From NCBI RefSeq assembly GCF_900115815.1, contig NZ_FOXV01000003.1:310001-374000 (forward strand): a stretch of DNA of 64,000 nt. Direction: 5' to 3'. The first letter of the stretch is position 1, and the number at the start of each line of letters is the position of its first letter. Under the pieces are notes generated by a model, which did not search any database, was not told where the DNA came from, and saw only the letters and a program-made list of their open reading frames with translations. Both the position numbers and the translations under genes were made by a program. Positions 1 through 64,000 of the stretch are shown here, one piece after another. This DNA is from Roseivivax halotolerans (GTDB lineage Bacteria > Pseudomonadota > Alphaproteobacteria > Rhodobacterales > Rhodobacteraceae).

Positions 1-1
1 C

Positions 2-1123
2 TACAAGTGTTTTTCCTCGCAGGAGGAAATCGAGGCGTTCCGCGAGACCGCCCGCGCCGAGGGCCGCTCGACGCTCTTCGTCTCACCCTGGCGCGATGCC
101 GATCCGTCCACGCATCCCGAAGACGCGCCTTACGTGATCCGTCTCAAGACCTCGCTCGACGGTGAAACGGTGATCCGAGACGAGGTGCAGGGCGATGTCC
201 GGATCGGAAACGATCAGCTCGACGACATGATCCTGCTGCGCTCGGACGGCTCGCCAGTCTACATGCTGGCCGTGGTCGTGGACGATCACGATATGGGCGT
301 GACCCACGTGATCCGGGGCGACGATCATCTGAACAATGCCGCGCGGCAGATGGGGATCTACACCGCAATGGGCTGGGATGTGCCCGTCTACGCGCATATC
401 CCGCTCATCCACGGGCCGGACGGCAAGAAATTGTCGAAACGGCACGGCGCGGTCGGGCTCGAGGAATACCAGGTGATGGGCTACCCCGCGCAGGGGATGC
501 GGAATTACCTCGCCCGGCTCGGATGGAGCCATGGAGACGACGAGGTCTTCTCCGATGCCGAGGCGCTCGAATGGTTCGACATCACCGGAATCGGAAAATC
601 GCCGGCGCGGCTCGATTTCAAGAAATTGGAAAGCATTTGCGGTCATCACATCGCCCGGATGGAGGATGCTGCACTGCTGCAAGAAATCGATGCTTTTCTG
701 GATGCCGCCGGGCGCCCCGCCCTGACCGAAGGGCAGCGCGTGCTCTTGTCGGAGGGCATGTACTGCCTGAAAGATCGCGCCAAGACACTCCCTGAACTCC
801 TTGAGAAGGGGCAATTTATTTTCGCGGAACGCCCGATTGTCCCGGACGAGAAAGCGGCGAAGGCACTGGACGATGTATCCCAAGGTATACTGTCAGAATT
901 GACGCCGCAGCTGCGAAATGCTAATTGGTCGCGCGACAATCTGGAGGTTGTTCTCAACGCCTCGGCGGAAGCGCACGGAATTAAATTCGGCAAACTTGCG
1001 GGACCGCTCCGCGCCGCACTCGCAGGGCGCGCCGTCACGCCAAGTGTGTTCGACATGATGCTCGTTTTGGGACGCGATGAAACTATCGCGCGGCTGGACG
1101 ACGCAGCAGGCCGAACGGACTGA
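2..1123 (+). CDS. gltX: Glutamate--tRNA ligase, C-terminal part (5' end outside window)
   Basis: Class I aminoacyl-tRNA synthetase that charges tRNA(Glu) with glutamate in the cytoplasm. The frame is open from base 2, so the gene enters from the left; 373 residues are visible and the N-terminal HIGH-motif part is missing. The visible part holds the end of the catalytic domain, including the KMSKS-type loop read as KKLSKRHG at about 425-448, followed by the helical anticodon-binding domain with the typical run [10 protein letters not shown]. It stops at TGA 1121-1123, 91 bp before gltA. Many Rhodobacterales carry two gltX copies, so whether this one discriminates against tRNA(Gln) cannot be told from the fragment. 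Confidence 0.95.
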
Positions 1124-1214
1124 GACACGGTCGCCAGACCGACCTCGTCCCGGCCAAACGACATTCGCGCGCCGCGCCCGCGGCGTGACAGGGATAGCTT
1201 GAAGGGACGACGCC

Positions 1215-2510
1215 ATGGCTGAAAGCACGAAAAACGCAACGCTCTCCATCGACGGAAAATCGTGGGATCTGCCGATCTATTCGCCCACGGCCGGACCTGA
1301 CGTGATCGACATCCGCAAGCTCTATTCGGATGCCGGTGTCTTCACATACGATCCGGGCTTCACGTCGACGGCGAGCTGCGACTCGACGATCACGTTCATC
1401 GACGGGGCCAAGGGCGAGCTGCTGCACCGCGGCTACCCGATCGATCAGCTCGCCGGCAAATCGCACTATCTTGAGGTTTGCTACCTGCTTCTCTACGGAG
1501 AGCTCCCCTCCGCAGAGCAACTCGAGATCTTCGAGAGCACGATCACCCGGCACACGATGCTGCACGAGCAGATGGTCAACTTCTTCCGTGGCTTCCGCCG
1601 GGACGCGCATCCGATGGCAGTCATGGTCGGTGTCGTCGGCGCGATGTCGGCCTTCTATCATGACAGCACCGACATCTCGGATCCCTACCAGCGCGAGGTC
1701 GCCTCGCACCGCCTGATCGCCAAGATGCCGACGATCGCGGCCTGGGCCTACAAGTATTCCGTGGGACAGCCCTTCGTCTATCCGCGCAACGATCTGTCCT
1801 ACGCGGCGAACTTCCTGCACATGTGCTTTGCCGTGCCGGCAGAGGAATACGTGGTCGATCCGATCCTCGCCCGTGCGATGGACCGCATCTTCACACTGCA
1901 TGCGGATCACGAGCAGAACGCGTCCACGTCGACAGTGCGGCTCGCCTCCTCCTCGGGCGCGAACCCCTTCGCCTGCGTCGCGGCGGGGATCGCCTGCCTG
2001 TGGGGTCCGGCACATGGCGGCGCGAACCAGGCCTGCCTCGAGATGCTGAAAGAGATCGGCACCCCGGACCAGATCCCTGAATATATCGCGCGCGCGAAGG
2101 ACAAGAACGATCCGTTCCGCCTCATGGGCTTCGGTCACCGCGTCTACAAGAACTTCGACCCCCGCGCGACGGTGATGAAACAATCGGCCGACGAGGTGCT
2201 CGATCTCCTTGGCGTCGAGAACAACCCGATCCTCGCCACCGCGAAAGAGCTCGAGAAGCAGGCGCTCGCCGATCCCTACTTCACCGAGAAGAAGCTCTTC
2301 CCGAACGTGGACTTCTATTCGGGCATCATTCTCGAGGCGATGGGCTTCCCCACCTCGATGTTCACGCCGATCTTCGCGCTCTCGCGCACGGTTGGCTGGG
2401 TCAGCCAGTGGAAAGAGATGCTGAACGATCCGCAGAACAAGATCGGCCGTCCGCGCCAGCTCTATCTCGGCAACACCCAGCGCGACTACGTGGACATCGA
2501 AAACCGCTGA
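1215..2510 (+). CDS. gltA: Citrate synthase (type II, hexameric class)
   Basis: Condenses oxaloacetate and acetyl-CoA to citrate, the entry step of the TCA cycle. The 431-residue product has the usual length of the Gram-negative hexameric form. The active-site stretches are present: [12 protein letters not shown] and GFGHRVYK supply the catalytic histidines, and the C-terminal part RPRQLYLG binds substrate. The chosen ATG is preceded by a purine-rich stretch (AAGGGACGACGCC). It stands alone, following gltX, and is closed by a hairpin terminator at 2534-2562. Confidence 0.97.
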
Positions 2511-2533
2511 ACCGTATCGCACACGACATCGTG

Positions 2534-2562
2534 CGGCCGTCCGAAAAACCGGGCGGCCGTTT
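2534..2562 (+). terminator. Rho-independent-type terminator after gltA
   Basis: Ten-base-pair stem (2534-2543 with 2550-2559, one G-T wobble) around an AAAAAC loop, followed by a short TTT. It lies 24 bp after the gltA stop codon. Confidence 0.7.
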
Positions 2563-2623
2563 CGATTCGCCCGTCCCGTGGACTTGGTAAGCCCGACCGC
2601 GACAATCCCGAGACATCCTCAAA

Positions 2624-2648
2624 CATTGTCACCAAGCCAAAGACAATG
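2624..2648. promoter_or_regulatory. Perfect inverted repeat CATTGTC-N11-GACAATG, possible operator
   Basis: Two exact 7-bp arms (2624-2630 and 2642-2648) are separated by 11 bp in the 258-bp gap between gltA and the acidic protein gene, about 120 bp before the latter's start. The geometry suits a dimeric regulator site. The regulator is unknown, and no regulator gene lies next to it. Confidence 0.45.
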
Positions 2649-2768
2649 GAGCGGCCAAGCCCCTGAAAAAAGGCGTTAATCTGGCGTTTTACCACCTTTT
2701 TCTTGCCACATATCCCAAGCTTGAGGCCATGTCTGGCGAGGCTTTCCTCAACCGCTGGAGTAACGAAT

Positions 2769-4904
2769 ATGGCAACTGGTGAAACTGTTATCGTGACGCT
2801 CGGATGCGATCCGACCATTGACCTCGAAGTGGTCGAGGACGGCAACAAGCTCGTCGTGCGTCTCATCAATCCGTCCGCCGATGTCGATATCGACGGGCTG
2901 TTCCTGAACCTTCAGAACGACGCGCTCGCCGATCAGATCGATATATGGCCGCGTGAAAACTCGGTACCGATCACCGGCTTCGACACTCAGGCCAACAGCG
3001 TCGACCATCTCGACAACGGCGCGACCGTCCAGGGCGACTACGATGTCGGCATCCAGTTCGGCAATGCGCCCGACAGCACCGCCGGCTACACCGAAGCGCC
3101 CGTGATGTTCACGATCGAGCCCAAGTTCGGCTCAGGCATCGACGCGATCACGCTCGCGGATCTCGACCTGACGAACGTCACCCTCGTCGTGAACAGCGAT
3201 ACGGGCAACGGCCAAGCGCTGGTCGGCAATCCCTCCGGCGATTTCGACGATGGCGCCACCACCACGGAAATCGTCGAGGAAGTGGCGGTCTCCGAGGACT
3301 TCAACCACATCCACCGCCCCGAAGACAGCGACGACATCGTGGGCAACGATGGCTGGTACATCTGGGACAACAAGGCGTGGACCGACGGCTGCCGGGACGG
3401 CAAGCTCGTTTTCGAGGAAGTCGCAGCGAATTCCGGCGTCACCATTTCCTTCGACGCCATGACCTGGAACGCGGCCTGCTTCGAGAATTCAGGCCATTCG
3501 AAGGACACGTTCGAGGTTCAGGTCAAGCTCGATGACGGCTCCTGGCAAACGCTCGATGTCTTCACCGTGAACGATAAGGGCACGGCGATGGTCGGCTCCG
3601 AGACGGGTCAGACCTTCGGCAACCACGGCAATACCCTGACCTACGAGGTCGACGGCGTCAGCGAAAGCGCGCAGCTTCGGCTCGTCTCCGACTTCACGGC
3701 GAGCAACGAATATGTCGGGATCGACAATGTCGAGATCGTCGCGAAGAACGAGGTTATCATCGACGGTGACGGCGATGATTGCGACGACGAAGACGTCGTG
3801 ATCGCCGAAGACGATTTCGACGGCCTCCGCTACGCCAGCCACGCCGAAAGCGTACAACATGCCGGTAAATGGTATGCCGAAGACGGCAAGCTCGTCGCCG
3901 ATGGCTGCAAGGACGGCAATCTCTGGTTCGATACGGTCGAGACGCCGAACGATACCACGATCTCCTTCGACGCCTCCACGCCGAACGCGCATTACTTCGA
4001 GAATAACGGCTGGATGGAAGACAGCCTCGAGGTCTGGGTTCTCAAGGACGGCCACGAATGGGTTCTGCTCGACACGTTCCATGTGAACGATGAGGGCACG
4101 GCCCTGGTCGGCGACAAGACCGGCCAGACGATCACCTCCGACAGCCAGACGATCAGCTATTCGGGCGGTGAACTCGAAGGCGCGAAGAGCATGCAGCTCG
4201 TGCTTGATGCGGATTTCTCGGCATCCAACGAGCAAGTCCACATCGACAACCTCGCCTTCACCGAGGAAGCGGAGTGCGACGACGACGGTGGCAAGGATGG
4301 CGAGGAAATCTGCGAGGATTTCAGCGGTCTGCAGGCCGGCGACGATCCCTTCGATGCGTTCGAGAACCTCAAGATCACCGCGACCAAGGCTGGCACGACG
4401 CAAGCCGACGATGCGATGATCTTCGACACCGAGAACCCGACCGGTTGGGACTACGACCTTGGCTTTGCCGATCAGGGCAATGCGATCATCATCTCCGAAG
4501 ATGGCGACGCGCATGATCCGGACGACAACGCCCACGGCGGCACGATCTCGTTCGAGTTCACCAGACCGTCCGAGGTCAAGAGCCTCAGCATCCTCGATGT
4601 CGAGGAGCATGGCGGCACGATCGATCTCTTCGACGCGGACGGTAACGTTCTGAACTCGCTTGAAATCCCCGCGGGCCGCGACAACTCGCAACAAACGCTC
4701 GAGATCAACACCCAAGGCGTGAGCTACATGGACGTGAACCTCGTCGGCTCCGGTGCGGTGGATGATCTCTGCTACATTCCGGAGGATGATTGCGAAGGCG
4801 ACCAATACGACATTCTCTTCAAGGACGAAGAGGACGAGGACGCCGATCCTTACGCGGATGCCGAGGACGAGAGCGAGGACGAGGACGCGTACGAATACGC
4901 ATAA
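2769..4904 (+). CDS. Large acidic protein with two repeated beta-rich domains, function unknown
   Basis: Not assigned to a named family. The start ATG at 2769 is preferred over an in-frame ATG at 2703 because GGAG lies just upstream of it. The product has 711 residues, is very rich in Asp and Glu, and has no recognisable N-terminal signal peptide. An N-terminal domain (about 1-170) is followed by two related units (about 176-328 and 347-500). Both units share DGC[RK]DG, FEN, a VND[KE]GTA[ML]VG run with TGQT, and SN[E]..[VH]IDN. A third domain (about 510-690) contains GGTISFEF and a GSGAVDD stretch, and the tail is a run of Asp/Glu ending in EYA. The acidity and repeats suggest a calcium-binding exoprotein, perhaps leaving by a type I system through its C-terminus; this is inference. 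It is monocistronic, between terminators at 2534 and 4927. Confidence 0.6.
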   Translation: MATGETVIVTLGCDPTIDLEVVEDGNKLVVRLINPSADVDIDGLFLNLQNDALADQIDIWPRENSVPITGFDTQANSVDHLDNGATVQGDYDVGIQFGNAPDSTAGYTEAPVMFTIEPKFGSGIDAITLADLDLTNVTLVVNSDTGNGQALVGNPSGDFDDGATTTEIVEEVAVSEDFNHIHRPEDSDDIVGNDGWYIWDNKAWTDGCRDGKLVFEEVAANSGVTISFDAMTWNAACFENSGHSKDTFEVQVKLDDGSWQTLDVFTVNDKGTAMVGSETGQTFGNHGNTLTYEVDGVSESAQLRLVSDFTASNEYVGIDNVEIVAKNEVIIDGDGDDCDDEDVVIAEDDFDGLRYASHAESVQHAGKWYAEDGKLVADGCKDGNLWFDTVETPNDTTISFDASTPNAHYFENNGWMEDSLEVWVLKDGHEWVLLDTFHVNDEGTALVGDKTGQTITSDSQTISYSGGELEGAKSMQLVLDADFSASNEQVHIDNLAFTEEAECDDDGGKDGEEICEDFSGLQAGDDPFDAFENLKITATKAGTTQADDAMIFDTENPTGWDYDLGFADQGNAIIISEDGDAHDPDDNAHGGTISFEFTRPSEVKSLSILDVEEHGGTIDLFDADGNVLNSLEIPAGRDNSQQTLEINTQGVSYMDVNLVGSGAVDDLCYIPEDDCEGDQYDILFKDEEDEDADPYADAEDESEDEDAYEYA

Positions 4905-4926
4905 TCCAAACTCCTGCCCAAGACAG

Positions 4927-4961
4927 CGCGCCCGGGGCTCCTGCTCCGGGCGCGATCGTTT
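4927..4961 (+). terminator. Hairpin terminator after the acidic protein gene
   Basis: Nine-base-pair perfect GC stem (4927-4935 with 4946-4954) followed by ATCGTTT, 22 bp after the stop codon of the 711-residue protein gene. Confidence 0.65.
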
Positions 4962-4980
4962 CGGCGAACCAGAAGCGCCG

Positions 4981-4995
4981 TTAACCCATTGTTAA
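4981..4995 (+). promoter_or_regulatory. CtrA-box-like motif TTAA-N7-TTAA
   Basis: TTAACCCATTGTTAA exactly fits the CtrA recognition pattern TTAA-N7-TTAA (also TTAAC-N5-GTTAA). It lies 68 bp before the start of the small gene at 5063. CtrA is the master response regulator of the phosphorelay whose phosphotransferase ChpT is encoded in this window. Confidence 0.5.
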
Positions 4996-5062
4996 GATTA
5001 CAATCCGCTTAACCATCACATTCTGTTATTCCGCGCTCGGGGCAGTCAGTGGAGTTTGCGGA

Positions 5063-5314
5063 ATGGAACAGCTGGTTTTCCTTGCCTTCGGCCTCATGGC
5101 ATTGCCCGAAGACGACAAGCGGGCGCATTTCCTCGCCGGACGGGCGATCACGGAAATCGGACAGGCGGACGGTCTGGATCCATTGGAAGCGTGCGGCGTG
5201 ACGCTGCTGGCCGGTGTCGCCAAGGAGATGGCCGATATCCGCGGACCGGGAGACGCCTCGCTCCGCGACGGGCTCGCGACCGTCGCGGGATGCGGCATCA
5301 CCTATCGGTTCTGA
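5063..5314 (+). CDS. Small YfiM-like (DUF2279-type) protein
   Basis: An 83-residue product with the pattern DKRAHFLAG near residues 18-26, a central LLAGVAKEMAD, and a C-terminal Asp followed by a Gly-containing hydrophobic stretch. This matches the DK..HF..G / AG..KE..D signature of YfiM-like envelope-associated proteins, which have no established biochemical role. A hydrophobic N-terminus could be a short signal or membrane segment. GGAG at 5051-5054 gives a good ribosome site 8 bp before the ATG. A CtrA-box-like motif lies upstream and a terminator just after the stop, so it appears to be a single-gene transcript. Assignment is by motif pattern only. Confidence 0.55.
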   Translation: MEQLVFLAFGLMALPEDDKRAHFLAGRAITEIGQADGLDPLEACGVTLLAGVAKEMADIRGPGDASLRDGLATVAGCGITYRF

Positions 5315-5318
5315 GCGA

Positions 5319-6095
5319 TCAGCGCCCCTCGAAGGCAGCGGGGCGCTTTTCGAGGAAGGCGAGCACACCCTCTTTGAAGTCGCGGGTCTGGCCGCATTCA
5401 CCCTGCAGCTTCGCCTCGAGCGCGAGCTGTTCCTCGAGATCGTTCTCGAAGCTCGCATGCATGGCCTGTTTGACCTTCTGAAACGCCGCGGTCGGCCCCT
5501 TGGCGAGATGCGCCGCCCGCGCGCGCCAATGCGCGTCGAACTCATCATCCGCGACCGCTTCCCAGATCATGCCCCATTGGTCAGCCTGCCGCGCGGATAT
5601 CTTCTCAGCGAAAAGCGCCGCGCCCATCGCCTTGGCGAGCCCCATCTGCCGCGGCAGTGCCCAGGTGCCGCCCGCATCGGGGATGAGCCCGATCCGCGTG
5701 AAGGCCTGGCTGAAGAAGGCGCTTTCGGTGGCGATGACCACATCGGCAACGAGCGCAAGATTGGCCCCTGCCCCCGCTGCCGCCCCGTTGACCGCCGAGA
5801 TCGTCGGGACCGGGCTGTCCACGATCGCACGTAGCATCGGCACGTATTCGTCGCGAAGCGTGCGTTCGAGATCGAGATTGGCGGCATTGGACCGATCTCC
5901 AAGATCCTGACCCGAACAGAAGGCCCGGCCCGTGCCGGTCAGGACGACGCAGCGCGACTCCTCTCCGCCGCGCTTGACGGCGTGGGTGATCTCGGCGCGC
6001 ATCTGGGTGTTGAGCGCGTTCATCACGTCGGGACGGTTCATGGTGACGACAGCCACCCCGTCTGCGACCTCGTAGGAAAGCGTTTCGTATTGCAT
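5319..6095 (-). CDS. paaG: Enoyl-CoA hydratase/isomerase, PaaG-like
   Basis: Crotonase-fold enzyme of 258 residues. It resembles the ring-1,2-epoxyphenylacetyl-CoA isomerase PaaG, which makes the oxepin-CoA in phenylacetate breakdown, but other enoyl-CoA hydratase roles are possible since no other paa gene is in the window. Visible features: the oxyanion-hole stretches SGQDLGD and NGAAAGAGANLAL, and IGLIPDAGGTW, where the Asp takes the place of the second hydratase Glu, as in PaaG-type isomerases. The ATG at 6095 is chosen because AAGGAGG lies just upstream; a longer frame to 6167 lacks such a site. It follows ccmH on the same strand after an 83-bp gap. Confidence 0.8.
   Translation of the reverse strand: MQYETLSYEVADGVAVVTMNRPDVMNALNTQMRAEITHAVKRGGEESRCVVLTGTGRAFCSGQDLGDRSNAANLDLERTLRDEYVPMLRAIVDSPVPTISAVNGAAAGAGANLALVADVVIATESAFFSQAFTRIGLIPDAGGTWALPRQMGLAKAMGAALFAEKISARQADQWGMIWEAVADDEFDAHWRARAAHLAKGPTAAFQKVKQAMHASFENDLEEQLALEAKLQGECGQTRDFKEGVLAFLEKRPAAFEGR
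5321..5350 (+). terminator. Terminator lying inside the 3' end of the convergent paaG-like gene
   Basis: Eight-base-pair stem AGCGCCCC/GGGGCGCT (5321-5328 with 5340-5347) followed by TTTT. It begins 7 bp after the stop of the small gene and overlaps the last codons of the opposing gene that ends at 5319. Confidence 0.7.
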
Positions 6096-6178
6096 GGGCC
6101 CTGTCCTCCTTGTCGCGCGCATCAAACACGCGCCCGCGGGGAAAGGCAAAGCGCAACGCGGCGTCACGGAAGGGCGGA

Positions 6179-6658
6179 TCAGCGGCTGTCGCCGTCCAGA
6201 AGTTCACGGAGGCGGGCTTGCTCTGCGTCGCTCAGTCCCGCTTCTGCCTGCGCCTCGGCGCGAGAGCGGCCGCGCAAATAGCCGAGGCCAAGACCGAGGG
6301 CGATAAGCCCCATGAGCGGGCCCGCCCCCCAGAGGAGCCAGTTCCAGCCATCGGCCTGCGGGTTCAGGAGAACGAATTCGCCGTAGCGCTCCACGATGAA
6401 GTCGACGACTTCCTCGTCGGTATCGCCAGCTTCCAGCCGCTCGCGCACGAGCAGACGCAGATCCCGCGCGAGCGAGGCGTTGGATTCGTCGATGGATTCG
6501 TTGCGGCAAACGAGGCAGCGCAGACCTTCGGAGATCTCCCTCGCCCGCGCTTCGAGCGCCGGATCGTCGAGCACTTCATCGGGCTGCACTGCCGGCAGGG
6601 TCGATGTCAGAGACGCCGCGAAGACGGCCGCAAGGGTGAATGAGCGCGCGACCCTCAT
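6179..6658 (-). CDS. ccmH: Cytochrome c maturation protein CcmH (CcmH/CycL/NrfF domain)
   Basis: A 159-residue membrane-anchored periplasmic thiol protein of system I cytochrome c maturation, which helps keep the apocytochrome CXXCH cysteines reduced for heme ligation. There is an N-terminal signal/anchor (1-23), the signature LRCLVC with cysteines 48 and 51, then ER[YF]GEFVL and a C-terminal membrane segment around 104-127. Its ATGA start overlaps the stop of ccmF, so the two are translationally coupled. The family's CycH-like TPR domain is absent, so this is the short form. Confidence 0.93.
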   Translation of the reverse strand: MRVARSFTLAAVFAASLTSTLPAVQPDEVLDDPALEARAREISEGLRCLVCRNESIDESNASLARDLRLLVRERLEAGDTDEEVVDFIVERYGEFVLLNPQADGWNWLLWGAGPLMGLIALGLGLGYLRGRSRAEAQAEAGLSDAEQARLRELLDGDSR

Positions 6659-8619
6659 TCCGCCGGCACCGCAGACCGAGAGGTCTTCTTCGCCCCGGCG
6701 GCCACGCGGAAACGCCGGTCCGAGAGGCTGAGCGCGCCGCCGAGCGACATGATGAGGCAGCCCGCCCAGATCCAGTTTGCGAGGGGCTTGATATATGTCC
6801 GAACGACCCAGCCGCCGTCATCCTGACGGTCGCCGATCACAACGTAGACATCGCGCAGGAAGCGGTAGTCGATCGCAGCCTCGGTCGTGGGCATCCGCGC
6901 CACCGGGTAATTGCGCTTCTCGGGCGTCAGAACAGCCACCTCGCGCCCATCCTTGGCCAGCGTCACGTTCGCCATCGTGGAGACGTAGTTCGGCCCCTGA
7001 ACGCGATCCACGGCATTCAGCGTCAGCGTGAAGGCTCCGACATCGAAGGTCTCTCCGATCTGCGCCGTGCGGATGTCCTCCGACTCCCAGGCCGTCAGTC
7101 CGGCGACCCCAACGAAAAGGATGCCGAGCCCCGCATGTGCCACGCTCTTTCCCCAATCGGCGCGCGGCAGGCGGGCAAGCCGTTTGAGATCGCGCGACTG
7201 TCCGGTACGCGACCAGAGATCCACCACCGAGCCGCCGACGAGCCAGGCGCCGAGGAAGAGCCCGACCGGCCCCAGCAGCGAGCGTCCGGTTTGCATCGCC
7301 CAGGCCAGCCCCGCGATGGCGAAGGCCAGGAGCAGCACCGGCAGAAGGCTTCGCCCGATGCGACCCAGCTTGCCGCGCTTCCAGGAGATCATCGCGCCAA
7401 AGGGCAGGATCAGCCCGAGGATCAGCATGAAGGGCGTGAAGGCCGCGTTGAAGAACGGCGGGCCGACCGAGAGCTTCCGGTCGAACGCCATCTCCGCGAT
7501 GAGCGGCCAGATCGTGCCGACGAAGACGACGAGCGAGGAGACCGCCAGTAGGATGTTGTTGGCCACCAGCGCGGATTCCCGGCTGACCATCCCGAAGACG
7601 CCCTTGGCCTGCATCGCGCTCGCCCGCGCGGCGAAAAGCGTGAGCGCGCCGCCGGTGAAGGCGATGAGGATCATCAGGATGAAGACGCCGCGCTCGGGGT
7701 CGTTCGCGAATGCGTGGACCGAGGTGAGCACGCCCGAGCGCACGATGAACGTGCCGATCAGGGAGAATCCGAAGGCGAGGATCGCCAGAAGGATCGTCCA
7801 GGCTTTCAACGCCTCGCGCTTTTCGACCACGATCGCCGAATGCAGCAGCGCCGCTGCGAAAAGCCAGGGCATGAAGGACGCGTTCTCGACCGGATCCCAG
7901 AACCAGAAGCCGCCCCAGCCAAGCTCGTAATAGGCCCACCAGGAGCCCATGCCGATGCCGATGGTCAGGAAGATCCAGGCCGCGAGCGTCCAGGGTCGAA
8001 CCCAGCGGCCCCATGCGGCATCGACGCGCCCTTCAATGAGCGCGGCAACCGCGAAGGAGAAGCAGATCGATAGACCGACATAGCCGAGATAGAGAAATGG
8101 CGGATGGAAGGCGAGCCCGGGATCCTGCAAGAGCGGATTGAGATCCTGTCCGTCGAAAGGCGGCACGGCAAGGCGCGCAAAGGGGTTCGAGGTCCAGAGG
8201 ATGAAGGCATAGAACGCCACACCGATCGAGGCCTGCACCGCGAGGACACGGGCCTTCAGCGTCTCGGGCAGGTTGCCGCCGAACCAGCCGGCCATCGCCC
8301 CGAACAATGCCAGGATCAGCACCCAGAGCAGCATCGAACCCTCGTGGTTCCCCCAGGTACCGGAGATCTTGTAGAGCATCGGTTTGGCCGAATGCGAGTT
8401 CTGCATGACGAGGTTGAGCGAGAAATCCGACGTCACGAAGGCATGGACGAGCGCGCCGAAGGAGAAGGCCACCAGCAGGAATTGCGCCGTCGCCGCTGGC
8501 TCGCCCACGGCCATCCAGCCGCTCCACCGTTTGTGCGCGCCGACAAGCGGCACCACCGTTTGCACGAGCGCCACGAGGAACGCGAGGATCAGGGCGAAAT
8601 GGCCAAGCTCTGTAATCAT
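6655..8619 (-). CDS. ccmF: Heme lyase CcmF
   Basis: A 654-residue polytopic inner-membrane protein that attaches heme from holo-CcmE to apocytochromes c, together with CcmH. The tryptophan-rich WWD-type motif is visible as WAYYELGWGGFWFWDPVEN, with WGNHEGSMLLW upstream, both hallmarks of the family, and about 15 membrane helices. The length is normal. The gene is followed by ccmH with a 4-bp overlap and preceded by a terminator that separates it from the lysis genes. Confidence 0.96.
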   Translation of the reverse strand: MITELGHFALILAFLVALVQTVVPLVGAHKRWSGWMAVGEPAATAQFLLVAFSFGALVHAFVTSDFSLNLVMQNSHSAKPMLYKISGTWGNHEGSMLLWVLILALFGAMAGWFGGNLPETLKARVLAVQASIGVAFYAFILWTSNPFARLAVPPFDGQDLNPLLQDPGLAFHPPFLYLGYVGLSICFSFAVAALIEGRVDAAWGRWVRPWTLAAWIFLTIGIGMGSWWAYYELGWGGFWFWDPVENASFMPWLFAAALLHSAIVVEKREALKAWTILLAILAFGFSLIGTFIVRSGVLTSVHAFANDPERGVFILMILIAFTGGALTLFAARASAMQAKGVFGMVSRESALVANNILLAVSSLVVFVGTIWPLIAEMAFDRKLSVGPPFFNAAFTPFMLILGLILPFGAMISWKRGKLGRIGRSLLPVLLLAFAIAGLAWAMQTGRSLLGPVGLFLGAWLVGGSVVDLWSRTGQSRDLKRLARLPRADWGKSVAHAGLGILFVGVAGLTAWESEDIRTAQIGETFDVGAFTLTLNAVDRVQGPNYVSTMANVTLAKDGREVAVLTPEKRNYPVARMPTTEAAIDYRFLRDVYVVIGDRQDDGGWVVRTYIKPLANWIWAGCLIMSLGGALSLSDRRFRVAAGAKKTSRSAVPAE

Positions 8620-8636
8620 GCCCTGTTATAGGCACG

Positions 8637-8672
8637 AAAAATGGGGCGGGCCAATGGGGAGCAGCCCGCCCC
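8637..8672 (-). terminator. Rho-independent terminator after the holin gene
   Basis: Read on the minus strand: nine-base-pair GC stem (8664-8672 with 8643-8651) followed by ATTTTTC. It sits between the holin stop at 8693 and the ccmF start at 8619, so the lysis genes and ccmF are separate transcripts. Confidence 0.8.
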
Positions 8673-8692
8673 GGTTCAACTTGTCGCGCGTC

Positions 8693-9229
8693 TCAGCCGG
8701 CGCGGGCCCGCCATTCGGCAAGCGCTGCATTCGGTTCCAGGGGCTGCGTTTCCTCGGGCCTCTCAGGCTCAGCGGCACGAAGTGTCTCCAATGCCTTCAT
8801 ATCCGCCATCACGCGCGGCGCGGCCGCCATCGTCAGCGCGACGTCGCGCTGGAAGTCCTGTCCCTTCGCCTGGTGACGCGCTCCGAAATAGAAGCTGACG
8901 ATCGCGCCCAGAAGCCACCAGAGCGGCTCTGGCACGAGTGCAATCCCCGCCATGCGTTGGCCGAACCAAACCGGATCCACGAGCGCCGCGATGAAGAGCC
9001 CGATCGTGCCCAGGGCCATCGCCGGGCGCGGAACACGGTTGAGCCCGTCGATCACCTGGTCGAATACTCCTTTCCTCGGCAAAGCAAACTCCGCGCCGAA
9101 TTGCTTGAGGGCGGCCTCGCGAAGGGCCTGCCCGCGTTCCGCTTCGCCTTCGGCATTGGCGCGAAACACCTCGACGGTTTCCGCGACGACGTTCCGGCCG
9201 GTGCCGAACAGCAGCTCCATCATCCCCAT
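8693..9229 (-). CDS. GTA-type holin (3TM family)
   Basis: A 178-residue protein with a soluble N-terminus, hydrophobic segments near 70-90 and 101-117 and a charged C-terminal tail, closest in layout to the gene-transfer-agent holin family (GTA_holin_3TM). It would form inner-membrane lesions that let the neighbouring endolysin reach the cell wall. The coding region overlaps the endolysin gene by 10 bp and lies downstream of it, a classic lysis cassette. In Rhodobacter capsulatus the GTA lysis genes also lie away from the capsid cluster, which fits the lack of phage genes here. Confidence 0.8.
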   Translation of the reverse strand: MGMMELLFGTGRNVVAETVEVFRANAEGEAERGQALREAALKQFGAEFALPRKGVFDQVIDGLNRVPRPAMALGTIGLFIAALVDPVWFGQRMAGIALVPEPLWWLLGAIVSFYFGARHQAKGQDFQRDVALTMAAAPRVMADMKALETLRAAEPERPEETQPLEPNAALAEWRARAG

Positions 9230-9843
9230 GCCGCGACCCTCCGCTCGAAGTCGCGCTGGCTGAGGTGATAGCGCAACGCGATGAACTCTTCCGCCCGCGA
9301 GATCCAGCCGCCCTTCCCGCCAGCGCGGGTCCGGGCGTATTTGCGTGAGGCCGGGCGGCGGTCCGCCAGCGCGAAATAGTAGTTGCGCCGCGCGATTCCG
9401 TAGGCATCGACGAAATAGGCACCTGCCTGGTCATGGGCCTCGCGCGCCGCGCCGCAGGTCTCGGGGCCAAGCGCCCCATCCACCGCCACGCGCCAGCCCA
9501 TCTCGCAGAGAAGTCGCTGGAGGATCTTGATCGCATTGGACCCGGCATTCACCTGCATGTCGAAGACGCTTGCCTGTAATGGCTCCGGCAGGTTCGCGAT
9601 GCCTGGGGCGTGGAAATAGTGCTGCAGGAAAATTTCCGTCGCCTCGGCGCGGCTCAGCGCCTTCACATCCGACACCCCGACACGGCCATCGCCATCGAGA
9701 TCGCGGCCGAGCCGGCGCATCGTGTGAAGGGTGACGCCATACTTCGTTGCGCCGCCGGGATCGTCCGGATCGTTCACGTAGCCGCCTTCACGCGCCACGA
9801 TCTCTTCGGCGATGCGCCGGACGTCGGACTTGGGTGAGCTCAT
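9220..9843 (-). CDS. GTA-type endolysin, N-acetylmuramidase (glycoside hydrolase family 108)
   Basis: A 207-residue holin-associated muramidase. The family signature EGGYVNDPDDPGG.TKYGVT is present, with Glu19 as the probable catalytic acid, and VFDMQVNAG and the peptidoglycan-binding GALGPET segment follow. Residues 48-59 form a canonical 12-residue EF-hand-type loop (D.D.DG.V...D), which suggests bound calcium. It has no signal peptide, so export depends on the overlapping holin gene. Expression of such genes in Rhodobacterales depends on CtrA; only a half-site (TTAACC) is seen about 55 bp upstream, which is weak evidence. Confidence 0.85.
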   Translation of the reverse strand: MSSPKSDVRRIAEEIVAREGGYVNDPDDPGGATKYGVTLHTMRRLGRDLDGDGRVGVSDVKALSRAEATEIFLQHYFHAPGIANLPEPLQASVFDMQVNAGSNAIKILQRLLCEMGWRVAVDGALGPETCGAAREAHDQAGAYFVDAYGIARRNYYFALADRRPASRKYARTRAGGKGGWISRAEEFIALRYHLSQRDFERRVAAWG

Positions 9844-9950
9844 CGGATTTGCCTCTTGCCTCTGGATAGTGAGGCGGCAAAGCTCGCGCGAACGGGTTAA
9901 TAGCGGGCTCCATCGGCGTTCGCAGCCGGCACGGATCAGGGGATGGCGAC

Positions 9951-10373
9951 ATGCACGCGGATGAAATCATTACGCTTCTGGGGCTGGAGCCACATCCCGA
10001 AGGCGGACATTACAGGCAGACCTGGGAAGGGCCCGGAGAGGAACGCGCCTCGGGCACGGCGATCTATTTCCTTCTTAAAGGAGACGAGGTGAGCCATTGG
10101 CACCGCGTCGATGCCGCCGAGATCTGGCACTTCTATGCCGGCGCGGCGCTGACACTGAAGATCGCCGACACCGATCAGGGCCCGGTCACCGAGTTCACGC
10201 TGGGGTCCGATTTCGAGACCGGCCAGCGCCCCCAGATCACCGTGCCGCAAAGGGCGTGGCAATCGGCGCGGTCGACCGGAGACTGGACGCTGGTCGGCTG
10301 CACGGTATCGCCCGGTTTCCGCTTCGAAGGGTTCGAGCTGGCACCGGAAGGGTTCGACATACCTGGCGCATGA
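9951..10373 (+). CDS. Cupin protein of the DUF985 (Cupin_5) family
   Basis: A 140-residue cytoplasmic protein made of one cupin barrel. Typical features are PHPEGGHYRQTW at the N-terminus, the core SHWHRVDA.E.WHFYAGAAL with its two histidines, and GCTVSPGF.FEGFELA near the C-terminus. Family members bind small ligands or metals, but their reaction is mostly unknown, so no substrate is claimed. It is transcribed away from the endolysin gene across a 107-bp gap and converges on the PRC-barrel gene. Confidence 0.85.
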   Translation: MHADEIITLLGLEPHPEGGHYRQTWEGPGEERASGTAIYFLLKGDEVSHWHRVDAAEIWHFYAGAALTLKIADTDQGPVTEFTLGSDFETGQRPQITVPQRAWQSARSTGDWTLVGCTVSPGFRFEGFELAPEGFDIPGA

Positions 10374-10401
10374 AAAAGGCCGGGCGCTGGGGCCCGGCCT
10401 T
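10373..10401 (-). terminator. Shared terminator between convergent cupin and PRC-barrel genes
   Basis: Ten-base-pair perfect stem AAGGCCGGGC/GCCCGGCCTT (10376-10385 with 10392-10401). The T-run follows on the minus strand and overlaps the cupin stop codon, so it best serves the PRC-barrel gene but can stop both. Confidence 0.8.
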
Positions 10402-10424
10402 GATAACGTGAGAGACGTGGAACC

Positions 10425-11093
10425 TTAATTCCAGAAGCCTTCATCGACGCCTTCCATCTCTTCCAGCTGCTCTTCGCTCTGGCCGATGGCGAGCGCGTAG
10501 CTGCGGTCATCGACGGGCACGAGCTGCACATCGTCGATTTCCAGGAAAACGTGCTTGTCGCCAAGGTCGAGGAAGCCACCGACCTCGATCACGAGCCCGC
10601 GAAATTCACCGCTCCGCGTCAGGACCACGTCTTCAATGGTGCCGATCTGGTTCCAGTCGGAGCCGACCTCTTCGTAGGTCTCTGCGCCGAAGTTCTCGAC
10701 GCCCTCTTCGGAGTTGACCGAGTAGACGGGTCCGTCGGTGATGTCGCGCGTACGGATGAGCTGCGCGTCCTCGGCGTTGCCGGTCATCTCGGCTGTCTCT
10801 TCGGAGATCTCGTCACCGGCGTTCTCGGCCGCCTGCTCGGTGTTCTCAGCGGCATTCTCGGTCGCCTGAGCGGCATCTTCCGCAGCGTTTTCAGTTGCCT
10901 GAGCGGTATCTTCAGCTGCGTTCTCGGTCGCTTGGGCCGCGTCCTCAGCGGCGTTTTCGGTCGCTTCACCCGCGTTCTCGACCGCCTGCTCGGCATTCTG
11001 AGCGGCGTCGTCCATGTTGTCGTCGGATTCCTGGGCGAACGCGGTGCCCGCAACCATCGTCAGGGCGAGTGCGGACGTCATAAGACGTGTCAT
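10425..11093 (-). CDS. Secreted PRC-barrel protein with LEA-like 11-residue repeats
   Basis: A 222-residue exported protein. Residues 1-20 are a signal peptide ending AFA. Residues about 30-92 are a low-complexity Ala/Glu/Asn region built of 11-residue units of the type ATENAAEDAAQ, four to five copies, predicted helical. Residues about 110-205 form a PRC-barrel-like domain (IGTIEDVVLTRSGEFRGLVIEVGGFL). The 11-residue periodicity resembles group 3 LEA desiccation proteins, which suggests an envelope stress role; this is inference. GGAG lies before the ATG (AAGGAGTATCTC). A GGAAC-N17-GTT motif upstream could be an ECF sigma promoter. Confidence 0.8.
   Translation of the reverse strand: MTRLMTSALALTMVAGTAFAQESDDNMDDAAQNAEQAVENAGEATENAAEDAAQATENAAEDTAQATENAAEDAAQATENAAENTEQAAENAGDEISEETAEMTGNAEDAQLIRTRDITDGPVYSVNSEEGVENFGAETYEEVGSDWNQIGTIEDVVLTRSGEFRGLVIEVGGFLDLGDKHVFLEIDDVQLVPVDDRSYALAIGQSEEQLEEMEGVDEGFWN
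10818..11006 (-). repeat. In-gene tandem repeats of a degenerate 33-bp unit
   Basis: The DNA coding for residues about 30-92 of the PRC-barrel protein repeats every 33 bp (11 codons). Copies differ mainly at third positions, so the repeat is kept at protein level rather than being a recent DNA expansion. Confidence 0.7.
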
Positions 11094-11129
11094 GAGATAC
11101 TCCTTTCAATCTCGTGCATCTGAGCAAAG

Positions 11130-11154
11130 AACACGAAATCGGGAGCGGCGTTCC
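11130..11154 (-). promoter_or_regulatory. Possible ECF (EcfG-like) promoter GGAAC-N17-GTT
   Basis: On the minus strand GGAAC (11154-11150) is followed after 17 bp by GTT (11132-11130), placing a start site about 27 bp before the PRC-barrel gene. The pattern matches the GGAAC-N16/17-CGTT class used by alphaproteobacterial general stress sigma factors, except that the base before GTT is T rather than C. Confidence 0.3.
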
Positions 11155-11227
11155 GCTTATTGAGCAAAAAATACTCACGAAATTCACGGAACAGTGAGCG
11201 GCCTCACGCGTTCGCGCGGATCATGCG

Positions 11228-12811
11228 TCAGTCGCGGTAAAGCGACGCGAATTCGATCAGTTGCCGGGTGGAGCCATCCTTGTCCTCGGCGGATCGCTCG
11301 CCCGTCACAACAGGTCCGAGCGAGGAGGCCAGCTCCTTGCCAAGCTCCACTCCCCACTGATCGAAGGAGTTGATTCCGAGGATCACGCCCTCGACGAAGA
11401 CCCGGTGCTCGTAGAGCGCGACAATCTTGCCGAGCGTTTCGGGCGTGAGCTGACCGTAAATCAGCGTCGTCGACGGCCGGTTCCCGGGGAACACGCGATG
11501 GCGCGCCTGCCGCTCGAGCTCAGCGCCCTCGAATTTGCCCGCGACGGTCTCTCGCGCGTCCTCGAGACTGCGCCCGCGCATCAGCGCCTCGGACTGCGCG
11601 AGGCAATTGGCGAGCAGAAGGTCGTGATGGTGTCCGAGCTCAGGCTCGTGCCCTTTCGCAGCGACCATGAATTCGCAAGGGATCACGCGTGTGCCCTGGT
11701 GGATGAGTTGATAGAAAGCATGCTGCCCGTTGGTGCCGGGCTCTCCCCAGACGACGGGACCGCTGTTGTAGGGCAGCGGCGTTCCGTCCATCGCGACGGA
11801 CTTGCCGTTGCTCTCCATCTCGAGCTGCTGAAGGTAGGCCGGAAGCCGGGCGAGCCGGTCGTCATAGGGCAGCACGGCGCGGGTCGCGTGCCCGAGCACC
11901 TGGTTGTGCCAGATGCCGATTAGCGCGAGGAGCACCGGCATGTTCTCGTGCAGTTGCGCCGATTGGAAGTGGCGGTCCATCTCCTCCGCGCCGCTCAGGA
12001 AGGCCCGGAACGCCTTGGGACCGATGGCGATCATCAACGACAACCCGATCGGCCCCCACATCGAGTAGCGCCCGCCGACCCAGTCGCCGAAACCGAAAAC
12101 ACGCGCCTCGGGGATGCCCCACTCGGCGGCCTCTTCCTTGTTCGAGGACAGCGCGACGAAACGCGTCTCGGGCTCCACGCCGCGATCCATCAGCCAGGCC
12201 CGCGCGGTGCGGGCATTGGTCATGGTCTCAATCGTGGTGAAGGTCTTGGAGGCGACGATGAACATTGTCGTCTCGGGGTCGAGCCCGCGCAAGGTATCGG
12301 CGATATCCGCGCCATCCACGTTCGAGACGAAATGACAGCGCGGGCCTTCCGCATAGGGCGACAGCGCCGTGTAGGCCATTGCCGGGCCGAGATCGGAGCC
12401 GCCGATGCCGATATTGACGACGTCGGTCACGGACGCGCCGCGCAGCTCCTCCGCGAGCGCTTCCATCCGCTCGAGCGTTGCCAGAACCTCGGGCATGACG
12501 TCCTCGCCATCGACGTGCACCGGGCTGCCGGAGAGATTGCGCAGCGCCGTGTGCAGAACCGCCCTGCCCTCGGTCTCGTTGATCGGCTCGCCGGTGAACA
12601 TCGCCGTGCGGCGCGTCTCGACGCCGCGCGCGCTTGCAAGGTTCAGAAGCGCGGCGCGGATCTGCTCGTCCGCCTGCGTCTTGGAATAATCAAAGAGCAT
12701 GCCCGCGGCCTTGAGGCTGAACTCCTCGGCACGGTTCGGATTTTCGGCGAAAAGGCCCTCTATCCGGCGATCTTCGGTCTTTCTCGCCAGTGCCTGCAAG
12801 TCTTCGAACAT
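11228..12811 (-). CDS. pgi: Glucose-6-phosphate isomerase
   Basis: Interconverts glucose-6-phosphate and fructose-6-phosphate. The 527-residue product carries both family signatures: [12 protein letters not shown] around the active site and a C-terminal segment [18 protein letters not shown]. The start at 12811 is chosen because it lies 4 bp after the pgl stop with GGAG just upstream; an in-frame ATG at 12847 would fall inside pgl. Last gene of zwf-pgl-pgi, which couples glucose oxidation with return of fructose-6-phosphate to the Entner-Doudoroff route. Confidence 0.97.
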
Positions 12812-12815
12812 GGCT

Positions 12816-13487
12816 CTACTCCGCCCAGTGCACGGTTGCGCCGCCAAGGACGGCCTTGATCGGAGCCTCAGAGGGCGACAGCCCGCGCGCCCGTTCCAGC
12901 GCCTCGCGCTTTTCCTGCCCGAAGATCAGGATATGTTTCGACAGCGCGCCATTGAGCACGGGCGCGGTCAGCGTCACGCGCGGCTCGGGCGCACCTTCGG
13001 CCCGCATCGGCATCAGGATCGGCGCGCGTTTGTCGAGCGCATCCTCCAGCCGGTCCGCGCCGGGAAAAAGCGATGCCGTGTGCATGTCAGCGCCCATTCC
13101 CAGAAGCACGACCGACAGCGGCAACTCGGGCGCGATGATCTCCGCGATCTCGTCCAGACGCTCTTCCGGTGTCTGGCAGGGCATGTACATCGGCAGGAGC
13201 CGTGCGTCGGCGGCCTTCTCCACCAGCAAGCGCTCGCGCAGGAGCCGCGTGTTCGAACGCTCGCTGTCCTCGGGCACCCAGCGCTCGTCTGTCAGCATCA
13301 CGTCGACCCGCGACCAGTCGAGCTGCACCGAACAGAGATCGTCGAAAACCGGCCCCGGGGAGGTGCCGCCGGGCACGGCAAAGGTCACGCGCTCGGCCTG
13401 CGACAGCGCCGAGCGCAGCTCGCCGGCGATCTTGTTGGCCAGGTTGATCGCGAGCGCCTCGCGGTCGGGATAGCTGATGAACTCCAT
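12816..13487 (-). CDS. pgl: 6-phosphogluconolactonase
   Basis: Hydrolyses 6-phosphoglucono-delta-lactone to 6-phosphogluconate, between zwf and the Entner-Doudoroff dehydratase. The 223-residue product belongs to the DevB/Pgl family: [14 protein letters not shown] near residue 40, LTDERWVP around 80 and [15 protein letters not shown] around 132. It follows zwf after 65 bp and runs almost directly into pgi. Confidence 0.95.
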
Positions 13488-13552
13488 TGGGGTCTCTCCG
13501 TCCGAACCGGTGTCTACGTCGCGGTGAGGCTAACAGCCCGCACCGGCCCTCG

Positions 13553-15004
13553 TCATGCCTTGATCTCGCGCCAGCGCCGGCCGTCACGATGCAGGAGCAT
13601 GAGGCTGTCCTCTGGCCCCGGCCCACCCGGATCATAGGGTTTCGGCACGTCGCCGCGCGCCTCCCATCCCTCGATGATCGGATCGGTCCAGGCCCAGGCG
13701 GCCTCCACCTCGTCGCCGCGCATGAACAGCGTCTGGTTGCCCCGGATCACGTCCATGATGAGCCGTTCGTAAGCGTCGGGCACCGCCTCGGTATCGGGGC
13801 CGAGCGCGTCGGCAAAGGTCATGTCGAGCGGCACGTCCACAAGGCGCATGCCACCGGGGCCCGGCTCCTTGATCGTCACGTCGAGGGTCATGCCCTCGTT
13901 CGGCTGCAACCGGATCGACAGAACGTTCCGGTGCCGTCCGGCATCCGCGCCGAAGATCGAATGCGGCGCATCCTTGAAGACGACCGCGATCTCGGAGGTT
14001 CGTGCGCGCAGCCGCTTGCCCGTACGCAGGTAAAAGGGCGTGCCTGCCCAGCGCCAGTTCGAGATATTCACGCGCATCGCGACGAAGCTTTCCGTGCGCG
14101 ACTTCTCGTTCTCGACGTGTACGCGGTAGCCCTCTTCGTCCCCGCCGGCGGCATATTGGCCGCGCACCATGTGGTGCGGTTCCACCGGATCGAGCGCGCG
14201 GATCACCTTGAGCTTCTCGTCCCGAACCGCGTCGGGGTCGAATTTCGCGGGCGGTTCCATCGCGATAAGGCACAGAAGCTGCATCAGGTGGTTCTGCACC
14301 ATGTCCCGCATCGCGCCGGACTTGTCGTAATAGGATCCGCGCCCGCCGACACCCACGGTCTCGGCCACGGTGATCTGGATATGGTCGACGTATTGGGAAT
14401 TCCACAACGGCTCGAACAGCATGTTGCCGAAACGGACGGCCATGAGGTTCTGCACCGTCTCCTTCCCGAGATAATGGTCGATCCGGTAGATCTGCGTCTC
14501 GTCAAAATGCTGGGCGAGCGTTGCGTTCAGGCTTTTGGCCGAGGCCAGATCGTGACCGAAAGGCTTTTCCACCACGATCCGGCTTTCCGCGTCGGCGAGA
14601 CCTTTGTCGCGAAGCCGCTCTGCGATCGCGCCGAACAGCGACGGGCCGACCGAAAAATAGAAAGCACGGATAGTGTCGTCGCGCAGATGGCTCTTGAGCG
14701 CCTCCCAGCCGTCATCCCCTGTCGCATCCACGGCTTCGTAATGAACACGCTCGAGAAAGCTCGAAAGCTGACCGGGCTCGTGCGGGGTCGATCCGAATTC
14801 CTCGATCGAGGCGCGCACCATCTCGCGGAATTCCTCGACGCTCATTTCAGAGCGTGCGGCGCCGATGATCTTGGCCTCGGGCGGAACCTGTCCGGCACAA
14901 TATCGGCGGAAAAGACCTGGCAGGATCTTGCGGCGGGCCAGATCGCCGGTGCCGCCGAAGATGACGAGGTCGAAACTGTCGACCGGGATGACGCGGGATA
15001 CCAT
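13553..15004 (-). CDS. zwf: Glucose-6-phosphate 1-dehydrogenase
   Basis: Oxidises glucose-6-phosphate to 6-phosphogluconolactone with NADP (or NAD). The 483-residue protein has the N-terminal dinucleotide-binding run FGGTGDLARRKILPGL and the active-site signature RIDHYLGKE. First gene of zwf-pgl-pgi. A perfect 12-bp palindrome of LacI-family type lies about 92 bp upstream, so sugar-responsive control is plausible. No edd or eda is seen in the window, so the pathway continues elsewhere. Confidence 0.97.
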   Translation of the reverse strand: MVSRVIPVDSFDLVIFGGTGDLARRKILPGLFRRYCAGQVPPEAKIIGAARSEMSVEEFREMVRASIEEFGSTPHEPGQLSSFLERVHYEAVDATGDDGWEALKSHLRDDTIRAFYFSVGPSLFGAIAERLRDKGLADAESRIVVEKPFGHDLASAKSLNATLAQHFDETQIYRIDHYLGKETVQNLMAVRFGNMLFEPLWNSQYVDHIQITVAETVGVGGRGSYYDKSGAMRDMVQNHLMQLLCLIAMEPPAKFDPDAVRDEKLKVIRALDPVEPHHMVRGQYAAGGDEEGYRVHVENEKSRTESFVAMRVNISNWRWAGTPFYLRTGKRLRARTSEIAVVFKDAPHSIFGADAGRHRNVLSIRLQPNEGMTLDVTIKEPGPGGMRLVDVPLDMTFADALGPDTEAVPDAYERLIMDVIRGNQTLFMRGDEVEAAWAWTDPIIEGWEARGDVPKPYDPGGPGPEDSLMLLHRDGRRWREIKA

Positions 15005-15095
15005 GGACCGTTGCTCCGATTCGTCCTGTCTTGTGCCCTTCCTGCCCGGCAGATGCGTCTATTCGCAATGCCCTGACCGGAAAGGACGCGATTTA

Positions 15096-15107
15096 GTTAG
15101 CGCTAAC
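15096..15107. promoter_or_regulatory. Palindrome GTTAGCGCTAAC, LacI-family-like operator
   Basis: A perfect 12-bp palindrome with the central CG expected of LacI/GalR-family operators, in the 217-bp divergent gap between zwf and the nucleoside hydrolase gene. It is 92 bp from the zwf start and 115 bp from the nucleoside hydrolase start. No LacI-family gene lies next to it. Confidence 0.5.
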
Positions 15108-15221
15108 GCACGCGCACTGACGGGTTAGCCCAACTTGGCCGCCCTGTCTAATGCCTTGACGCGCTTGCCGTCCGAGACGGGCCATGCCACCACATTGCGA
15201 CAATACCGATCGGAGATACGC

Positions 15222-16163
15222 ATGGCGCCGCGCAAGATCATCATCGACACCGATCCAGGCCAGGACGACGCGGTCGCGATCCTGCTCGCGCTGGCCTCGC
15301 CCGAAGAGATCGAAGTGCTCGGGATCACCACGGTCGCGGGCAACGTGCCGCTGGAGCTGACCACGAAGAACGCGCGCATCGTGTGCGAACTCGCGGGCAA
15401 ACCGGACACCCGCGTCTTCGCAGGGTGCGACCGCCCGCTTGGCCGCGATCTCGTGACCGCAGAGCATGTGCATGGCAAGACGGGTCTTGACGGCCCCACC
15501 CTGCCGGAGCCGACCATGCCGCTTCAGGACCGGCATGCGGTCGATTTCATCATCGACACGCTTCGCGAGGAACCCGAAGGCAGCGTCACGCTCTGCCCGC
15601 TCGGGCCGCTGACCAATATCGCGACCGCACTGGACCGCGCGCCCGACATCGCCCCGCGCATCAAGGAGATCGTGCTCATGGGCGGGGCCTATTTCGAGGT
15701 GGGCAACATCACCCCCGCCGCCGAATTCAACATCTACGTGGACCCCGAGGCGGCGAAACAGGTCTTCGGCTGCGGTGCGCCGATCACCGTCATGCCGCTC
15801 GACGTCACGCACAAGGCGCTGGTCACCAAGCCCCGGAACGACGCCTTCCGTGCGCTCGGCACCCCGGCCGGGGTCGCGGTCGCCGAGATGACCGATTTCT
15901 TCGAGAGGTTCGACAAGGAGAAATACGGCTCCGAAGGTGCGCCGCTGCACGATCCGTGCGTGACCGCCTATCTCATCAAGCCCGAGCTTTTCTCGGGACG
16001 CCACATCAACGTGGAGATCGAGACCACCTCCGAGCTGACACTCGGCATGACGGTCGCCGATTGGTGGGGCGTCTCCGGCCGACCGCCGAACGCCACATTC
16101 ATGGGCGATCTCGATGCGGACGGGTTCTTCGCGCTGCTGACGGACCGGATTGGGCGGCTATGA
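15222..16163 (+). CDS. Ribonucleoside hydrolase (IunH/RihA family)
   Basis: Hydrolyses the N-glycosidic bond of nucleosides to free base and ribose. The 313-residue product begins with the calcium-binding signature DTDPGQDDA (residues 9-17), and has the LGPLTNIA and MGGAYFEVGN stretches and the AEFNIYVDPEAA run around the active site. Base specificity cannot be read from the sequence. The ATG at 15222 is chosen because CGGAG lies 7 bp upstream; an in-frame ATG at 15135 is unsupported. Its stop overlaps the next start (ATGA). Confidence 0.93.
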   Translation: MAPRKIIIDTDPGQDDAVAILLALASPEEIEVLGITTVAGNVPLELTTKNARIVCELAGKPDTRVFAGCDRPLGRDLVTAEHVHGKTGLDGPTLPEPTMPLQDRHAVDFIIDTLREEPEGSVTLCPLGPLTNIATALDRAPDIAPRIKEIVLMGGAYFEVGNITPAAEFNIYVDPEAAKQVFGCGAPITVMPLDVTHKALVTKPRNDAFRALGTPAGVAVAEMTDFFERFDKEKYGSEGAPLHDPCVTAYLIKPELFSGRHINVEIETTSELTLGMTVADWWGVSGRPPNATFMGDLDADGFFALLTDRIGRL

Positions 16164-16774
16164 GCGGCTTTCTACTCTATGGACACCCGGATTCGGGCCA
16201 TGCGTGCAAGGTCGCGCTGGCGCTGCGCCTTGCGGGCCAAGCGCACGAGACCAAGCGCATCGACATCTGGGCCCCACGCGAGACGCGGGATGCAGCGTTT
16301 CTTGCCGCCAGCCCTGCCGCCGAAGTGCCCTGCCTGATGATCGACGGTGCGCCGCATGTGCAATCGGGTGCGATCCTGCTCGACCTTGGAGAGCGTTTGA
16401 CCGGCCTGGGCGGAAACAACGCGGCGGGGATGCGCCGCGCGCGGGAGGTGCTATTCTGGGAAGCCAACCGGATCGGCATGTGCCTGCCGCAGCTGATCGA
16501 AGCGCGCAGGACCGGAGCGGCCCCCTTGCCGCCCGGCGCTGTCGCGTGGCTCGAGGGCCGCTTCGCGGTGGATCGCGACCGCTTCGATCTTCTGCTCGGC
16601 GATGCGCCGTTCTTCCACGGCGACGCGCCGGGTATCGCCGATTGCGCGGTTTGGGGCTATGTCCAGTGGGTCGAGAAGGCGGGGCAGACCCCGTCAGCCG
16701 CGATGGCGGCATGGCTGACAAGGATGCGCGATCTGCCGGTCGAGACGCGGCCCGAGGCGCTCTTTCCCGCCTGA
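16160..16774 (+). CDS. Glutathione S-transferase family protein
   Basis: A 204-residue protein with the two-domain GST layout: a thioredoxin-like N-terminus (YGHPDSGHACKVALALRLAG, then EVPCLMIDGAPHVQSGAIL, with the glutathione-binding cis-Pro region and Gln-Ser) and a helical C-terminus containing PGIADCAVWGYV. It is coupled to the nucleoside hydrolase by an ATGA overlap. The substrate is unknown. Confidence 0.85.
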   Translation: MSGFLLYGHPDSGHACKVALALRLAGQAHETKRIDIWAPRETRDAAFLAASPAAEVPCLMIDGAPHVQSGAILLDLGERLTGLGGNNAAGMRRAREVLFWEANRIGMCLPQLIEARRTGAAPLPPGAVAWLEGRFAVDRDRFDLLLGDAPFFHGDAPGIADCAVWGYVQWVEKAGQTPSAAMAAWLTRMRDLPVETRPEALFPA

Positions 16775-16869
16775 GCCGCGGGGCTTCGCCGATCGCAGGG
16801 TCGCCCCCTTTCGCAGACGGGGCGAATGGCCTAGTGCACAGCCCAAAGCGGCGCGCAGGAAAGGCCCCC

Positions 16870-17319
16870 ATGAAATCGCTTCATCTTGCCAGTCCCGGCG
16901 ACGCGGAAAAGCTTCTGCCTCTCGTCGCGGCGTTCCATACCGAAATGGGCTTCGGCACCGATGCCGAGCATCAGGCGCAGGCGATCGCGCCGCTCCTCGA
17001 CGGCTCGCCGCACGGGGCAATCTGGCTCGTGGGGCCGCGCAAGGCCCCGGTGGGCTATATCGTCATCACCTTCGGCTGGTCGGTCGAGTTCGGCGGGCTC
17101 GACGCCATCGTCGACGAGGTTTACGTGCGCCCCGCAGTGCGCCGCCGCGGCATGGGCGGCGAGGCGCTCAACGAGATCGCCAAGGCGCTGAAGGATGCGG
17201 GCGTCCACGCTCTGCATCTCGAGGTGGCGCAATCGGACGACCAGGCGCAAAACTTCTATTCCCGCGCCCGGTTCAAGACGCGCGACGGTTACGTGTTCAT
17301 GTCGCGCATCCTGCGGTGA
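16870..17319 (+). CDS. GNAT-family N-acetyltransferase
   Basis: A 149-residue acetyltransferase of the GNAT fold, which transfers acetyl from acetyl-CoA to an amine. The acetyl-CoA-binding motif A is seen as VDEVYVRPAVRRRGMGGEAL (about residues 84-103), followed by the C-terminal NFYSRARF element. AGGAAAGG precedes the ATG. It follows the GST gene after 95 bp; the target is unknown. Confidence 0.85.
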   Translation: MKSLHLASPGDAEKLLPLVAAFHTEMGFGTDAEHQAQAIAPLLDGSPHGAIWLVGPRKAPVGYIVITFGWSVEFGGLDAIVDEVYVRPAVRRRGMGGEALNEIAKALKDAGVHALHLEVAQSDDQAQNFYSRARFKTRDGYVFMSRILR

Positions 17320-17323
17320 GCGG

Positions 17324-17863
17324 TCAGCTCATCGAAGCGACGACGATCACCATGAGGATCGAGTAGAGCATGATCCCGCCCCCGATCATCCAGACGGGGT
17401 AGTTCCTGCCGACGCTCGCCTTGGCCAGCTCCTTGGCCTGGTAAATGAGATCCGGCCACGTGTAGCTGACGAAATCGCCTTGCGTGAAGACCATTTTGAT
17501 CCGTCCCTCGGCATCCACGACCGGGAGGCGGCGGAAGCGCTCGTTCGACATGATGCGAAGCCAGTCGATGAGATCGTCGTCCTCTTTCGCGACGCGCGGA
17601 TCGCGGGTCATGATCTCGGAGAGCTTGACCTCGGCCGCGTTCTTCTCGGACCCGACGATCTTTCGCATGACGTCGCGCTCGGTCACCACGCCGATCACCT
17701 TGTTGCCCTCGTCCACGATCATGACCGAGCCGTAATTCTTCTCGTTCATCGCCTTCACCGCGGCGAGAACGGTTTCGCCTTCGGGCATGGTCAGGGGCTT
17801 GGGTTTGCTCTTGAATTCCGGACGATCCTTGATCGCCATTCCGACACGGTCCGTCGCAGCCAT
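17324..17863 (-). CDS. CBS-domain-pair protein with C-terminal membrane anchor
   Basis: A 179-residue protein with two CBS motifs (about 20-75 and 85-145; VIGVVTERDVMRKIV and IKMVFTQGDFVSY) that usually sense adenosyl nucleotides, followed by one membrane helix at about 157-177. What it regulates is unknown. It converges on the GNAT gene with a 4-bp gap. Confidence 0.85.
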   Translation of the reverse strand: MAATDRVGMAIKDRPEFKSKPKPLTMPEGETVLAAVKAMNEKNYGSVMIVDEGNKVIGVVTERDVMRKIVGSEKNAAEVKLSEIMTRDPRVAKEDDDLIDWLRIMSNERFRRLPVVDAEGRIKMVFTQGDFVSYTWPDLIYQAKELAKASVGRNYPVWMIGGGIMLYSILMVIVVASMS

Positions 17864-17962
17864 GAGGGATCTCCTTCTTTCTCGGTCAATTCAAGGAGCT
17901 AGCGTGCCCCGCCAAAGAGCCAACCCTTTGCGAAGCTGCAATGCCCGGCCTATATCCCTGCT

Positions 17963-19381
17963 ATGACCTTCGCGATCCCCTTCGATAATTCCTACGCCCG
18001 CCTGCCCGATGGCTTCTACACCCGGCTCGATGCGACGCCGGTCACCGAGCCGTCGCTTGTCGCCTTCAACAGCGAATTGGCCGCCGAGCTCGGCATCGGC
18101 GAGGCCGATCACGAGACGCTGGCGCGCATCTTCGGCGGCAACGAGAACCCGGAGGGCGCAGAGCCCCTCGCGCAGCTTTACGCGGGGCACCAGTTCGGCA
18201 CGTTCAACCCGCAGCTCGGCGACGGTCGCGCGCTGCTTCTGGGCGAGGTCGTCGACAGATCCGGCATCCGCCGAGATATTCAGCTCAAGGGATCGGGCCG
18301 CACACCCTATAGCCGGATGGGCGACGGACGCGCCTGGCTCGGGCCAGTTTTGCGCGAATACGTGGTCTCCGAGGCGATGAATGCGCTTGGCGTGCCGACC
18401 ACGCGGGCACTGGCGGCGGTCCGCACCGGCGAGAACATCCTTCGCGAAGGCCCCCTGCCCGGCGCGGTCCTGACGCGCGTTGCGGCGAGTCATATCCGCG
18501 TCGGCACGTTCCAGATCTTTGCCGCCCGCCGCGACTACGACGCGCTCCGCGCGCTTTACGATTACACCGTCGCACGGCATTACCCGGACGCCGCCGATCC
18601 GCACGGTCTTCTGGATCGTGTGATCGCGAAACAAGCAGCCCTTGTCGCGCAATGGATGAGCGTCGGCTTCATCCACGGCGTCATGAACACCGACAATTGC
18701 ACGCTCTCGGGCGAGACCATCGATTACGGCCCCTGCGCTTTCATGGACGATTATCACCCGGACCGGGTCTTCTCCTCGATCGACCGGATGGGGCGCTACG
18801 CCTATGCGAGCCAGGCCGATATCATCGTCTGGAACATGGCGCAGCTCGCGACGGCGCTTGTGCCGCTGTGCGAGGATCAGGAAGCGGCGGTCAAACGCTT
18901 CACCGACCAGGTGCATGCCATGCCCGATCTCATCCGCGCCGAATGGGAGGCGCGCTTCGCCGCCAAGATCGGCATCTCCGAGCCGCGCGCCGAGGACAAG
19001 ATGCTGGTTGCCGAGCTTCTGACGCTCATGCAGGAGAACCAGGCCGATTTCACCAACACCTTCCGCGCCCTCTCCCGAGGCGCAGGCCGCGACGAGTTCA
19101 CGGATCGCGCCGCCTTCGACGGCTGGGCAAAGCGCTGGCAGGAGCGGATCGCGGATGAGACCGAGCCCGAAGCCCTGATGCGCCGCACAAATCCCGCCTT
19201 CATCCCCCGCAACCACCGGATCGAAGCGATGATCGCCTCGGCCGTTGCCGGCGACGATGCGCCCTTCCACCGCATGAACGCCGTGCTTGCCCGTCCGTTC
19301 GACGATCAGCCCGAGGCGGAGGATCTGGCTCGCGCTCCATTGCCAGACGAGGTTGTCCCGGCGACCTTCTGCGGCACCTGA
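17963..19381 (+). CDS. selO: Protein adenylyltransferase SelO (YdiU/UPF0061)
   Basis: A pseudokinase-fold enzyme that transfers AMP from ATP to Ser, Thr or Tyr of target proteins, linked in bacteria to redox stress. The 472-residue product shows the family blocks GHQFGTFNPQLGDGRA, KGSGRTPYSR.GDGRA and FIHGVMNTDN, with the catalytic Asn/Asp region, plus DYGPCAFMD. There is no C-terminal selenocysteine-like position, as is usual in many bacterial members. It is divergent from the CBS protein and followed 6 bp later by the zntB-like gene. Confidence 0.93.
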   Translation: MTFAIPFDNSYARLPDGFYTRLDATPVTEPSLVAFNSELAAELGIGEADHETLARIFGGNENPEGAEPLAQLYAGHQFGTFNPQLGDGRALLLGEVVDRSGIRRDIQLKGSGRTPYSRMGDGRAWLGPVLREYVVSEAMNALGVPTTRALAAVRTGENILREGPLPGAVLTRVAASHIRVGTFQIFAARRDYDALRALYDYTVARHYPDAADPHGLLDRVIAKQAALVAQWMSVGFIHGVMNTDNCTLSGETIDYGPCAFMDDYHPDRVFSSIDRMGRYAYASQADIIVWNMAQLATALVPLCEDQEAAVKRFTDQVHAMPDLIRAEWEARFAAKIGISEPRAEDKMLVAELLTLMQENQADFTNTFRALSRGAGRDEFTDRAAFDGWAKRWQERIADETEPEALMRRTNPAFIPRNHRIEAMIASAVAGDDAPFHRMNAVLARPFDDQPEAEDLARAPLPDEVVPATFCGT

Positions 19382-19387
19382 GGGGGA

Positions 19388-20356
19388 ATGCGCTTGCCAC
19401 CAAGCACGATTCAGCCTGTCTGCGCTTTTGATATTGCGAAGGATGGCAGCACCAAGCCCGCCGATCCGCTCACACCGCAGCCCGAAGGCGCGCTGCGCTG
19501 GATTCATCTCGATCTAGGCGATCCCGCGCTCGAAGACTGGCTATTCGCCAACCTGCCCGAGCGCGCCGCCGAAGCGCTCGTCCAGCCCGAAACCCGACCG
19601 CGCGCACTGGCGCATGATGGTGGGGTGATCGCTGTGCTGCGCGGGTTGAACCTTAATGAGGGTGAGGATCGCGACGACATGGTCGCGCTTCGGATCTGGG
19701 CGTCCAAGACGCTGTTCGTGACCGTGCGTCGGCGCCGCGTCTTCGCCGCGCAGGATCTCGAGGCGCGCGGCAAGGCCGGCCACCTGCCCGCCAGTGCCGA
19801 CATGCTGCTCGTCGCGCTGGCCGAGAACTTCACAAGCCGGATCGAGGAAAATGGCGTCGCGCTCGAAAACCGTGTCGATACGCTGGAGGACATCCTTTTC
19901 CTCGACGACCGCGACCCGTCCTCGAAGGAATTGCCCGAGATGCGCCGCACGGTCATCCGTCTCAGCCGCTTTCTCGGACCGCAGGCGCAGGCGCTTGCAC
20001 GCCTGGCACGGCCCGACATGAGCCTGATCGGACCCGAGGCGCGCGAGGATCTGGAAGAGATCGCGAACCGCGCCGAACGCGCCGTCGAGGAAGTGCAATC
20101 GACCCGTGACAGGCTCGAAGCGCTCAACGATCATCTCGATCAGGCCCGCAACCTGCGGCTCGCCAAGAACTCTTACGCCCTCTCCATCGTCGCGGCGGTC
20201 TTTCTGCCGATGGGGTTCCTGACCGGGCTTTTCGGCGTCAACGTCGCGGGCATGCCCGGAGTCGAGACGCCCTCGGCCTTTGCGCTTCTGACCCTCGGCA
20301 GTATCGCGCTCGGAGGCGGGGTCTTCCTTGTCCTTCGCGCCTTCCGACTATTCTAA
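19388..20356 (+). CDS. zntB: CorA/ZntB-type divalent metal transporter
   Basis: An inner-membrane divalent cation transporter of the CorA superfamily, most like the zinc transporter ZntB. The 322-residue product has a long acidic cytoplasmic domain with a stalk helix, then two C-terminal membrane helices with the pore signature GVNVAGMPG between them (family GxN). The ATG at 19388 lies only 1 bp from an AGGGGG ribosome site; a TTG at 19394 in the same frame has ideal spacing (7 bp) and may be the true start. Probably coupled to selO. Confidence 0.85.
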   Translation: MRLPPSTIQPVCAFDIAKDGSTKPADPLTPQPEGALRWIHLDLGDPALEDWLFANLPERAAEALVQPETRPRALAHDGGVIAVLRGLNLNEGEDRDDMVALRIWASKTLFVTVRRRRVFAAQDLEARGKAGHLPASADMLLVALAENFTSRIEENGVALENRVDTLEDILFLDDRDPSSKELPEMRRTVIRLSRFLGPQAQALARLARPDMSLIGPEAREDLEEIANRAERAVEEVQSTRDRLEALNDHLDQARNLRLAKNSYALSIVAAVFLPMGFLTGLFGVNVAGMPGVETPSAFALLTLGSIALGGGVFLVLRAFRLF

Positions 20357-20426
20357 CCTTATGGGCTGCGCTGCCACATCTTTTGTGCAACCCTCTCACC
20401 CAAACGCCTCGAACAGGAGCTAAGCC

Positions 20427-21221
20427 ATGGGCCTGATGAAAACTCTCACCAAAGTCGCCTTGGGATATGCCGCCGCGCGGGGCGTCGACCGGATGTCGGG
20501 CGGCAAGGGCCTGCAAGGACTGATCGGCGGCGGCGCACAGATCAAGGGCGCGCATCCCGCGACCAAGGCGGGCAGCCAGGTCACGGACCAGATGCAGCAG
20601 GGCGCGACCCAGGCGGCCGCCCCGATGCAGGCGCTGTTGGCGAACCTTCGCACGGCGGGCTTCGATTTGTCTTCGATGATGGGCGGGCAAGGAAACCAGG
20701 CGGGGCAAGGCGGCGCGCAGAAGGGCCTTCTGTCTTCGATGCCGTCGACGGGCGGCGGTGGCTTCGCGGGCATGCTGGCCGCGGCCGGTGGCGCGGCGGC
20801 GATGGGCGGCAAGGGCGCGGGCGCCCTCCTCGACCAGTTCAACATGGAGAAATCCGCGCCCGAGCTCGAAAAGAGCGCCGGCCTCATGCTGCGCGCGATG
20901 ATCCAGGCGGCCAAGGCCGACGGTCATATCGATGCCGAGGAGAAGGCGAAGATTCTCGAGCTTGTGGGCGACGATGCGACCGAGGAAGACCTCGCCTTCA
21001 TCAAGGCCGAGCTCGAAGCTCCCATCGACATCAAGGGCCTCGCCGACGCCACGCCTGAATCGCAGAAGATGCCGGTCTACTCCGCTTCGCTGATGACGAT
21101 CCGCGTCGATACGGACGAGGAAGCCGAATATCTAGACCGGCTGGCGCAGGCGCTGGGGCTCGACGAGCCCACGGTGAACGCGCTGCATGTCCAGATGGGC
21201 AACAAGCCGCTCTACGTCTGA
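20427..21221 (+). CDS. DUF533/TerB-like protein
   Basis: A 264-residue protein of the DUF533 (YebE-like) family. The N-terminal half is rich in Gly, Ala and Gln. The C-terminal half is a helical TerB-like domain (KSAGLMLRAMIQAAKADGHIDAEEK) that resembles tellurite-resistance TerB. Function is unknown. AGGAG lies before the start. The DMT transporter starts 10 bp after its stop. Confidence 0.8.
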   Translation: MGLMKTLTKVALGYAAARGVDRMSGGKGLQGLIGGGAQIKGAHPATKAGSQVTDQMQQGATQAAAPMQALLANLRTAGFDLSSMMGGQGNQAGQGGAQKGLLSSMPSTGGGGFAGMLAAAGGAAAMGGKGAGALLDQFNMEKSAPELEKSAGLMLRAMIQAAKADGHIDAEEKAKILELVGDDATEEDLAFIKAELEAPIDIKGLADATPESQKMPVYSASLMTIRVDTDEEAEYLDRLAQALGLDEPTVNALHVQMGNKPLYV

Positions 21222-21231
21222 GCCAGCCTGC

Positions 21232-22107
21232 ATGACCTCCAGACACCCGGCCTTCGGGATCGGGCTGGCTGCCTTCGGCGCGCTGGTCCTGTCGCCCGAC
21301 GCACTCTTCATGCGCCTCTCGGGCATGGACGGGATGCAGATGGTCTCCTGGCGCGGCACCTCCATGGGCGCGCTCTTCCTGATCGCGTGGGCTTTGACCA
21401 GCAGGAACCGCGCGCGCGACATCGCGATGCTCGGCACCGGCGCGGGTCTGACCATCGTGGGCGCGCAGGTTCTGAATGCGATGCTCTTCCCGACCGGCAT
21501 CGCGCTTGCCCCGGTGGCGGTCATGCTGATCGGCGTGGCAACCGCGCCGGTCTGGTCCGCGCTCCTGTCGCGGTTCCTCTACGGAGAGACGACGGGCCGG
21601 GCGACATGGATCACCATCGGCTTGGTTCTCGCGGGCATCGCCATCGCCGTGACCGGCAAGGGCGATCTCGCCGTCTCGCCTGGTGCGGCGCTCGGCGCGC
21701 TTTGCGGCGTCGGGGTCGCCTTCGTTCTGGCGCTCAACTTCACGACGCTGCGCTTTCACGGCGAGGTGCCGATCCTTCTGGCGATGGGGCTGGGCGCGCT
21801 CTGCGCCGGGATGATCGGGATCTCGGTCACCGGCCCGGCGCAGATGCCTGTGGGAAACGTGCCCGCGATCCTCCTGACCGCGCTTCTCATCCTGCCAATC
21901 TCGTTCTTCTCGCTGTCTCTGGCGTCACGCTACACAGCGGCGGCCAATGTGAGCCTTCTGATGCTCCTCGAGACGGTGCTCGGGCCGCTCTGGGTCTGGA
22001 TCGGGACCGGCGAAGCCCCTACCTCCCGGATGCTCACCGGGGGGGCTATCGTGGTCGGCGCGCTCGCAATCTATCTCGCCCGGCCGAAGCGGCGCGCGCG
22101 GATGTGA
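21232..22107 (+). CDS. DMT-superfamily (EamA-like) transporter
   Basis: A 291-residue membrane protein with about ten helices, in the two-fold EamA arrangement seen in metabolite and drug exporters. The second repeat carries SRYTAAANVSLLMLLETVLGP, a typical EamA closing segment. The start at 21232 is 10 bp after the preceding stop; an in-frame ATG at 21187 would lie within that gene. The substrate is unknown. A second DMT gene follows after 60 bp. Confidence 0.85.
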   Translation: MTSRHPAFGIGLAAFGALVLSPDALFMRLSGMDGMQMVSWRGTSMGALFLIAWALTSRNRARDIAMLGTGAGLTIVGAQVLNAMLFPTGIALAPVAVMLIGVATAPVWSALLSRFLYGETTGRATWITIGLVLAGIAIAVTGKGDLAVSPGAALGALCGVGVAFVLALNFTTLRFHGEVPILLAMGLGALCAGMIGISVTGPAQMPVGNVPAILLTALLILPISFFSLSLASRYTAAANVSLLMLLETVLGPLWVWIGTGEAPTSRMLTGGAIVVGALAIYLARPKRRARM

Positions 22108-22167
22108 GGCTACTGGCCAAGCCGTCGAAAGCGGGTTAGCCCGAGGACGCAACTTAGCGGAGCCCTC

Positions 22168-25674
<3,507 letters not shown>

Positions 25675-25711
25675 GACACGGAAGCTGGCGGTTGTGGTCG
25701 CCCGCCTCCTA

Positions 25712-27049
25712 TCAGCCTTCGAAGGCGGCGATCAATGCCTCGGCCAGCGGCAGGGCCGAATAGCCGAGGTCTGACGGCGTAAGGCCCAGCCGCACGATCA
25801 CCATGTCTTCCGACGGGAAGATGCCGACCGATTGCCCGTCATGACCGCGCATCCAGAACGCGTCTGCGAACTGCGCGCCGTTCCGGGTCCCTTCGAGCCA
25901 GAGATGTCCCTGCCCGTAGCGTCCCTCGGACGCGGCGACAGGCGCTTCCATCCAATCCGTGAACCCTTCCGGCAGAAGCCGCGCGCCGCCCCAGGAACCA
26001 TCCTGCAGAAGGAATTGGCCGAACCGGGCCCAGTCACGCGCGGTCGCGTACATGTAGCTCGAGCCGACATAGGTATCTTCGGCATCGGTCTCCATCACGG
26101 CCGAATTCATGCCGAGGGGACCGAAAAGCGCATCGCGCGGATAAGAGAGGCTGCCGTCTCCCACAACGTCCTGCCAGCGGCGCGATAGCATCGTCGAGGT
26201 GCCGGAAGAATAGGTGAACTCCGCGCCGATCTCAGCCGCGAGCGGCTTGTTCGAGGCGTAACCGGCCATGTCATCGGTCAGGTAGAGCATCGAGGTCACG
26301 TCGGTGACGTTGCCGTATCCTTCGTTCCATTCGAGCCCGCTCGACATCGCCAGCATGTCTTCGACGGTGATCGCCGACCGGTCGTCTTCGGACCAGGCCG
26401 GGAAACTGCCCGTGAGATCGCCGTCGCGCGTCATCTCTCCCGACGCGATCAGCGTGCCGATCAGACCGGCGGTCACGGTCTTGGTCATCGACCAGCCAAG
26501 AAGCGGCGTCTCGGCGTCGAATCCTTCGGCATATGTCTCTCCAACGATCCGGCCGCCGCGCACGACGACAATCGCGCGGTAACCAGGGCCGAGCAGCGCC
26601 TCGTCCGACAGAACGGCGTCTATCTCGGGATCCTGCGAGGGCGCGACCTCGTTGCCTTCGGGCCAGAGCCCTTGAACGTCAGCGGTTACGGGTTCGAGTT
26701 CGGCATCGCTGAGCGCCGCGCCGTGAACATTGGTGCAACCAAGCCCCGGCCGATATTCCGAGCGCGCTGGTGCGAAGAACCGGAACAGGCGCGCGTCGAC
26801 GGCACGCTCGTCTTCATCCACGGTGACGGAGATGTGCCGCAGCAGAGGGTGGCCAGGCGCCTGCACGTCTTCGGCCAGCACCTCGCCCGCATCGCGACCG
26901 GCGAGGAAGACGTTGGAACAGACGATCTTCGCGGAATAGTTCGTGCCGACCCGCAGAAGGTCCGGCGGCGCGACAAAAAGGAACCCGATGAGCCCGACAG
27001 CCGCGACGACGATGACGCCAATCACCCCGGCAAAGATTTTCCTGAACAT
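25712..27049 (-). CDS. Serine hydrolase of the beta-lactamase/class C family, membrane-anchored
   Basis: A 445-residue protein with an N-terminal membrane helix (about 5-27) and a periplasmic class-C penicillin-binding-like domain. The nucleophile motif is SMTK (Ser187, Lys190), followed by a YSS tyrosine motif around TYSSGTS and a C-terminal HDG. Members include esterases, D-aminopeptidases and 6-aminohexanoate hydrolases, so true beta-lactamase activity should not be assumed. It lies 38 bp beyond the MFS start, on the same strand and upstream of it. Confidence 0.87.
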   Translation of the reverse strand: MFRKIFAGVIGVIVVAAVGLIGFLFVAPPDLLRVGTNYSAKIVCSNVFLAGRDAGEVLAEDVQAPGHPLLRHISVTVDEDERAVDARLFRFFAPARSEYRPGLGCTNVHGAALSDAELEPVTADVQGLWPEGNEVAPSQDPEIDAVLSDEALLGPGYRAIVVVRGGRIVGETYAEGFDAETPLLGWSMTKTVTAGLIGTLIASGEMTRDGDLTGSFPAWSEDDRSAITVEDMLAMSSGLEWNEGYGNVTDVTSMLYLTDDMAGYASNKPLAAEIGAEFTYSSGTSTMLSRRWQDVVGDGSLSYPRDALFGPLGMNSAVMETDAEDTYVGSSYMYATARDWARFGQFLLQDGSWGGARLLPEGFTDWMEAPVAASEGRYGQGHLWLEGTRNGAQFADAFWMRGHDGQSVGIFPSEDMVIVRLGLTPSDLGYSALPLAEALIAAFEG

Positions 27050-27149
27050 CAGATTGAGCCCTTCCCGCTACGTGCGGGACCAGACTGCGCGAGCCAGAGG
27101 GCGGCTTCCAGCCTTCCGCGGCGTTACCGAGACCGCTCCTGCCCGGCCC

Positions 27150-27605
27150 TCAGCTCTCGGGCGCACTTTCCTGATAGACACCCTGCTCTTTCAGCGCGTC
27201 GACCACCTCTTTGGGCATATAGGTCTCGTCGTGCTTGGCAAGGATCTCGCTCGCCTCGAAGGTGCCATTCACGTAGCGCCCGGTGCCGACCATGCCCTGG
27301 TTCTCTTCGAACAGGTCGGGAAGCACGCCGGTATAGGTGACGGGCACGCTGGCACCGCCATCGGTGACGCGGAAGGAAATCGTCTCCCCCTGCCCGCGCA
27401 CGAGGCTGCCCTCCTCGACAAGCCCGCCGATGCGAAACACCTCGTTCGGCGCGGGCGGCTCTTCGGCGACCTGGCTCGGCGAGCGGAAGAAGTTGATCCC
27501 GTCGCGCATGGCATAGCCGATGAGCGCGGTGGAGATCACCAGCGCCACGGCTGTCAGGGCAACGATCTGGATGCGGCGTTTCTTCTTGAGCGACGTAAGG
27601 GCCAT
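27150..27605 (-). CDS. ccmE: Heme chaperone CcmE
   Basis: A periplasmic, membrane-tethered heme chaperone that carries heme covalently and delivers it to CcmF. The 151-residue product has an N-terminal anchor (about 12-32), an OB-fold body, and the heme-attachment motif HDETYMP with His125 and Tyr129. It lies about 18.5 kb from ccmF-ccmH, so the maturation genes are split in this genome. Confidence 0.95.
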   Translation of the reverse strand: MALTSLKKKRRIQIVALTAVALVISTALIGYAMRDGINFFRSPSQVAEEPPAPNEVFRIGGLVEEGSLVRGQGETISFRVTDGGASVPVTYTGVLPDLFEENQGMVGTGRYVNGTFEASEILAKHDETYMPKEVVDALKEQGVYQESAPES

Positions 27606-27660
27606 GTCACCTCGGAAATAAGGGTATCAGCGAAGATATAATCGATCGGGCGGACCGCGC

Positions 27661-28497
27661 CTAGAGGCGCTCCTGCCGCAGGGCTGCCTCGTGCCGGGCG
27701 CGCAATTCGGCCTCGAGATGCCGGGCAAGCGCTTTGCGATCCGCGAAATCCCCAACGGCGACGGGCGGTGCGAAGACAAGCGTGACGGAGCCGTGTCGCT
27801 TTGCCGCCAGCATCCGCAGAAGATGCGGGCCAAAATCCATCTCACCCCACCACCCGTAGAAGTCAGGCCGCGCCGATTTTGGGGCGTGGTAGATGACCGC
27901 GACGGATTGCAGATGCATCCGCTCGCTCAGCCCCTCGGTGCGGAACGCTTCGAACAGTGTCGTCTTGAAGGGCAGCACCCGCATCCCGTCCGTGGACGTG
28001 CCTTCGGGAAAGAAAAGCAGACGATGCCCGTGGCGGAGCCGCGCCTCGAAAAGCCTGGCCTGCGCTGCGGCATGACGGCGGTCGCGCTCGATGAAAACGG
28101 TGCCCGTTGCCCGGGCGAGCCAACCAATCCCCGGCCAGCCGGCAACCTCGGCCTTCGAGACGAAATAGAGGTTTGTCGCGGCGTTCAGCACGAAAATATC
28201 GAGCCAGGACGCATGGTTGGCCACCATCGCGCCGGGCTCTTGCAAAGGCGTGCCCTCGCGCACGACCTTGATCCCGAGGATCGCGAGCGAGGCTTGGCAC
28301 ACGCAGCGCGTGATCGAGGGCGTCACCGGCCGACGCATGCCGAAAAGCGGACGCTCGATGAGGCGCAGAACCAGCGTCAGCGCCAGCCCGCCAAAGACGA
28401 CGCAGCCCATCGGGGCGCCGCGCAGCGCGATCCTCAGCCAGTCGCTTGGTCCGAAGATCGGCTGCGGCGGCTCGGGTGCACCGTGCCAGGTGCTCAT
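27661..28497 (-). CDS. olsA: 1-acyl-glycerol-3-phosphate-type acyltransferase, probable OlsA
   Basis: A 278-residue PlsC-family acyltransferase with an N-terminal membrane helix. The catalytic motif NHASWLD (NHxxxxD type) and the FFPEGTSTDG substrate motif are both visible. Because it directly follows an OlsB homologue (ATGA overlap), it most likely O-acylates lyso-ornithine lipid to ornithine lipid, though a role in phosphatidate synthesis cannot be excluded. The ATG at 28497 is chosen by that coupling. Confidence 0.88.
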   Translation of the reverse strand: MSTWHGAPEPPQPIFGPSDWLRIALRGAPMGCVVFGGLALTLVLRLIERPLFGMRRPVTPSITRCVCQASLAILGIKVVREGTPLQEPGAMVANHASWLDIFVLNAATNLYFVSKAEVAGWPGIGWLARATGTVFIERDRRHAAAQARLFEARLRHGHRLLFFPEGTSTDGMRVLPFKTTLFEAFRTEGLSERMHLQSVAVIYHAPKSARPDFYGWWGEMDFGPHLLRMLAAKRHGSVTLVFAPPVAVGDFADRKALARHLEAELRARHEAALRQERL

Positions 28498-29255
28498 GCG
28501 CGACCCTTGGCGTAAATCGCCCGCCGCATCGGCTCGAGCGTCGCTGTGTCCATCACGAGGCAGACATCGACGGTATTGAATGCGCGGTCCACGAACGCGC
28601 CCTCGCCTACCGCACCGCCGAGCCGCAGATAGCCCTTGATCAGCGCCGGGGTCTCTCGCACGGCCCGTGGCCGGTCCAGCGCGTCTTGAGGAACCAGATC
28701 CATCCGCTCGAACGCACGGGAGCGCACACGCAGCACTTCGGGTGCGAGGTGATTGTAGTGAAGATTGGACAGCGGCTGAGCCAGCGCCGAGGTATCGGTG
28801 CCATGAAAGGAGGCAACGCCGAAAAGGATCTCGATCCCGTGACGCTCCACATAATCGGCAAGCCCCTGCCAGAGATGCATCATCCCAGGCCCGCCGCGAT
28901 AATCGCGGTGCAGGCACGAGCGCCCGAGCTCCATCAACCGGCGGCCCGAGGCGTGGAGCGGCGAGAGGTCGTACTCGTCCTCGGAATAGAACTGGCCGAT
29001 CTCGCGGGCCTGCGTGTCGGGCAAGAGACGGTAGACGCCGACAACGGGATCTGCGGGACGCGCATCGTCAAATAGCAGAAGGTGGTCGAAGATCGGATCG
29101 AACCGGTCCATCTCGAGCCGCGCCGCGTGATCGACCATTGCGCCCGATCCGCCCAACTCCTCGACGAACACCTCGTAGCGCAAGCGCTGCGCGGCACGAA
29201 GATCGGCCTCGCTCTCGGCAAGGGCCACGCGGAACTGAGGAGCGGTCTTGAACAT
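28494..29255 (-). CDS. olsB: L-ornithine N-alpha-acyltransferase OlsB (GNAT)
   Basis: A 253-residue GNAT-fold protein of the hemolysin-like/OlsB family, which joins a 3-hydroxy-fatty acid from ACP to ornithine to make lyso-ornithine lipid. Visible features are the LRYEVFVEELG start, VGVYRLLPDT, ELGRSCLHRDYRGG and the C-terminal PALIKGYLRLGGAVGEGAFVD run. It is the first gene of olsBA. Ornithine lipids replace phospholipids under phosphate limitation and are common in Rhodobacterales. A degenerate CtrA-like box lies about 92 bp upstream. Confidence 0.9.
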   Translation of the reverse strand: MFKTAPQFRVALAESEADLRAAQRLRYEVFVEELGGSGAMVDHAARLEMDRFDPIFDHLLLFDDARPADPVVGVYRLLPDTQAREIGQFYSEDEYDLSPLHASGRRLMELGRSCLHRDYRGGPGMMHLWQGLADYVERHGIEILFGVASFHGTDTSALAQPLSNLHYNHLAPEVLRVRSRAFERMDLVPQDALDRPRAVRETPALIKGYLRLGGAVGEGAFVDRAFNTVDVCLVMDTATLEPMRRAIYAKGRA

Positions 29256-29346
29256 CGCGAGATGAACTGCCTGATCGTCGTTTCGCGCCCGTTTAGGACA
29301 GCAGGGGACCCGATTGCAACTCGAGGCCGGTCCGAGGGTTCGGCCG

Positions 29347-29362
29347 TTAACCCTTTGCTAAC
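29347..29362 (-). promoter_or_regulatory. Degenerate CtrA-like box upstream of olsBA
   Basis: TTAACCCTTTGCTAAC has one exact half (TTAAC) and one with a single change (CTAAC for TTAAC) at the expected 7-bp spacing. It lies about 92 bp before olsB and 10 bp after the DUF3553 stop. Confidence 0.3.
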
Positions 29363-29371
29363 GATGCGCGG

Positions 29372-29560
29372 CTAGTCTTCGCCGAAGATCGGCACAAGCG
29401 ACACGCGCTTGCCGTCGATGACGACCTTGCCTTCTTCCCGGAAGTTGACCGTGATGCGCCCACCGATATTCGATTGCACCTGCCCGCGCCCCCATTCGGG
29501 CTTGTCGGGATGCTCCACGATCATGCCGGGCTCGAGGATCGAATTCAGGTCTTCGGACAT
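29372..29560 (-). CDS. DUF3553 small protein
   Basis: A 62-residue protein that fits the DUF3553 family: PGMIVEHPDKPEWGRGQVQS, GGRITVNF and EGKVVIDG. The fold resembles the SH3-like domain found at the C-terminus of UvrD-type helicases, which may point to protein or nucleic-acid contact; the function is not known. It starts only 11 bp from the divergent chpT start. Confidence 0.85.
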   Translation of the reverse strand: MSEDLNSILEPGMIVEHPDKPEWGRGQVQSNIGGRITVNFREEGKVVIDGKRVSLVPIFGED

Positions 29561-29571
29561 GGGGGACTCTT

Positions 29572-30192
29572 GTGTCTGAACTCGCCACTCTCGATGGGCG
29601 CGACGTTGATCTTGCCGGGCTGATCGGCGCTCGCATCTGTCATGACCTGATATCTCCGATCGGGGCTATCGGCAACGGGCTGGAACTTCTGGAACTGTCC
29701 GGCGCAAGCGCCCACGCGCCCGAGATGACACTTGTCGCGGAAAGCCAGCGCGCCTGCGTCGCGCGCATCGGCTTTTTTCGCGTGGTTTTCGGGCCTGCCG
29801 GCGCCGATGCGCTGATCGCCCCGACCGACGCCGGCCGCCTGATCGCGGACTTTGCGAGGGATGGCCGCACAAGCCCGGTCTGGCGCGTCGAAACAGCCCT
29901 GTCTCGCGCAGAGCTGCGGTTCGGTTTTCTGGCGTATCTCTGCCTCGATACGGCCCTGCCGCGCCGTTGCTCGGTGGAGATGCGCCATGAGGGCGGCCGG
30001 TGGCAGCTCTTGACCCAAGGCGCCCTCCCCCGTCTCGACAAGGCGCTCTGGGGTGGGCTGACCGCCCCCGGCCAGACCCTAGAGGTCACGCCCGCGACGG
30101 TTCAATTCGCGCTTCTCGCAGAGGCTGCGCGGACAGCAGGGCGTGACATCCGGCTCGACGTCGATGCCGAAGCGGTCACGCTTTTCATCTGA
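29572..30192 (+). CDS. chpT: Histidine phosphotransferase ChpT
   Basis: Passes phosphate from the hybrid kinase CckA to CtrA (and CpdR), the phosphorelay that in Rhodobacterales controls motility and gene transfer agent production. The 206-residue product has the phospho-accepting helix RICHDLISPIGAIGNGLELL with His24, and a degenerate ATPase-like C-terminal domain. The start is a GTG at 29572; no later Met precedes the essential helix. The ribosome site (GGGGGA) overlaps the start codon of the divergent DUF3553 gene. Confidence 0.9.
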   Translation: MSELATLDGRDVDLAGLIGARICHDLISPIGAIGNGLELLELSGASAHAPEMTLVAESQRACVARIGFFRVVFGPAGADALIAPTDAGRLIADFARDGRTSPVWRVETALSRAELRFGFLAYLCLDTALPRRCSVEMRHEGGRWQLLTQGALPRLDKALWGGLTAPGQTLEVTPATVQFALLAEAARTAGRDIRLDVDAEAVTLFI

Positions 30193-30201
30193 CCGGCAGG
30201 A

Positions 30202-31467
30202 TCAGGCGCGCACCGTACCGTCGCCGACGACGATATATTTGAACGAGGTCAGCTGCTCGACGCCCACGGGGCCCCGCGCATGCATCTTGCCGGTCGCGAT
30301 CCCGATTTCAGCGCCCATCCCGAACTCGCCGCCATCGGCGAACTGGGTCGATGCGTTGTGCATTAGGATCGCCGAATCGACGCGCGCGAAGAACCGCTCC
30401 GCCGCGCTCGGCTCTTCCGTGAGGATGCACTCGGTATGCGAGGAGCTGTAGCGCGCGATATGCGCGATGGCCGCGTCGATATCCGGCACGACCCGGGTGG
30501 CCACGATCATATCGAGATATTCGCGCCCCCAATCCTCCGCATCGGCAGGGGTCACGCCGTCGATGGCTTGAAGGCGCTCGTCGCCACGCACCTCGACGCC
30601 CTTGTCGATCAGTGCACGGATCACGCCCTGCCCGATCGTTTCCACCACGTCTTCGTGGATCAGAAGGCATTCCGCCGCGCCGCACACGCCTGTGCGCCTG
30701 GTCTTCGCATTCAGCACGACATCGAGCGTTTTCTGCGGGTCGGCGTCCTTGTCGATATAGATATGCACGATCCCCTCGAGATGCGCGAAGACCGGCACCC
30801 GGGCCTCGCGCTGAACGAGACCGACAAGACCCTTGCCGCCGCGCGGCACGATCACGTCCACATACTCCGTCATGCCGAGAAGATGCGACACGGCCGCCCG
30901 GTCGCGCGTCGGCACGAGCTGGACGGCATCCTCCGGCAGACCAGCCGCCTGCAAGCCCTGGACAAGGCAGGCATGGATCGCGCGGGAGGAATGAAAGCTC
31001 TCCGAACCGCCGCGCAGGATCGCCGCATTGCCCGCCTTGAGACAGAGCGCACCGGCATCGGCGGTCACGTTCGGGCGGCTCTCATAGATCACGCCGATCA
31101 CACCGAGCGGTGTCCGGACGCGCGAGATATGGAGCCCCGTCGGACGGTCCCATTCGGCCATGACAGATCCGACCGGGTCCGTCAGCGCCGCGACCTCGCA
31201 CAGCGCCGCCGCAATGGCCGCAACGCGCGCATCGTCAAGCATGAGCCGATCCATCATCGCATTCGAAAGACCCTTTTCGCGGCCGAACTCCAGATCCTGG
31301 GCGTTCGCGGCAACGATCTCGGCCTTCTGCGCGTCGATGGCGTCCGCGGCTTCGGTCAGGGCACGGGTCTTGGCCGCAGGTGTGGCATAGGCCAGCTCAG
31401 CCGCCGCCGCTTTGGCGCGTGCGCCGATCTCGTCCATCGTCGCGGCGATATCGCTGTGGTCTTTCAT
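30202..31467 (-). CDS. proA: Gamma-glutamyl phosphate reductase
   Basis: Reduces L-glutamyl-5-phosphate to the semialdehyde, the second step of proline synthesis. The 421-residue product has the aldehyde-dehydrogenase fold with the catalytic cysteine in [14 protein letters not shown], plus [12 protein letters not shown] and [15 protein letters not shown]. The start at 31467 lies 42 bp after the proB stop, behind a purine-rich site. Order: obgE-proB-proA. Confidence 0.96.
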
Positions 31468-31508
31468 CTCTGTCGCCCTCTTCTCTGGCAGCGCAAGCCT
31501 AACATGGC

Positions 31509-33718
<2,210 letters not shown>

Positions 33719-33720
33719 TT

Positions 33721-33744
33721 ACAGGCGGCGATCATACCGCCTGT
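33721..33744 (-). terminator. Stem-loop after the GNAT gene
   Basis: A perfect 8-bp stem ACAGGCGG/CCGCCTGT (33721-33728 with 33737-33744) lies 24 bp after the GNAT stop on the minus strand. The following T-run is absent, so it may be a weak terminator. Confidence 0.45.
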
Positions 33745-33768
33745 CGCACACCCCTCTGCTCATGCGCG

Positions 33769-34308
33769 TCAGGCGAGCTTCTTGATGTAGGTCCAGGTCG
33801 GAACCTTGGCCTCGCGAGCGACGCAGAACGTCTCCGCATCGCCGATATACTCAAAGCCGAGCTTCGTCAGCACACGCGCCGAAGCGGTGTTGTCCTGGAA
33901 GACGCTGGCGAACATCGTGCCATTTCGCATCGGGTTGGCCGCGACCAAGGCTTCGACCGCATCCGAGGCAAGGCCGGTATTCCACAAGGCCGGCACGACC
34001 CAATAGCCGATCTCGGACTGGTTGCGGTCCATCCGCTTGAGAGAAATCACGCCCATGAGCTCGGGTAGATCGGACTTCTGACCGTCGATCGCCCAGATAT
34101 CCTCGGTCCGATCGGGGGCATTGGCGCGCGTGACGTAGGCTTCGGCCGCGCCGGGCGGATAGGGATGCGGGATCGCGCCGGTCATGCAGGCCACGCGCTT
34201 GTCGCCGGCGTGATGGGCGATGAGACCCTGATCCGACATGCGTAACGGGCGCAGATCGAAGCGCGCCGTCTCGATGACCGGCTGCGTGATGACCTGGTCG
34301 AGGCTCAT
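33769..34308 (-). CDS. RimJ/RimL-type GNAT acetyltransferase
   Basis: A 179-residue acetyltransferase of the RimJ/RimL branch (ETARFDLRPLRMSD start, IGYWVVPALWNTGLASDAVEAL acetyl-CoA site, FQDNTASARVLTKLGF). Targets may be protein N-termini or small amines. The start at 34308 is chosen because GGAGGAG lies about 8 bp upstream; a Met at 34365 is not supported. It sits between rpmA and obgE on the same strand. Confidence 0.85.
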   Translation of the reverse strand: MSLDQVITQPVIETARFDLRPLRMSDQGLIAHHAGDKRVACMTGAIPHPYPPGAAEAYVTRANAPDRTEDIWAIDGQKSDLPELMGVISLKRMDRNQSEIGYWVVPALWNTGLASDAVEALVAANPMRNGTMFASVFQDNTASARVLTKLGFEYIGDAETFCVAREAKVPTWTYIKKLA

Positions 34309-34446
34309 TGTGTCTCTCCTCCACTCATGCCCGCGCATTCCTCCAAAGCTGATGCCGGCATGCATGTTAAATTGGTCTCGGTCCGTGCGATGTCCAGATT
34401 ATCTTGCACCGAAATGACCAAGCCGTTTCCGGCCATGTCGAGAACG

Positions 34447-34476
34447 AAAAAAGGGACCGGTGTTTCCACCGATCCC
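34447..34476 (-). terminator. Rho-independent terminator after rpmA
   Basis: On the minus strand: ten-position stem (34476-34467 with 34462-34453, one C-A mismatch), GAAA tetraloop, then TTTTTT (34452-34447). It is a strong terminator 29 bp after the rpmA stop. Confidence 0.88.
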
Positions 34477-34504
34477 CTGGTTATTCGTGCCCGACGGGGT
34501 CGGC

Positions 34505-34774
34505 TTACTCGGCGGCCTCGGCCACTGGAAGAACGGATACGAAGGTACGTCCCTTGAGACCTTTCGAAAAGGTCACGGAGCCTTCGGCCGTTGCGAACAG
34601 CGTGTGATCCTTGCCCATGCCGACGCCATTGCCTGCATAGAACTTGGTGCCGCGCTGACGCACGATGATGTTGCCGGGGATCGCGCGCTCGCCACCGTAG
34701 AGCTTTACGCCCAGACGACGGCCGGCGGAGTCGCGACCGTTGCGGGAGGAACCGCCTGCTTTTTTATGTGCCAT
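34505..34774 (-). CDS. rpmA: 50S ribosomal protein L27
   Basis: A structural protein of the large subunit whose N-terminus reaches the peptidyl-transferase centre. The 89-residue product has the typical [16 protein letters not shown] start and [18 protein letters not shown]. It follows rplU after 28 bp, the usual pair, and ends in a strong terminator. Confidence 0.97.
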
Positions 34775-34802
34775 TGGTTAAGTCTCCTGTCTCAATCGCG
34801 GC

Positions 34803-35453
34803 TCAGGCTTTCGCCTTCGCCTCTTCGATCCATTCGGGTTTCAACTTAACAGCGTCGAAGCTGTCGGCGTCGAGTGCTGCAAGCTGGGAAAAGCTCGTGA
34901 TCCCGGCTTCGTTCAGCTTCTTTTCTGCGGCAGGGCCGATCCCGTTGATTTCCTTGAGATCGTCCTTCGCGCCTTCGGAGACACCGGCCGCGGGAGTCGG
35001 CTTCTCTTCGGCTTCGTCGTTCTTCACGCGGGCCTTCATGTCGGCCTGCTCCGCCCGGTTGGCGGTGTAGCGCTCTTCGCCGAGCCCGCGGGGCAGCGTG
35101 CCCGCACCGACGGCCGCTTTCACGCCGGACTTGTCCGCACCCGAGGAAAGGATGTCGGTCACGCGGATCATCGTCAGCTGCTGACGGTGGCCCTTGGTGC
35201 GCTTCGACGAATGCTTCCGGCGGCGCTTCACGAAGTGGATGACCTTGTCACCCTTGATCTGATCGACGACCTCGGCCTGCACGGCCGCACCATCGACGAG
35301 GGGCGCGCCAACCGTGAGGTCGTCGCCGCCCAGCATGAGAATCTCGTTGAACTGGACCTTGTCTCCAGCATCGGCAGCCAGCTTTTCGATCCGAAGCGTG
35401 TCGCCCGCCTGGACCTTGTATTGCTTGCCGCCGGTCTTCATCACCGCGAACAT
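34803..35453 (-). CDS. rplU: 50S ribosomal protein L21 with C-terminal helix-hairpin-helix extension
   Basis: Residues 1-102 are a standard L21 (MFAVMKTGGKQYKV, HFVKRRRKHSSKRTKGHRQQ). The protein then continues to 216 residues with a charged linker and a helix-hairpin-helix-like domain (about 163-216) whose core is INGIGPAAEKKLNEAGI at 169-185. The tail is in frame and shares the base composition of the rest, so it is not a read-through artefact. Similar extensions are known in alphaproteobacterial L21 proteins; their role is unclear. First gene of rplU-rpmA. Confidence 0.95.
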   Translation of the reverse strand: MFAVMKTGGKQYKVQAGDTLRIEKLAADAGDKVQFNEILMLGGDDLTVGAPLVDGAAVQAEVVDQIKGDKVIHFVKRRRKHSSKRTKGHRQQLTMIRVTDILSSGADKSGVKAAVGAGTLPRGLGEERYTANRAEQADMKARVKNDEAEEKPTPAAGVSEGAKDDLKEINGIGPAAEKKLNEAGITSFSQLAALDADSFDAVKLKPEWIEEAKAKA

Positions 35454-35545
35454 GCGCGTCTTCCTTGTTCTCTCTCGCGTTCTTCGGCCCCCGCCCCGCG
35501 GGTGTTCCGGGGTCGCCCCCGCCTCGAACAGCGCGCCCCGAATTG

Positions 35546-35600
35546 CGGAGCGTCATTGCGTTCAAAAATGACAAGCGGGGCCGTAAGCCCCATCGTCAGA
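35546..35600 (-). promoter_or_regulatory. rplU leader hairpins, possible attenuator
   Basis: The roughly 147-nt leader between the predicted start site and rplU holds two short hairpins on the minus strand: GGGGC-TTACG-GCCCC near 35590-35576, and GTCATT/AATGAC arms near 35570-35550. Such leaders often let ribosomal proteins control their own synthesis. No match to a named leader family is claimed. Confidence 0.3.
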
Positions 35601-35606
35601 ACCGCG

Positions 35607-35635
35607 CTTATGCAGATGCAGCCCTGTCCTGTCAA
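35607..35635 (-). promoter_or_regulatory. Housekeeping promoter for rplU-rpmA
   Basis: On the minus strand TTGACA (35635-35630), 17 bp, then CATAAG (35612-35607): a perfect -35 and a fair -10 of the sigma-70 type, 24 bp after the DUF2059 stop. Confidence 0.6.
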
Positions 35636-35658
35636 GCAGTGTCGCGGGCTTCTGAGCG

Positions 35659-36465
35659 CTAAAGATCCGTCGCCGCCATCTCGGACGCGGCGGCCAATCC
35701 CATCGCGTAGGAGATGTCGTTGTACATCGCGTTGAACCCGGCAAACAGCGCCCGGTTGAGCGCCCGTCCCGCCTCGCTTTCGGAAAGCTCCACGTAGCGT
35801 GTCAGCTCGTCCTCGGAGAGCGGGCCGTAGGCCATCAGAAGGTAGGCATGCACCCATTCTGTCGTATCGTTTCGGGTGTCCTCTTCCTGGCTCCAGATTT
35901 CCGACAGCATCTCGCTTTCGCTCATCTCGAGCGCGCCGCCATCGGCGAGGCCATTGTAGAAGGCAAAGGACGCGTTGAGCGCGCCCGACACGTTCTGCTC
36001 GACAAGATCATTGGCCTCGACGAAATCCTCGACGAGCCCAAGGCGGACGTCGTCGCCGCCCTCGAGATCGCGGTAGCGCTCCCGCGCGGCGTCCTCGACA
36101 TCCTCGTCGACCATCGCCTCGCGCGCCTCGATCTCGAGCGTGACGACCTCCCGGCCGAGATCGGAGGTGAAGAAGTCCAGAAGCGGAGCGGCCATATCCT
36201 CGGGCAATGCCTCGCGGAAGGCCGTCCGCACGGCTTCTTCCATCGCCTCGACATCGTAGACCCGCGCGACCGAGGCTTCCCAGCTCTCGCTCGTGCCGCC
36301 GAGCATGTTGTCGGCCAGATCGCGTCCGTAATCGCGCCCTTCAGCCTGCATCACCGCAACCGTCTCTTCGATCTTGAGCGCATCGAGAAGGTCGTCGGCG
36401 GTCTGGGCCACCCCGGGACTGGCGAGCGAGACGGCGAATGCGGCGGCAAAAGCGCGGTGAAACAT
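35659..36465 (-). CDS. Secreted DUF2059 protein
   Basis: A 268-residue exported protein with a signal peptide of about 20 residues (ending SPGVAQ). The DUF2059 pattern lies in the second half (about 190-250; YGPLSEDELTRYVELSESEAGRALN). The first half looks like a second, more divergent copy (ALPEDMAAPLLDFFTSDLGREV), so the protein may have two repeats. It is predicted periplasmic, helical and acidic; its function is unknown. Confidence 0.8.
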   Translation of the reverse strand: MFHRAFAAAFAVSLASPGVAQTADDLLDALKIEETVAVMQAEGRDYGRDLADNMLGGTSESWEASVARVYDVEAMEEAVRTAFREALPEDMAAPLLDFFTSDLGREVVTLEIEAREAMVDEDVEDAARERYRDLEGGDDVRLGLVEDFVEANDLVEQNVSGALNASFAFYNGLADGGALEMSESEMLSEIWSQEEDTRNDTTEWVHAYLLMAYGPLSEDELTRYVELSESEAGRALNRALFAGFNAMYNDISYAMGLAAASEMAATDL

Positions 36466-36610
36466 AGTGAACGATCCCTTGTCTGTCCCGATTAGAGATA
36501 CGCACCGCCCGCATCATGTCCAACCACAATACGCAGACGTGAAATTTTGCGTCTGCCCGGGTTGCACAGCCCCCGCGGCTTCGTTACATGCCCCATCCAC
36601 AGACCCCCGC

Positions 36611-36700
36611 GGAGAGGTGCCGGAGTGGTCGAACGGGGCGGTCTCGAAAACCGTTGACCCTTCACGGGGTCCGAGGGTTCGAATCCCTCTCTCTCCGCCA
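36611..36700 (+). tRNA. tRNA-Ser (anticodon CGA)
   Basis: A class II (long variable arm) tRNA of 90 nt with the 3' CCA encoded. Acceptor stem 36611-36617 pairs with the TCTCTCC segment, the anticodon stem GCGGT/ACCGT encloses the loop CTCGAAA with anticodon CGA at 36645-36647, and the T-arm carries GGTTCGAATCC. It decodes UCG serine codons. It stands alone between the DUF2059 gene and the nucleotidase gene. Confidence 0.97.
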
Positions 36701-36811
36701 TACACCGCTCGTTCGGTTCTCCCAGAAATAACGCGTTCGGAGCATGTGCGGTCAGCAGCGCGATCTGCGGGACCGCATGCCGAGCCCAGGCAGCTAAAAC
36801 TCCTCCGCATG

Positions 36812-36844
36812 GGCAAAACAAAGGGGCGCCCGGCAGGACGCCCC
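36812..36844 (-). terminator. Terminator after the nucleotidase gene
   Basis: On the minus strand: GGGGCG (36844-36839) pairs with CGCCCC (36828-36823) and is followed by TTTGTTTT, 28 bp after the nucleotidase stop. Confidence 0.65.
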
Positions 36845-36872
36845 CAGCGCTGACCCGAGGGCCAGGTTTTTT

Positions 36873-38438
36873 TCAGTTGCCCATCACCGTGATGCGCCCG
36901 TCGGTATAGGGCTCGTAGGGCGTGTTCTCGGCGAGGTAGTCCGCCACGACCTCGGCAACGTCCGGACCGAAATCGTAGGCATTCTCGGCATCGACGAACA
37001 TCGAATACCCGTCGCCGCCGTTGCGGACGTAATTGTTGGAGACCACCGCGTAGGTCGCTTCGGGGTCGATGGCTTCGTCGCCGACCATCACCTCGGAGAT
37101 CCGGCTGCCGACCTCCGCCGAGGGATCGACCGTGAAGGACATGCCCGAGACCTGCGGGAACCGCCCGGCGCCCTCTTCCATCTGGCTCACGCCATTCTCG
37201 AGCGCGTCGATCAGATCCTGACCGGTCACTTCGAACGTGGAAAGCGTGTTTTGGAACGGCAGCACGGTGTAGACGTCGCCCATGGTCACCTCACCCGCCT
37301 CGATCGAGGCACGCAGGCCGCCGCCGTTCTGGAAGGCGATCACAACGCCCTGGTCGGACACGCGGTCGAGCATGGCGTCGGTGACGAGGTTGCCCATCTG
37401 GCATTCGCCGGCGCGGCAGACCTCGCGGGAGCCTTCGATGGCGCTTCCCGTCTCGGCGACGACTTCGTTGCGGAGCTCCTCGAGCGGCTGCGCCAGTTCC
37501 TCGATGCGCGCCACCGCCTCTTCGTCCTCGGCAACCGATGCGTCGAGAAGGATCGGATCGCCCGAGATCTCGGTGACCTCGCCGTTATCGTCGAAGGTCA
37601 GTTTCACCTCGCCAAGGTACTTGCCGTAGGCGTATGCGGTGACGATCGGCACGCCGTTGACCTCGGTCGGGTAGCTGCCCGCCGCGTCCTCATCGTCGTT
37701 CGACAAGAGCGTATGGCTGTGGCCGCCGATGATCAGGTCGACATCGCTGACCTCTTCCGCGAGTCGACGATCGGCGGGAAAGCCCACATGGGTCAGGAGG
37801 ACGATCTTGTTCACGCCCTGCTCGGTGAGCGCATCGACCTGCGCCTGTGCCGCGTCGATAATGGAGGAGAAGATCACCGTATCGCCCGGAGAGGAGGTCT
37901 CGGGGGTGTCCTCGGCAAGAACCGAGATGACGCCCACCTGCTCGCCATTCACATCGAGCGTCACCGACTTCTGCACCCTGTCGGCGAGCATGTTGTTCTG
38001 GCTCACATCGATGTTGGCGGAGAGGACCGGGAAGTCCACGAGATCGAGGAACTCCGCCAGACCTTCGGGCCCGTTGTCGAATTCGTGGTTGCCCACGGCC
38101 ATCGCATCATAGCCGATCTGATTCATGAACTCGGCCGAGATCTCGCCGCCATATTCGGTGAAGAAAAGCGAGCCCTGGAACTGGTCGCCCGCGTCGAGCA
38201 GCAGCACATTGTCGCCGGCCTCTTCGCGCGCCGCCTCGATTGCGGTGACCATCCGGGCGATACCGCCGAAGCACTCGCCGGCCTCGTTATCCTCGGGCGC
38301 GCAAGTCGAATCGTATGCGTTGATCGGCTCGAAGCGATCGTGGAAATCGTTGGTGTGCAGGATGGTCAGGTCCCAGGCCTGCGCGGTGCCGGCCGTCAAT
38401 GCCAGTGCACAGGTCGTTGTCAGAATACGGGCCTTCAT
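36873..38438 (-). CDS. Periplasmic 5'-nucleotidase/UDP-sugar hydrolase-type metallophosphatase
   Basis: A 521-residue exported enzyme of the UshA/CD73 family, which removes phosphate from nucleotides in the periplasm. Residues 1-21 are a signal peptide. The dinuclear metal site is seen as HTNDFHD, DAGDQFQGS, GNHEFD and GGHSH, and the C-terminal nucleotide-binding domain carries FQNGGGLRA and NNYVRNGGDGY. The start at 38438 has GGGAG just upstream. It probably scavenges phosphate and nucleosides; the window's nucleoside hydrolase could act on the products. Confidence 0.93.
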   Translation of the reverse strand: MKARILTTTCALALTAGTAQAWDLTILHTNDFHDRFEPINAYDSTCAPEDNEAGECFGGIARMVTAIEAAREEAGDNVLLLDAGDQFQGSLFFTEYGGEISAEFMNQIGYDAMAVGNHEFDNGPEGLAEFLDLVDFPVLSANIDVSQNNMLADRVQKSVTLDVNGEQVGVISVLAEDTPETSSPGDTVIFSSIIDAAQAQVDALTEQGVNKIVLLTHVGFPADRRLAEEVSDVDLIIGGHSHTLLSNDDEDAAGSYPTEVNGVPIVTAYAYGKYLGEVKLTFDDNGEVTEISGDPILLDASVAEDEEAVARIEELAQPLEELRNEVVAETGSAIEGSREVCRAGECQMGNLVTDAMLDRVSDQGVVIAFQNGGGLRASIEAGEVTMGDVYTVLPFQNTLSTFEVTGQDLIDALENGVSQMEEGAGRFPQVSGMSFTVDPSAEVGSRISEVMVGDEAIDPEATYAVVSNNYVRNGGDGYSMFVDAENAYDFGPDVAEVVADYLAENTPYEPYTDGRITVMGN

Positions 38439-38613
38439 TCTTGTCTCCCTCAGGTTGGATGACGTCAGCTTGGCGAGCCGCGCGGCGCAAGTCAAAACAC
38501 TCCGTGCCGCGGCCGATAATACCCTTGCGTAACGCGTGCGTGACGGGACCGTCGAGATCAATCCATCGGCACTTTTCGTCCAGCCCGGTCGCCCGCCCTG
38601 GCCGAGTCTGCCC

Positions 38614-39495
38614 CTAGCCCCGCGCCAGCACGAAGTCGTGCTCGACCTCGAAATACGGCGCATCCTGACCGGCGGCACTTAGCTTGGCCGCATCTTCTAC
38701 CCAAATGAATTCGGCCATAAGGCTTTCCTTCACACCGAAGACCGCGTCCGAGTGGATATAGGGGTCATCCGGGTCGAAGATGTGGGTGACCAGCGTCTCG
38801 TACCCCTCGGCCTCGATGATGTAATGCAGGTGCGCTGGCCGGAACGGGTGCCGTCCCAGCGCGCCCAGCATTTTGCCCACCGGTCCGTCATCCGGGATCG
38901 GGTAGAATTTCGGCTTCACCCCCCTGAACCAGTATTCGCCCTTCTCGTTGGAGCGGAAGACGCCGCGCAGGTTGAAATCGGGCTGCAATCCCTTCTGCTG
39001 GACATCGTAGAAGCCTTCGTCATTGGCCTGCCAGACGTCGATCTTCGCCCCTGCGATCGGATGCCCGTCGATGTCGAGGATGCGGCCCTTGACCAGCATC
39101 GGGTCGCCCTTTTGGTCGAGGCAGATATCGTCGCCGAGCGCGCGTTCGGGCGCATCGGCAACATGGAACGGCCCGAGAACGGTCGACTCGGACGCACCCG
39201 AAGGTTTGCGGTTGTTGATCGCGTCCACGAGCATCGACACTCCGAGGACGTCGGACAAAAGGATGAATTCCTGACGCCATTCGTTGCACATCTGTCCCGT
39301 GTCGGTGAGGAACAGGATCGCCTTCATCCACTCATCCTGCGTGGGTTCGACCTCTTTGACGGCCGCATGCAGATGCCGGACGATCGTCTCCATCACCTCC
39401 TTGAGACGCGCGTCCTCGGCGGTCGCATTGCGCGAGACGACGACATCGGCCGAGCTTTCCTCGGTGAAATAGCCCTGTTCGACTGGATCGGTCAT
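38614..39495 (-). CDS. Hydroxyquinol 1,2-dioxygenase (intradiol)
   Basis: A non-heme Fe(III) dioxygenase that opens hydroxyquinol (1,2,4-trihydroxybenzene) to maleylacetate. The 293-residue product has the helical dimerisation N-terminus and a catalytic beta-sandwich with the iron ligands Tyr163, Tyr198, His222 and His224 (GFYDVQ, KFYPIPDDGPVG, PAHLHYII). The neighbouring maleylacetate reductase makes hydroxyquinol a better guess than catechol. It is the last gene of the aromatic operon, 10 bp after the hydroxylase gene. Confidence 0.88.
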   Translation of the reverse strand: MTDPVEQGYFTEESSADVVVSRNATAEDARLKEVMETIVRHLHAAVKEVEPTQDEWMKAILFLTDTGQMCNEWRQEFILLSDVLGVSMLVDAINNRKPSGASESTVLGPFHVADAPERALGDDICLDQKGDPMLVKGRILDIDGHPIAGAKIDVWQANDEGFYDVQQKGLQPDFNLRGVFRSNEKGEYWFRGVKPKFYPIPDDGPVGKMLGALGRHPFRPAHLHYIIEAEGYETLVTHIFDPDDPYIHSDAVFGVKESLMAEFIWVEDAAKLSAAGQDAPYFEVEHDFVLARG

Positions 39496-39505
39496 AGCAT
39501 TCTTC

Positions 39506-41290
39506 CTATTCGGCGGCCTGACGCGCGGCGGCGCTTTCGGGTTGCAGGATCGCGGAGAAGACGCGGCGCAGCTCTCCTTCGGGATCTTCGGCCATCTGAG
39601 CGGCTCGGAAGCAGACGTGCTGGTCGGGCCGGGTCATCACCGCCCCCGTGTCGGACGTCTCGCGCAGCCGCGCCCAATCTCCGAGATGATCCTCGATCTC
39701 GCGGCGGGGGCCGATCACATGCACGTCGATTGCGAGTCCCGTCTCTGCGGCGACGTTGCGCGCCGCATCGGCCCAGACCTCGCCGCCGATGCCGGTGAAG
39801 ATCGCCCAGCGCCCCTTGCCGCAAAGATCGAGCGTCGAGACACGGCTGCCATCCGCGCGATAGAGCCAGGCATGCGGCAGGCGCGCGCCGGGCCAGGTCG
39901 TCGGCTGGTAATGCAACTCGGAATCACGCGCGAACCCCGGATCGGGCTGTCCGTCCCGGACCACCGCGCCGCTGTCGTAGCGCTGGTTCATCTCGACACC
40001 GTGGCAATCGAATTCGTATTTCTTGAACTCGATGGCCTTGCGGAGGGCTTCGCGCTGCGCTTCGGCCGCCGCGCTGGTCTCGACGCGCTTGTCCATATTG
40101 GCCTGCATCACGTCGGGATCGGTGCTTTCGGTCAGGCCCAGCGCTTCGAAAATCGCGCCGAATTCGCCGATCGACTGGTTGGCGCGGGTCACGATCTGCT
40201 TTGCCACCGGCGCGCGTTCTTCGGAATAGCTGGTCAGCAGCCCCGGACCGGCCTTGCCCGTCAGCACATGCGCGAGCTTCCAGGCAAGATTGTAGCCGTC
40301 CTGGATCGACGTGTTTGAGCCGAGCCCGTTTGACGGCGGATGCCGGTGCGCCGCATCGCCCATGATGAAGACGCGATCCGTCTGCATGTGCGTTGCGTAC
40401 ATGTTGTTCACCGTCCAGGTATTGGCGGAGAGAAGCTCGATCTCGAGCTCGGGATCGCCGACGAGCTGACGCGCCACCTCGGTCGCCATCGCCTCGTCCA
40501 CTTCCGGGGCTGGCTCGTTGATGTCATAGCCCCAGACGATAAGCCATTCGTTCCAGGGCCGAACCATCCGCACGAGGCCCATGCCGATCCCGCCGACATT
40601 CGCGCCGGGCTGCATCACCCAGTAAAGAACGGACGGGCGGTGCGCGACAAAGCGCGAGAGATCCGCGCGGAACAGGATGTTCATCGATCCGCCGATACCC
40701 ATCTGCCCCTCGAAGGGCAGGCCAGCGGTCTCGGCGACGCCCGAATTGCCGCCATCCGCACCGACAAGGTATTTCGAGCGGATGTCGAACTCGCGGCCCG
40801 TGAGCCTGTCGCGGCAGCGGGTCGTGACTCCGGCCTCGTCTTCCGAGTGGCTCAGATATTCCGTCTGCAGCCGCGCCTGCGTGCCGCGCGAACAGGCGGT
40901 CTTGAACAGCAAGGGTTCCATGAAGGTTTGCGGCAGATCGTTCATGTGGCACGGCGAGGAGCGCAGATGTTCGGCCCGGCTCTCGGGCGAATTGCCCCAG
41001 GACAGCATCCGGCCCAGCTCTTCTCCTGCAAGGCTCTCACAGAAGACGTTGTTGCCCATGAGATCGCCTTCGGTGGCGTGCATATAGGCTTCGTCCTCCA
41101 CCTCGCGGCCGAGATCGCGCAGCACCTCCATCGTGCGCTGGTTGGTGATATGGGCGCGCGGCGTGTTGGCGAGCCAGCGGTAGCGGTTGATCGCAACGTT
41201 CTCGACCCCGTAGCTCGACAAAAGCGCGGCGGTCGCGCTGCCGGCGGGTCCGGTTCCGACGATCAGGACATCGGTTTCAATCTCGGCCAT
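39506..41290 (-). CDS. FAD-dependent phenol-type hydroxylase (TfdB-like)
   Basis: A 594-residue class A flavin monooxygenase that hydroxylates a phenolic ring with NAD(P)H and O2. It carries the FAD-binding GTGPAGSA (about 12-19), the YLVGADGGNS motif and the GDAAHRHPPSNGLGSN segment, and a C-terminal thioredoxin-like domain, as in phenol and 2,4-dichlorophenol hydroxylases. Beside a hydroxyquinol dioxygenase it most likely makes hydroxyquinol from resorcinol, hydroquinone or a related compound; the exact substrate is not determined. Confidence 0.85.
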   Translation of the reverse strand: MAEIETDVLIVGTGPAGSATAALLSSYGVENVAINRYRWLANTPRAHITNQRTMEVLRDLGREVEDEAYMHATEGDLMGNNVFCESLAGEELGRMLSWGNSPESRAEHLRSSPCHMNDLPQTFMEPLLFKTACSRGTQARLQTEYLSHSEDEAGVTTRCRDRLTGREFDIRSKYLVGADGGNSGVAETAGLPFEGQMGIGGSMNILFRADLSRFVAHRPSVLYWVMQPGANVGGIGMGLVRMVRPWNEWLIVWGYDINEPAPEVDEAMATEVARQLVGDPELEIELLSANTWTVNNMYATHMQTDRVFIMGDAAHRHPPSNGLGSNTSIQDGYNLAWKLAHVLTGKAGPGLLTSYSEERAPVAKQIVTRANQSIGEFGAIFEALGLTESTDPDVMQANMDKRVETSAAAEAQREALRKAIEFKKYEFDCHGVEMNQRYDSGAVVRDGQPDPGFARDSELHYQPTTWPGARLPHAWLYRADGSRVSTLDLCGKGRWAIFTGIGGEVWADAARNVAAETGLAIDVHVIGPRREIEDHLGDWARLRETSDTGAVMTRPDQHVCFRAAQMAEDPEGELRRVFSAILQPESAAARQAAE

Positions 41291-41338
41291 GTCTGCTTCC
41301 TCCCTTCGCCGCGTGCGGCGTCTTGCAAATTGTCGGTC

Positions 41339-42385
41339 TCAGTCCCTGCGGTTGAGACGCCTCCGGATCGGAAAGAGCTCGATGCCCGTGCGTCCCGAGA
41401 CAAGGCCCCAGAGGCCGCCCGGCGAGAACAGCATCACGGCGATGCCGACCCCTCCCAGCACCATCAGATACCACGCCCCGAAATCGGCCAGCAGCGTTTG
41501 CAGGGCAAAGAAGACCAGGACGCCCACGATCGGTCCCTCGATCGTGCCGATTCCCCCGATCACCACGATGAAGATGACGAAGGCAGTCCAGTCGATGATC
41601 GAGAACGCGCTGTCGGGGCTGATCCGCCCGTTCTGCATGAAGATGAGCCCGCCGGCGATGCCAGTGCCGAAGGCCGCAACAAGGAAGACCAGCCATTTCA
41701 TGCGCGCGCTGTCGACACCAACCGATCGCGCAGCCTCCACGTTGTCGCGGAGCGCGGCGAGCGCGAGGCCGCGCTTGGTTCGCAGAAAAAGATAGATCCC
41801 GCCGATCGTCGCGACCGCAAGTGCCAGCGCCAGCCAATAGGCGAGGATGTCGCGCGCAGCGGACGCGCGGGTGTCGAAGATCATCTCGATCCACTCCACT
41901 CCCCACATGGCATCGCGCGCATCGCGTGGCAGGGACGTCCCGGTGCCGCCACCGACCGCCTTCCACTGCGCGACGCTGAGCCGCACGACCTCGGCCACCA
42001 CCCAGGTGCCGATGGCGAAATAGGCCCCTTGAAGGCGGAAGGCGAAGAACGCCATCGGGATGGCGAGGAGCAGAGCGAAGACCCCCGACAGCAGCAGCCC
42101 CGCCACCGGGTTCACCCCCCACAGGATCGCTCCGCCGAAGAGCATATAGGCCCCAAGGCCCACGAAAGCCTGCTGCCCCACGCTGACAAGCCCGCCATAT
42201 CCTGCGAGGAGGTTCCAGAACTGCGCCAGCGTCAGCATCGTCAGGATGAAGAACATGTCCTGGATGAGAGAGCGCGAGGCGAAGGCAGGAAGCGCCACGG
42301 CGATCACCAGCAGCGCCAGCGCCGCCAGAGCCGCGGCTTGCGACGCGGCGGTGCGCGTCACGACCGTATACTTGCCCGCCGCCAT
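41339..42385 (-). CDS. Branched-chain amino acid-type ABC transporter permease (LivM family)
   Basis: A 348-residue membrane subunit with about ten helices and the family motif YGGLVSVGQQAFVGLGAYMLF. Its start shares one base with the stop of the LivH-type gene (TGATG). The aromatic genes on both sides suggest the importer carries an aromatic acid or phenol rather than an amino acid. Confidence 0.92.
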   Translation of the reverse strand: MAAGKYTVVTRTAASQAAALAALALLVIAVALPAFASRSLIQDMFFILTMLTLAQFWNLLAGYGGLVSVGQQAFVGLGAYMLFGGAILWGVNPVAGLLLSGVFALLLAIPMAFFAFRLQGAYFAIGTWVVAEVVRLSVAQWKAVGGGTGTSLPRDARDAMWGVEWIEMIFDTRASAARDILAYWLALALAVATIGGIYLFLRTKRGLALAALRDNVEAARSVGVDSARMKWLVFLVAAFGTGIAGGLIFMQNGRISPDSAFSIIDWTAFVIFIVVIGGIGTIEGPIVGVLVFFALQTLLADFGAWYLMVLGGVGIAVMLFSPGGLWGLVSGRTGIELFPIRRRLNRRD

Positions 42386-43248
42386 CAGTCGAACGCCCTC
42401 GGAAAGAGGCCGCGTGGCCGGATCAGCAAGACGACGAGGAAGGCGATATGGCCTGCGAGGATCTGCCATTCTGGATTGATCTGCGCGCCCACGGTCTGCG
42501 CCACGCCGATGATGATGCCACCCGCCAGCGTGCCCCAGAGTGAGCCGAGCCCCCCGATAATGACCGCCTCGAAGGCGTAGATCAGACGCGCAGGGCCCGT
42601 GGTCGGGTCGAAATTTGCCCGCGTGCCAAGATAAAGCGCGGCGATCGTCACCACGATCATCGCGATGCCCGTGGCCTTGGCGAAGACGGAGGCCGGCTTC
42701 ACGCCCATGAGGCTTGCCGTGACCGGATCGTCCGAGGTCGCCCGGAAGGCCCGGCCAAGCGATGTGCGGTAGAACAGCCATTGCAGCGCCAGCGTCACCA
42801 GGATCGCCGAGGCGAAGGTCATGAGCGGCATGACGCCAAGCGAGATCGGCCCAAGCGGCACCGATGCGGTCTCGAGCCAGCCAGCGGGAATGCGGCGGCT
42901 ATCCGCGGAAAAGCCCTCCTGCAACGCGTTCTGCAAGAGAACGGAGAGGCCGAACGTGACGAGAAGCGGCGGCAGGATATCGGTGCCAAGCACACGGTTC
43001 AGCACCAGCCGCTGCAACGCGAAGCCGAGCGCGAACATGATCGGCGCGGCGATGGCCGCCGCGAGGAACGGCCCGAGCCCCAGCAGCGTCACGAGAACGA
43101 GGATCAGGTATGCCGCGAAGACGATGAGATCGCCGTGTGCGAGGTTCACCAGGCGCATGATCCCGAAAACGAGGCTCAGCCCGAGCGCAAAGAGCGCGTA
43201 GAGGCCGCCGAGCAGGATGCCCTGCAGGATGGTATCGATCCAGATCAT
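42385..43248 (-). CDS. Branched-chain amino acid-type ABC transporter permease (LivH family)
   Basis: A 287-residue membrane subunit with about eight helices and the LivH motif YALFALGLSLVFGIMRLVNLAHGD. The ATG at 43248 overlaps the stop of the upstream ATPase gene (ATGA), which fixes the start. Pairs with the LivM-type permease to form the channel. Confidence 0.93.
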   Translation of the reverse strand: MIWIDTILQGILLGGLYALFALGLSLVFGIMRLVNLAHGDLIVFAAYLILVLVTLLGLGPFLAAAIAAPIMFALGFALQRLVLNRVLGTDILPPLLVTFGLSVLLQNALQEGFSADSRRIPAGWLETASVPLGPISLGVMPLMTFASAILVTLALQWLFYRTSLGRAFRATSDDPVTASLMGVKPASVFAKATGIAMIVVTIAALYLGTRANFDPTTGPARLIYAFEAVIIGGLGSLWGTLAGGIIIGVAQTVGAQINPEWQILAGHIAFLVVLLIRPRGLFPRAFD

Positions 43249-43952
43249 GCGGCAGTCCCGAAATAGGCGTCGTGGATCTCTTCGCGGCTGAGATCGGCGG
43301 GCGCTCCGGACAACGTGACCCGGCCCTCCATCATGCAATAGACGCGGTCGGCGACCTTCATGGCCTGCCCGATATCCTGCTCCACGACCACGATGCTGGC
43401 CCCGGTCGCGCGGATCTGCGGAAACGCGGCATAAATGTCCTTGATGACCACCGGGGCGAGGCCGAGGCTGATCTCGTCGCACAACAGAACGCGCGGATTG
43501 GACATCAGCGCCCGGCCGATCGATACCATCTGCTGCTGCCCGCCCGAGAGTGCCGTTCCGGGCCGATCCCGGCGTTCCTTCAGGATGGGGAACAACTCGT
43601 AGACGCTTTGCAGCGTCCAGGGCCCGTTCACCTTGCGACGGTGGCAGCCCATCAGGAGGTTCTCCTCGACGCTGAGCGAAGGGAAAAGCTTGCGGCCCTC
43701 GGGGACCATCGCGATTCCGGCCGCCATGATGTCATCGGCCGCCGTCGCGCCGATCTCCCGGCCCTCGAACCGGACCATGCCGGGCGCCTGCGCGATCACG
43801 CCCGAGATGGAGCGCATCAGGGTCGTCTTGCCCGCGCCGTTCGCGCCGATCACGGCGACGGTTTCGCCCTCGGAGAGCGACACGTCGACACCGAACAGCG
43901 CCTGGAAGTCGCCGTAAAAAGCCGTCAGCCCTTTGGTCTCCAGAAGCGCCAT
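43245..43952 (-). CDS. ABC transporter ATP-binding protein (LivF family)
   Basis: A 235-residue ATPase of the Liv-type importer. Walker A GANGAGKT, signature LSGGQQQM and Walker B VLLCDEIS are intact. It starts at 43952, sharing one base with the stop of the LivG-type gene. Confidence 0.94.
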   Translation of the reverse strand: MALLETKGLTAFYGDFQALFGVDVSLSEGETVAVIGANGAGKTTLMRSISGVIAQAPGMVRFEGREIGATAADDIMAAGIAMVPEGRKLFPSLSVEENLLMGCHRRKVNGPWTLQSVYELFPILKERRDRPGTALSGGQQQMVSIGRALMSNPRVLLCDEISLGLAPVVIKDIYAAFPQIRATGASIVVVEQDIGQAMKVADRVYCMMEGRVTLSGAPADLSREEIHDAYFGTAA

Positions 43953-44674
43953 CAGACCTCGATCCCCAGATAGATTTCGCGCACCTCCTTGGAAGCCATG
44001 ATCGCGTCCGGTGCGCCGATCCCGATCACCTTGCCGAAATCGAGAACCAGTAGCCGCTCGACCACGCTGTTGAGCGCATGAAGCACGTGCTCGATCCAGA
44101 TGATCGTGACGCCTTCGGCATGGATGGCCTTGATCGTCTCGACCAACGCCACGCATTCGGCCTCGGTCAGCCCTCCGGCGATCTCGTCGAGCAGGAGCAG
44201 CTTGGGCCGGGTCGCCATCGCGCGCGCCATCTCGAGCCGCTTGCGCTGCAGGAGCGTGAGCCCGCCCGCCGGACGGTTCGCAACCTCGATAAGCTCGGTC
44301 CGTTCCAGCACCTCGGCGCAATCGTCGGTGACGGCTCGCTCCGGCAAGCCGCGGCCATGCGTGGCCGAGACCAGAAGGTTCTCGAAGACGGTCATCCGGT
44401 CGAACGGTTGCGGGATCTGGAAAGACCGTCCGATCCCCGAAAGGCAGCGCTGCATCGGCGGTGCCTTCGTCACGTCGCGCCCGTCATACTCGATCCGCCC
44501 TGCATTCGGCGACAGGTTGCCCGTGATCAGGTTGAACAGGGTCGACTTGCCCGCACCGTTCGGTCCGATGATGCCGAGCGCCTGCCCTTTCGGCACGTCG
44601 AACGACACGCCATCGGCGACCGTCAGGGCACCGAAGCTCTTCGTAACATTCTGCAACGACAGGATGGGCGTCAT
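43952..44674 (-). CDS. ABC transporter ATP-binding protein (LivG family)
   Basis: A 240-residue ATPase, partner of the LivF-type protein. Walker A is GPNGAGKST and Walker B LLLLDEIAGG. The usual LSGGQ signature is replaced by LTLLQRKRLE, a variant found in some LivG-type ATPases of aromatic-compound importers. It lies 58 bp after the binding-protein gene. Confidence 0.93.
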   Translation of the reverse strand: MTPILSLQNVTKSFGALTVADGVSFDVPKGQALGIIGPNGAGKSTLFNLITGNLSPNAGRIEYDGRDVTKAPPMQRCLSGIGRSFQIPQPFDRMTVFENLLVSATHGRGLPERAVTDDCAEVLERTELIEVANRPAGGLTLLQRKRLEMARAMATRPKLLLLDEIAGGLTEAECVALVETIKAIHAEGVTIIWIEHVLHALNSVVERLLVLDFGKVIGIGAPDAIMASKEVREIYLGIEV

Positions 44675-44732
44675 GGAAACCGCATATCTCGGAGGGTGCC
44701 CGCCCGGACGGGTATCCGGGCAGGCCAGTGCC

Positions 44733-46013
44733 TTACGAAAGGGGCTGCATCTCGCCCTGGGTCGGGATGTCGGGCGCGGTGGTGTTGTCGACCGTGACGA
44801 GATCGAACGTACCATCCTCGTTGCGCCGCCATTGCCCACCGACGAGCGGTGTCTTGCAGACGTTCTGCGCGGCGAAATCCGGCACGCCCTCGCCGTTCCA
44901 GGCCACCCGCCCGACGATCGTGTCGAGATCGGTCGATGCGATGGCGTCGGTGAGCTGATCGAGATCGGTGGGGTCTCCGGCCCGCTGGATGACGTCGGCG
45001 GCCGTTTCGAAAAGCGAGTGGATGAAGCCGATAGGCTGCGTCCAGGGCCGGCCCGTCGCATCGGTGAAGGCTTGCGCGAGCTCGGCGCAGCCCTGCCCCG
45101 TCAACGAGGAGGTGAAGGGATGGTTCGCCGACCACCAGACCTCGGACGAGAGGTTGTGCCCCGCCTCGCCGAGGGTCTCGACCGATTGCGGGAAGAGGAT
45201 CGCCTTCGCCACCGTGATCGCCTTCGGGGTGAAGCCCTGCTGGCTCGCCTGGTTGCGGAAGGTGGTGAAGTCGGGCGGAATCACGACGCCAGTCACGATC
45301 TCTGCATTGGCCTGTTTGAACGCGTTGATCTGCGCCGAGAAATCGTCGGTCAGGTTCTGGTAGCGCCCCGGGTCGATCGTCTCGTATCCGGCCTCGGCGA
45401 ACCCGGGCGCGACACCGACATTGGGATCGCCCCAAGCATTGCCGTCGGCATCATTCGGAAAGAGCCCGCCGACAACCTTGTTGGTCTCGAGCTGGTTCCA
45501 CATGTTGGTGAACACGGCGATGACGTCTTCCAACCCCCAGAAATAGTGGAACGTGTAGTCGAAGGGCCGCCAGCCCGACGGATCACCCGGATTGCCTTGC
45601 TGCCCGATGAACCAGGGCTGCCACGGCGCCATGGTCGAAATGGTCGGAATGCCTTCGCTTTCAGCCACGGTCGAGACTGGGTTCGTCGTCTCGGGCGTGG
45701 AGGCCACCAGCATCAGGTGGATCTCGTCGTCGATGATCAGCTCCTGCGCCACGTCGGCGGCACGGTTCGGGTTCGACTGGCTGTCCTTGACGATCACCTC
45801 GACATCGAGCCCCTGATCCGCGGCGATGCGGTTGAAGGCGTCGATCGTGAAGGCATCGGCTTCGGCAAACCCGGCAAGCGGGCCCGTCTGCGGGCTCACA
45901 TAGCCGATGCGGACGCGCGCGCCCTGTGCGAGCGCAGGCGCGGCGAGCGCTCCCGCACTGGTGACAAGGCCGGTCGCGGCAGCGGATTTCAAAAGGCGTC
46001 TTCTGGTCAGCAT
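44733..46013 (-). CDS. ABC transporter substrate-binding protein, Tat-exported
   Basis: A 426-residue periplasmic binding protein of the Leu/Ile/Val-type fold (peripla_BP_6), delivering substrate to the four Liv-type subunits. The N-terminus TRRRLLKSAA and hydrophobic stretch ending ALAQ form a twin-arginine signal peptide. The context (ring hydroxylase, two ring dioxygenases, maleylacetate reductase) makes an aromatic ligand likely, but this is inferred. Confidence 0.9.
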   Translation of the reverse strand: MLTRRRLLKSAAATGLVTSAGALAAPALAQGARVRIGYVSPQTGPLAGFAEADAFTIDAFNRIAADQGLDVEVIVKDSQSNPNRAADVAQELIIDDEIHLMLVASTPETTNPVSTVAESEGIPTISTMAPWQPWFIGQQGNPGDPSGWRPFDYTFHYFWGLEDVIAVFTNMWNQLETNKVVGGLFPNDADGNAWGDPNVGVAPGFAEAGYETIDPGRYQNLTDDFSAQINAFKQANAEIVTGVVIPPDFTTFRNQASQQGFTPKAITVAKAILFPQSVETLGEAGHNLSSEVWWSANHPFTSSLTGQGCAELAQAFTDATGRPWTQPIGFIHSLFETAADVIQRAGDPTDLDQLTDAIASTDLDTIVGRVAWNGEGVPDFAAQNVCKTPLVGGQWRRNEDGTFDLVTVDNTTAPDIPTQGEMQPLS

Positions 46014-46044
46014 CGTGGTCTCTCCTCCCTCGGTGTGAGCGTCA

Positions 46045-47100
46045 TCATGCGTCTGGCCGCCGGCCCTCCCAAGCCGCTTGCAGCAGATCCCGTATATCCT
46101 TCTGATCGAAGGGACGGGGATTTTCGTACTCGTTTTTCAACGCGATCTCGGATGCGCGGTCGAGATCGGCTTCGGACAGGCCGAGATCGGCCAGCCGCAA
46201 CGGCGCACCCGACGCCTCCGCCAGATCCCAGAGCCCGCCGCCGACAGAACCGCCGAAGATCTCGGCGACCGGATCGAGAGCGGCCGTGCCGGTCTCGTTG
46301 AAGTGCGCCGTATGCGGCAAAAGGATCGCGTGGGTATTGGCGTGCGGCATGTCGAAAGAGCCGCCCACCACATGCGCCAGCTTGTGATGCAGCGACATCG
46401 CGACATAGCCGAGCGCGGTGGAACACAGCCATGCGCCGTAAAGGAGCCGGGCGCGGATCTGGGCATCGCGAGGGCTCTTCCGCAGGTCCGGCAACGCGGC
46501 CTTGATCGCGCGAAGCGCATCCAGCGACATCAGCGTCGTCACGGGATTCGCGTCGGGCGCATAGATCGCCTCGACCGCGTGGGCCGCCGCGTTCAGCGCG
46601 GATTTGACCGACATATCGACCGGCAGATCGAGCGTCAGAGCGACATCGTAGATCACCGTCTCGGGCCGGATCGACGGATCGCGGCGAGTGGTCTTCTCGC
46701 CGTTCTCGGTCTCGCCCAGAATATCGGTCATCTCGGAGCCGGCATAGGTGGTCGGGATCGCAACCTGGTCGCATCCCCTGCGCGTGGCGATGGCCTTGCC
46801 GAGCCCGATGGTCGAGCCGCCGCCCAGCGCGACGACGCAATCCGCACCGGCCGCGTCATAGGCGTCGAGCGCGCGGGCGGTCACCTCGACCGGCGTGTGC
46901 ATCGCAGCCTCGGCAAAGGTGCCCGCGGCGAGATCTCCGAGCTGCTTGGCGAGTGTCTCTCCCGCCGCGTCCTGTTCGGGCGTGGTAAGCACCAAGGCGT
47001 GCGAGGCGCCGAGCCGGCGGAGCTCATCCCCGGTCTGCGCCAAGGTGCCCTCTCCGAAGACGACGCGCGTCGAGATGCCGGGAAAGACGAACGGGGTCAT
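46045..47100 (-). CDS. Maleylacetate reductase
   Basis: An iron-containing (group III) alcohol dehydrogenase-fold enzyme that reduces maleylacetate to 3-oxoadipate with NAD(P)H. The 351-residue product has GGGSTIGLGKAIA for nucleotide binding, TTYAGSEMTDILG, and the histidine-rich metal/active-site region SLHHKLAHVVGG with a later HANTHA. It starts at 47100, overlapping the esterase stop (ATGA). It acts directly after the hydroxyquinol dioxygenase. Confidence 0.9.
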   Translation of the reverse strand: MTPFVFPGISTRVVFGEGTLAQTGDELRRLGASHALVLTTPEQDAAGETLAKQLGDLAAGTFAEAAMHTPVEVTARALDAYDAAGADCVVALGGGSTIGLGKAIATRRGCDQVAIPTTYAGSEMTDILGETENGEKTTRRDPSIRPETVIYDVALTLDLPVDMSVKSALNAAAHAVEAIYAPDANPVTTLMSLDALRAIKAALPDLRKSPRDAQIRARLLYGAWLCSTALGYVAMSLHHKLAHVVGGSFDMPHANTHAILLPHTAHFNETGTAALDPVAEIFGGSVGGGLWDLAEASGAPLRLADLGLSEADLDRASEIALKNEYENPRPFDQKDIRDLLQAAWEGRRPDA

Positions 47101-47741
47101 TGCGCTCCTCCAAAGACGGTGGTGCCGCGCACGACATCCGAGAGGAGCGCATCGACGACTGACGCTTCCAGCGCCGATATCTCGTGATCCCGGCCGGGCA
47201 GCACGTCGCTCCGCACGCGCGCACCGCACGCCACGAGATCGGAGACGGCATCCTGGAAAGCCCAGGCCGGAATCCAAGGATCCTCGTCACCATTGCTGCA
47301 ATAGATCGGCAGGCCGGGCAGCTCCGCGCGGGGCAGATCTTCACTTGCCGCACCGACGCGGCATCCGGTCAACATCGCGGCCGCATCCGCGAGGCCGCCA
47401 CGCATCAGATGTTCGATGACGAGGCACGCCCCTTGCGAGAAACCGATCAGCACAACCGGACAATCCGGGCAGTCCGCGCGGGCCGCAGCCTCGGCATCGG
47501 CGACAACCTTTAGCGCCGCGCGAAGCTGCGTTTCAGTATCCTCGGTCAGCGTCTCGACGGCCTTGGCGTCATACCAGCCCTCGCCCTTTGATGCGGGCAG
47601 CACGTAGCGCACGCCCTCCACGGACAGACGGCGGACGAGGTTATCGAGCATGTAGTCCGGCGCTTGCCCGCGCCCGTGCAGCACCAACGCGACGGCTTTC
47701 GCCGCCGCGGGACCTGCGCCTTGTGTGACCAAGTCGGACAA
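47097..47741 (-). CDS. Phospholipase/carboxylesterase (MhqD-like hydrolase)
   Basis: A 214-residue alpha/beta hydrolase with an oxyanion HGRG (22-25), nucleophile GFSQG (Ser102), an acid near Asp154 and His186. It resembles the carboxylesterase that accompanies hydroquinone dioxygenases in quinone-responsive gene sets. It may release a phenolic from an ester or act on a ring-cleavage product; the substrate is unproven. It lies 4 bp after the VOC dioxygenase gene. Confidence 0.85.
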   Translation of the reverse strand: MSDLVTQGAGPAAAKAVALVLHGRGQAPDYMLDNLVRRLSVEGVRYVLPASKGEGWYDAKAVETLTEDTETQLRAALKVVADAEAAARADCPDCPVVLIGFSQGACLVIEHLMRGGLADAAAMLTGCRVGAASEDLPRAELPGLPIYCSNGDEDPWIPAWAFQDAVSDLVACGARVRSDVLPGRDHEISALEASVVDALLSDVVRGTTVFGGAQ

Positions 47742-47745
47742 GAGT

Positions 47746-48711
47746 TCAGGCGTCCTGGAAGCTGGCGGGCTCGAGCCCCTCGATGAGCTCCGCCTTTCGG
47801 TCCTCGAACCAGGGCGGGAACACCAGCGTTTGGCCGATCGCGTCGGCAGGCTCGTCCCGCGCCCAGCCTTCGGGAACCGTCCATGCCAGTTCGAACAGCG
47901 CGCCGCCGGGACTCCGGACGTAGCAGGACTTGAAATACATCCGGTCCTTCTGCTCCGAGATATCGGTGAAGCCGAGCCCCTCGATATGGGCGCGCAGGTT
48001 CATCTGGTTTTCTTCATCGCCGGTATTTAGCGCGAAGTGGTGAATCGTCCCGCCCGAGAGCGTCCAGGAGCCCTGCGCTTCGTCGCGGATCTCCATGACT
48101 TCGACGACACTGGTCGGACCATTGGCGTTCGGCACCTCGTAGGCCATGCCATGATCGTCGTCAGCCATCTTCTTGAGGGGAAGTGCGATGGTCAGGAACT
48201 CGTCCATCGCGGTCTTGTCCATCACCGCGACGACGCCGCCATAGATGCCCTTGATGCCATGCTCAGCAGTGACGCCCGCCTCTTCGCTGACGATGGACGG
48301 TCGCGGATCGCCCGGATTCTCCACGAGCTGCATCTCGATGCCGCAAGGATGGCGGAAATCGACCCGGTCGATACCGAAGCGGTTGCTTTTCGTGGCCTCG
48401 ATGCCGTGCTCGCCGAGACGGTTCACCCAGTAATCCGACGCACCTACGGGTATCGATTGCTGCACGATCTTGGATTGGTTCGTTCCGCGCCGTCCATAAA
48501 CGCCCGGCTTGCGGAACGGGAAGGTCGTGATGATCGTCGATTCGTCGCCGTTCTTCGATCCGTAGTAGAGATGGTAGACGGGGATCGTTCCGTCGAAGAG
48601 CACCGTGCGCTTTACGGAATGGAGCCCCAGCGTCTTGGTGAAGAAATCGAAGTCTTCCTGAGCCCCGTCGGTGCTCATGGTCAAATGATGATACCCCTTG
48701 ATCTGCGCCAT
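47746..48711 (-). CDS. VOC-family ring-cleaving dioxygenase (MhqO/PcpA/LinE-like)
   Basis: A 321-residue two-domain vicinal-oxygen-chelate protein. The likely iron ligands sit in GYHHLTM near the N-terminus, GGTIHHFALN in the second domain and LFELAW near the C-terminus, and the end WFEDRKAELIEGL is typical of MhqO-type proteins. Family members open hydroquinones between hydroxylated and substituted carbons. The start at 48711 has GGAGG before it. It is the first gene of the operon, divergent from the LysR gene. Confidence 0.86.
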   Translation of the reverse strand: MAQIKGYHHLTMSTDGAQEDFDFFTKTLGLHSVKRTVLFDGTIPVYHLYYGSKNGDESTIITTFPFRKPGVYGRRGTNQSKIVQQSIPVGASDYWVNRLGEHGIEATKSNRFGIDRVDFRHPCGIEMQLVENPGDPRPSIVSEEAGVTAEHGIKGIYGGVVAVMDKTAMDEFLTIALPLKKMADDDHGMAYEVPNANGPTSVVEVMEIRDEAQGSWTLSGGTIHHFALNTGDEENQMNLRAHIEGLGFTDISEQKDRMYFKSCYVRSPGGALFELAWTVPEGWARDEPADAIGQTLVFPPWFEDRKAELIEGLEPASFQDA

Positions 48712-48816
48712 GGGCCCTCCTCCCTGATCTTCGGTCTGACACGGCTGCGGCGCTCGGAAAGCGGCGCGGACAGGTGTCTCCACGGATGGAACGATACGCC
48801 GCCTGCACGGCAGGGC

Positions 48817-48841
48817 TATGCAATTTCATATCGGCAGCATA
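48817..48841. promoter_or_regulatory. Inverted repeat TATGC-N15-GCATA, likely LysR binding site
   Basis: Five-bp exact arms (48817-48821 and 48837-48841) lie in the 140-bp divergent gap, 10 bp from the lysR start and about 105 bp from the dioxygenase start. Size and place fit an autoregulatory LysR-type operator. Confidence 0.5.
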
Positions 48842-48851
48842 ACAATTCCTC

Positions 48852-49799
48852 ATGAAGTTCGAGGAAAAGCACCTGGTCCATCTGGCCGCCGTGATCGAAT
48901 ACGGTGGCGTCACCGCTGCCGCGGAGCAATTGGGACTGTCGCAACCGGCCGTCTCACGCACCTTGTCGGCGCTCGAAAAACGGGTGGGCGAGCCGCTTTT
49001 TCAACCCGGCAGGCGACCATTGCGCCCGACGGTGATCGGCGCGGAGCTGGGTCGTCACGGCCGCGTCATCCTCGAGGCGGCGCGCGAGGCGGCGGAGACC
49101 ATGTCGAGCTTTCGGTCGGGATCTTCAGGCAAGGTGCGGATCGCGGGCGTTCCCTTCTTCATGGACGCCTTCATCAGCGGCATGATCGGCGGCTTCCAGC
49201 GGATCGAGCCGGACATCCTCGTGGAGCAGGGGTATGGCAACCTTCAGGATCTCGAGAACGGCATCGCCTCCAAGCGGCTCGATCTGGCGATCTGTCCGCT
49301 TGGCGCGATAAAGCCCAAGCCGGAGTTCCGCTTCACCCCGATCCTCAAGGCGCGCAACGTGATCGCCTGCCGTCAGGGGCATCCGCTTCTGCGGCGCAAG
49401 AAGCTGAACCGCACCGACGTTGCGGACTTTCCCTGGGTCGCTCCCCTGCCCGGCTCGCCGCTCATGGCCGATTTGCACACGGTGCTCCTGAACCTCGGCC
49501 TGCAGGAGATTTCCATCCGCTATTCCGGCGGGTCGCTTCTGTCGGTGCTGAACTATCTTGAAGAGACGGACGCGCTGACGATCCTGCCCCATTCGGTGAC
49601 GTTCGCGCACCGCAAGGATCGCAAGGTCACGGTTTTGCCGCTCGATATCCCGCAGCCGCCACGATCCCTCGGCATCCTGCGCGCCCGCGAGGCGCAGCAA
49701 CCGGCGGCCGAGCATCTTGTGGCGCATATTCTCAAGGAGTTCGACGCGTTGCGGGCTGCGATCGAACGCCACCAGACCTCGGTCGTCTGGGGGCCCTGA
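48852..49799 (+). CDS. LysR-family transcriptional regulator
   Basis: A 315-residue LTTR: winged helix-turn-helix (about 5-65; GGVTAAAEQLGLSQPAVSRTLSALE) and a two-lobed effector domain (from about 90). It most likely senses an aromatic substrate or pathway intermediate and turns on the divergent operon at 48711-38614, an inference from position. A weak ribosome site precedes the ATG, as is common for autorepressed regulators. Confidence 0.92.
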   Translation: MKFEEKHLVHLAAVIEYGGVTAAAEQLGLSQPAVSRTLSALEKRVGEPLFQPGRRPLRPTVIGAELGRHGRVILEAAREAAETMSSFRSGSSGKVRIAGVPFFMDAFISGMIGGFQRIEPDILVEQGYGNLQDLENGIASKRLDLAICPLGAIKPKPEFRFTPILKARNVIACRQGHPLLRRKKLNRTDVADFPWVAPLPGSPLMADLHTVLLNLGLQEISIRYSGGSLLSVLNYLEETDALTILPHSVTFAHRKDRKVTVLPLDIPQPPRSLGILRAREAQQPAAEHLVAHILKEFDALRAAIERHQTSVVWGP

Positions 49800-49827
49800 G
49801 CGCAAGCGCGATACCAAGACCGGGGTC

Positions 49828-49853
49828 GCAGGGGCCGGCACTCCGGCCCCTGC
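49828..49853. terminator. Bidirectional hairpin between convergent lysR and putP
   Basis: Perfect 11-bp stem (49828-49838 with 49843-49853) and CACT loop between the two stop codons. No T-run on either strand, so it may slow polymerase rather than stop it alone. Confidence 0.6.
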
Positions 49854-49862
49854 CGAACCGGC

Positions 49863-51332
49863 TCATTCGGCCGGCGATGCCTCCGCTGCGCGGAACTCGC
49901 CCTTATCCTCGGTGGCAAGGCTGACCACGTAGATTGCGAGCCAGGACAGCGCGAAGCCGGGGATCATCTCGTAAAGCCCGGTCGCGGCCTTGAGCGGCGT
50001 GAAGATCCAGAGCCCGACGGTCACGGCGCCCACAACGAGACCCGACACGGCCCCGGCGCCGTTCATACGGGGCCAGGTGAGCGACAAGATGACGAGCGGT
50101 CCGAACGCCGCGCCGAACCCCGCCCAGGCGTTGGCGACAAGACCGAGAACCTGGCTCTCGGGATCACCTGCGATCAGTGCGGCGACGATGCCGACCGCGA
50201 CGACCGCGATACGTCCGACCGTTACCAGCGTGGTCTCGGAGGCGTTCTTGTTCAGGACGAGCTTGTAGAAATCCTCCGCCAGCGAGGAGGACGAGACGAG
50301 AAGCTGGCTCGACACCGTCGACATGATCGCCGCCAGAAGCGCCGCCAGGAGGAAGCCGGTGATCAGACCCGGAAAGAGGTTCTCCGCGAGATAGATGAAG
50401 ATCGTCTCGCTGTCCCCGATCTCGACGCCGTTCCGCTCGACATAGGCCCGGCCGAAGATGCCGACGCCCACCGCGCCAATAAGCGCGATGCCCATCCAGG
50501 CCATGCCGATATTGCGCGCGGTCGAAACCGCCGCGACGCTTTTCACGGCCATGAAGCGCACGATGATATGCGGCTGTCCGAAATAACCGAGGCCCCAGGC
50601 GAGAAGTGAGATGAACCCGATGAAGGTCATGTCGGCGGTCCAGAGGTTGAGACTGAAGCCTTCGACGCCCGACAGGGTCTCCTGCGCCTGACCGAAACCG
50701 CCGCCTTCACCAGCATAAAGCACGATCGCGGGCATGATGATCAGCGCCAGCATCATGATGAGACCCTGGCAGAAATCGGTGAGCGATACGGCGAGGAACC
50801 CGCCGACGACAGTGTAGGCCAGAACGACGCCGAGGGTCAGCCAGACCCCGAACTGGTAGCTGCCGTCGAATGCGCTCTGGAAGAGTTTCCCGCCTGCGAC
50901 GAGACCCGAGGCGGTGTAGACTGCGAAGAAGACCACGATGATGACCGCCGAGACCATGCGCAGCGTGCCGCCTTGCGAGGGGAAGCGATTGGCCAGAAAG
51001 GCCGGGATCGTCAGCGCGTTGTCATATCGTTCTGTCTGCTCGCGCAAGCGCGGCGCAACGACGATCCAATTGACCAGTGCCCCGATGAAAAGGCCGATCC
51101 CGATCCAGGCTTCCACGAGACCAGAGGCATAAAGCGCCCCCGGAAGCCCGAGCAATAGCCAACCGGACATATCCGACGCGCCCGCGGACAGCGCGGCGAC
51201 GGCCGGGGGAAGATTGCGTCCGCCGAGAATGTATTCCTCGGAACTCGAAGTGGCATTTCGATAGGCGTAAATCCCTATCCCGAGCATCAGGATGAAATAA
51301 GCCGCCAGGCTGATGAGAACTCCTAAAGACAT
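49863..51332 (-). CDS. putP: Sodium/proline symporter
   Basis: A 489-residue sodium:solute symporter (SSS family) with about 13 helices. It has GASDMSGWLLLGLPG and the family signature WGLGYFGQPHIIVRFMA. PutP identity rests on the similarity of these stretches; other SSS substrates remain possible. The start at 51332 has GGAGGG upstream; a longer frame to 51398 lacks one. It stands alone, and no putA is in the window. Confidence 0.92.
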   Translation of the reverse strand: MSLGVLISLAAYFILMLGIGIYAYRNATSSSEEYILGGRNLPPAVAALSAGASDMSGWLLLGLPGALYASGLVEAWIGIGLFIGALVNWIVVAPRLREQTERYDNALTIPAFLANRFPSQGGTLRMVSAVIIVVFFAVYTASGLVAGGKLFQSAFDGSYQFGVWLTLGVVLAYTVVGGFLAVSLTDFCQGLIMMLALIIMPAIVLYAGEGGGFGQAQETLSGVEGFSLNLWTADMTFIGFISLLAWGLGYFGQPHIIVRFMAVKSVAAVSTARNIGMAWMGIALIGAVGVGIFGRAYVERNGVEIGDSETIFIYLAENLFPGLITGFLLAALLAAIMSTVSSQLLVSSSSLAEDFYKLVLNKNASETTLVTVGRIAVVAVGIVAALIAGDPESQVLGLVANAWAGFGAAFGPLVILSLTWPRMNGAGAVSGLVVGAVTVGLWIFTPLKAATGLYEMIPGFALSWLAIYVVSLATEDKGEFRAAEASPAE

Positions 51333-51404
51333 AAAGGCCCTCCAATCCGTGTTGGTTTTATCGACATGGCACCATTCGCCTGCCGCAAGGCCGAGCATGT
51401 CTGA

Positions 51405-51481
51405 GTTTCAATGGCGATCAAGAAATCTCCCTGCAGCGCTCTTTCTCGAACGGAATTCGTCAACCGGTGTCTCATTGAAAC
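51405..51481. promoter_or_regulatory. Spaced 9-bp inverted repeat upstream of putP
   Basis: GTTTCAATG (51405-51413) and its exact reverse complement CATTGAAAC (51473-51481), 59 bp apart, lie about 73-149 bp before the putP start in a 291-bp gap. Two sites for one regulator are possible. Apart from these repeats nothing else was recognised in this gap. Confidence 0.35.
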
Positions 51482-51623
51482 CTAGGACGAGATGACGCAG
51501 CGGCCAGCTCGCGATTTTCACGCGCCTGACGCAAAAGCCGCTATGCGCGCGCGATGAGCCTTCCGAGCCATCATCGAGGCACCTACCAACGGCGTCGAAG
51601 TCGCGTCCCGGCACCCGGCGCGA

Positions 51624-52037
51624 TCAGGTTCGGACAACGAGAACCGAGCAGTCCGCATGGGCCACAACATGGCTCGCGGTGGTTCCGAGCAGGTAATCCT
51701 TCACCTTGGGGTTCGCCGATTCCATGACGATTATGTCGACCTTGCGCTCGTCTGCGAGCTTCACGATCTGGCGGTGGGTCGAGCCTTTCCTGACGACGAG
51801 CTCGACCTCGATCCCTTCCGCGGGATGGCTGCGGATGAATTTCTGCAATTCCTGCTTCCAGAAGGCTTCGGAATCCCGGATGTTCAGATTTCGCTCCATC
51901 TCCGGGGCGATCGTCGTCACGATGAGCTTCGCCCCGCGGCGGCGGGCCATTTCAACGGCCTCGTCATAGGCAGCGAAATCCACGGCCGCGTGCCTGAGGT
52001 TCACCGGACAAAGGATGAGCTTGGTCTCACGGGCCAT
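51624..52037 (-). CDS. Universal stress protein (UspA family)
   Basis: A 137-residue single-domain USP: an LILCPVNLRH start, IVMESANPK, and the nucleotide-binding-like end LGTTASHVVAHADCSVLVVR. The ATP-binding G-x2-G-x9-G pattern is incomplete here, so ATP binding is uncertain. AAGGGAA precedes the start at 52037. Divergent from the small membrane protein gene. Confidence 0.9.
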   Translation of the reverse strand: MARETKLILCPVNLRHAAVDFAAYDEAVEMARRRGAKLIVTTIAPEMERNLNIRDSEAFWKQELQKFIRSHPAEGIEVELVVRKGSTHRQIVKLADERKVDIIVMESANPKVKDYLLGTTASHVVAHADCSVLVVRT

Positions 52038-52273
52038 GACACGTTCCCTTTCGTGCAAATCGATATGTCTGACCGGACCGTGAAGATGCCGGAGGCGTCG
52101 CGCAAGCCGCCAATTTCCCTTTGAGGGCGTCAAATCCAGATTTTTGCATTGCTGTTCACTCAACGAAACCCGCTGGCTATCGCAAGCCTCGATCACGGAT
52201 CCTTTCATCGCCTTTGATTTTGAAACGCCAACCTACAGGCTTAGCTCGTCATATGAAGGAAAGGAGCGCTCTT

Positions 52274-52546
52274 ATGGCACCGCAACTCATCGCACTGATC
52301 ATCGTGACACCCTTCATTCTTATCTTCATCTATGCCGGTTATCACGAATACCGCCGTTACAAGACCGAAGGACGCGCAACCTACGGCCTGATGTTCGACG
52401 AAGAGACGGGAACGAGCCACGTCACCGGCATTGCGGATCACGAAGACGCTTATGATCCCGATGAATTTGACCCAAGCGCCTACAACGACCCGGATGTGAA
52501 AACCTCGGAGGACGACGAGACGGACGCCACGCCCGAGCGGTCCTGA
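52274..52546 (+). CDS. Small membrane protein with acidic tail, function unknown
   Basis: A 90-residue protein with one N-terminal membrane helix (about 4-22), a short basic stretch (YHEYRRYKTEGR) and a strongly acidic C-terminal half. The ATG at 52274 has AAGGAG 9 bp upstream; a longer frame from 52121 is not needed. Not assigned to a family. It shares a 236-bp divergent gap with the USP gene; the acidic tail would face the cytoplasm or periplasm depending on helix orientation. Confidence 0.6.
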   Translation: MAPQLIALIIVTPFILIFIYAGYHEYRRYKTEGRATYGLMFDEETGTSHVTGIADHEDAYDPDEFDPSAYNDPDVKTSEDDETDATPERS

Positions 52547-52558
52547 CCGCTTGGACCC

Positions 52559-53539
52559 CTAGCCTTCGCTTGAGGCGCGCACGGGCGTCGCGATCCGCAG
52601 AAGGCTCTTCTGCAAGAGGATGAAGCAAAGAAGAAGCACGCCAATCACGATCTTCGTCCACCAGCTCGAGAGCGTACCATCAAAGACGATGTAGGTCTGG
52701 ATAAGCCCCATTGTCAGAACACCGAAGAGCGTGCCGACGACGTAACCGGCCCCGCCGGTCAACAAAGTGCCCCCGATCACGACCGCGGCGATGGCGGTCA
52801 ACTCGGTTCCGACCGTCGCGAGCGGATAGCCCGAACCGGTATAGATCGCGAAGACGATGCCCGAAAGGCCGGCCATCAAGCCAGAGAATGCGTAAATACC
52901 GATCGTCGTGCGTCCAACCTCGACGCCCATCAGGCGCGCCGTGTCGGGCCCGCCCCCGATGGCGAAGACGCTCGCCCCGAAGCGTGTGCGATGGGCAACG
53001 AGAGCGCCGCCCGCTATGGCGAGCAGCATCAACGCCCCGATCAGCGTGAACCGTCCGCCACCGGGCATACGCCAATGGCTGTCCTGCAGCGCCTCGAAGA
53101 AGGCATGATCGATCGGCACGGAATCGATGGTGAGCATGTAAGCCGCGCCGCGCGCCAGGAACATGCCAGCCAGCGTGACGATGAAGGCGGGCATCGCGAG
53201 CCCGTGTATGATCGCGCCCATCACGGCGCCGAACGCGGTCGTTACGACCAGCAACAGCGCGAAGACGATGATCGGATGAAGCCCTGTGTCCCTCAGCATC
53301 ACCGCGATGAAGACGCCCGAGAAGGCGATGACCGACCCGACGCTGAGATCGATGCCGCCCGAAAGGATCACGACGGTCATGCCGACGGCGACGATGCCGA
53401 GATAAGCATTGTCCGTCAGCAGGTTGCCCACGACGCGGGTCGACAGCATGAACGGAAATTGCAGCCAGCACAACAGGTAGGCTGTGAAGAAGATCGCGAT
53501 TGTCGCAAGCAGCGGGTAGAGGCGTGGATTGGGTCTCAT
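52559..53539 (-). CDS. yjfF: Sugar ABC transporter permease, YjfF-like
   Basis: A 326-residue permease of the BPD_transp_2 (RbsC) family with about nine helices. The [18 protein letters not shown] motif is present. Together with YtfT it forms the channel of a YtfQRT-YjfF importer, which in E. coli carries galactofuranose. It starts at 53539, overlapping ytfT (ATGA). Last gene of the sugar operon. Confidence 0.92.
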   Translation of the reverse strand: MRPNPRLYPLLATIAIFFTAYLLCWLQFPFMLSTRVVGNLLTDNAYLGIVAVGMTVVILSGGIDLSVGSVIAFSGVFIAVMLRDTGLHPIIVFALLLVVTTAFGAVMGAIIHGLAMPAFIVTLAGMFLARGAAYMLTIDSVPIDHAFFEALQDSHWRMPGGGRFTLIGALMLLAIAGGALVAHRTRFGASVFAIGGGPDTARLMGVEVGRTTIGIYAFSGLMAGLSGIVFAIYTGSGYPLATVGTELTAIAAVVIGGTLLTGGAGYVVGTLFGVLTMGLIQTYIVFDGTLSSWWTKIVIGVLLLCFILLQKSLLRIATPVRASSEG

Positions 53540-54564
53540 CTGGTGTCTCGGCTGCCAATGGGTTTCGGCTCGCGCTGGCGCCGGATCTCCATTCGCAGCC
53601 AATGCCAGTGCTGCGACAGGTTCGGCGATTGGACGAGCAGGATCACAAGCACGAGCCCGGCTTTGATCACGAGGTTGTATTCCGACGGAAAGCCCGCGAG
53701 CAGGATGCCGGTATCCACCGTCTGGATGATGAGTGCGCCGAGGATCGAGGCCGCGACGGAGAAGCGCCCGCCCAGAAGGGAATTGCCGCCGATCACGACC
53801 GCGAGGATGGCATCGAGCTCCAGCCAGAGGCCGGCATTGTTGGCATCCGCACCGCGGATGTCGGCAGTGGCGACAATGCCGGCCAACGCCGCGCAGAAGC
53901 CCGAGGCCGCGTAAACGGCAATCAGCAGCACCCTCGCGTTGATCCCGGCCACGGTCGAGGCCGAGCGGTTGATGCCGATGGCTTCGACCAGAAGGCCGAG
54001 CGCCGTGCGCCGCATGATGAAGGCGACCGCGATCCCCGTCACGAGCCAAAGGAGGGCCGGAACGGGCACGCCTGCCACCGTTCCCGACCCGATCCAGGCG
54101 AAGGCCGGGTCCGAGAAGGTCAGGATCCGCCCCTCGGTGATAAGCTGGGCGATCCCGCGCCCGGAGGTCATCAGGATCAGCGTGGCGACGATGGGCTGGA
54201 TGCCGACATAGGCCACGAGACAGCCGTTCCAGAGACCGCAGGTCAGCCCTGCGACGATTGCCAGGAGGACAGCCGGGAACACGCCCCAGCCGGCGGCAAG
54301 CGTCCAGGCCGCCACAGCGCCGGAAATCGCCATGACCGTACCGACGCTGAGGTCGATGCCTCGCGTCGCGATGACCAGCGTCATGCCGATCGCCAGTAGC
54401 GCCACGGGCGCGCCACGCTTCACGATATCGACGACCGGCCCTGTCAGGCGTCCGTTTTCGAAGGAGATCGCCAGGAATTGCGGAAAGAAGATCGACACGA
54501 GCGCGACAAGCGCCAGGAGCGTCAGGATCTGCGGCAGGCAACGGCGGAGCGCACGGGTCATCAC
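53536..54564 (-). CDS. ytfT: Sugar ABC transporter permease, YtfT-like
   Basis: A 342-residue RbsC-type permease with about nine helices and a GMTLVIATRGIDLSVGTV motif. It is coupled to ytfR (54561-54564 overlap) and to yjfF. Two different permeases with one ATPase are the mark of the YtfQRT-YjfF system. Confidence 0.93.
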   Translation of the reverse strand: MMTRALRRCLPQILTLLALVALVSIFFPQFLAISFENGRLTGPVVDIVKRGAPVALLAIGMTLVIATRGIDLSVGTVMAISGAVAAWTLAAGWGVFPAVLLAIVAGLTCGLWNGCLVAYVGIQPIVATLILMTSGRGIAQLITEGRILTFSDPAFAWIGSGTVAGVPVPALLWLVTGIAVAFIMRRTALGLLVEAIGINRSASTVAGINARVLLIAVYAASGFCAALAGIVATADIRGADANNAGLWLELDAILAVVIGGNSLLGGRFSVAASILGALIIQTVDTGILLAGFPSEYNLVIKAGLVLVILLVQSPNLSQHWHWLRMEIRRQREPKPIGSRDTR

Positions 54565-56069
54565 GCGACCTTCCCTGCATCTGGCGCAGCGATGGCAGTC
54601 ACGATCGCGCCGCTGGTGATCTCCACCCCGCTCAACTCCGCGACATGGGCGCGGTCCCGCACGACGATAATACGGTCGGAGGCCGCGACCAGCTCGTCAA
54701 GCTCGGACGAGATCACGAGGACCGACATGCCGCCCTCGGTGATTTCTCCGATCAGCCGCAGGATCTCGGCATGTGCCCCGACATCGACACCGCGTGTCGG
54801 CTCGTCGAGGATCAGGAACCGCGGGTTCATCGCCAGCCAGCGCGCGAGGACGACCTTCTGCTGGTTGCCGCCGGACAGCTCGCCCACCGCCTTCTCCGCA
54901 TCGGAGGTTCGGATATCGAGCCGCTTGATATAGGTTTCGGCAAGCCGGGCCTGTTCGGCGCGCGGCACCGGTTTGGCCCATCCGCGCCGGGCCTGCAGCG
55001 CCAGTATGATGTTCTCGCGCACGGACAGGTCCGCAACGATGCCGTCGGTCTTGCGCTCTTCGGGGGCGAAGCCGAACCCGGCCGCGATGGCCTCGCGCGG
55101 GCTGGTCAGCGATACGGGCTCTCCGTCGACCTTGGCCTCTCCGCGCTGCGCGGCGCGGATGCCGAACATCAGCTCCGCCGTTTCCGTGCGGCCCGACCCC
55201 AAAAGACCGGCGAGCCCGATCACCTCGCCCTCGCGCACGGTCAGATCGAACGGGTCTACAAGCCCGTCGCGCCCGTATCCCTTGAAGTCCACCACGGTCC
55301 GGCGCGCCTCGCTGCGGGTGTGATCCGCCCCTTGCTCCGCCTCAACCTCTTCGAGCTCGCGTCCCAGCATGTGGCGGATCAGGGCCACGCGGTCGAGTTC
55401 GGCGGTCTTTTCCGTGACGATCTTCGCGCCGTTCCTCAGAACCGTGACCCGATCCGTCAGCTCGAACACCTGGTCAAGGAAATGCGAGACGAACACGATG
55501 CCGAGCCCGCGATCCCGCAGACCCCGGACCACATCGAAAAGCATCCGCGTCTCGGCCGCATCAAGGCTCGCAGTCGGCTCGTCGAGGATCAGGATCTTGC
55601 CGGACAGCTCAACCGCACGGGCGATGGCGACGATCTGCCGGATCGCCACGGAATAACTGCCAAGATCGCGCCCCACATCGATATCGAGCCCGTATCCTTC
55701 AAGCATCCGCCGCGCCTCGGCGCGCTGCGCCCGTCCGTCGATCAACCCGAAGCGGCGCGGCTCGCGTCCAAAGGTCAGGTTCTTGGCAACCGTGAGGTTA
55801 TCCAGAAGGTTCACCTCCTGGTAGACAGTCCCGATGCCGAGCGACTGCGCCTCGGCCGTGCTGCCTGGCGAGATCGGCTCGCCATCGAGACGGATATCTC
55901 CTTCGTCGCGCCGATACGCGCCAGTCAGGCACTTGATGAGCGTGGACTTGCCCGCGCCGTTCTCGCCCAGAAGCGCGTGAACCTCGCCCGCTGCAAGATC
56001 GAAATCGACGCTGTCGAGGGCCTTCGTGCCCGGAAACGACTTGCTGAGGTCGCGGATGGTCAGAAGCAT
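54561..56069 (-). CDS. ytfR: Sugar ABC transporter ATP-binding protein, YtfR-like
   Basis: A 502-residue double ATPase of the ribose/galactose importer class. Domain 1 has Walker A GENGAGKST; domain 2 has the degenerate GLLGSGRTE and the signature LSGGNQQKV with [14 protein letters not shown]. The start overlaps nothing upstream: a 52-bp gap with a stem-loop separates it from ytfQ. Confidence 0.94.
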   Translation of the reverse strand: MLLTIRDLSKSFPGTKALDSVDFDLAAGEVHALLGENGAGKSTLIKCLTGAYRRDEGDIRLDGEPISPGSTAEAQSLGIGTVYQEVNLLDNLTVAKNLTFGREPRRFGLIDGRAQRAEARRMLEGYGLDIDVGRDLGSYSVAIRQIVAIARAVELSGKILILDEPTASLDAAETRMLFDVVRGLRDRGLGIVFVSHFLDQVFELTDRVTVLRNGAKIVTEKTAELDRVALIRHMLGRELEEVEAEQGADHTRSEARRTVVDFKGYGRDGLVDPFDLTVREGEVIGLAGLLGSGRTETAELMFGIRAAQRGEAKVDGEPVSLTSPREAIAAGFGFAPEERKTDGIVADLSVRENIILALQARRGWAKPVPRAEQARLAETYIKRLDIRTSDAEKAVGELSGGNQQKVVLARWLAMNPRFLILDEPTRGVDVGAHAEILRLIGEITEGGMSVLVISSELDELVAASDRIIVVRDRAHVAELSGVEITSGAIVTAIAAPDAGKVA

Positions 56070-56089
56070 GACGTCTGTCCCGTGTCAGG

Positions 56090-56113
56090 GCCGGGGCGGC
56101 GATGCGCCCCGGC
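56090..56113 (-). promoter_or_regulatory. Intercistronic stem-loop between ytfQ and ytfR
   Basis: Perfect 9-bp GC stem (56090-56098 with 56105-56113) with a 6-nt loop and no T-run, just after the binding-protein stop. Such hairpins often protect the binding-protein mRNA so that it is made in excess over the membrane subunits. Confidence 0.6.
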
Positions 56114-56121
56114 TCGTTCGC

Positions 56122-57063
56122 TCAGTAACCCAGATCCTTGCGGGCCTCGTATTCCGCCATCGGATCATCGTCCTGCGTATAGAGCCGCGATTCCGTCTGG
56201 ATGAACTTCTCGGGCTCGGTGCCGTCCGCCCAGTATGCCTCGAGCGCATCGAACGCCGGCCCCGACATGTTCGGCGTCAGCTCGACGGTCGCGTTCGCGT
56301 CGCCATTGGCCATCGCCTGGAAAATGTCCGGCACCGCGTCGATGGAGACGATCAGGATATCTTCGCCGGGGTTCATCCCAGCTTCGTTGATCGCCTGGAT
56401 CGCACCGAGCGCCATGTCGTCGTTATGGGCGTAGAGCGCGCAGATCTCGTTGCCGCTTTCGGCCTGCAGGAAGCTCTCCATGACTTCCTTGCCGCCCGAG
56501 CGGGTGAAATCGCCGGTCTGGCTGCGGACGATCTCGATGCCCTCCGCCCCGTCGATGGCGTTGCGGAAGCCGGTCGCGCGGTCGATAGCCGGCGACGAGC
56601 CGGTCGTGCCTTGCAACTCGACGACGCGGCACTCGCCCTCGGGCTTGTTGTCGACGAGCCATTGCCCGGCGACCTCGCCTTCATGCACAAGATCCGAGCC
56701 CACCGCCGTCAGGTACAGGTCTTCGGAGCTGTCCACCCGGCGGTCGAGCAGCACGACCGGGATGTCCGCCTCTGCGGCTTCCTCGAGCACGCTGTCCCAG
56801 CCGGTCGCGACAACCGGTGCGAGCAGGATGGCGTCGACGCCTTGCGCCACGAAAGACCGGATGGCCGCGATCTGGTTTTCCTGGCGCTGCTGCGCGTCCG
56901 AGAAGCGCAGATCGATCCCGCGCGCTTCGGCTTCCTGGCGCGTCAGCGTCGTTTCCGCCGCCCGCCAGCCCGATTCCGAGCCGATCTGCGAGAAACCGAC
57001 GGTTTGCGCGCTCGCCGCGGTGCCCGCGAGCAGCGCGGCACTTGTCAGAAGAATACGTTTCAT
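56122..57063 (-). CDS. ytfQ: Sugar ABC transporter substrate-binding protein, YtfQ-like
   Basis: A 313-residue periplasmic binding protein with a 19-residue signal peptide (ending ASA). It closely follows E. coli YtfQ: VGFSQIGSESGWRAAET, ENQIAAIRSFVAQGVDAI, APVVATGW, RSQTGDFTRS.GKEVMESF and YAHNDDM. YtfQ binds galactofuranose and, less well, other sugars. The L-arabinose/galactose oxidation genes just upstream make galactose or arabinose furanoses likely ligands. Confidence 0.93.
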   Translation of the reverse strand: MKRILLTSAALLAGTAASAQTVGFSQIGSESGWRAAETTLTRQEAEARGIDLRFSDAQQRQENQIAAIRSFVAQGVDAILLAPVVATGWDSVLEEAAEADIPVVLLDRRVDSSEDLYLTAVGSDLVHEGEVAGQWLVDNKPEGECRVVELQGTTGSSPAIDRATGFRNAIDGAEGIEIVRSQTGDFTRSGGKEVMESFLQAESGNEICALYAHNDDMALGAIQAINEAGMNPGEDILIVSIDAVPDIFQAMANGDANATVELTPNMSGPAFDALEAYWADGTEPEKFIQTESRLYTQDDDPMAEYEARKDLGY

Positions 57064-57118
57064 TATCTCACTCCCTTTGATGAACGGGACCGCCGTTTCG
57101 GTGCAAGCCCCTTTGTCT

Positions 57119-57150
57119 GGCCGGGTCCGGGAGACCGCCCGGGTCCGGCC
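57119..57150 (-). terminator. Stem-loop after the semialdehyde dehydrogenase gene
   Basis: A 13-bp stem with two G-T wobbles (57119-57131 with 57138-57150) in the 105-bp gap before ytfQ. Without a T-run it may be a partial terminator or mRNA-stabilising element, so ytfQ could also have its own promoter. Confidence 0.5.
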
Positions 57151-57168
57151 ATCTTGTAAGAGGGCTCC

Positions 57169-58686
57169 TCAGTCCCTCAGATCCTCGGGCAAGAGCGCCT
57201 GAGGCATGTTCTGGTAGCAGACCGGCCGCAGGAAACGGCGGATTGCCAGTGTTCCGACACTCGTCGCGCCGAAATTCGTCGATGCCGGGAAAGGTCCGCC
57301 ATGCACCATTGCGTGGGCGACTTCGACCCCGGTCGGAAAACCGTTCACGAGCACCCTGCCCGCCTTGCGTTCGAGGATCGGCATGAGCGCCTTCGCGTCG
57401 TCCGTATCGCCGTCATCCATCTGCAAGGTCGCGGTGAGCTGCCCGGCAAGATCCGCCGCGATGGCACGGCGCTGACCGGCATCCTTCGCACGCACCACGA
57501 TGCCCGCGGGTCCGAAGATCTCGTGGGCCAGCACCGGGTGGGCCTGCCAGTCATCGCCCGAGACCGCGAAAACCGCCGGCGCGCCTTGCCGCCCCTCGCA
57601 ACTGGCCGCGAGGATCCGTTCGACCCCGTCCGTGCCGGAGACGGCCTCGACCCCGCCGCGATAGGCCTTCGCCACGCCCGCAGTCAGCATCGGCTGCGCC
57701 GGAACCTTTCCAAGCGCTTCGGCAGCCTGCGTGAGGAACGCTTCGGCCCCCTCGCCCTCGGTCAGGATAACGACCCCGGGATTGGTGCAGAACTGACCGA
57801 CGCCCATCGTAAGCGAGCCGGCCCAGGCCGCCCCGATCTCTCCGCCCCGCGCGGCTTGCGCCGCCGGAAGCACGAAGACGGGATTGATCGCGCCCAGCTC
57901 TCCGAAGAAGGGGATCGGCTCGGGGCGCGCCATCGCGAGGTCGAACAGCGCCTTGCCCCCGCGGAACGAGCCGGTGAAGCCGACAGCGCGTGTGATGGAA
58001 TGCGTGACCAGCGCTTCTCCTGCCTCGTTCGTGTTCGACTGGATGAAGCCGAACACCCCGGCCGGCATTCCCGTCTTCTCGCTCGCCGCAGCGATGGCGC
58101 GCGCGACAAGCTCGCCGCAACCGGGATGCGCCGGATGGCCCTTGTAGACCACCGGGCAGCCCGCCGCGAGCGCAGCGGCGGTGTCGCCGCCTGCCGTCGA
58201 GAAGGCCAGCGGGAAATTCGAAGCTCCGAAGACCGCAACGGGCCCGAGCGGGCGCTGGATCATCCGAAGATCGGGGCGCGGCATCGGTTGGCGGTCTGGC
58301 AGGGCCTCGTCGTGCCGCCGGTCGAGATAAGCGCCGTCTCGGATATGGGTCGCGAAGAGGCGCAGCTGGTTGGCGGTGCGGGGCAACTCGACGCTACGCA
58401 GGCGCGGCTCCGGCAGGCCGGTCTCGGCCATACCGATCTCCGTGATCGCATCGACCCGCGCTTCAATCTCCTCGGCGATGGCGTCGAGAAACAGCGCCCG
58501 ATCCTCACGGGACCTCCAGCCATAGGTTTCGAAGGCGGCCTCGGCGGCCTTCATCGCCGCGTCGATCTCGGCCTTGCCGCCGCTATGGACATGCAGGGGC
58601 GTACCGGACACCGGGTCGGACTCGAAGGTCTGGCCTGCCGAGACCCAGTTTCCGTCGATGTAATGCTGTCCTGTCAGGTCGGTCAT
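57169..58686 (-). CDS. 2-oxoglutarate semialdehyde (2,5-dioxovalerate) dehydrogenase
   Basis: Oxidises 2-oxoglutarate semialdehyde to 2-oxoglutarate, the last step of the non-phosphorylative pentose route. The 505-residue aldehyde dehydrogenase has the catalytic cysteine in VGQFCTNPG, the GELGAINPVF stretch and the NAD(P) site FGASNFPLAFSTAGGDT. Family assignment is helped by the neighbours. It overlaps the sugar dehydrogenase by 4 bp (58683-58686). Confidence 0.9.
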   Translation of the reverse strand: MTDLTGQHYIDGNWVSAGQTFESDPVSGTPLHVHSGGKAEIDAAMKAAEAAFETYGWRSREDRALFLDAIAEEIEARVDAITEIGMAETGLPEPRLRSVELPRTANQLRLFATHIRDGAYLDRRHDEALPDRQPMPRPDLRMIQRPLGPVAVFGASNFPLAFSTAGGDTAAALAAGCPVVYKGHPAHPGCGELVARAIAAASEKTGMPAGVFGFIQSNTNEAGEALVTHSITRAVGFTGSFRGGKALFDLAMARPEPIPFFGELGAINPVFVLPAAQAARGGEIGAAWAGSLTMGVGQFCTNPGVVILTEGEGAEAFLTQAAEALGKVPAQPMLTAGVAKAYRGGVEAVSGTDGVERILAASCEGRQGAPAVFAVSGDDWQAHPVLAHEIFGPAGIVVRAKDAGQRRAIAADLAGQLTATLQMDDGDTDDAKALMPILERKAGRVLVNGFPTGVEVAHAMVHGGPFPASTNFGATSVGTLAIRRFLRPVCYQNMPQALLPEDLRD

Positions 58687-59627
58687 GAAATCTCCTGTGG
58701 GTCGTCGTGAAAAGCTGCAACGGCGATGTGACGTCCGAGCATGAATGCATCAGCGACATGAACGAGCGGTTCGACGTCCACATCGCTCTGGCCGGCTTCG
58801 ATCAGTTCGGCGAAACGCCGGTAGAGGCTGGGGTATTCGCCTGGCGCCTCGACACTCTGTTCCGCGCCGTCGACATGAAGCCGGGCGCCACCCTCGGTCA
58901 GCTTCAAGGTGCTGCTGTCGGTCTCGATCTCGATCTGCCAGATCTCGCCGCCCTCCTGCCGCCAGTCGAAGACAGCCTCGGCGCGAAGCCCGTCCGGGCC
59001 GGCGAAGGTCAGATCGGCGGCGATCGGGGCCGCACGGTTCTCGGGGAAGGACAGCGTGGCACCGGTCAGATGCAACGAGACGGGCAGGATCTTCGACAAG
59101 AGCGAGAGCGCGTTGATCCCGGGATCGAACACGCCGAGCCCGCCCGGTTGCCAGATCCAGTCCTGGCCCGGATGCCATTTCCGCACGTCTTCCTTCCAAT
59201 CGACGCGCACCGCCCGGATCGCCTTGCCTGCAAGCCAGTCCCGCGCTGCGTCGGCGGCCTCCGCATGGCGGCTGTGCCACGTGGCAAAGAGCGTCTTGCC
59301 CGCCGCGCGCGCCTGACGCTCAAGCTTCAGAACCTCGGCGATCGAGGCGCCGGGCGGCTTCTCCAGCATGACGTGGCGACCTGCGCCCAAGGCGGCGCTC
59401 GCCGCGGCGAAACGCGGCACCGGCGGCATGGTCAGCGAGACGGCCGGGATATCGGGCCGCGCCGCCAGCATCGCGCCGATCTCGGCATGGTTCTCGACGC
59501 CCACTATGCCGCCAGAGCCGCTGACCGTGGCTGCGAGATAGAAAGCCGGATCGGCCGCGATGGACGGGATATGCTGGTCGCGGGCGATCTTGCCGATGCC
59601 GACGAGGGCGATGTCAGTGACTGTCAC
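58683..59627 (-). CDS. L-arabinose/D-galactose 1-dehydrogenase (Gfo/Idh/MocA family)
   Basis: Oxidises the sugar at C1 to the lactone with NAD(P). The 314-residue product resembles the Azospirillum enzyme throughout: VGIGKIARDQHIPSI, EKPPGAS with the catalytic Lys, TLFATWHSRHA and WHPGQDWIW, GLGVFDPGINALS. The start is a GTG at 59627 with GGGAGG upstream and a 14-bp overlap with the dehydratase gene; no suitable ATG exists before the nucleotide-binding fold. Confidence 0.9.
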   Translation of the reverse strand: MTVTDIALVGIGKIARDQHIPSIAADPAFYLAATVSGSGGIVGVENHAEIGAMLAARPDIPAVSLTMPPVPRFAAASAALGAGRHVMLEKPPGASIAEVLKLERQARAAGKTLFATWHSRHAEAADAARDWLAGKAIRAVRVDWKEDVRKWHPGQDWIWQPGGLGVFDPGINALSLLSKILPVSLHLTGATLSFPENRAAPIAADLTFAGPDGLRAEAVFDWRQEGGEIWQIEIETDSSTLKLTEGGARLHVDGAEQSVEAPGEYPSLYRRFAELIEAGQSDVDVEPLVHVADAFMLGRHIAVAAFHDDPQEIS

Positions 59628-61356
59628 GCGGCACCTCCCGTCCTCGGCAGCCTTTGAGGAAGTCGAAATCGACCCCGGTATCGGCTCCCTCCACGTGATC
59701 GTGGAACAGCTTGGCATAACCGCTGGCGGGCGGCTCGACTCGGGATTGCCACGCGGCGAGGCGCTGTTCCAGCTCCTCTTCGGAGATATCGAGATGCAAG
59801 CGCCGGTCGGGCACGTTGACCTCGATCATGTCGCCGGTACGGACCACCGCCAGCGGGCCGCCGACCGCCGCCTCCGGGGCGGTATGCAGGATGACCGTGC
59901 CATAAGCCGTACCCGACATGCGCGCATCCGAGATCCGCACCATATCGGTGATGCCTTTCCTCAGCAGCTTTGGCGGAAGCCCCATGTTTCCCACCTCGGG
60001 CATGCCGGGATATCCTTTGGGCCCGCAATATTTCAGCACCATGATGCAGGTCTCGTCGATCTCGAGCGCGTCATCGCCGATACGCGCCTTGTAGTCATCG
60101 ATATCCTCGAAGACGACGGCGCGGCCGCGATGAACCATCAGGTGCTCTGAGGCGGCCGACGGCTTGATGACCGCGCCGCCCGGCGCGAGGTTGCCGCGCA
60201 GAACCGCGATGCCGCCGCTCGTCGCGAGTGCCTTGTCGGCTGGCCGGATCACGTCCTCGTTCCAGTTCACCGCGTCCTTCACCTCGTCCCAGATCGGCCC
60301 GCCCGAGACGGTCAGCGCGTCCTTGTTCAGCATGCCCGCCTCGCCCAGCCGCTTCAGCACGACCGGCAGGCCTCCGGCGTAGAAGAACTCCTCCATCAGG
60401 TACTGGCCAGAGGGCATGAGGTTGACGATCGTCGGCACGTCGCGGCCGAGCCTGTCCCAATCGTCGAGCGTCACATCGACGCCGACGCGCCCCGCCATCG
60501 CCAGAAGATGCACGACCGCGTTCGTCGAGCCGCCGATCGCGCCGTTGGTGCGGATCGCGTTCTCGAACGCCGCCTTGGTCATCACGTCCGACGGCTTGAG
60601 ATCGTCCCTGACCATCTCGACGATGCGCCGGCCGGACATCTGCGCCATCACGCGGCGCCGCGCGTCGACGGCCGGGATCGCCGCATTGCCCGAAAGCGCC
60701 ATGCCCAGTGCCTCGGCCATGCTCGCCATCGTGCTCGCCGTGCCCATCGTGTTGCAGGTGCCGGTAGAGCGCGACATCGCCTGCTCGGCCTCGAGGAAGT
60801 CCTCCTGGGTCATCTTGCCGGCCTTGATATCCTCCGACATCTGCCAGAGCGCCGTGCCCGACCCCACACGCTCGCCGCGGAACCAGCCATTCAGCATCGG
60901 CCCGCCGGTGACGACGATCGATGGAATATCGGTCGAGGCCGCGCCCATGATGAGCGAAGGCGTGGTCTTGTCGCAACCGACCATCAGCACCGCGCCGTCG
61001 ATCGGTTGGGCCCGCATCACTTCCTCGACGGCCATCGCCGCGAGGTTGCGGTACATCATCGCCGTCGGGCGAAACGTATTCTCGGAAGCCGAGAAGACGG
61101 GCACTTCGAGAGGAAAGCCTCCCGCTTCCCAGATCCCGGCCTTCACCTTCTCGGCAAGCTCGCGCAGATGGCCGTTGCAGGGCGTCAGCTCCGACCAGGT
61201 GTTGAGAATGCCGATGACCGGCCGCCCGTCGAACACATCATGCGGGTGACCCTGGTTCTTCAGCCATCCCCGGTGGTAGATCGTGTCCCGGCTGGTGCCG
61301 CCATACCATTCCTGGCTGCGCAGCTTTCTCGGCCATTCTGCAGGTTTGAACGTCAC
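59614..61356 (-). CDS. L-arabonate dehydratase (IlvD/Edd family)
   Basis: An iron-sulfur dehydratase that converts L-arabonate (and often D-galactonate or D-fuconate) to the 2-keto-3-deoxy acid. The 580-residue product has the cluster cysteines in TPCNGHLRELAE, VGCDKTTPS and TGTCNTMGTAST, and MPEVGNMGLPP near the C-terminus. It overlaps araD1 (61353-61356) and the sugar dehydrogenase, so the steps are in one transcript. Confidence 0.92.
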   Translation of the reverse strand: MTFKPAEWPRKLRSQEWYGGTSRDTIYHRGWLKNQGHPHDVFDGRPVIGILNTWSELTPCNGHLRELAEKVKAGIWEAGGFPLEVPVFSASENTFRPTAMMYRNLAAMAVEEVMRAQPIDGAVLMVGCDKTTPSLIMGAASTDIPSIVVTGGPMLNGWFRGERVGSGTALWQMSEDIKAGKMTQEDFLEAEQAMSRSTGTCNTMGTASTMASMAEALGMALSGNAAIPAVDARRRVMAQMSGRRIVEMVRDDLKPSDVMTKAAFENAIRTNGAIGGSTNAVVHLLAMAGRVGVDVTLDDWDRLGRDVPTIVNLMPSGQYLMEEFFYAGGLPVVLKRLGEAGMLNKDALTVSGGPIWDEVKDAVNWNEDVIRPADKALATSGGIAVLRGNLAPGGAVIKPSAASEHLMVHRGRAVVFEDIDDYKARIGDDALEIDETCIMVLKYCGPKGYPGMPEVGNMGLPPKLLRKGITDMVRISDARMSGTAYGTVILHTAPEAAVGGPLAVVRTGDMIEVNVPDRRLHLDISEEELEQRLAAWQSRVEPPASGYAKLFHDHVEGADTGVDFDFLKGCRGREVPRDSH

Positions 61357-62345
61357 AGCGGGCGCACCTCCGTCATCGGCTCCGCCTTGCCCAGGGGGGC
61401 AAAGGAGAGCGGGTTTCTGAGGGGAAGACCGAAGGCTGCGGCCTCGATCTCGAAGACGTCGCCATCTCTCGGCTGCACCCCGTCGGCAAAGGACAAAGTC
61501 GCCGTGCCGAACATATGGACATGCACGTCGCCCGGCTGGCGGAAGATGTCATACTTGAAATGGTGGTGTTCGAGATTGGCGATCGTGTGGGACATGTTGG
61601 CCTCTCCCGAAAGGAAGGGCTTCTCGAAGATCACCTCCTCCCCGCGCCGGATCCGGCTCGTGCCCTCGACGCTCTGCGGCAACTCGCCGACGAGGAGTTC
61701 CGGCCCGATGGCGCAGGGGCGCAGCTTGGAATGGGCGAGGTAGAGGTAGTTCTGCCGCTCGGTGACGTGATCCGAGAATTCATTGGCGAGGGCAAAGCCC
61801 AGGCGCACGGGCGCGCCGTCCGGCGCGATCACGTAGATCCCTGCGATCTCGGGCTCTTCGCCGCCATCGAGCGCGAACGGCGGGCTTACGAGCGGCGCGC
61901 CGGGCGCGACGAGCGCCGCGCCGGTGCCCTTGTAGAACCATTCGGGCTGCACGCCCGCCGCGCCGTTGCCGGGCTTACCGCCCTCGACGCCCATGCGGAA
62001 CATCTTCATCGAGTCGGTTTCGTCCTCGGGTTTCTTGGCATGCATCGAGGCCCGCGTTGAGGCCGACCCCAGATGCGTCAGGCCCGTTCCGGTGAGGTGC
62101 AGATGCGCCGGGTCGGCATGGGTCACGGGCGGCAGGAGGCGTCCTTCGGCAGCCAGAACCTCGAGATTGACCGCGCCATTGAGACCAAGCGACAAGACAA
62201 GGTCACGCAGGCCCACGCCCTCTTCGAGAGCGCGCATGGCAAGGTCGTAAAGCGACAGCTCGCTTTTCACCTCGTAGGCTTCGGACCCGTCGCGCGCGAC
62301 GACCTGAATGCTTCCCGAGGATGTGCGGTATTGGGACAGATGCAT
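61353..62345 (-). CDS. araD1: 2-keto-3-deoxy-L-arabonate dehydratase AraD1 (GguC family)
   Basis: A 330-residue FAH-fold protein of the GguC/AraD1 family, which dehydrates 2-keto-3-deoxy-L-arabonate to 2-oxoglutarate semialdehyde. GSASTRASMH, the FALANEFSDH segment with probable metal ligands, and HVHMFGTATLSFADG are visible. It is directly downstream of gguB (4-bp gap), the same order as gguABC in Agrobacterium. Confidence 0.88.
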   Translation of the reverse strand: MHLSQYRTSSGSIQVVARDGSEAYEVKSELSLYDLAMRALEEGVGLRDLVLSLGLNGAVNLEVLAAEGRLLPPVTHADPAHLHLTGTGLTHLGSASTRASMHAKKPEDETDSMKMFRMGVEGGKPGNGAAGVQPEWFYKGTGAALVAPGAPLVSPPFALDGGEEPEIAGIYVIAPDGAPVRLGFALANEFSDHVTERQNYLYLAHSKLRPCAIGPELLVGELPQSVEGTSRIRRGEEVIFEKPFLSGEANMSHTIANLEHHHFKYDIFRQPGDVHVHMFGTATLSFADGVQPRDGDVFEIEAAAFGLPLRNPLSFAPLGKAEPMTEVRPL

Positions 62346-62349
62346 CGGC

Positions 62350-63558
62350 TCAGCCCTTCTTTTTGTTCATGACGTCGAAGATGACCGCAGCGAGCAGCAC
62401 CAGGCCCTTGATGACCTGCTGGTAATCGATGCCGATCCCGAGGATGGACATGCCATTATTCATGACACCCATGATGAAGGCGCCGATCACCGCGCCGATG
62501 ACCGTGCCCACGCCGCCGGCCATCGACGCGCCGCCGATGAAGACCGCCGCGATCACGTCCAGCTCGAACGTCGCGCCCGCTTTCGGCGTCGCGGTGTTGA
62601 GCCGCGCAGCGAAGACGAGGCCCGCGAGGGCGGCCAGCATGCCCATATTGGCGAAGGTCAGGAAGGTCAGCCGCTGCGAGTTGATGCCCGACAGCGATGC
62701 CGCCTTCTCGTTGCCGCCAATGGCGTAGATCCGCCGGCCGATCGTCGTGCGGCTCGTGATGAACGAATAGACCGCGATCAGGAGCGCCATGACGATGAAG
62801 ACATTCGGCAGGCCGCGGAAATCGGCCATGAGCCAGCTCATCCAGACGATACCGAAGAAGATGAGCGCGGTCTTCGCGGCGAAAAAGGCGAAGGGCTCGG
62901 CCGGAACGCCGGTGCGCGCCTCGGCCTGCCGGTTCCGGATCGCAAGCCATGTCAGGACAGCCGCAACCCCGAGGCCGATCAGGAGAGAGAGCAGGTTGAA
63001 CCCCTCCATTCCGAAAGGATCGCCGATGAAGCCTGACGAGATCAGCTGAAACTCGCGTGGAAATGGACCGACCGACTGCCCGGCCAGAAGCCACAGCGTC
63101 AGCCCTTTGAAGACAAGCATGCCCGCAAGCGTCACGATGAAGGACGGAATGCGGAAATAGGCGACCCAGAAACCCTGCGCCGCCCCGATAAGCGCGCCCG
63201 CGGCGAGGCACAGGATGCCTGCGAGAAGGTAATGCATGTCCCAGTTGACGATCATCACCGCCGCAAGCGCCCCTATGAATCCCAGCACCGAGCCAACAGA
63301 CAGATCGATATGCCCCGCGACGATCACGAGCAACATGCCCACGGCCATGATGATGATATAGGAATTCTGCAAAATCAGGTTGGTGAGGTTCACCGGACGC
63401 AAGAGAATGCCGCCGGTGGCGATCTGGAAGAAGGCCATGATCGCGATCAATGCGAACAGGATCCCGTATTCGCGCAGATGGGTCTTGAGAAACCGCCAGC
63501 TCGCGCTGGCCTGTTTCGCCGCCGGAGCCTCTCCTCCGCGGTCTACGGTCTCGCTCAT
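62350..63558 (-). CDS. gguB: Multiple-sugar ABC transporter permease GguB
   Basis: A 402-residue permease, longer than RbsC (about 320) because of an inserted segment near residues 160-230, as in GguB/XylH. It has about 10-12 helices and [18 protein letters not shown]. It carries sugars bound by ChvE, whose gene is expected beyond the window end. It overlaps gguA by 4 bp (63555-63558). Confidence 0.93.
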
Positions 63559-64000
63559 GTCACGCGCTCCCCTGTCTTGATGATACGGGCCATGATCTTT
63601 TCCTGGCTGGCTTCGTGGGTGGGCATCTCGCCGACGAAGCGGCCCTCGTTCATGACGTAAAGACGATCCGTGATGCCAAGAAGCTCGGGCATCTCGGAGG
63701 AGATCACGACGATCGCCTTGCCCTGTTTGGCGAGATCCCGAATAACCGTGTAGATCTCGAATTTCGCGCCGACATCGATGCCGCGCGTCGGCTCATCGAG
63801 GATCAGGATATCCGGATCTGCGAAGAGCCATTTCGACAGGACAACCTTCTGCTGGTTGCCGCCCGAGAGGTTCACCGTTTCCTGCTCGATCGAGCTCGAC
63901 TTGATGTTGAGCCGCTCGCGGTACCGCTCGGCGACCTCGGTCTCGCGGGCGCGATTCAGCACCATCCCGTCTGCCACGGCATCAAGCTTGGCCATCGAGA
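63555..64000 (-). CDS. gguA: Multiple-sugar ABC transporter ATP-binding protein GguA, C-terminal part
   Basis: The gene enters from beyond the right end; about 147 residues of the second ATPase domain are visible. It has the signature [16 protein letters not shown], Walker [21 protein letters not shown] and [14 protein letters not shown]. The frame continues open to base 64000. With GguB it forms the ChvE-type importer for arabinose, galactose and related sugars. Confidence 0.93.

Follow-up and report, generated by a model that had tools for sequence, protein, structure and literature searches.

The window analyzed here, a stretch of 64 kb from Roseivivax halotolerans, carries a run of ten minus-strand genes at 38614-48711 and a divergent LysR gene. 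Their coordinates were verified, and the gene inventory of the preliminary description was borne out. From 48711 downwards, the run encodes a VOC-family dioxygenase (VOC), an esterase (EST), maleylacetate reductase (MAR), a substrate-binding protein, LivG, LivF, LivH, LivM, a flavin hydroxylase (FMO), and an intradiol dioxygenase (IDO) (Table 1). Adjoining genes overlap by at most 4 bases or lie at most 58 bases apart, so that transcription as one unit is plausible. When 38350-48900 was scanned for the sigma-70 consensus, no site emerged, a result of little weight. Pfam assigns families to VOC, the esterase, MAR, the binding protein, LysR, the hydroxylase, and the intradiol enzyme. Among the families listed by an NCBIfam search of the ten operon proteins, none reached its cut-off, and VOC was without any match. 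Because the identical gene run recurs in named genomes, chance assembly is excluded. The operon architecture is well supported, whereas the substrate is inferred.

Table 1. Features of the operon and its divergent regulator (positions within the 64-kb window).
Feature	Position	Strand	Basis
LysR-type regulator	48852..49799	+	Pfam PF03466 1.5e-27, PF00126 2e-17
Candidate LysR operator TATGC-N15-GCATA, beside LysR start	48817..48841		putative, read by eye
PcpA-type VOC ring-cleaving dioxygenase (VOC)	47746..48711	-	4huz PcpA 1.2e-66
Serine esterase, carboxylesterase/acyl-protein-thioesterase family, MhqD-like (EST)	47097..47741	-	PF02230 2.2e-8; TTG start
Maleylacetate reductase (MAR)	46045..47100	-	3hl0 1.4e-123, 3w5s 3.4e-122
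Liv/HAAT-type substrate-binding protein	44733..46013	-	PF13458 4.4e-36
LivG-like ABC ATPase	43952..44674	-	NF008449 1.2e-49, below cut-off
LivF-like ABC ATPase	43245..43952	-	TIGR03410 1.5e-64, NF008626 2.3e-63, both below cut-off
LivH-like permease	42385..43248	-	TIGR03409 6e-41, NF008011 3.9e-26, both below cut-off
LivM-like permease	41339..42385	-	NF008450 3.1e-29, below cut-off
Group A flavin hydroxylase, HbpA/TfdB-like (FMO)	39506..41290	-	PF01494, PF21274; 4cy6, 6u0p
Hydroxyquinol-type intradiol dioxygenase (IDO)	38614..39495	-	8r2x 1.3e-99

In a search of solved structures, VOC matches PcpA over nearly its full length. Two HH pairs (H8/H9 and H224/H225), R257, Y264, and E274 are invariant in 16 of 16 aligned sequences; we take the conserved His/His/Glu to be the iron site and the Arg and Tyr to be active-site residues, the combination that characterizes the PcpA-type family. 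In a 55-row tree, from which PcpA itself is absent and in which bootstrap was not settled and long branches were flagged, operon VOCs group in a clade of their own (support 100/100), and the window VOC falls outside the LinE/dichlorophenol clade (LinE and the RK1 dioxygenases). An enzyme of the PcpA type would open a substituted hydroquinone at the C1-C2 bond, and VOC is predicted to do so. The EST triad, S101 (in GFSQG), D153, and H185, is invariant in 17 of 17 aligned sequences. Its AlphaFold model (pLDDT 94.6) has 4h0c as top Foldseek match, with carboxylesterases and acyl-protein thioesterases as closest neighbors, and the protein also gives a weak dienelactone-hydrolase Pfam match (4.1e-6).

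FMO matches HbpA (4cy6, 3.1e-178) and TfdB (6u0p, 6.5e-145), and IDO matches 6-chlorohydroxyquinol dioxygenase (8r2x), PnpC (3n9t, 2.8e-82), and hydroxyquinol 1,2-dioxygenase (1tmx, 1.7e-71). One of the two structures matched by MAR, 3w5s, is linked to Rhizobium GraC. The operon thus unites the intradiol dioxygenase and MAR of a hydroxyquinol (maleylacetate) pathway. Two ATPases, two permeases, and a periplasmic type I binding protein make up a Liv/HAAT importer; the N-terminus of the binding protein resembles a Tat signal by eye, its PDB relatives are weak and mixed, and its structure model is poor (pLDDT 49.4).

Relatives of the operon, 80 of 226 examined, are present in Rhodobacterales and Hyphomicrobiales. 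Many bacteria that live on roots or in water carry it, and many carriers are rhizobia. VOC occurs at no less than 65 percent identity in 16 of 295 same-family genomes, and a class-wide draw gave a match at E 1e-80 in 4 of 385, the window genome being included in both counts. In 77 of the 80 loci, VOC is preceded at a distance of up to 1.7 kb by a divergent LysR gene. Read by eye, L052 and L054 retain the candidate operator, L053 differs from it by a single base, and the remaining six aligned relatives have a weaker version. Of the 80 loci, 58 contain MAR, and in 36 MAR follows EST with no other matched gene between them. Locus comparison shows VOC-EST and hydroxylase-intradiol to be separable units that MAR accompanies. 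In Rhizobium- and Shinella-type loci, judged by gene order only, VOC-EST has its own divergent LysR and sits beside, not inside, the hydroxylase operon. This gene order bears, in relatives but not in the window, on the earlier caveat that the two dioxygenases might be separately regulated.

EST lies directly 3' of VOC in 77 of the 78 loci with room downstream, and it also follows VOC in L064 and L130, where the surrounding +/-10 kb holds no importer or hydroxylase match. Exceptions to the pairing are L128 and the Rhizobium johnstonii locus L035. Since EST tracks the VOC gene even there, the phenolic ester that the preliminary description offered as a possible import is not favored as its substrate, and what VOC produces is the likelier target of EST. 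In the stretches searched around VOCs of 47-49 percent identity from three other genomes (L175-L177), no EST match was found. We also compared generic VOC homologues, namely the 20 best-scoring generic matches in other genomes (G159 skipped) and the window genome's own. EST pairing was considered as a clade-specific mark when BLAST gave weak matches in 3 of these 21 loci; an HMM search overturned this, with an adjacent EST-like gene in 17 of 21, the window genome's own included. As generic VOCs also adjoin divergent esterases, we treat the pair as ancestral and older than the operon pathway. A methoxy group cannot be read off from an esterase neighbor, because generic VOC loci and the linE locus also have such a neighbor.

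Several known systems share parts of this layout. The graABCD-type resorcinol/hydroxyquinol pathway likewise combines a hydroxyquinol dioxygenase with MAR, but it uses a two-component hydroxylase, whereas the window has a single-component FMO and an added VOC-EST pair; a two-component acyl-CoA-dehydrogenase-like hydroxylase with flavin reductase is found only in some window relatives. PcpA and LinE share the VOC family and the conserved catalytic residues with the window enzyme, and the linE locus (named substrates chlorohydroquinone and hydroquinone) resembles the window in that a LysR gene precedes linE and the second gene after linE encodes an esterase homologue. The window VOC belongs to a clade separate from that of LinE and is joined to an intradiol enzyme, an HbpA-like hydroxylase, and a Liv importer; linE also adjoins a linD-type dehalogenase, and none was identified in the window operon.

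The Cupriavidus MnpC cluster for 3-nitrophenol and aminohydroquinone pairs a VOC dioxygenase of 39 percent identity with a hydrolase and a MAR-type gene, but its hydrolase is an amidase and it includes a nitroreductase, whereas the window has an esterase. For MnpC, opening of the aminohydroquinone ring at the C1-C2 bond has been proposed, with an amide as product, and its cluster also holds a proposed amidase and MAR (PMC5604080). Among four plasmid loci called MnpC-like from their cluster make-up, three carry an amidase and none an adjacent esterase (the EST-like match of L149 is ~5 kb off), and the window FMO, IDO, EST, and Liv proteins have no match there at 1e-10. A fungal parallel exists as well: Aspergillus niger MhdA converts methoxyhydroquinone to 4-hydroxy-6-methoxy-6-oxohexa-2,4-dienoate, 4-oxo-monomethyl adipate accumulates when the adjoining esterase gene omeA is deleted, and the authors propose a MAR-like reductase (PMC8336404). 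The window likewise places a dioxygenase gene beside an esterase gene with a MAR-type reductase, by analogy and not by homology of the dioxygenase; MhdA is annotated in that text as of the homogentisate dioxygenase type, so the likeness would be convergent, and the published scheme reduces before hydrolyzing. Similarly, the Bacillota mhqED and mhqO-mhqD genes, as far as the source is available, pair a VOC-type dioxygenase with a phospholipase/carboxylesterase-type hydrolase (PMC6798810). The window has such a dioxygenase adjacent to an MhqD-like esterase, but in a run that also holds ring-catabolic genes (MAR, FMO, IDO) and the importer, whereas the Staphylococcus aureus operon is described in that source as mhqRED only, with a MarR-type repressor and without MAR, importer, or hydroxylase.

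We tentatively propose, as the reading we lean toward though short of probable, that this is a catabolic operon under LysR control that imports a phenolic compound and channels two ring types into maleylacetate. In the first branch, a phenol resembling resorcinol or hydroquinone would be ortho-hydroxylated by FMO, and IDO would open the resulting hydroxyquinol to maleylacetate. In the second, the substrate of VOC would be a 2-alkoxyhydroquinone, with 2-methoxyhydroquinone as the likeliest candidate; VOC would split its ring between C-OH and C-OCH3 to a maleylacetate methyl ester, and EST would hydrolyze this ester to methanol and maleylacetate, with the MAR reduction coming either earlier or later. 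The putative turnover of methoxyhydroquinone by VOC and hydrolysis of the resulting methyl ester by EST would parallel the fungal pathway. MAR would then yield 3-oxoadipate, with genes for CoA transfer and thiolysis elsewhere; the window genome has two above-cut-off matches to the PcaI/ScoA CoA-transferase family and matches PcaF only below the curated cut-off.

Cleavage of plain hydroquinone would give a semialdehyde, and hydroxyquinol needs no aldehyde dehydrogenase. An aldehyde dehydrogenase gene in the operon was found in 0 of 80 loci with an SSADH query, used after a first query proved insensitive by positive control; its one match (L109) is on the opposite strand ~9 kb from VOC, and 2 of 21 generic loci also gave matches. 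This absence counts for an alkoxyhydroquinone substrate, as plain hydroquinone would give the semialdehyde. The argument is weakened by the 12 aldehyde dehydrogenase family matches in the window genome, which could serve plain hydroquinone; one of them, at 57169-58686, lies ~8.5 kb away from VOC and matches semialdehyde dehydrogenases weakly, below cut-off.

The preliminary description left open a branched pathway or a detoxifying arm. The separable VOC-EST and hydroxylase-intradiol units, together with MAR, better support the branched pathway, and the detoxifying arm stays a rival given the generic pairs without MAR. In such an arm, hydroquinones of a hydroxyquinol/resorcinol pathway would oxidize to quinones, cellular thiols would add, VOC would open the adducts to a thioester, and EST would act as thioesterase. 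The ancestral pairing in 17 of 21 generic loci and the modeled EST fold suit this role; in one study, S. aureus MhqE and MhqD lie in one quinone-induced operon, and opening of quinone-S-adducts is attributed to related dioxygenases (PMC6798810). We nevertheless consider it unlikely, if a serious contender: operon VOCs form a clade of their own, MAR accompanies 58 of 80 operon loci versus 0 of 21 generic loci (flanks mostly ~5 kb for generic, up to 10 kb for operon loci), and VOC is often among the first genes of an importer-bearing run, which suits carbon use.

Alternatively, VOC may cleave hydroquinone or hydroxyquinol itself beside IDO, with EST hydrolyzing a product lactone or an imported phenolic ester. 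FMO and IDO suit a route from resorcinol or hydroquinone to hydroxyquinol, the dienelactone-hydrolase match of EST would fit a lactone, hydroxyquinol calls for no aldehyde dehydrogenase, and the genome has aldehyde dehydrogenases outside the operon. Against this stand the VOC-EST pairs of L064 and L130 and the operons without an aldehyde dehydrogenase gene, and we rate it, too, as unlikely, marginally more so.

Least credible, and in our view quite improbable, is a halophenol pathway in which chloro- or bromophenols are the substrates of FMO and VOC, a halohydroxyquinol is that of IDO, and MAR removes halide: PcpA, TfdB, and 6-chlorohydroxyquinol dioxygenase are among the nearest solved relatives, FMO-VOC-hydrolase-MAR occurs in a 2,6-dichlorophenol enrichment strain, and a Yoonia study interpreted the enrichment of tfdB, tfdF, and chqB as a sign of chlorobenzene degradation (PMC10673129), but the VOC clade stands apart from the LinE/dichlorophenol clade, undirected inspection identified no dehalogenase among operon neighbors, many carriers are rhizobia, and an acyl chloride should, on chemical reasoning, need no esterase. 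The hydrolase was also considered as a discriminator and rejected, since the linE locus and the 2,6-dichlorophenol cluster carry hydrolases as well and it cannot separate halide from alkoxy substrates. Undirected inspection also identified no methoxy- or methanol-metabolism genes among recurrent neighbors, a point against the alkoxyhydroquinone branch.

Returning to the two-branch operon, its alkoxyhydroquinone branch may represent bacterial use of lignin-derived methoxyhydroquinone without prior removal of the methyl group. According to the sources, 2-methoxyhydroquinone, 2,6-dimethoxyhydroquinone, and hydroxyquinol are lignin-model cleavage products of fungal MnP and bacterial DyP, the two methoxylated compounds arising from removal of lignin side chains (PMC10795516), and 2,6-dimethoxyhydroquinone is listed in marine lignin-degrading cultures (PMC10269927). 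The open-licence literature searched, as far as its text was available, assigns methoxyhydroquinone to no bacterial gene of the PcpA-type VOC family, and bacterial pinoresinol routes reaching it are described as not fully worked out in the available part of PMC12607616. More speculatively still, a PcpA-type dioxygenase and an esterase may together provide a widespread bacterial means of opening lignin-derived methoxyhydroquinones before demethylation, and the co-encoded hydrolase may tell the ring substituent; this joint proposal is possible rather than probable. Through the dioxygenase, the methoxy group would become part of a methyl ester, from which the dedicated esterase would release methanol, in convergence with fungal MhdA/OmeA, and an esterase, amidase, or thioesterase beside a PcpA-family dioxygenase would indicate the ring substituent.

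If true, the operon would be a sink with a gene marker for the methoxyhydroquinone step in coastal and root bacteria, and methanol rather than formaldehyde would be freed. MhqD-like esterases, for which the available text goes no further than suggesting a part in quinone catabolism (PMC6798810), would gain a concrete job, and the adjacent hydrolase would offer a rule for guessing the substrates of uncharacterized PcpA/MhqO-type dioxygenases.

The preliminary description's gene calls and coordinates proved correct: ten co-directional minus-strand genes and a divergent LysR were recovered in the window. Five neighbouring pairs overlap or lie at most 4 bases apart, and the remaining four are separated by no more than 58 bases. 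The closest solved relative of the ring-cleaving dioxygenase (VOC) is PcpA (4huz, 1.2e-66), followed by MhqO (3oaj); that of the flavin hydroxylase (FMO) is 2-hydroxybiphenyl 3-monooxygenase (4cy6), followed by 2,4-dichlorophenol 6-monooxygenase (6u0p); and those of the intradiol dioxygenase (IDO) are, in order, 6-chlorohydroxyquinol dioxygenase, PnpC and hydroxyquinol dioxygenase. The maleylacetate reductase (MAR) matches two solved enzymes of that function. The serine esterase (EST) belongs to Pfam Abhydrolase_2, with a weaker DLH match, and its AlphaFold model (pLDDT 94.6) has a phospholipase/carboxylesterase as its best structural match, followed by acyl-protein thioesterases. Catalytic positions are invariant in 16/16 aligned VOC rows, as is the catalytic triad in 17/17 EST rows. 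Every NCBIfam match listed for the ten proteins scored below the cut-off of its family.

Coordinates of the operon, its surroundings and comparison loci (L-numbers denote comparison stretches)
Locus	Positions	Strand	Feature
Window	36611-36700	+	tRNA-Ser(CGA), ~2 kb beyond the operon, from which a 5'-nucleotidase gene separates it
Window	38614-48711	-	Ten-gene operon
Window	48817-48841		Inverted repeat TATGC-N15-GCATA near the start of LysR; conserved in two close relatives, weaker in others
Window	48852-49799	divergent from operon	LysR
Window	49863-51398	opposite to LysR	PutP-type sodium/proline symporter (TIGR02121, over cut-off), directly after LysR
Window	53536-63995	-	Pentose cluster with four products over cut-off (L-arabinonate dehydratase, a GguC/AraD1 family member, GguB permease, YtfQ binding protein), a YtfR-like ATPase under cut-off and an aldehyde dehydrogenase; probably a non-phosphorylating L-arabinose route
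L051, window's genome, contig C27	6950-8570		Second VOC gene of the genome, of the generic type, next to a divergent MhqD-like esterase, no MAR nearby; neighbours resemble beta-ketothiolase and reductase (by eye)
L176, another family of the class	8226-10937		Intradiol dioxygenase gene, then VOC gene; no esterase match
L137, plasmid pCHQ1	6983-8496		Two alpha/beta hydrolase genes directly 3' of linE, one an EST homologue
L036, Pseudarthrobacter chlorophenolicus A6 plasmid pACHL02	10285-18361		One run of FMO-VOC-phospholipase-YceI-MAR-thiolase-CoA transferase; no aldehyde dehydrogenase annotation in the stretch

The operon is real and conserved. A VOC-protein profile search of named genomes returned 226 relatives, and the best 80 of these, which were analysed, fall in Rhodobacterales and Hyphomicrobiales; carriers include Wenxinia, Palleronia, Yoonia, Paracoccus, Hoeflea, Rhizobium, Shinella, Mesorhizobium and Kaistia. 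The most frequent order in this set, LysR divergent from IDO2-VOC-EST-MAR-SBP-LivGFHM-FMO-IDO (SBP and LivGFHM being the Liv-type importer), is exact in 18 loci and occurs in six more with extra flanking matches. IDO2, a second intradiol gene of the relatives, is absent from the window operon, and its sole match in the window's genome is the operon's own IDO. Among the best 80 of 226, EST is present in 78, SBP in 71, MAR in 58, FMO and IDO2 in 51 each and IDO in 47, counted in the retrieved stretches with a minimum of 38 percent identity, so that short contigs can account for absences. Rhizobium and Shinella keep VOC-EST as a separate unit with its own LysR, adjoining an IDO2-MAR-SBP-Liv-FMO-IDO operon, and two loci (L064, L130) carry IDO2-VOC-EST-MAR with no importer or FMO match within 10 kb on each side. 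Paracoccus- and Tabrizicola-like loci have two binding proteins, an SDR and a zinc alcohol dehydrogenase; those of Martelella, Rhizobium and Agrobacterium have an extra acyl-CoA-dehydrogenase-like oxygenase, a flavin reductase and a further alpha/beta hydrolase.

A tree of 55 rows, which included 19 of the 80 operon loci, groups the operon VOCs in a single clade (100/100) and keeps them separate from the generic, MnpC-like, LinE/dichlorophenol and actinobacterial VOCs; the program warned of unsettled bootstrap and meeting long branches. EST is the next gene after VOC on the same strand in 77 of the 78 loci in which VOC is followed by 700 bases or more (best 80 of 226; L054 and L094, with too little sequence after VOC, were left out), L128 being the sole exception; a plasmid locus, L035, likewise lacks EST. 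Esterase pairing as an operon-only trait, suggested by BLAST (a weak hit in 3/21 generic loci), was overturned by a profile HMM, which placed a divergent esterase directly beside the generic VOC (~35 percent identical homologues from the same bacterial family) in 17/21 loci, the second VOC of the window's genome included. The pair is therefore old and not operon-specific. MAR occurs in 0/21 generic loci versus 58/80 operon-type loci (flanks mostly ~5 kb versus up to 10 kb); what distinguishes the operon is the company of the pair, not the pair itself. Two Rhodococcus plasmids (L132, L133) show the reversed order esterase-VOC with P450, PDR/VanB-type reductase, flavin oxidoreductase, SDR and AHL-lactonase-family genes, and L133 has a formaldehyde dehydrogenase ~5 kb away; these gene sets may indicate a substrate that is methoxylated or carries a lactone.

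Ring opening by PcpA-type enzymes takes place next to a hydroxyl. On chemical grounds the adjacent substituent should then end up in the acyl group, a chloride as an acid chloride, an amino group as an amide, a methoxy group as a methyl ester, a thiol as a thioester and a hydrogen as an aldehyde, the last of which would require a dehydrogenase ahead of MAR. In Cupriavidus, the amide case is proposed for MnpC (product 6-amino-4-hydroxy-6-oxohexa-2,4-dienoate), whose cluster includes a proposed amidase and MAR (PMC5604080); MnpC-like loci have an amidase in 3/4 and an adjacent EST in 0/4. The methyl ester case has been shown for Aspergillus niger MhdA, which has a neighbouring esterase gene, omeA (PMC8336404), but belongs to a different protein family from the operon VOC, and two-subunit hydroquinone dioxygenases, of another type, are reported to accept 2-methoxyhydroquinone (PMC3222310, PMC3727088). 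Taken together, these points make methoxyhydroquinone the most economical substrate for VOC-EST-MAR, and we tentatively infer that it could be the substrate of the VOC branch. The FMO/IDO branch would take hydroxyquinol, and the VOC/EST branch methoxyhydroquinone, to one shared intermediate. An esterase neighbour is no proof of an alkoxy substrate, because an EST homologue also lies near linE; the genes identified among recurrent operon neighbours include none for methanol or formaldehyde use.

Somewhat less probable is that VOC opens hydroquinone-thiol adducts, which would likewise give a thioester, for EST, whose fold suits such a substrate; one study names adducts of this kind as what related Bacillota dioxygenases act on (PMC6798810). 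The lack of an aldehyde dehydrogenase in any operon of the best 80 of 226 loci (one lies in the fetched stretches, ~9 kb away on the opposite strand) is a hint against an aldehyde product and no more than that, since aldehyde dehydrogenase family matches in the window's genome number 12, all outside the operon and one of them ~8.5 kb from VOC in the pentose cluster.

In summary, the operon is a hydroxyquinol/maleylacetate pathway with an added PcpA-type branch, and its branched architecture is well supported and probably correct. If methoxyhydroquinone is the substrate of that branch, possible sources appear in the literature: according to a review, fungal MnP and bacterial DyP cleavage of lignin models yields 2,6-dimethoxyhydroquinone, 2-methoxyhydroquinone and hydroxyquinol (PMC10795516), and work on marine lignin-degrading consortia lists 2,6-dimethoxyhydroquinone (PMC10269927). 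In a study of Yoonia, lake strains were enriched in tfdB, tfdF and chqB, which its authors took as a sign of chlorobenzene degradation (PMC10673129); because a Yoonia vestfoldensis locus (L073) carries the operon, this signal may instead stem from the genes described here.
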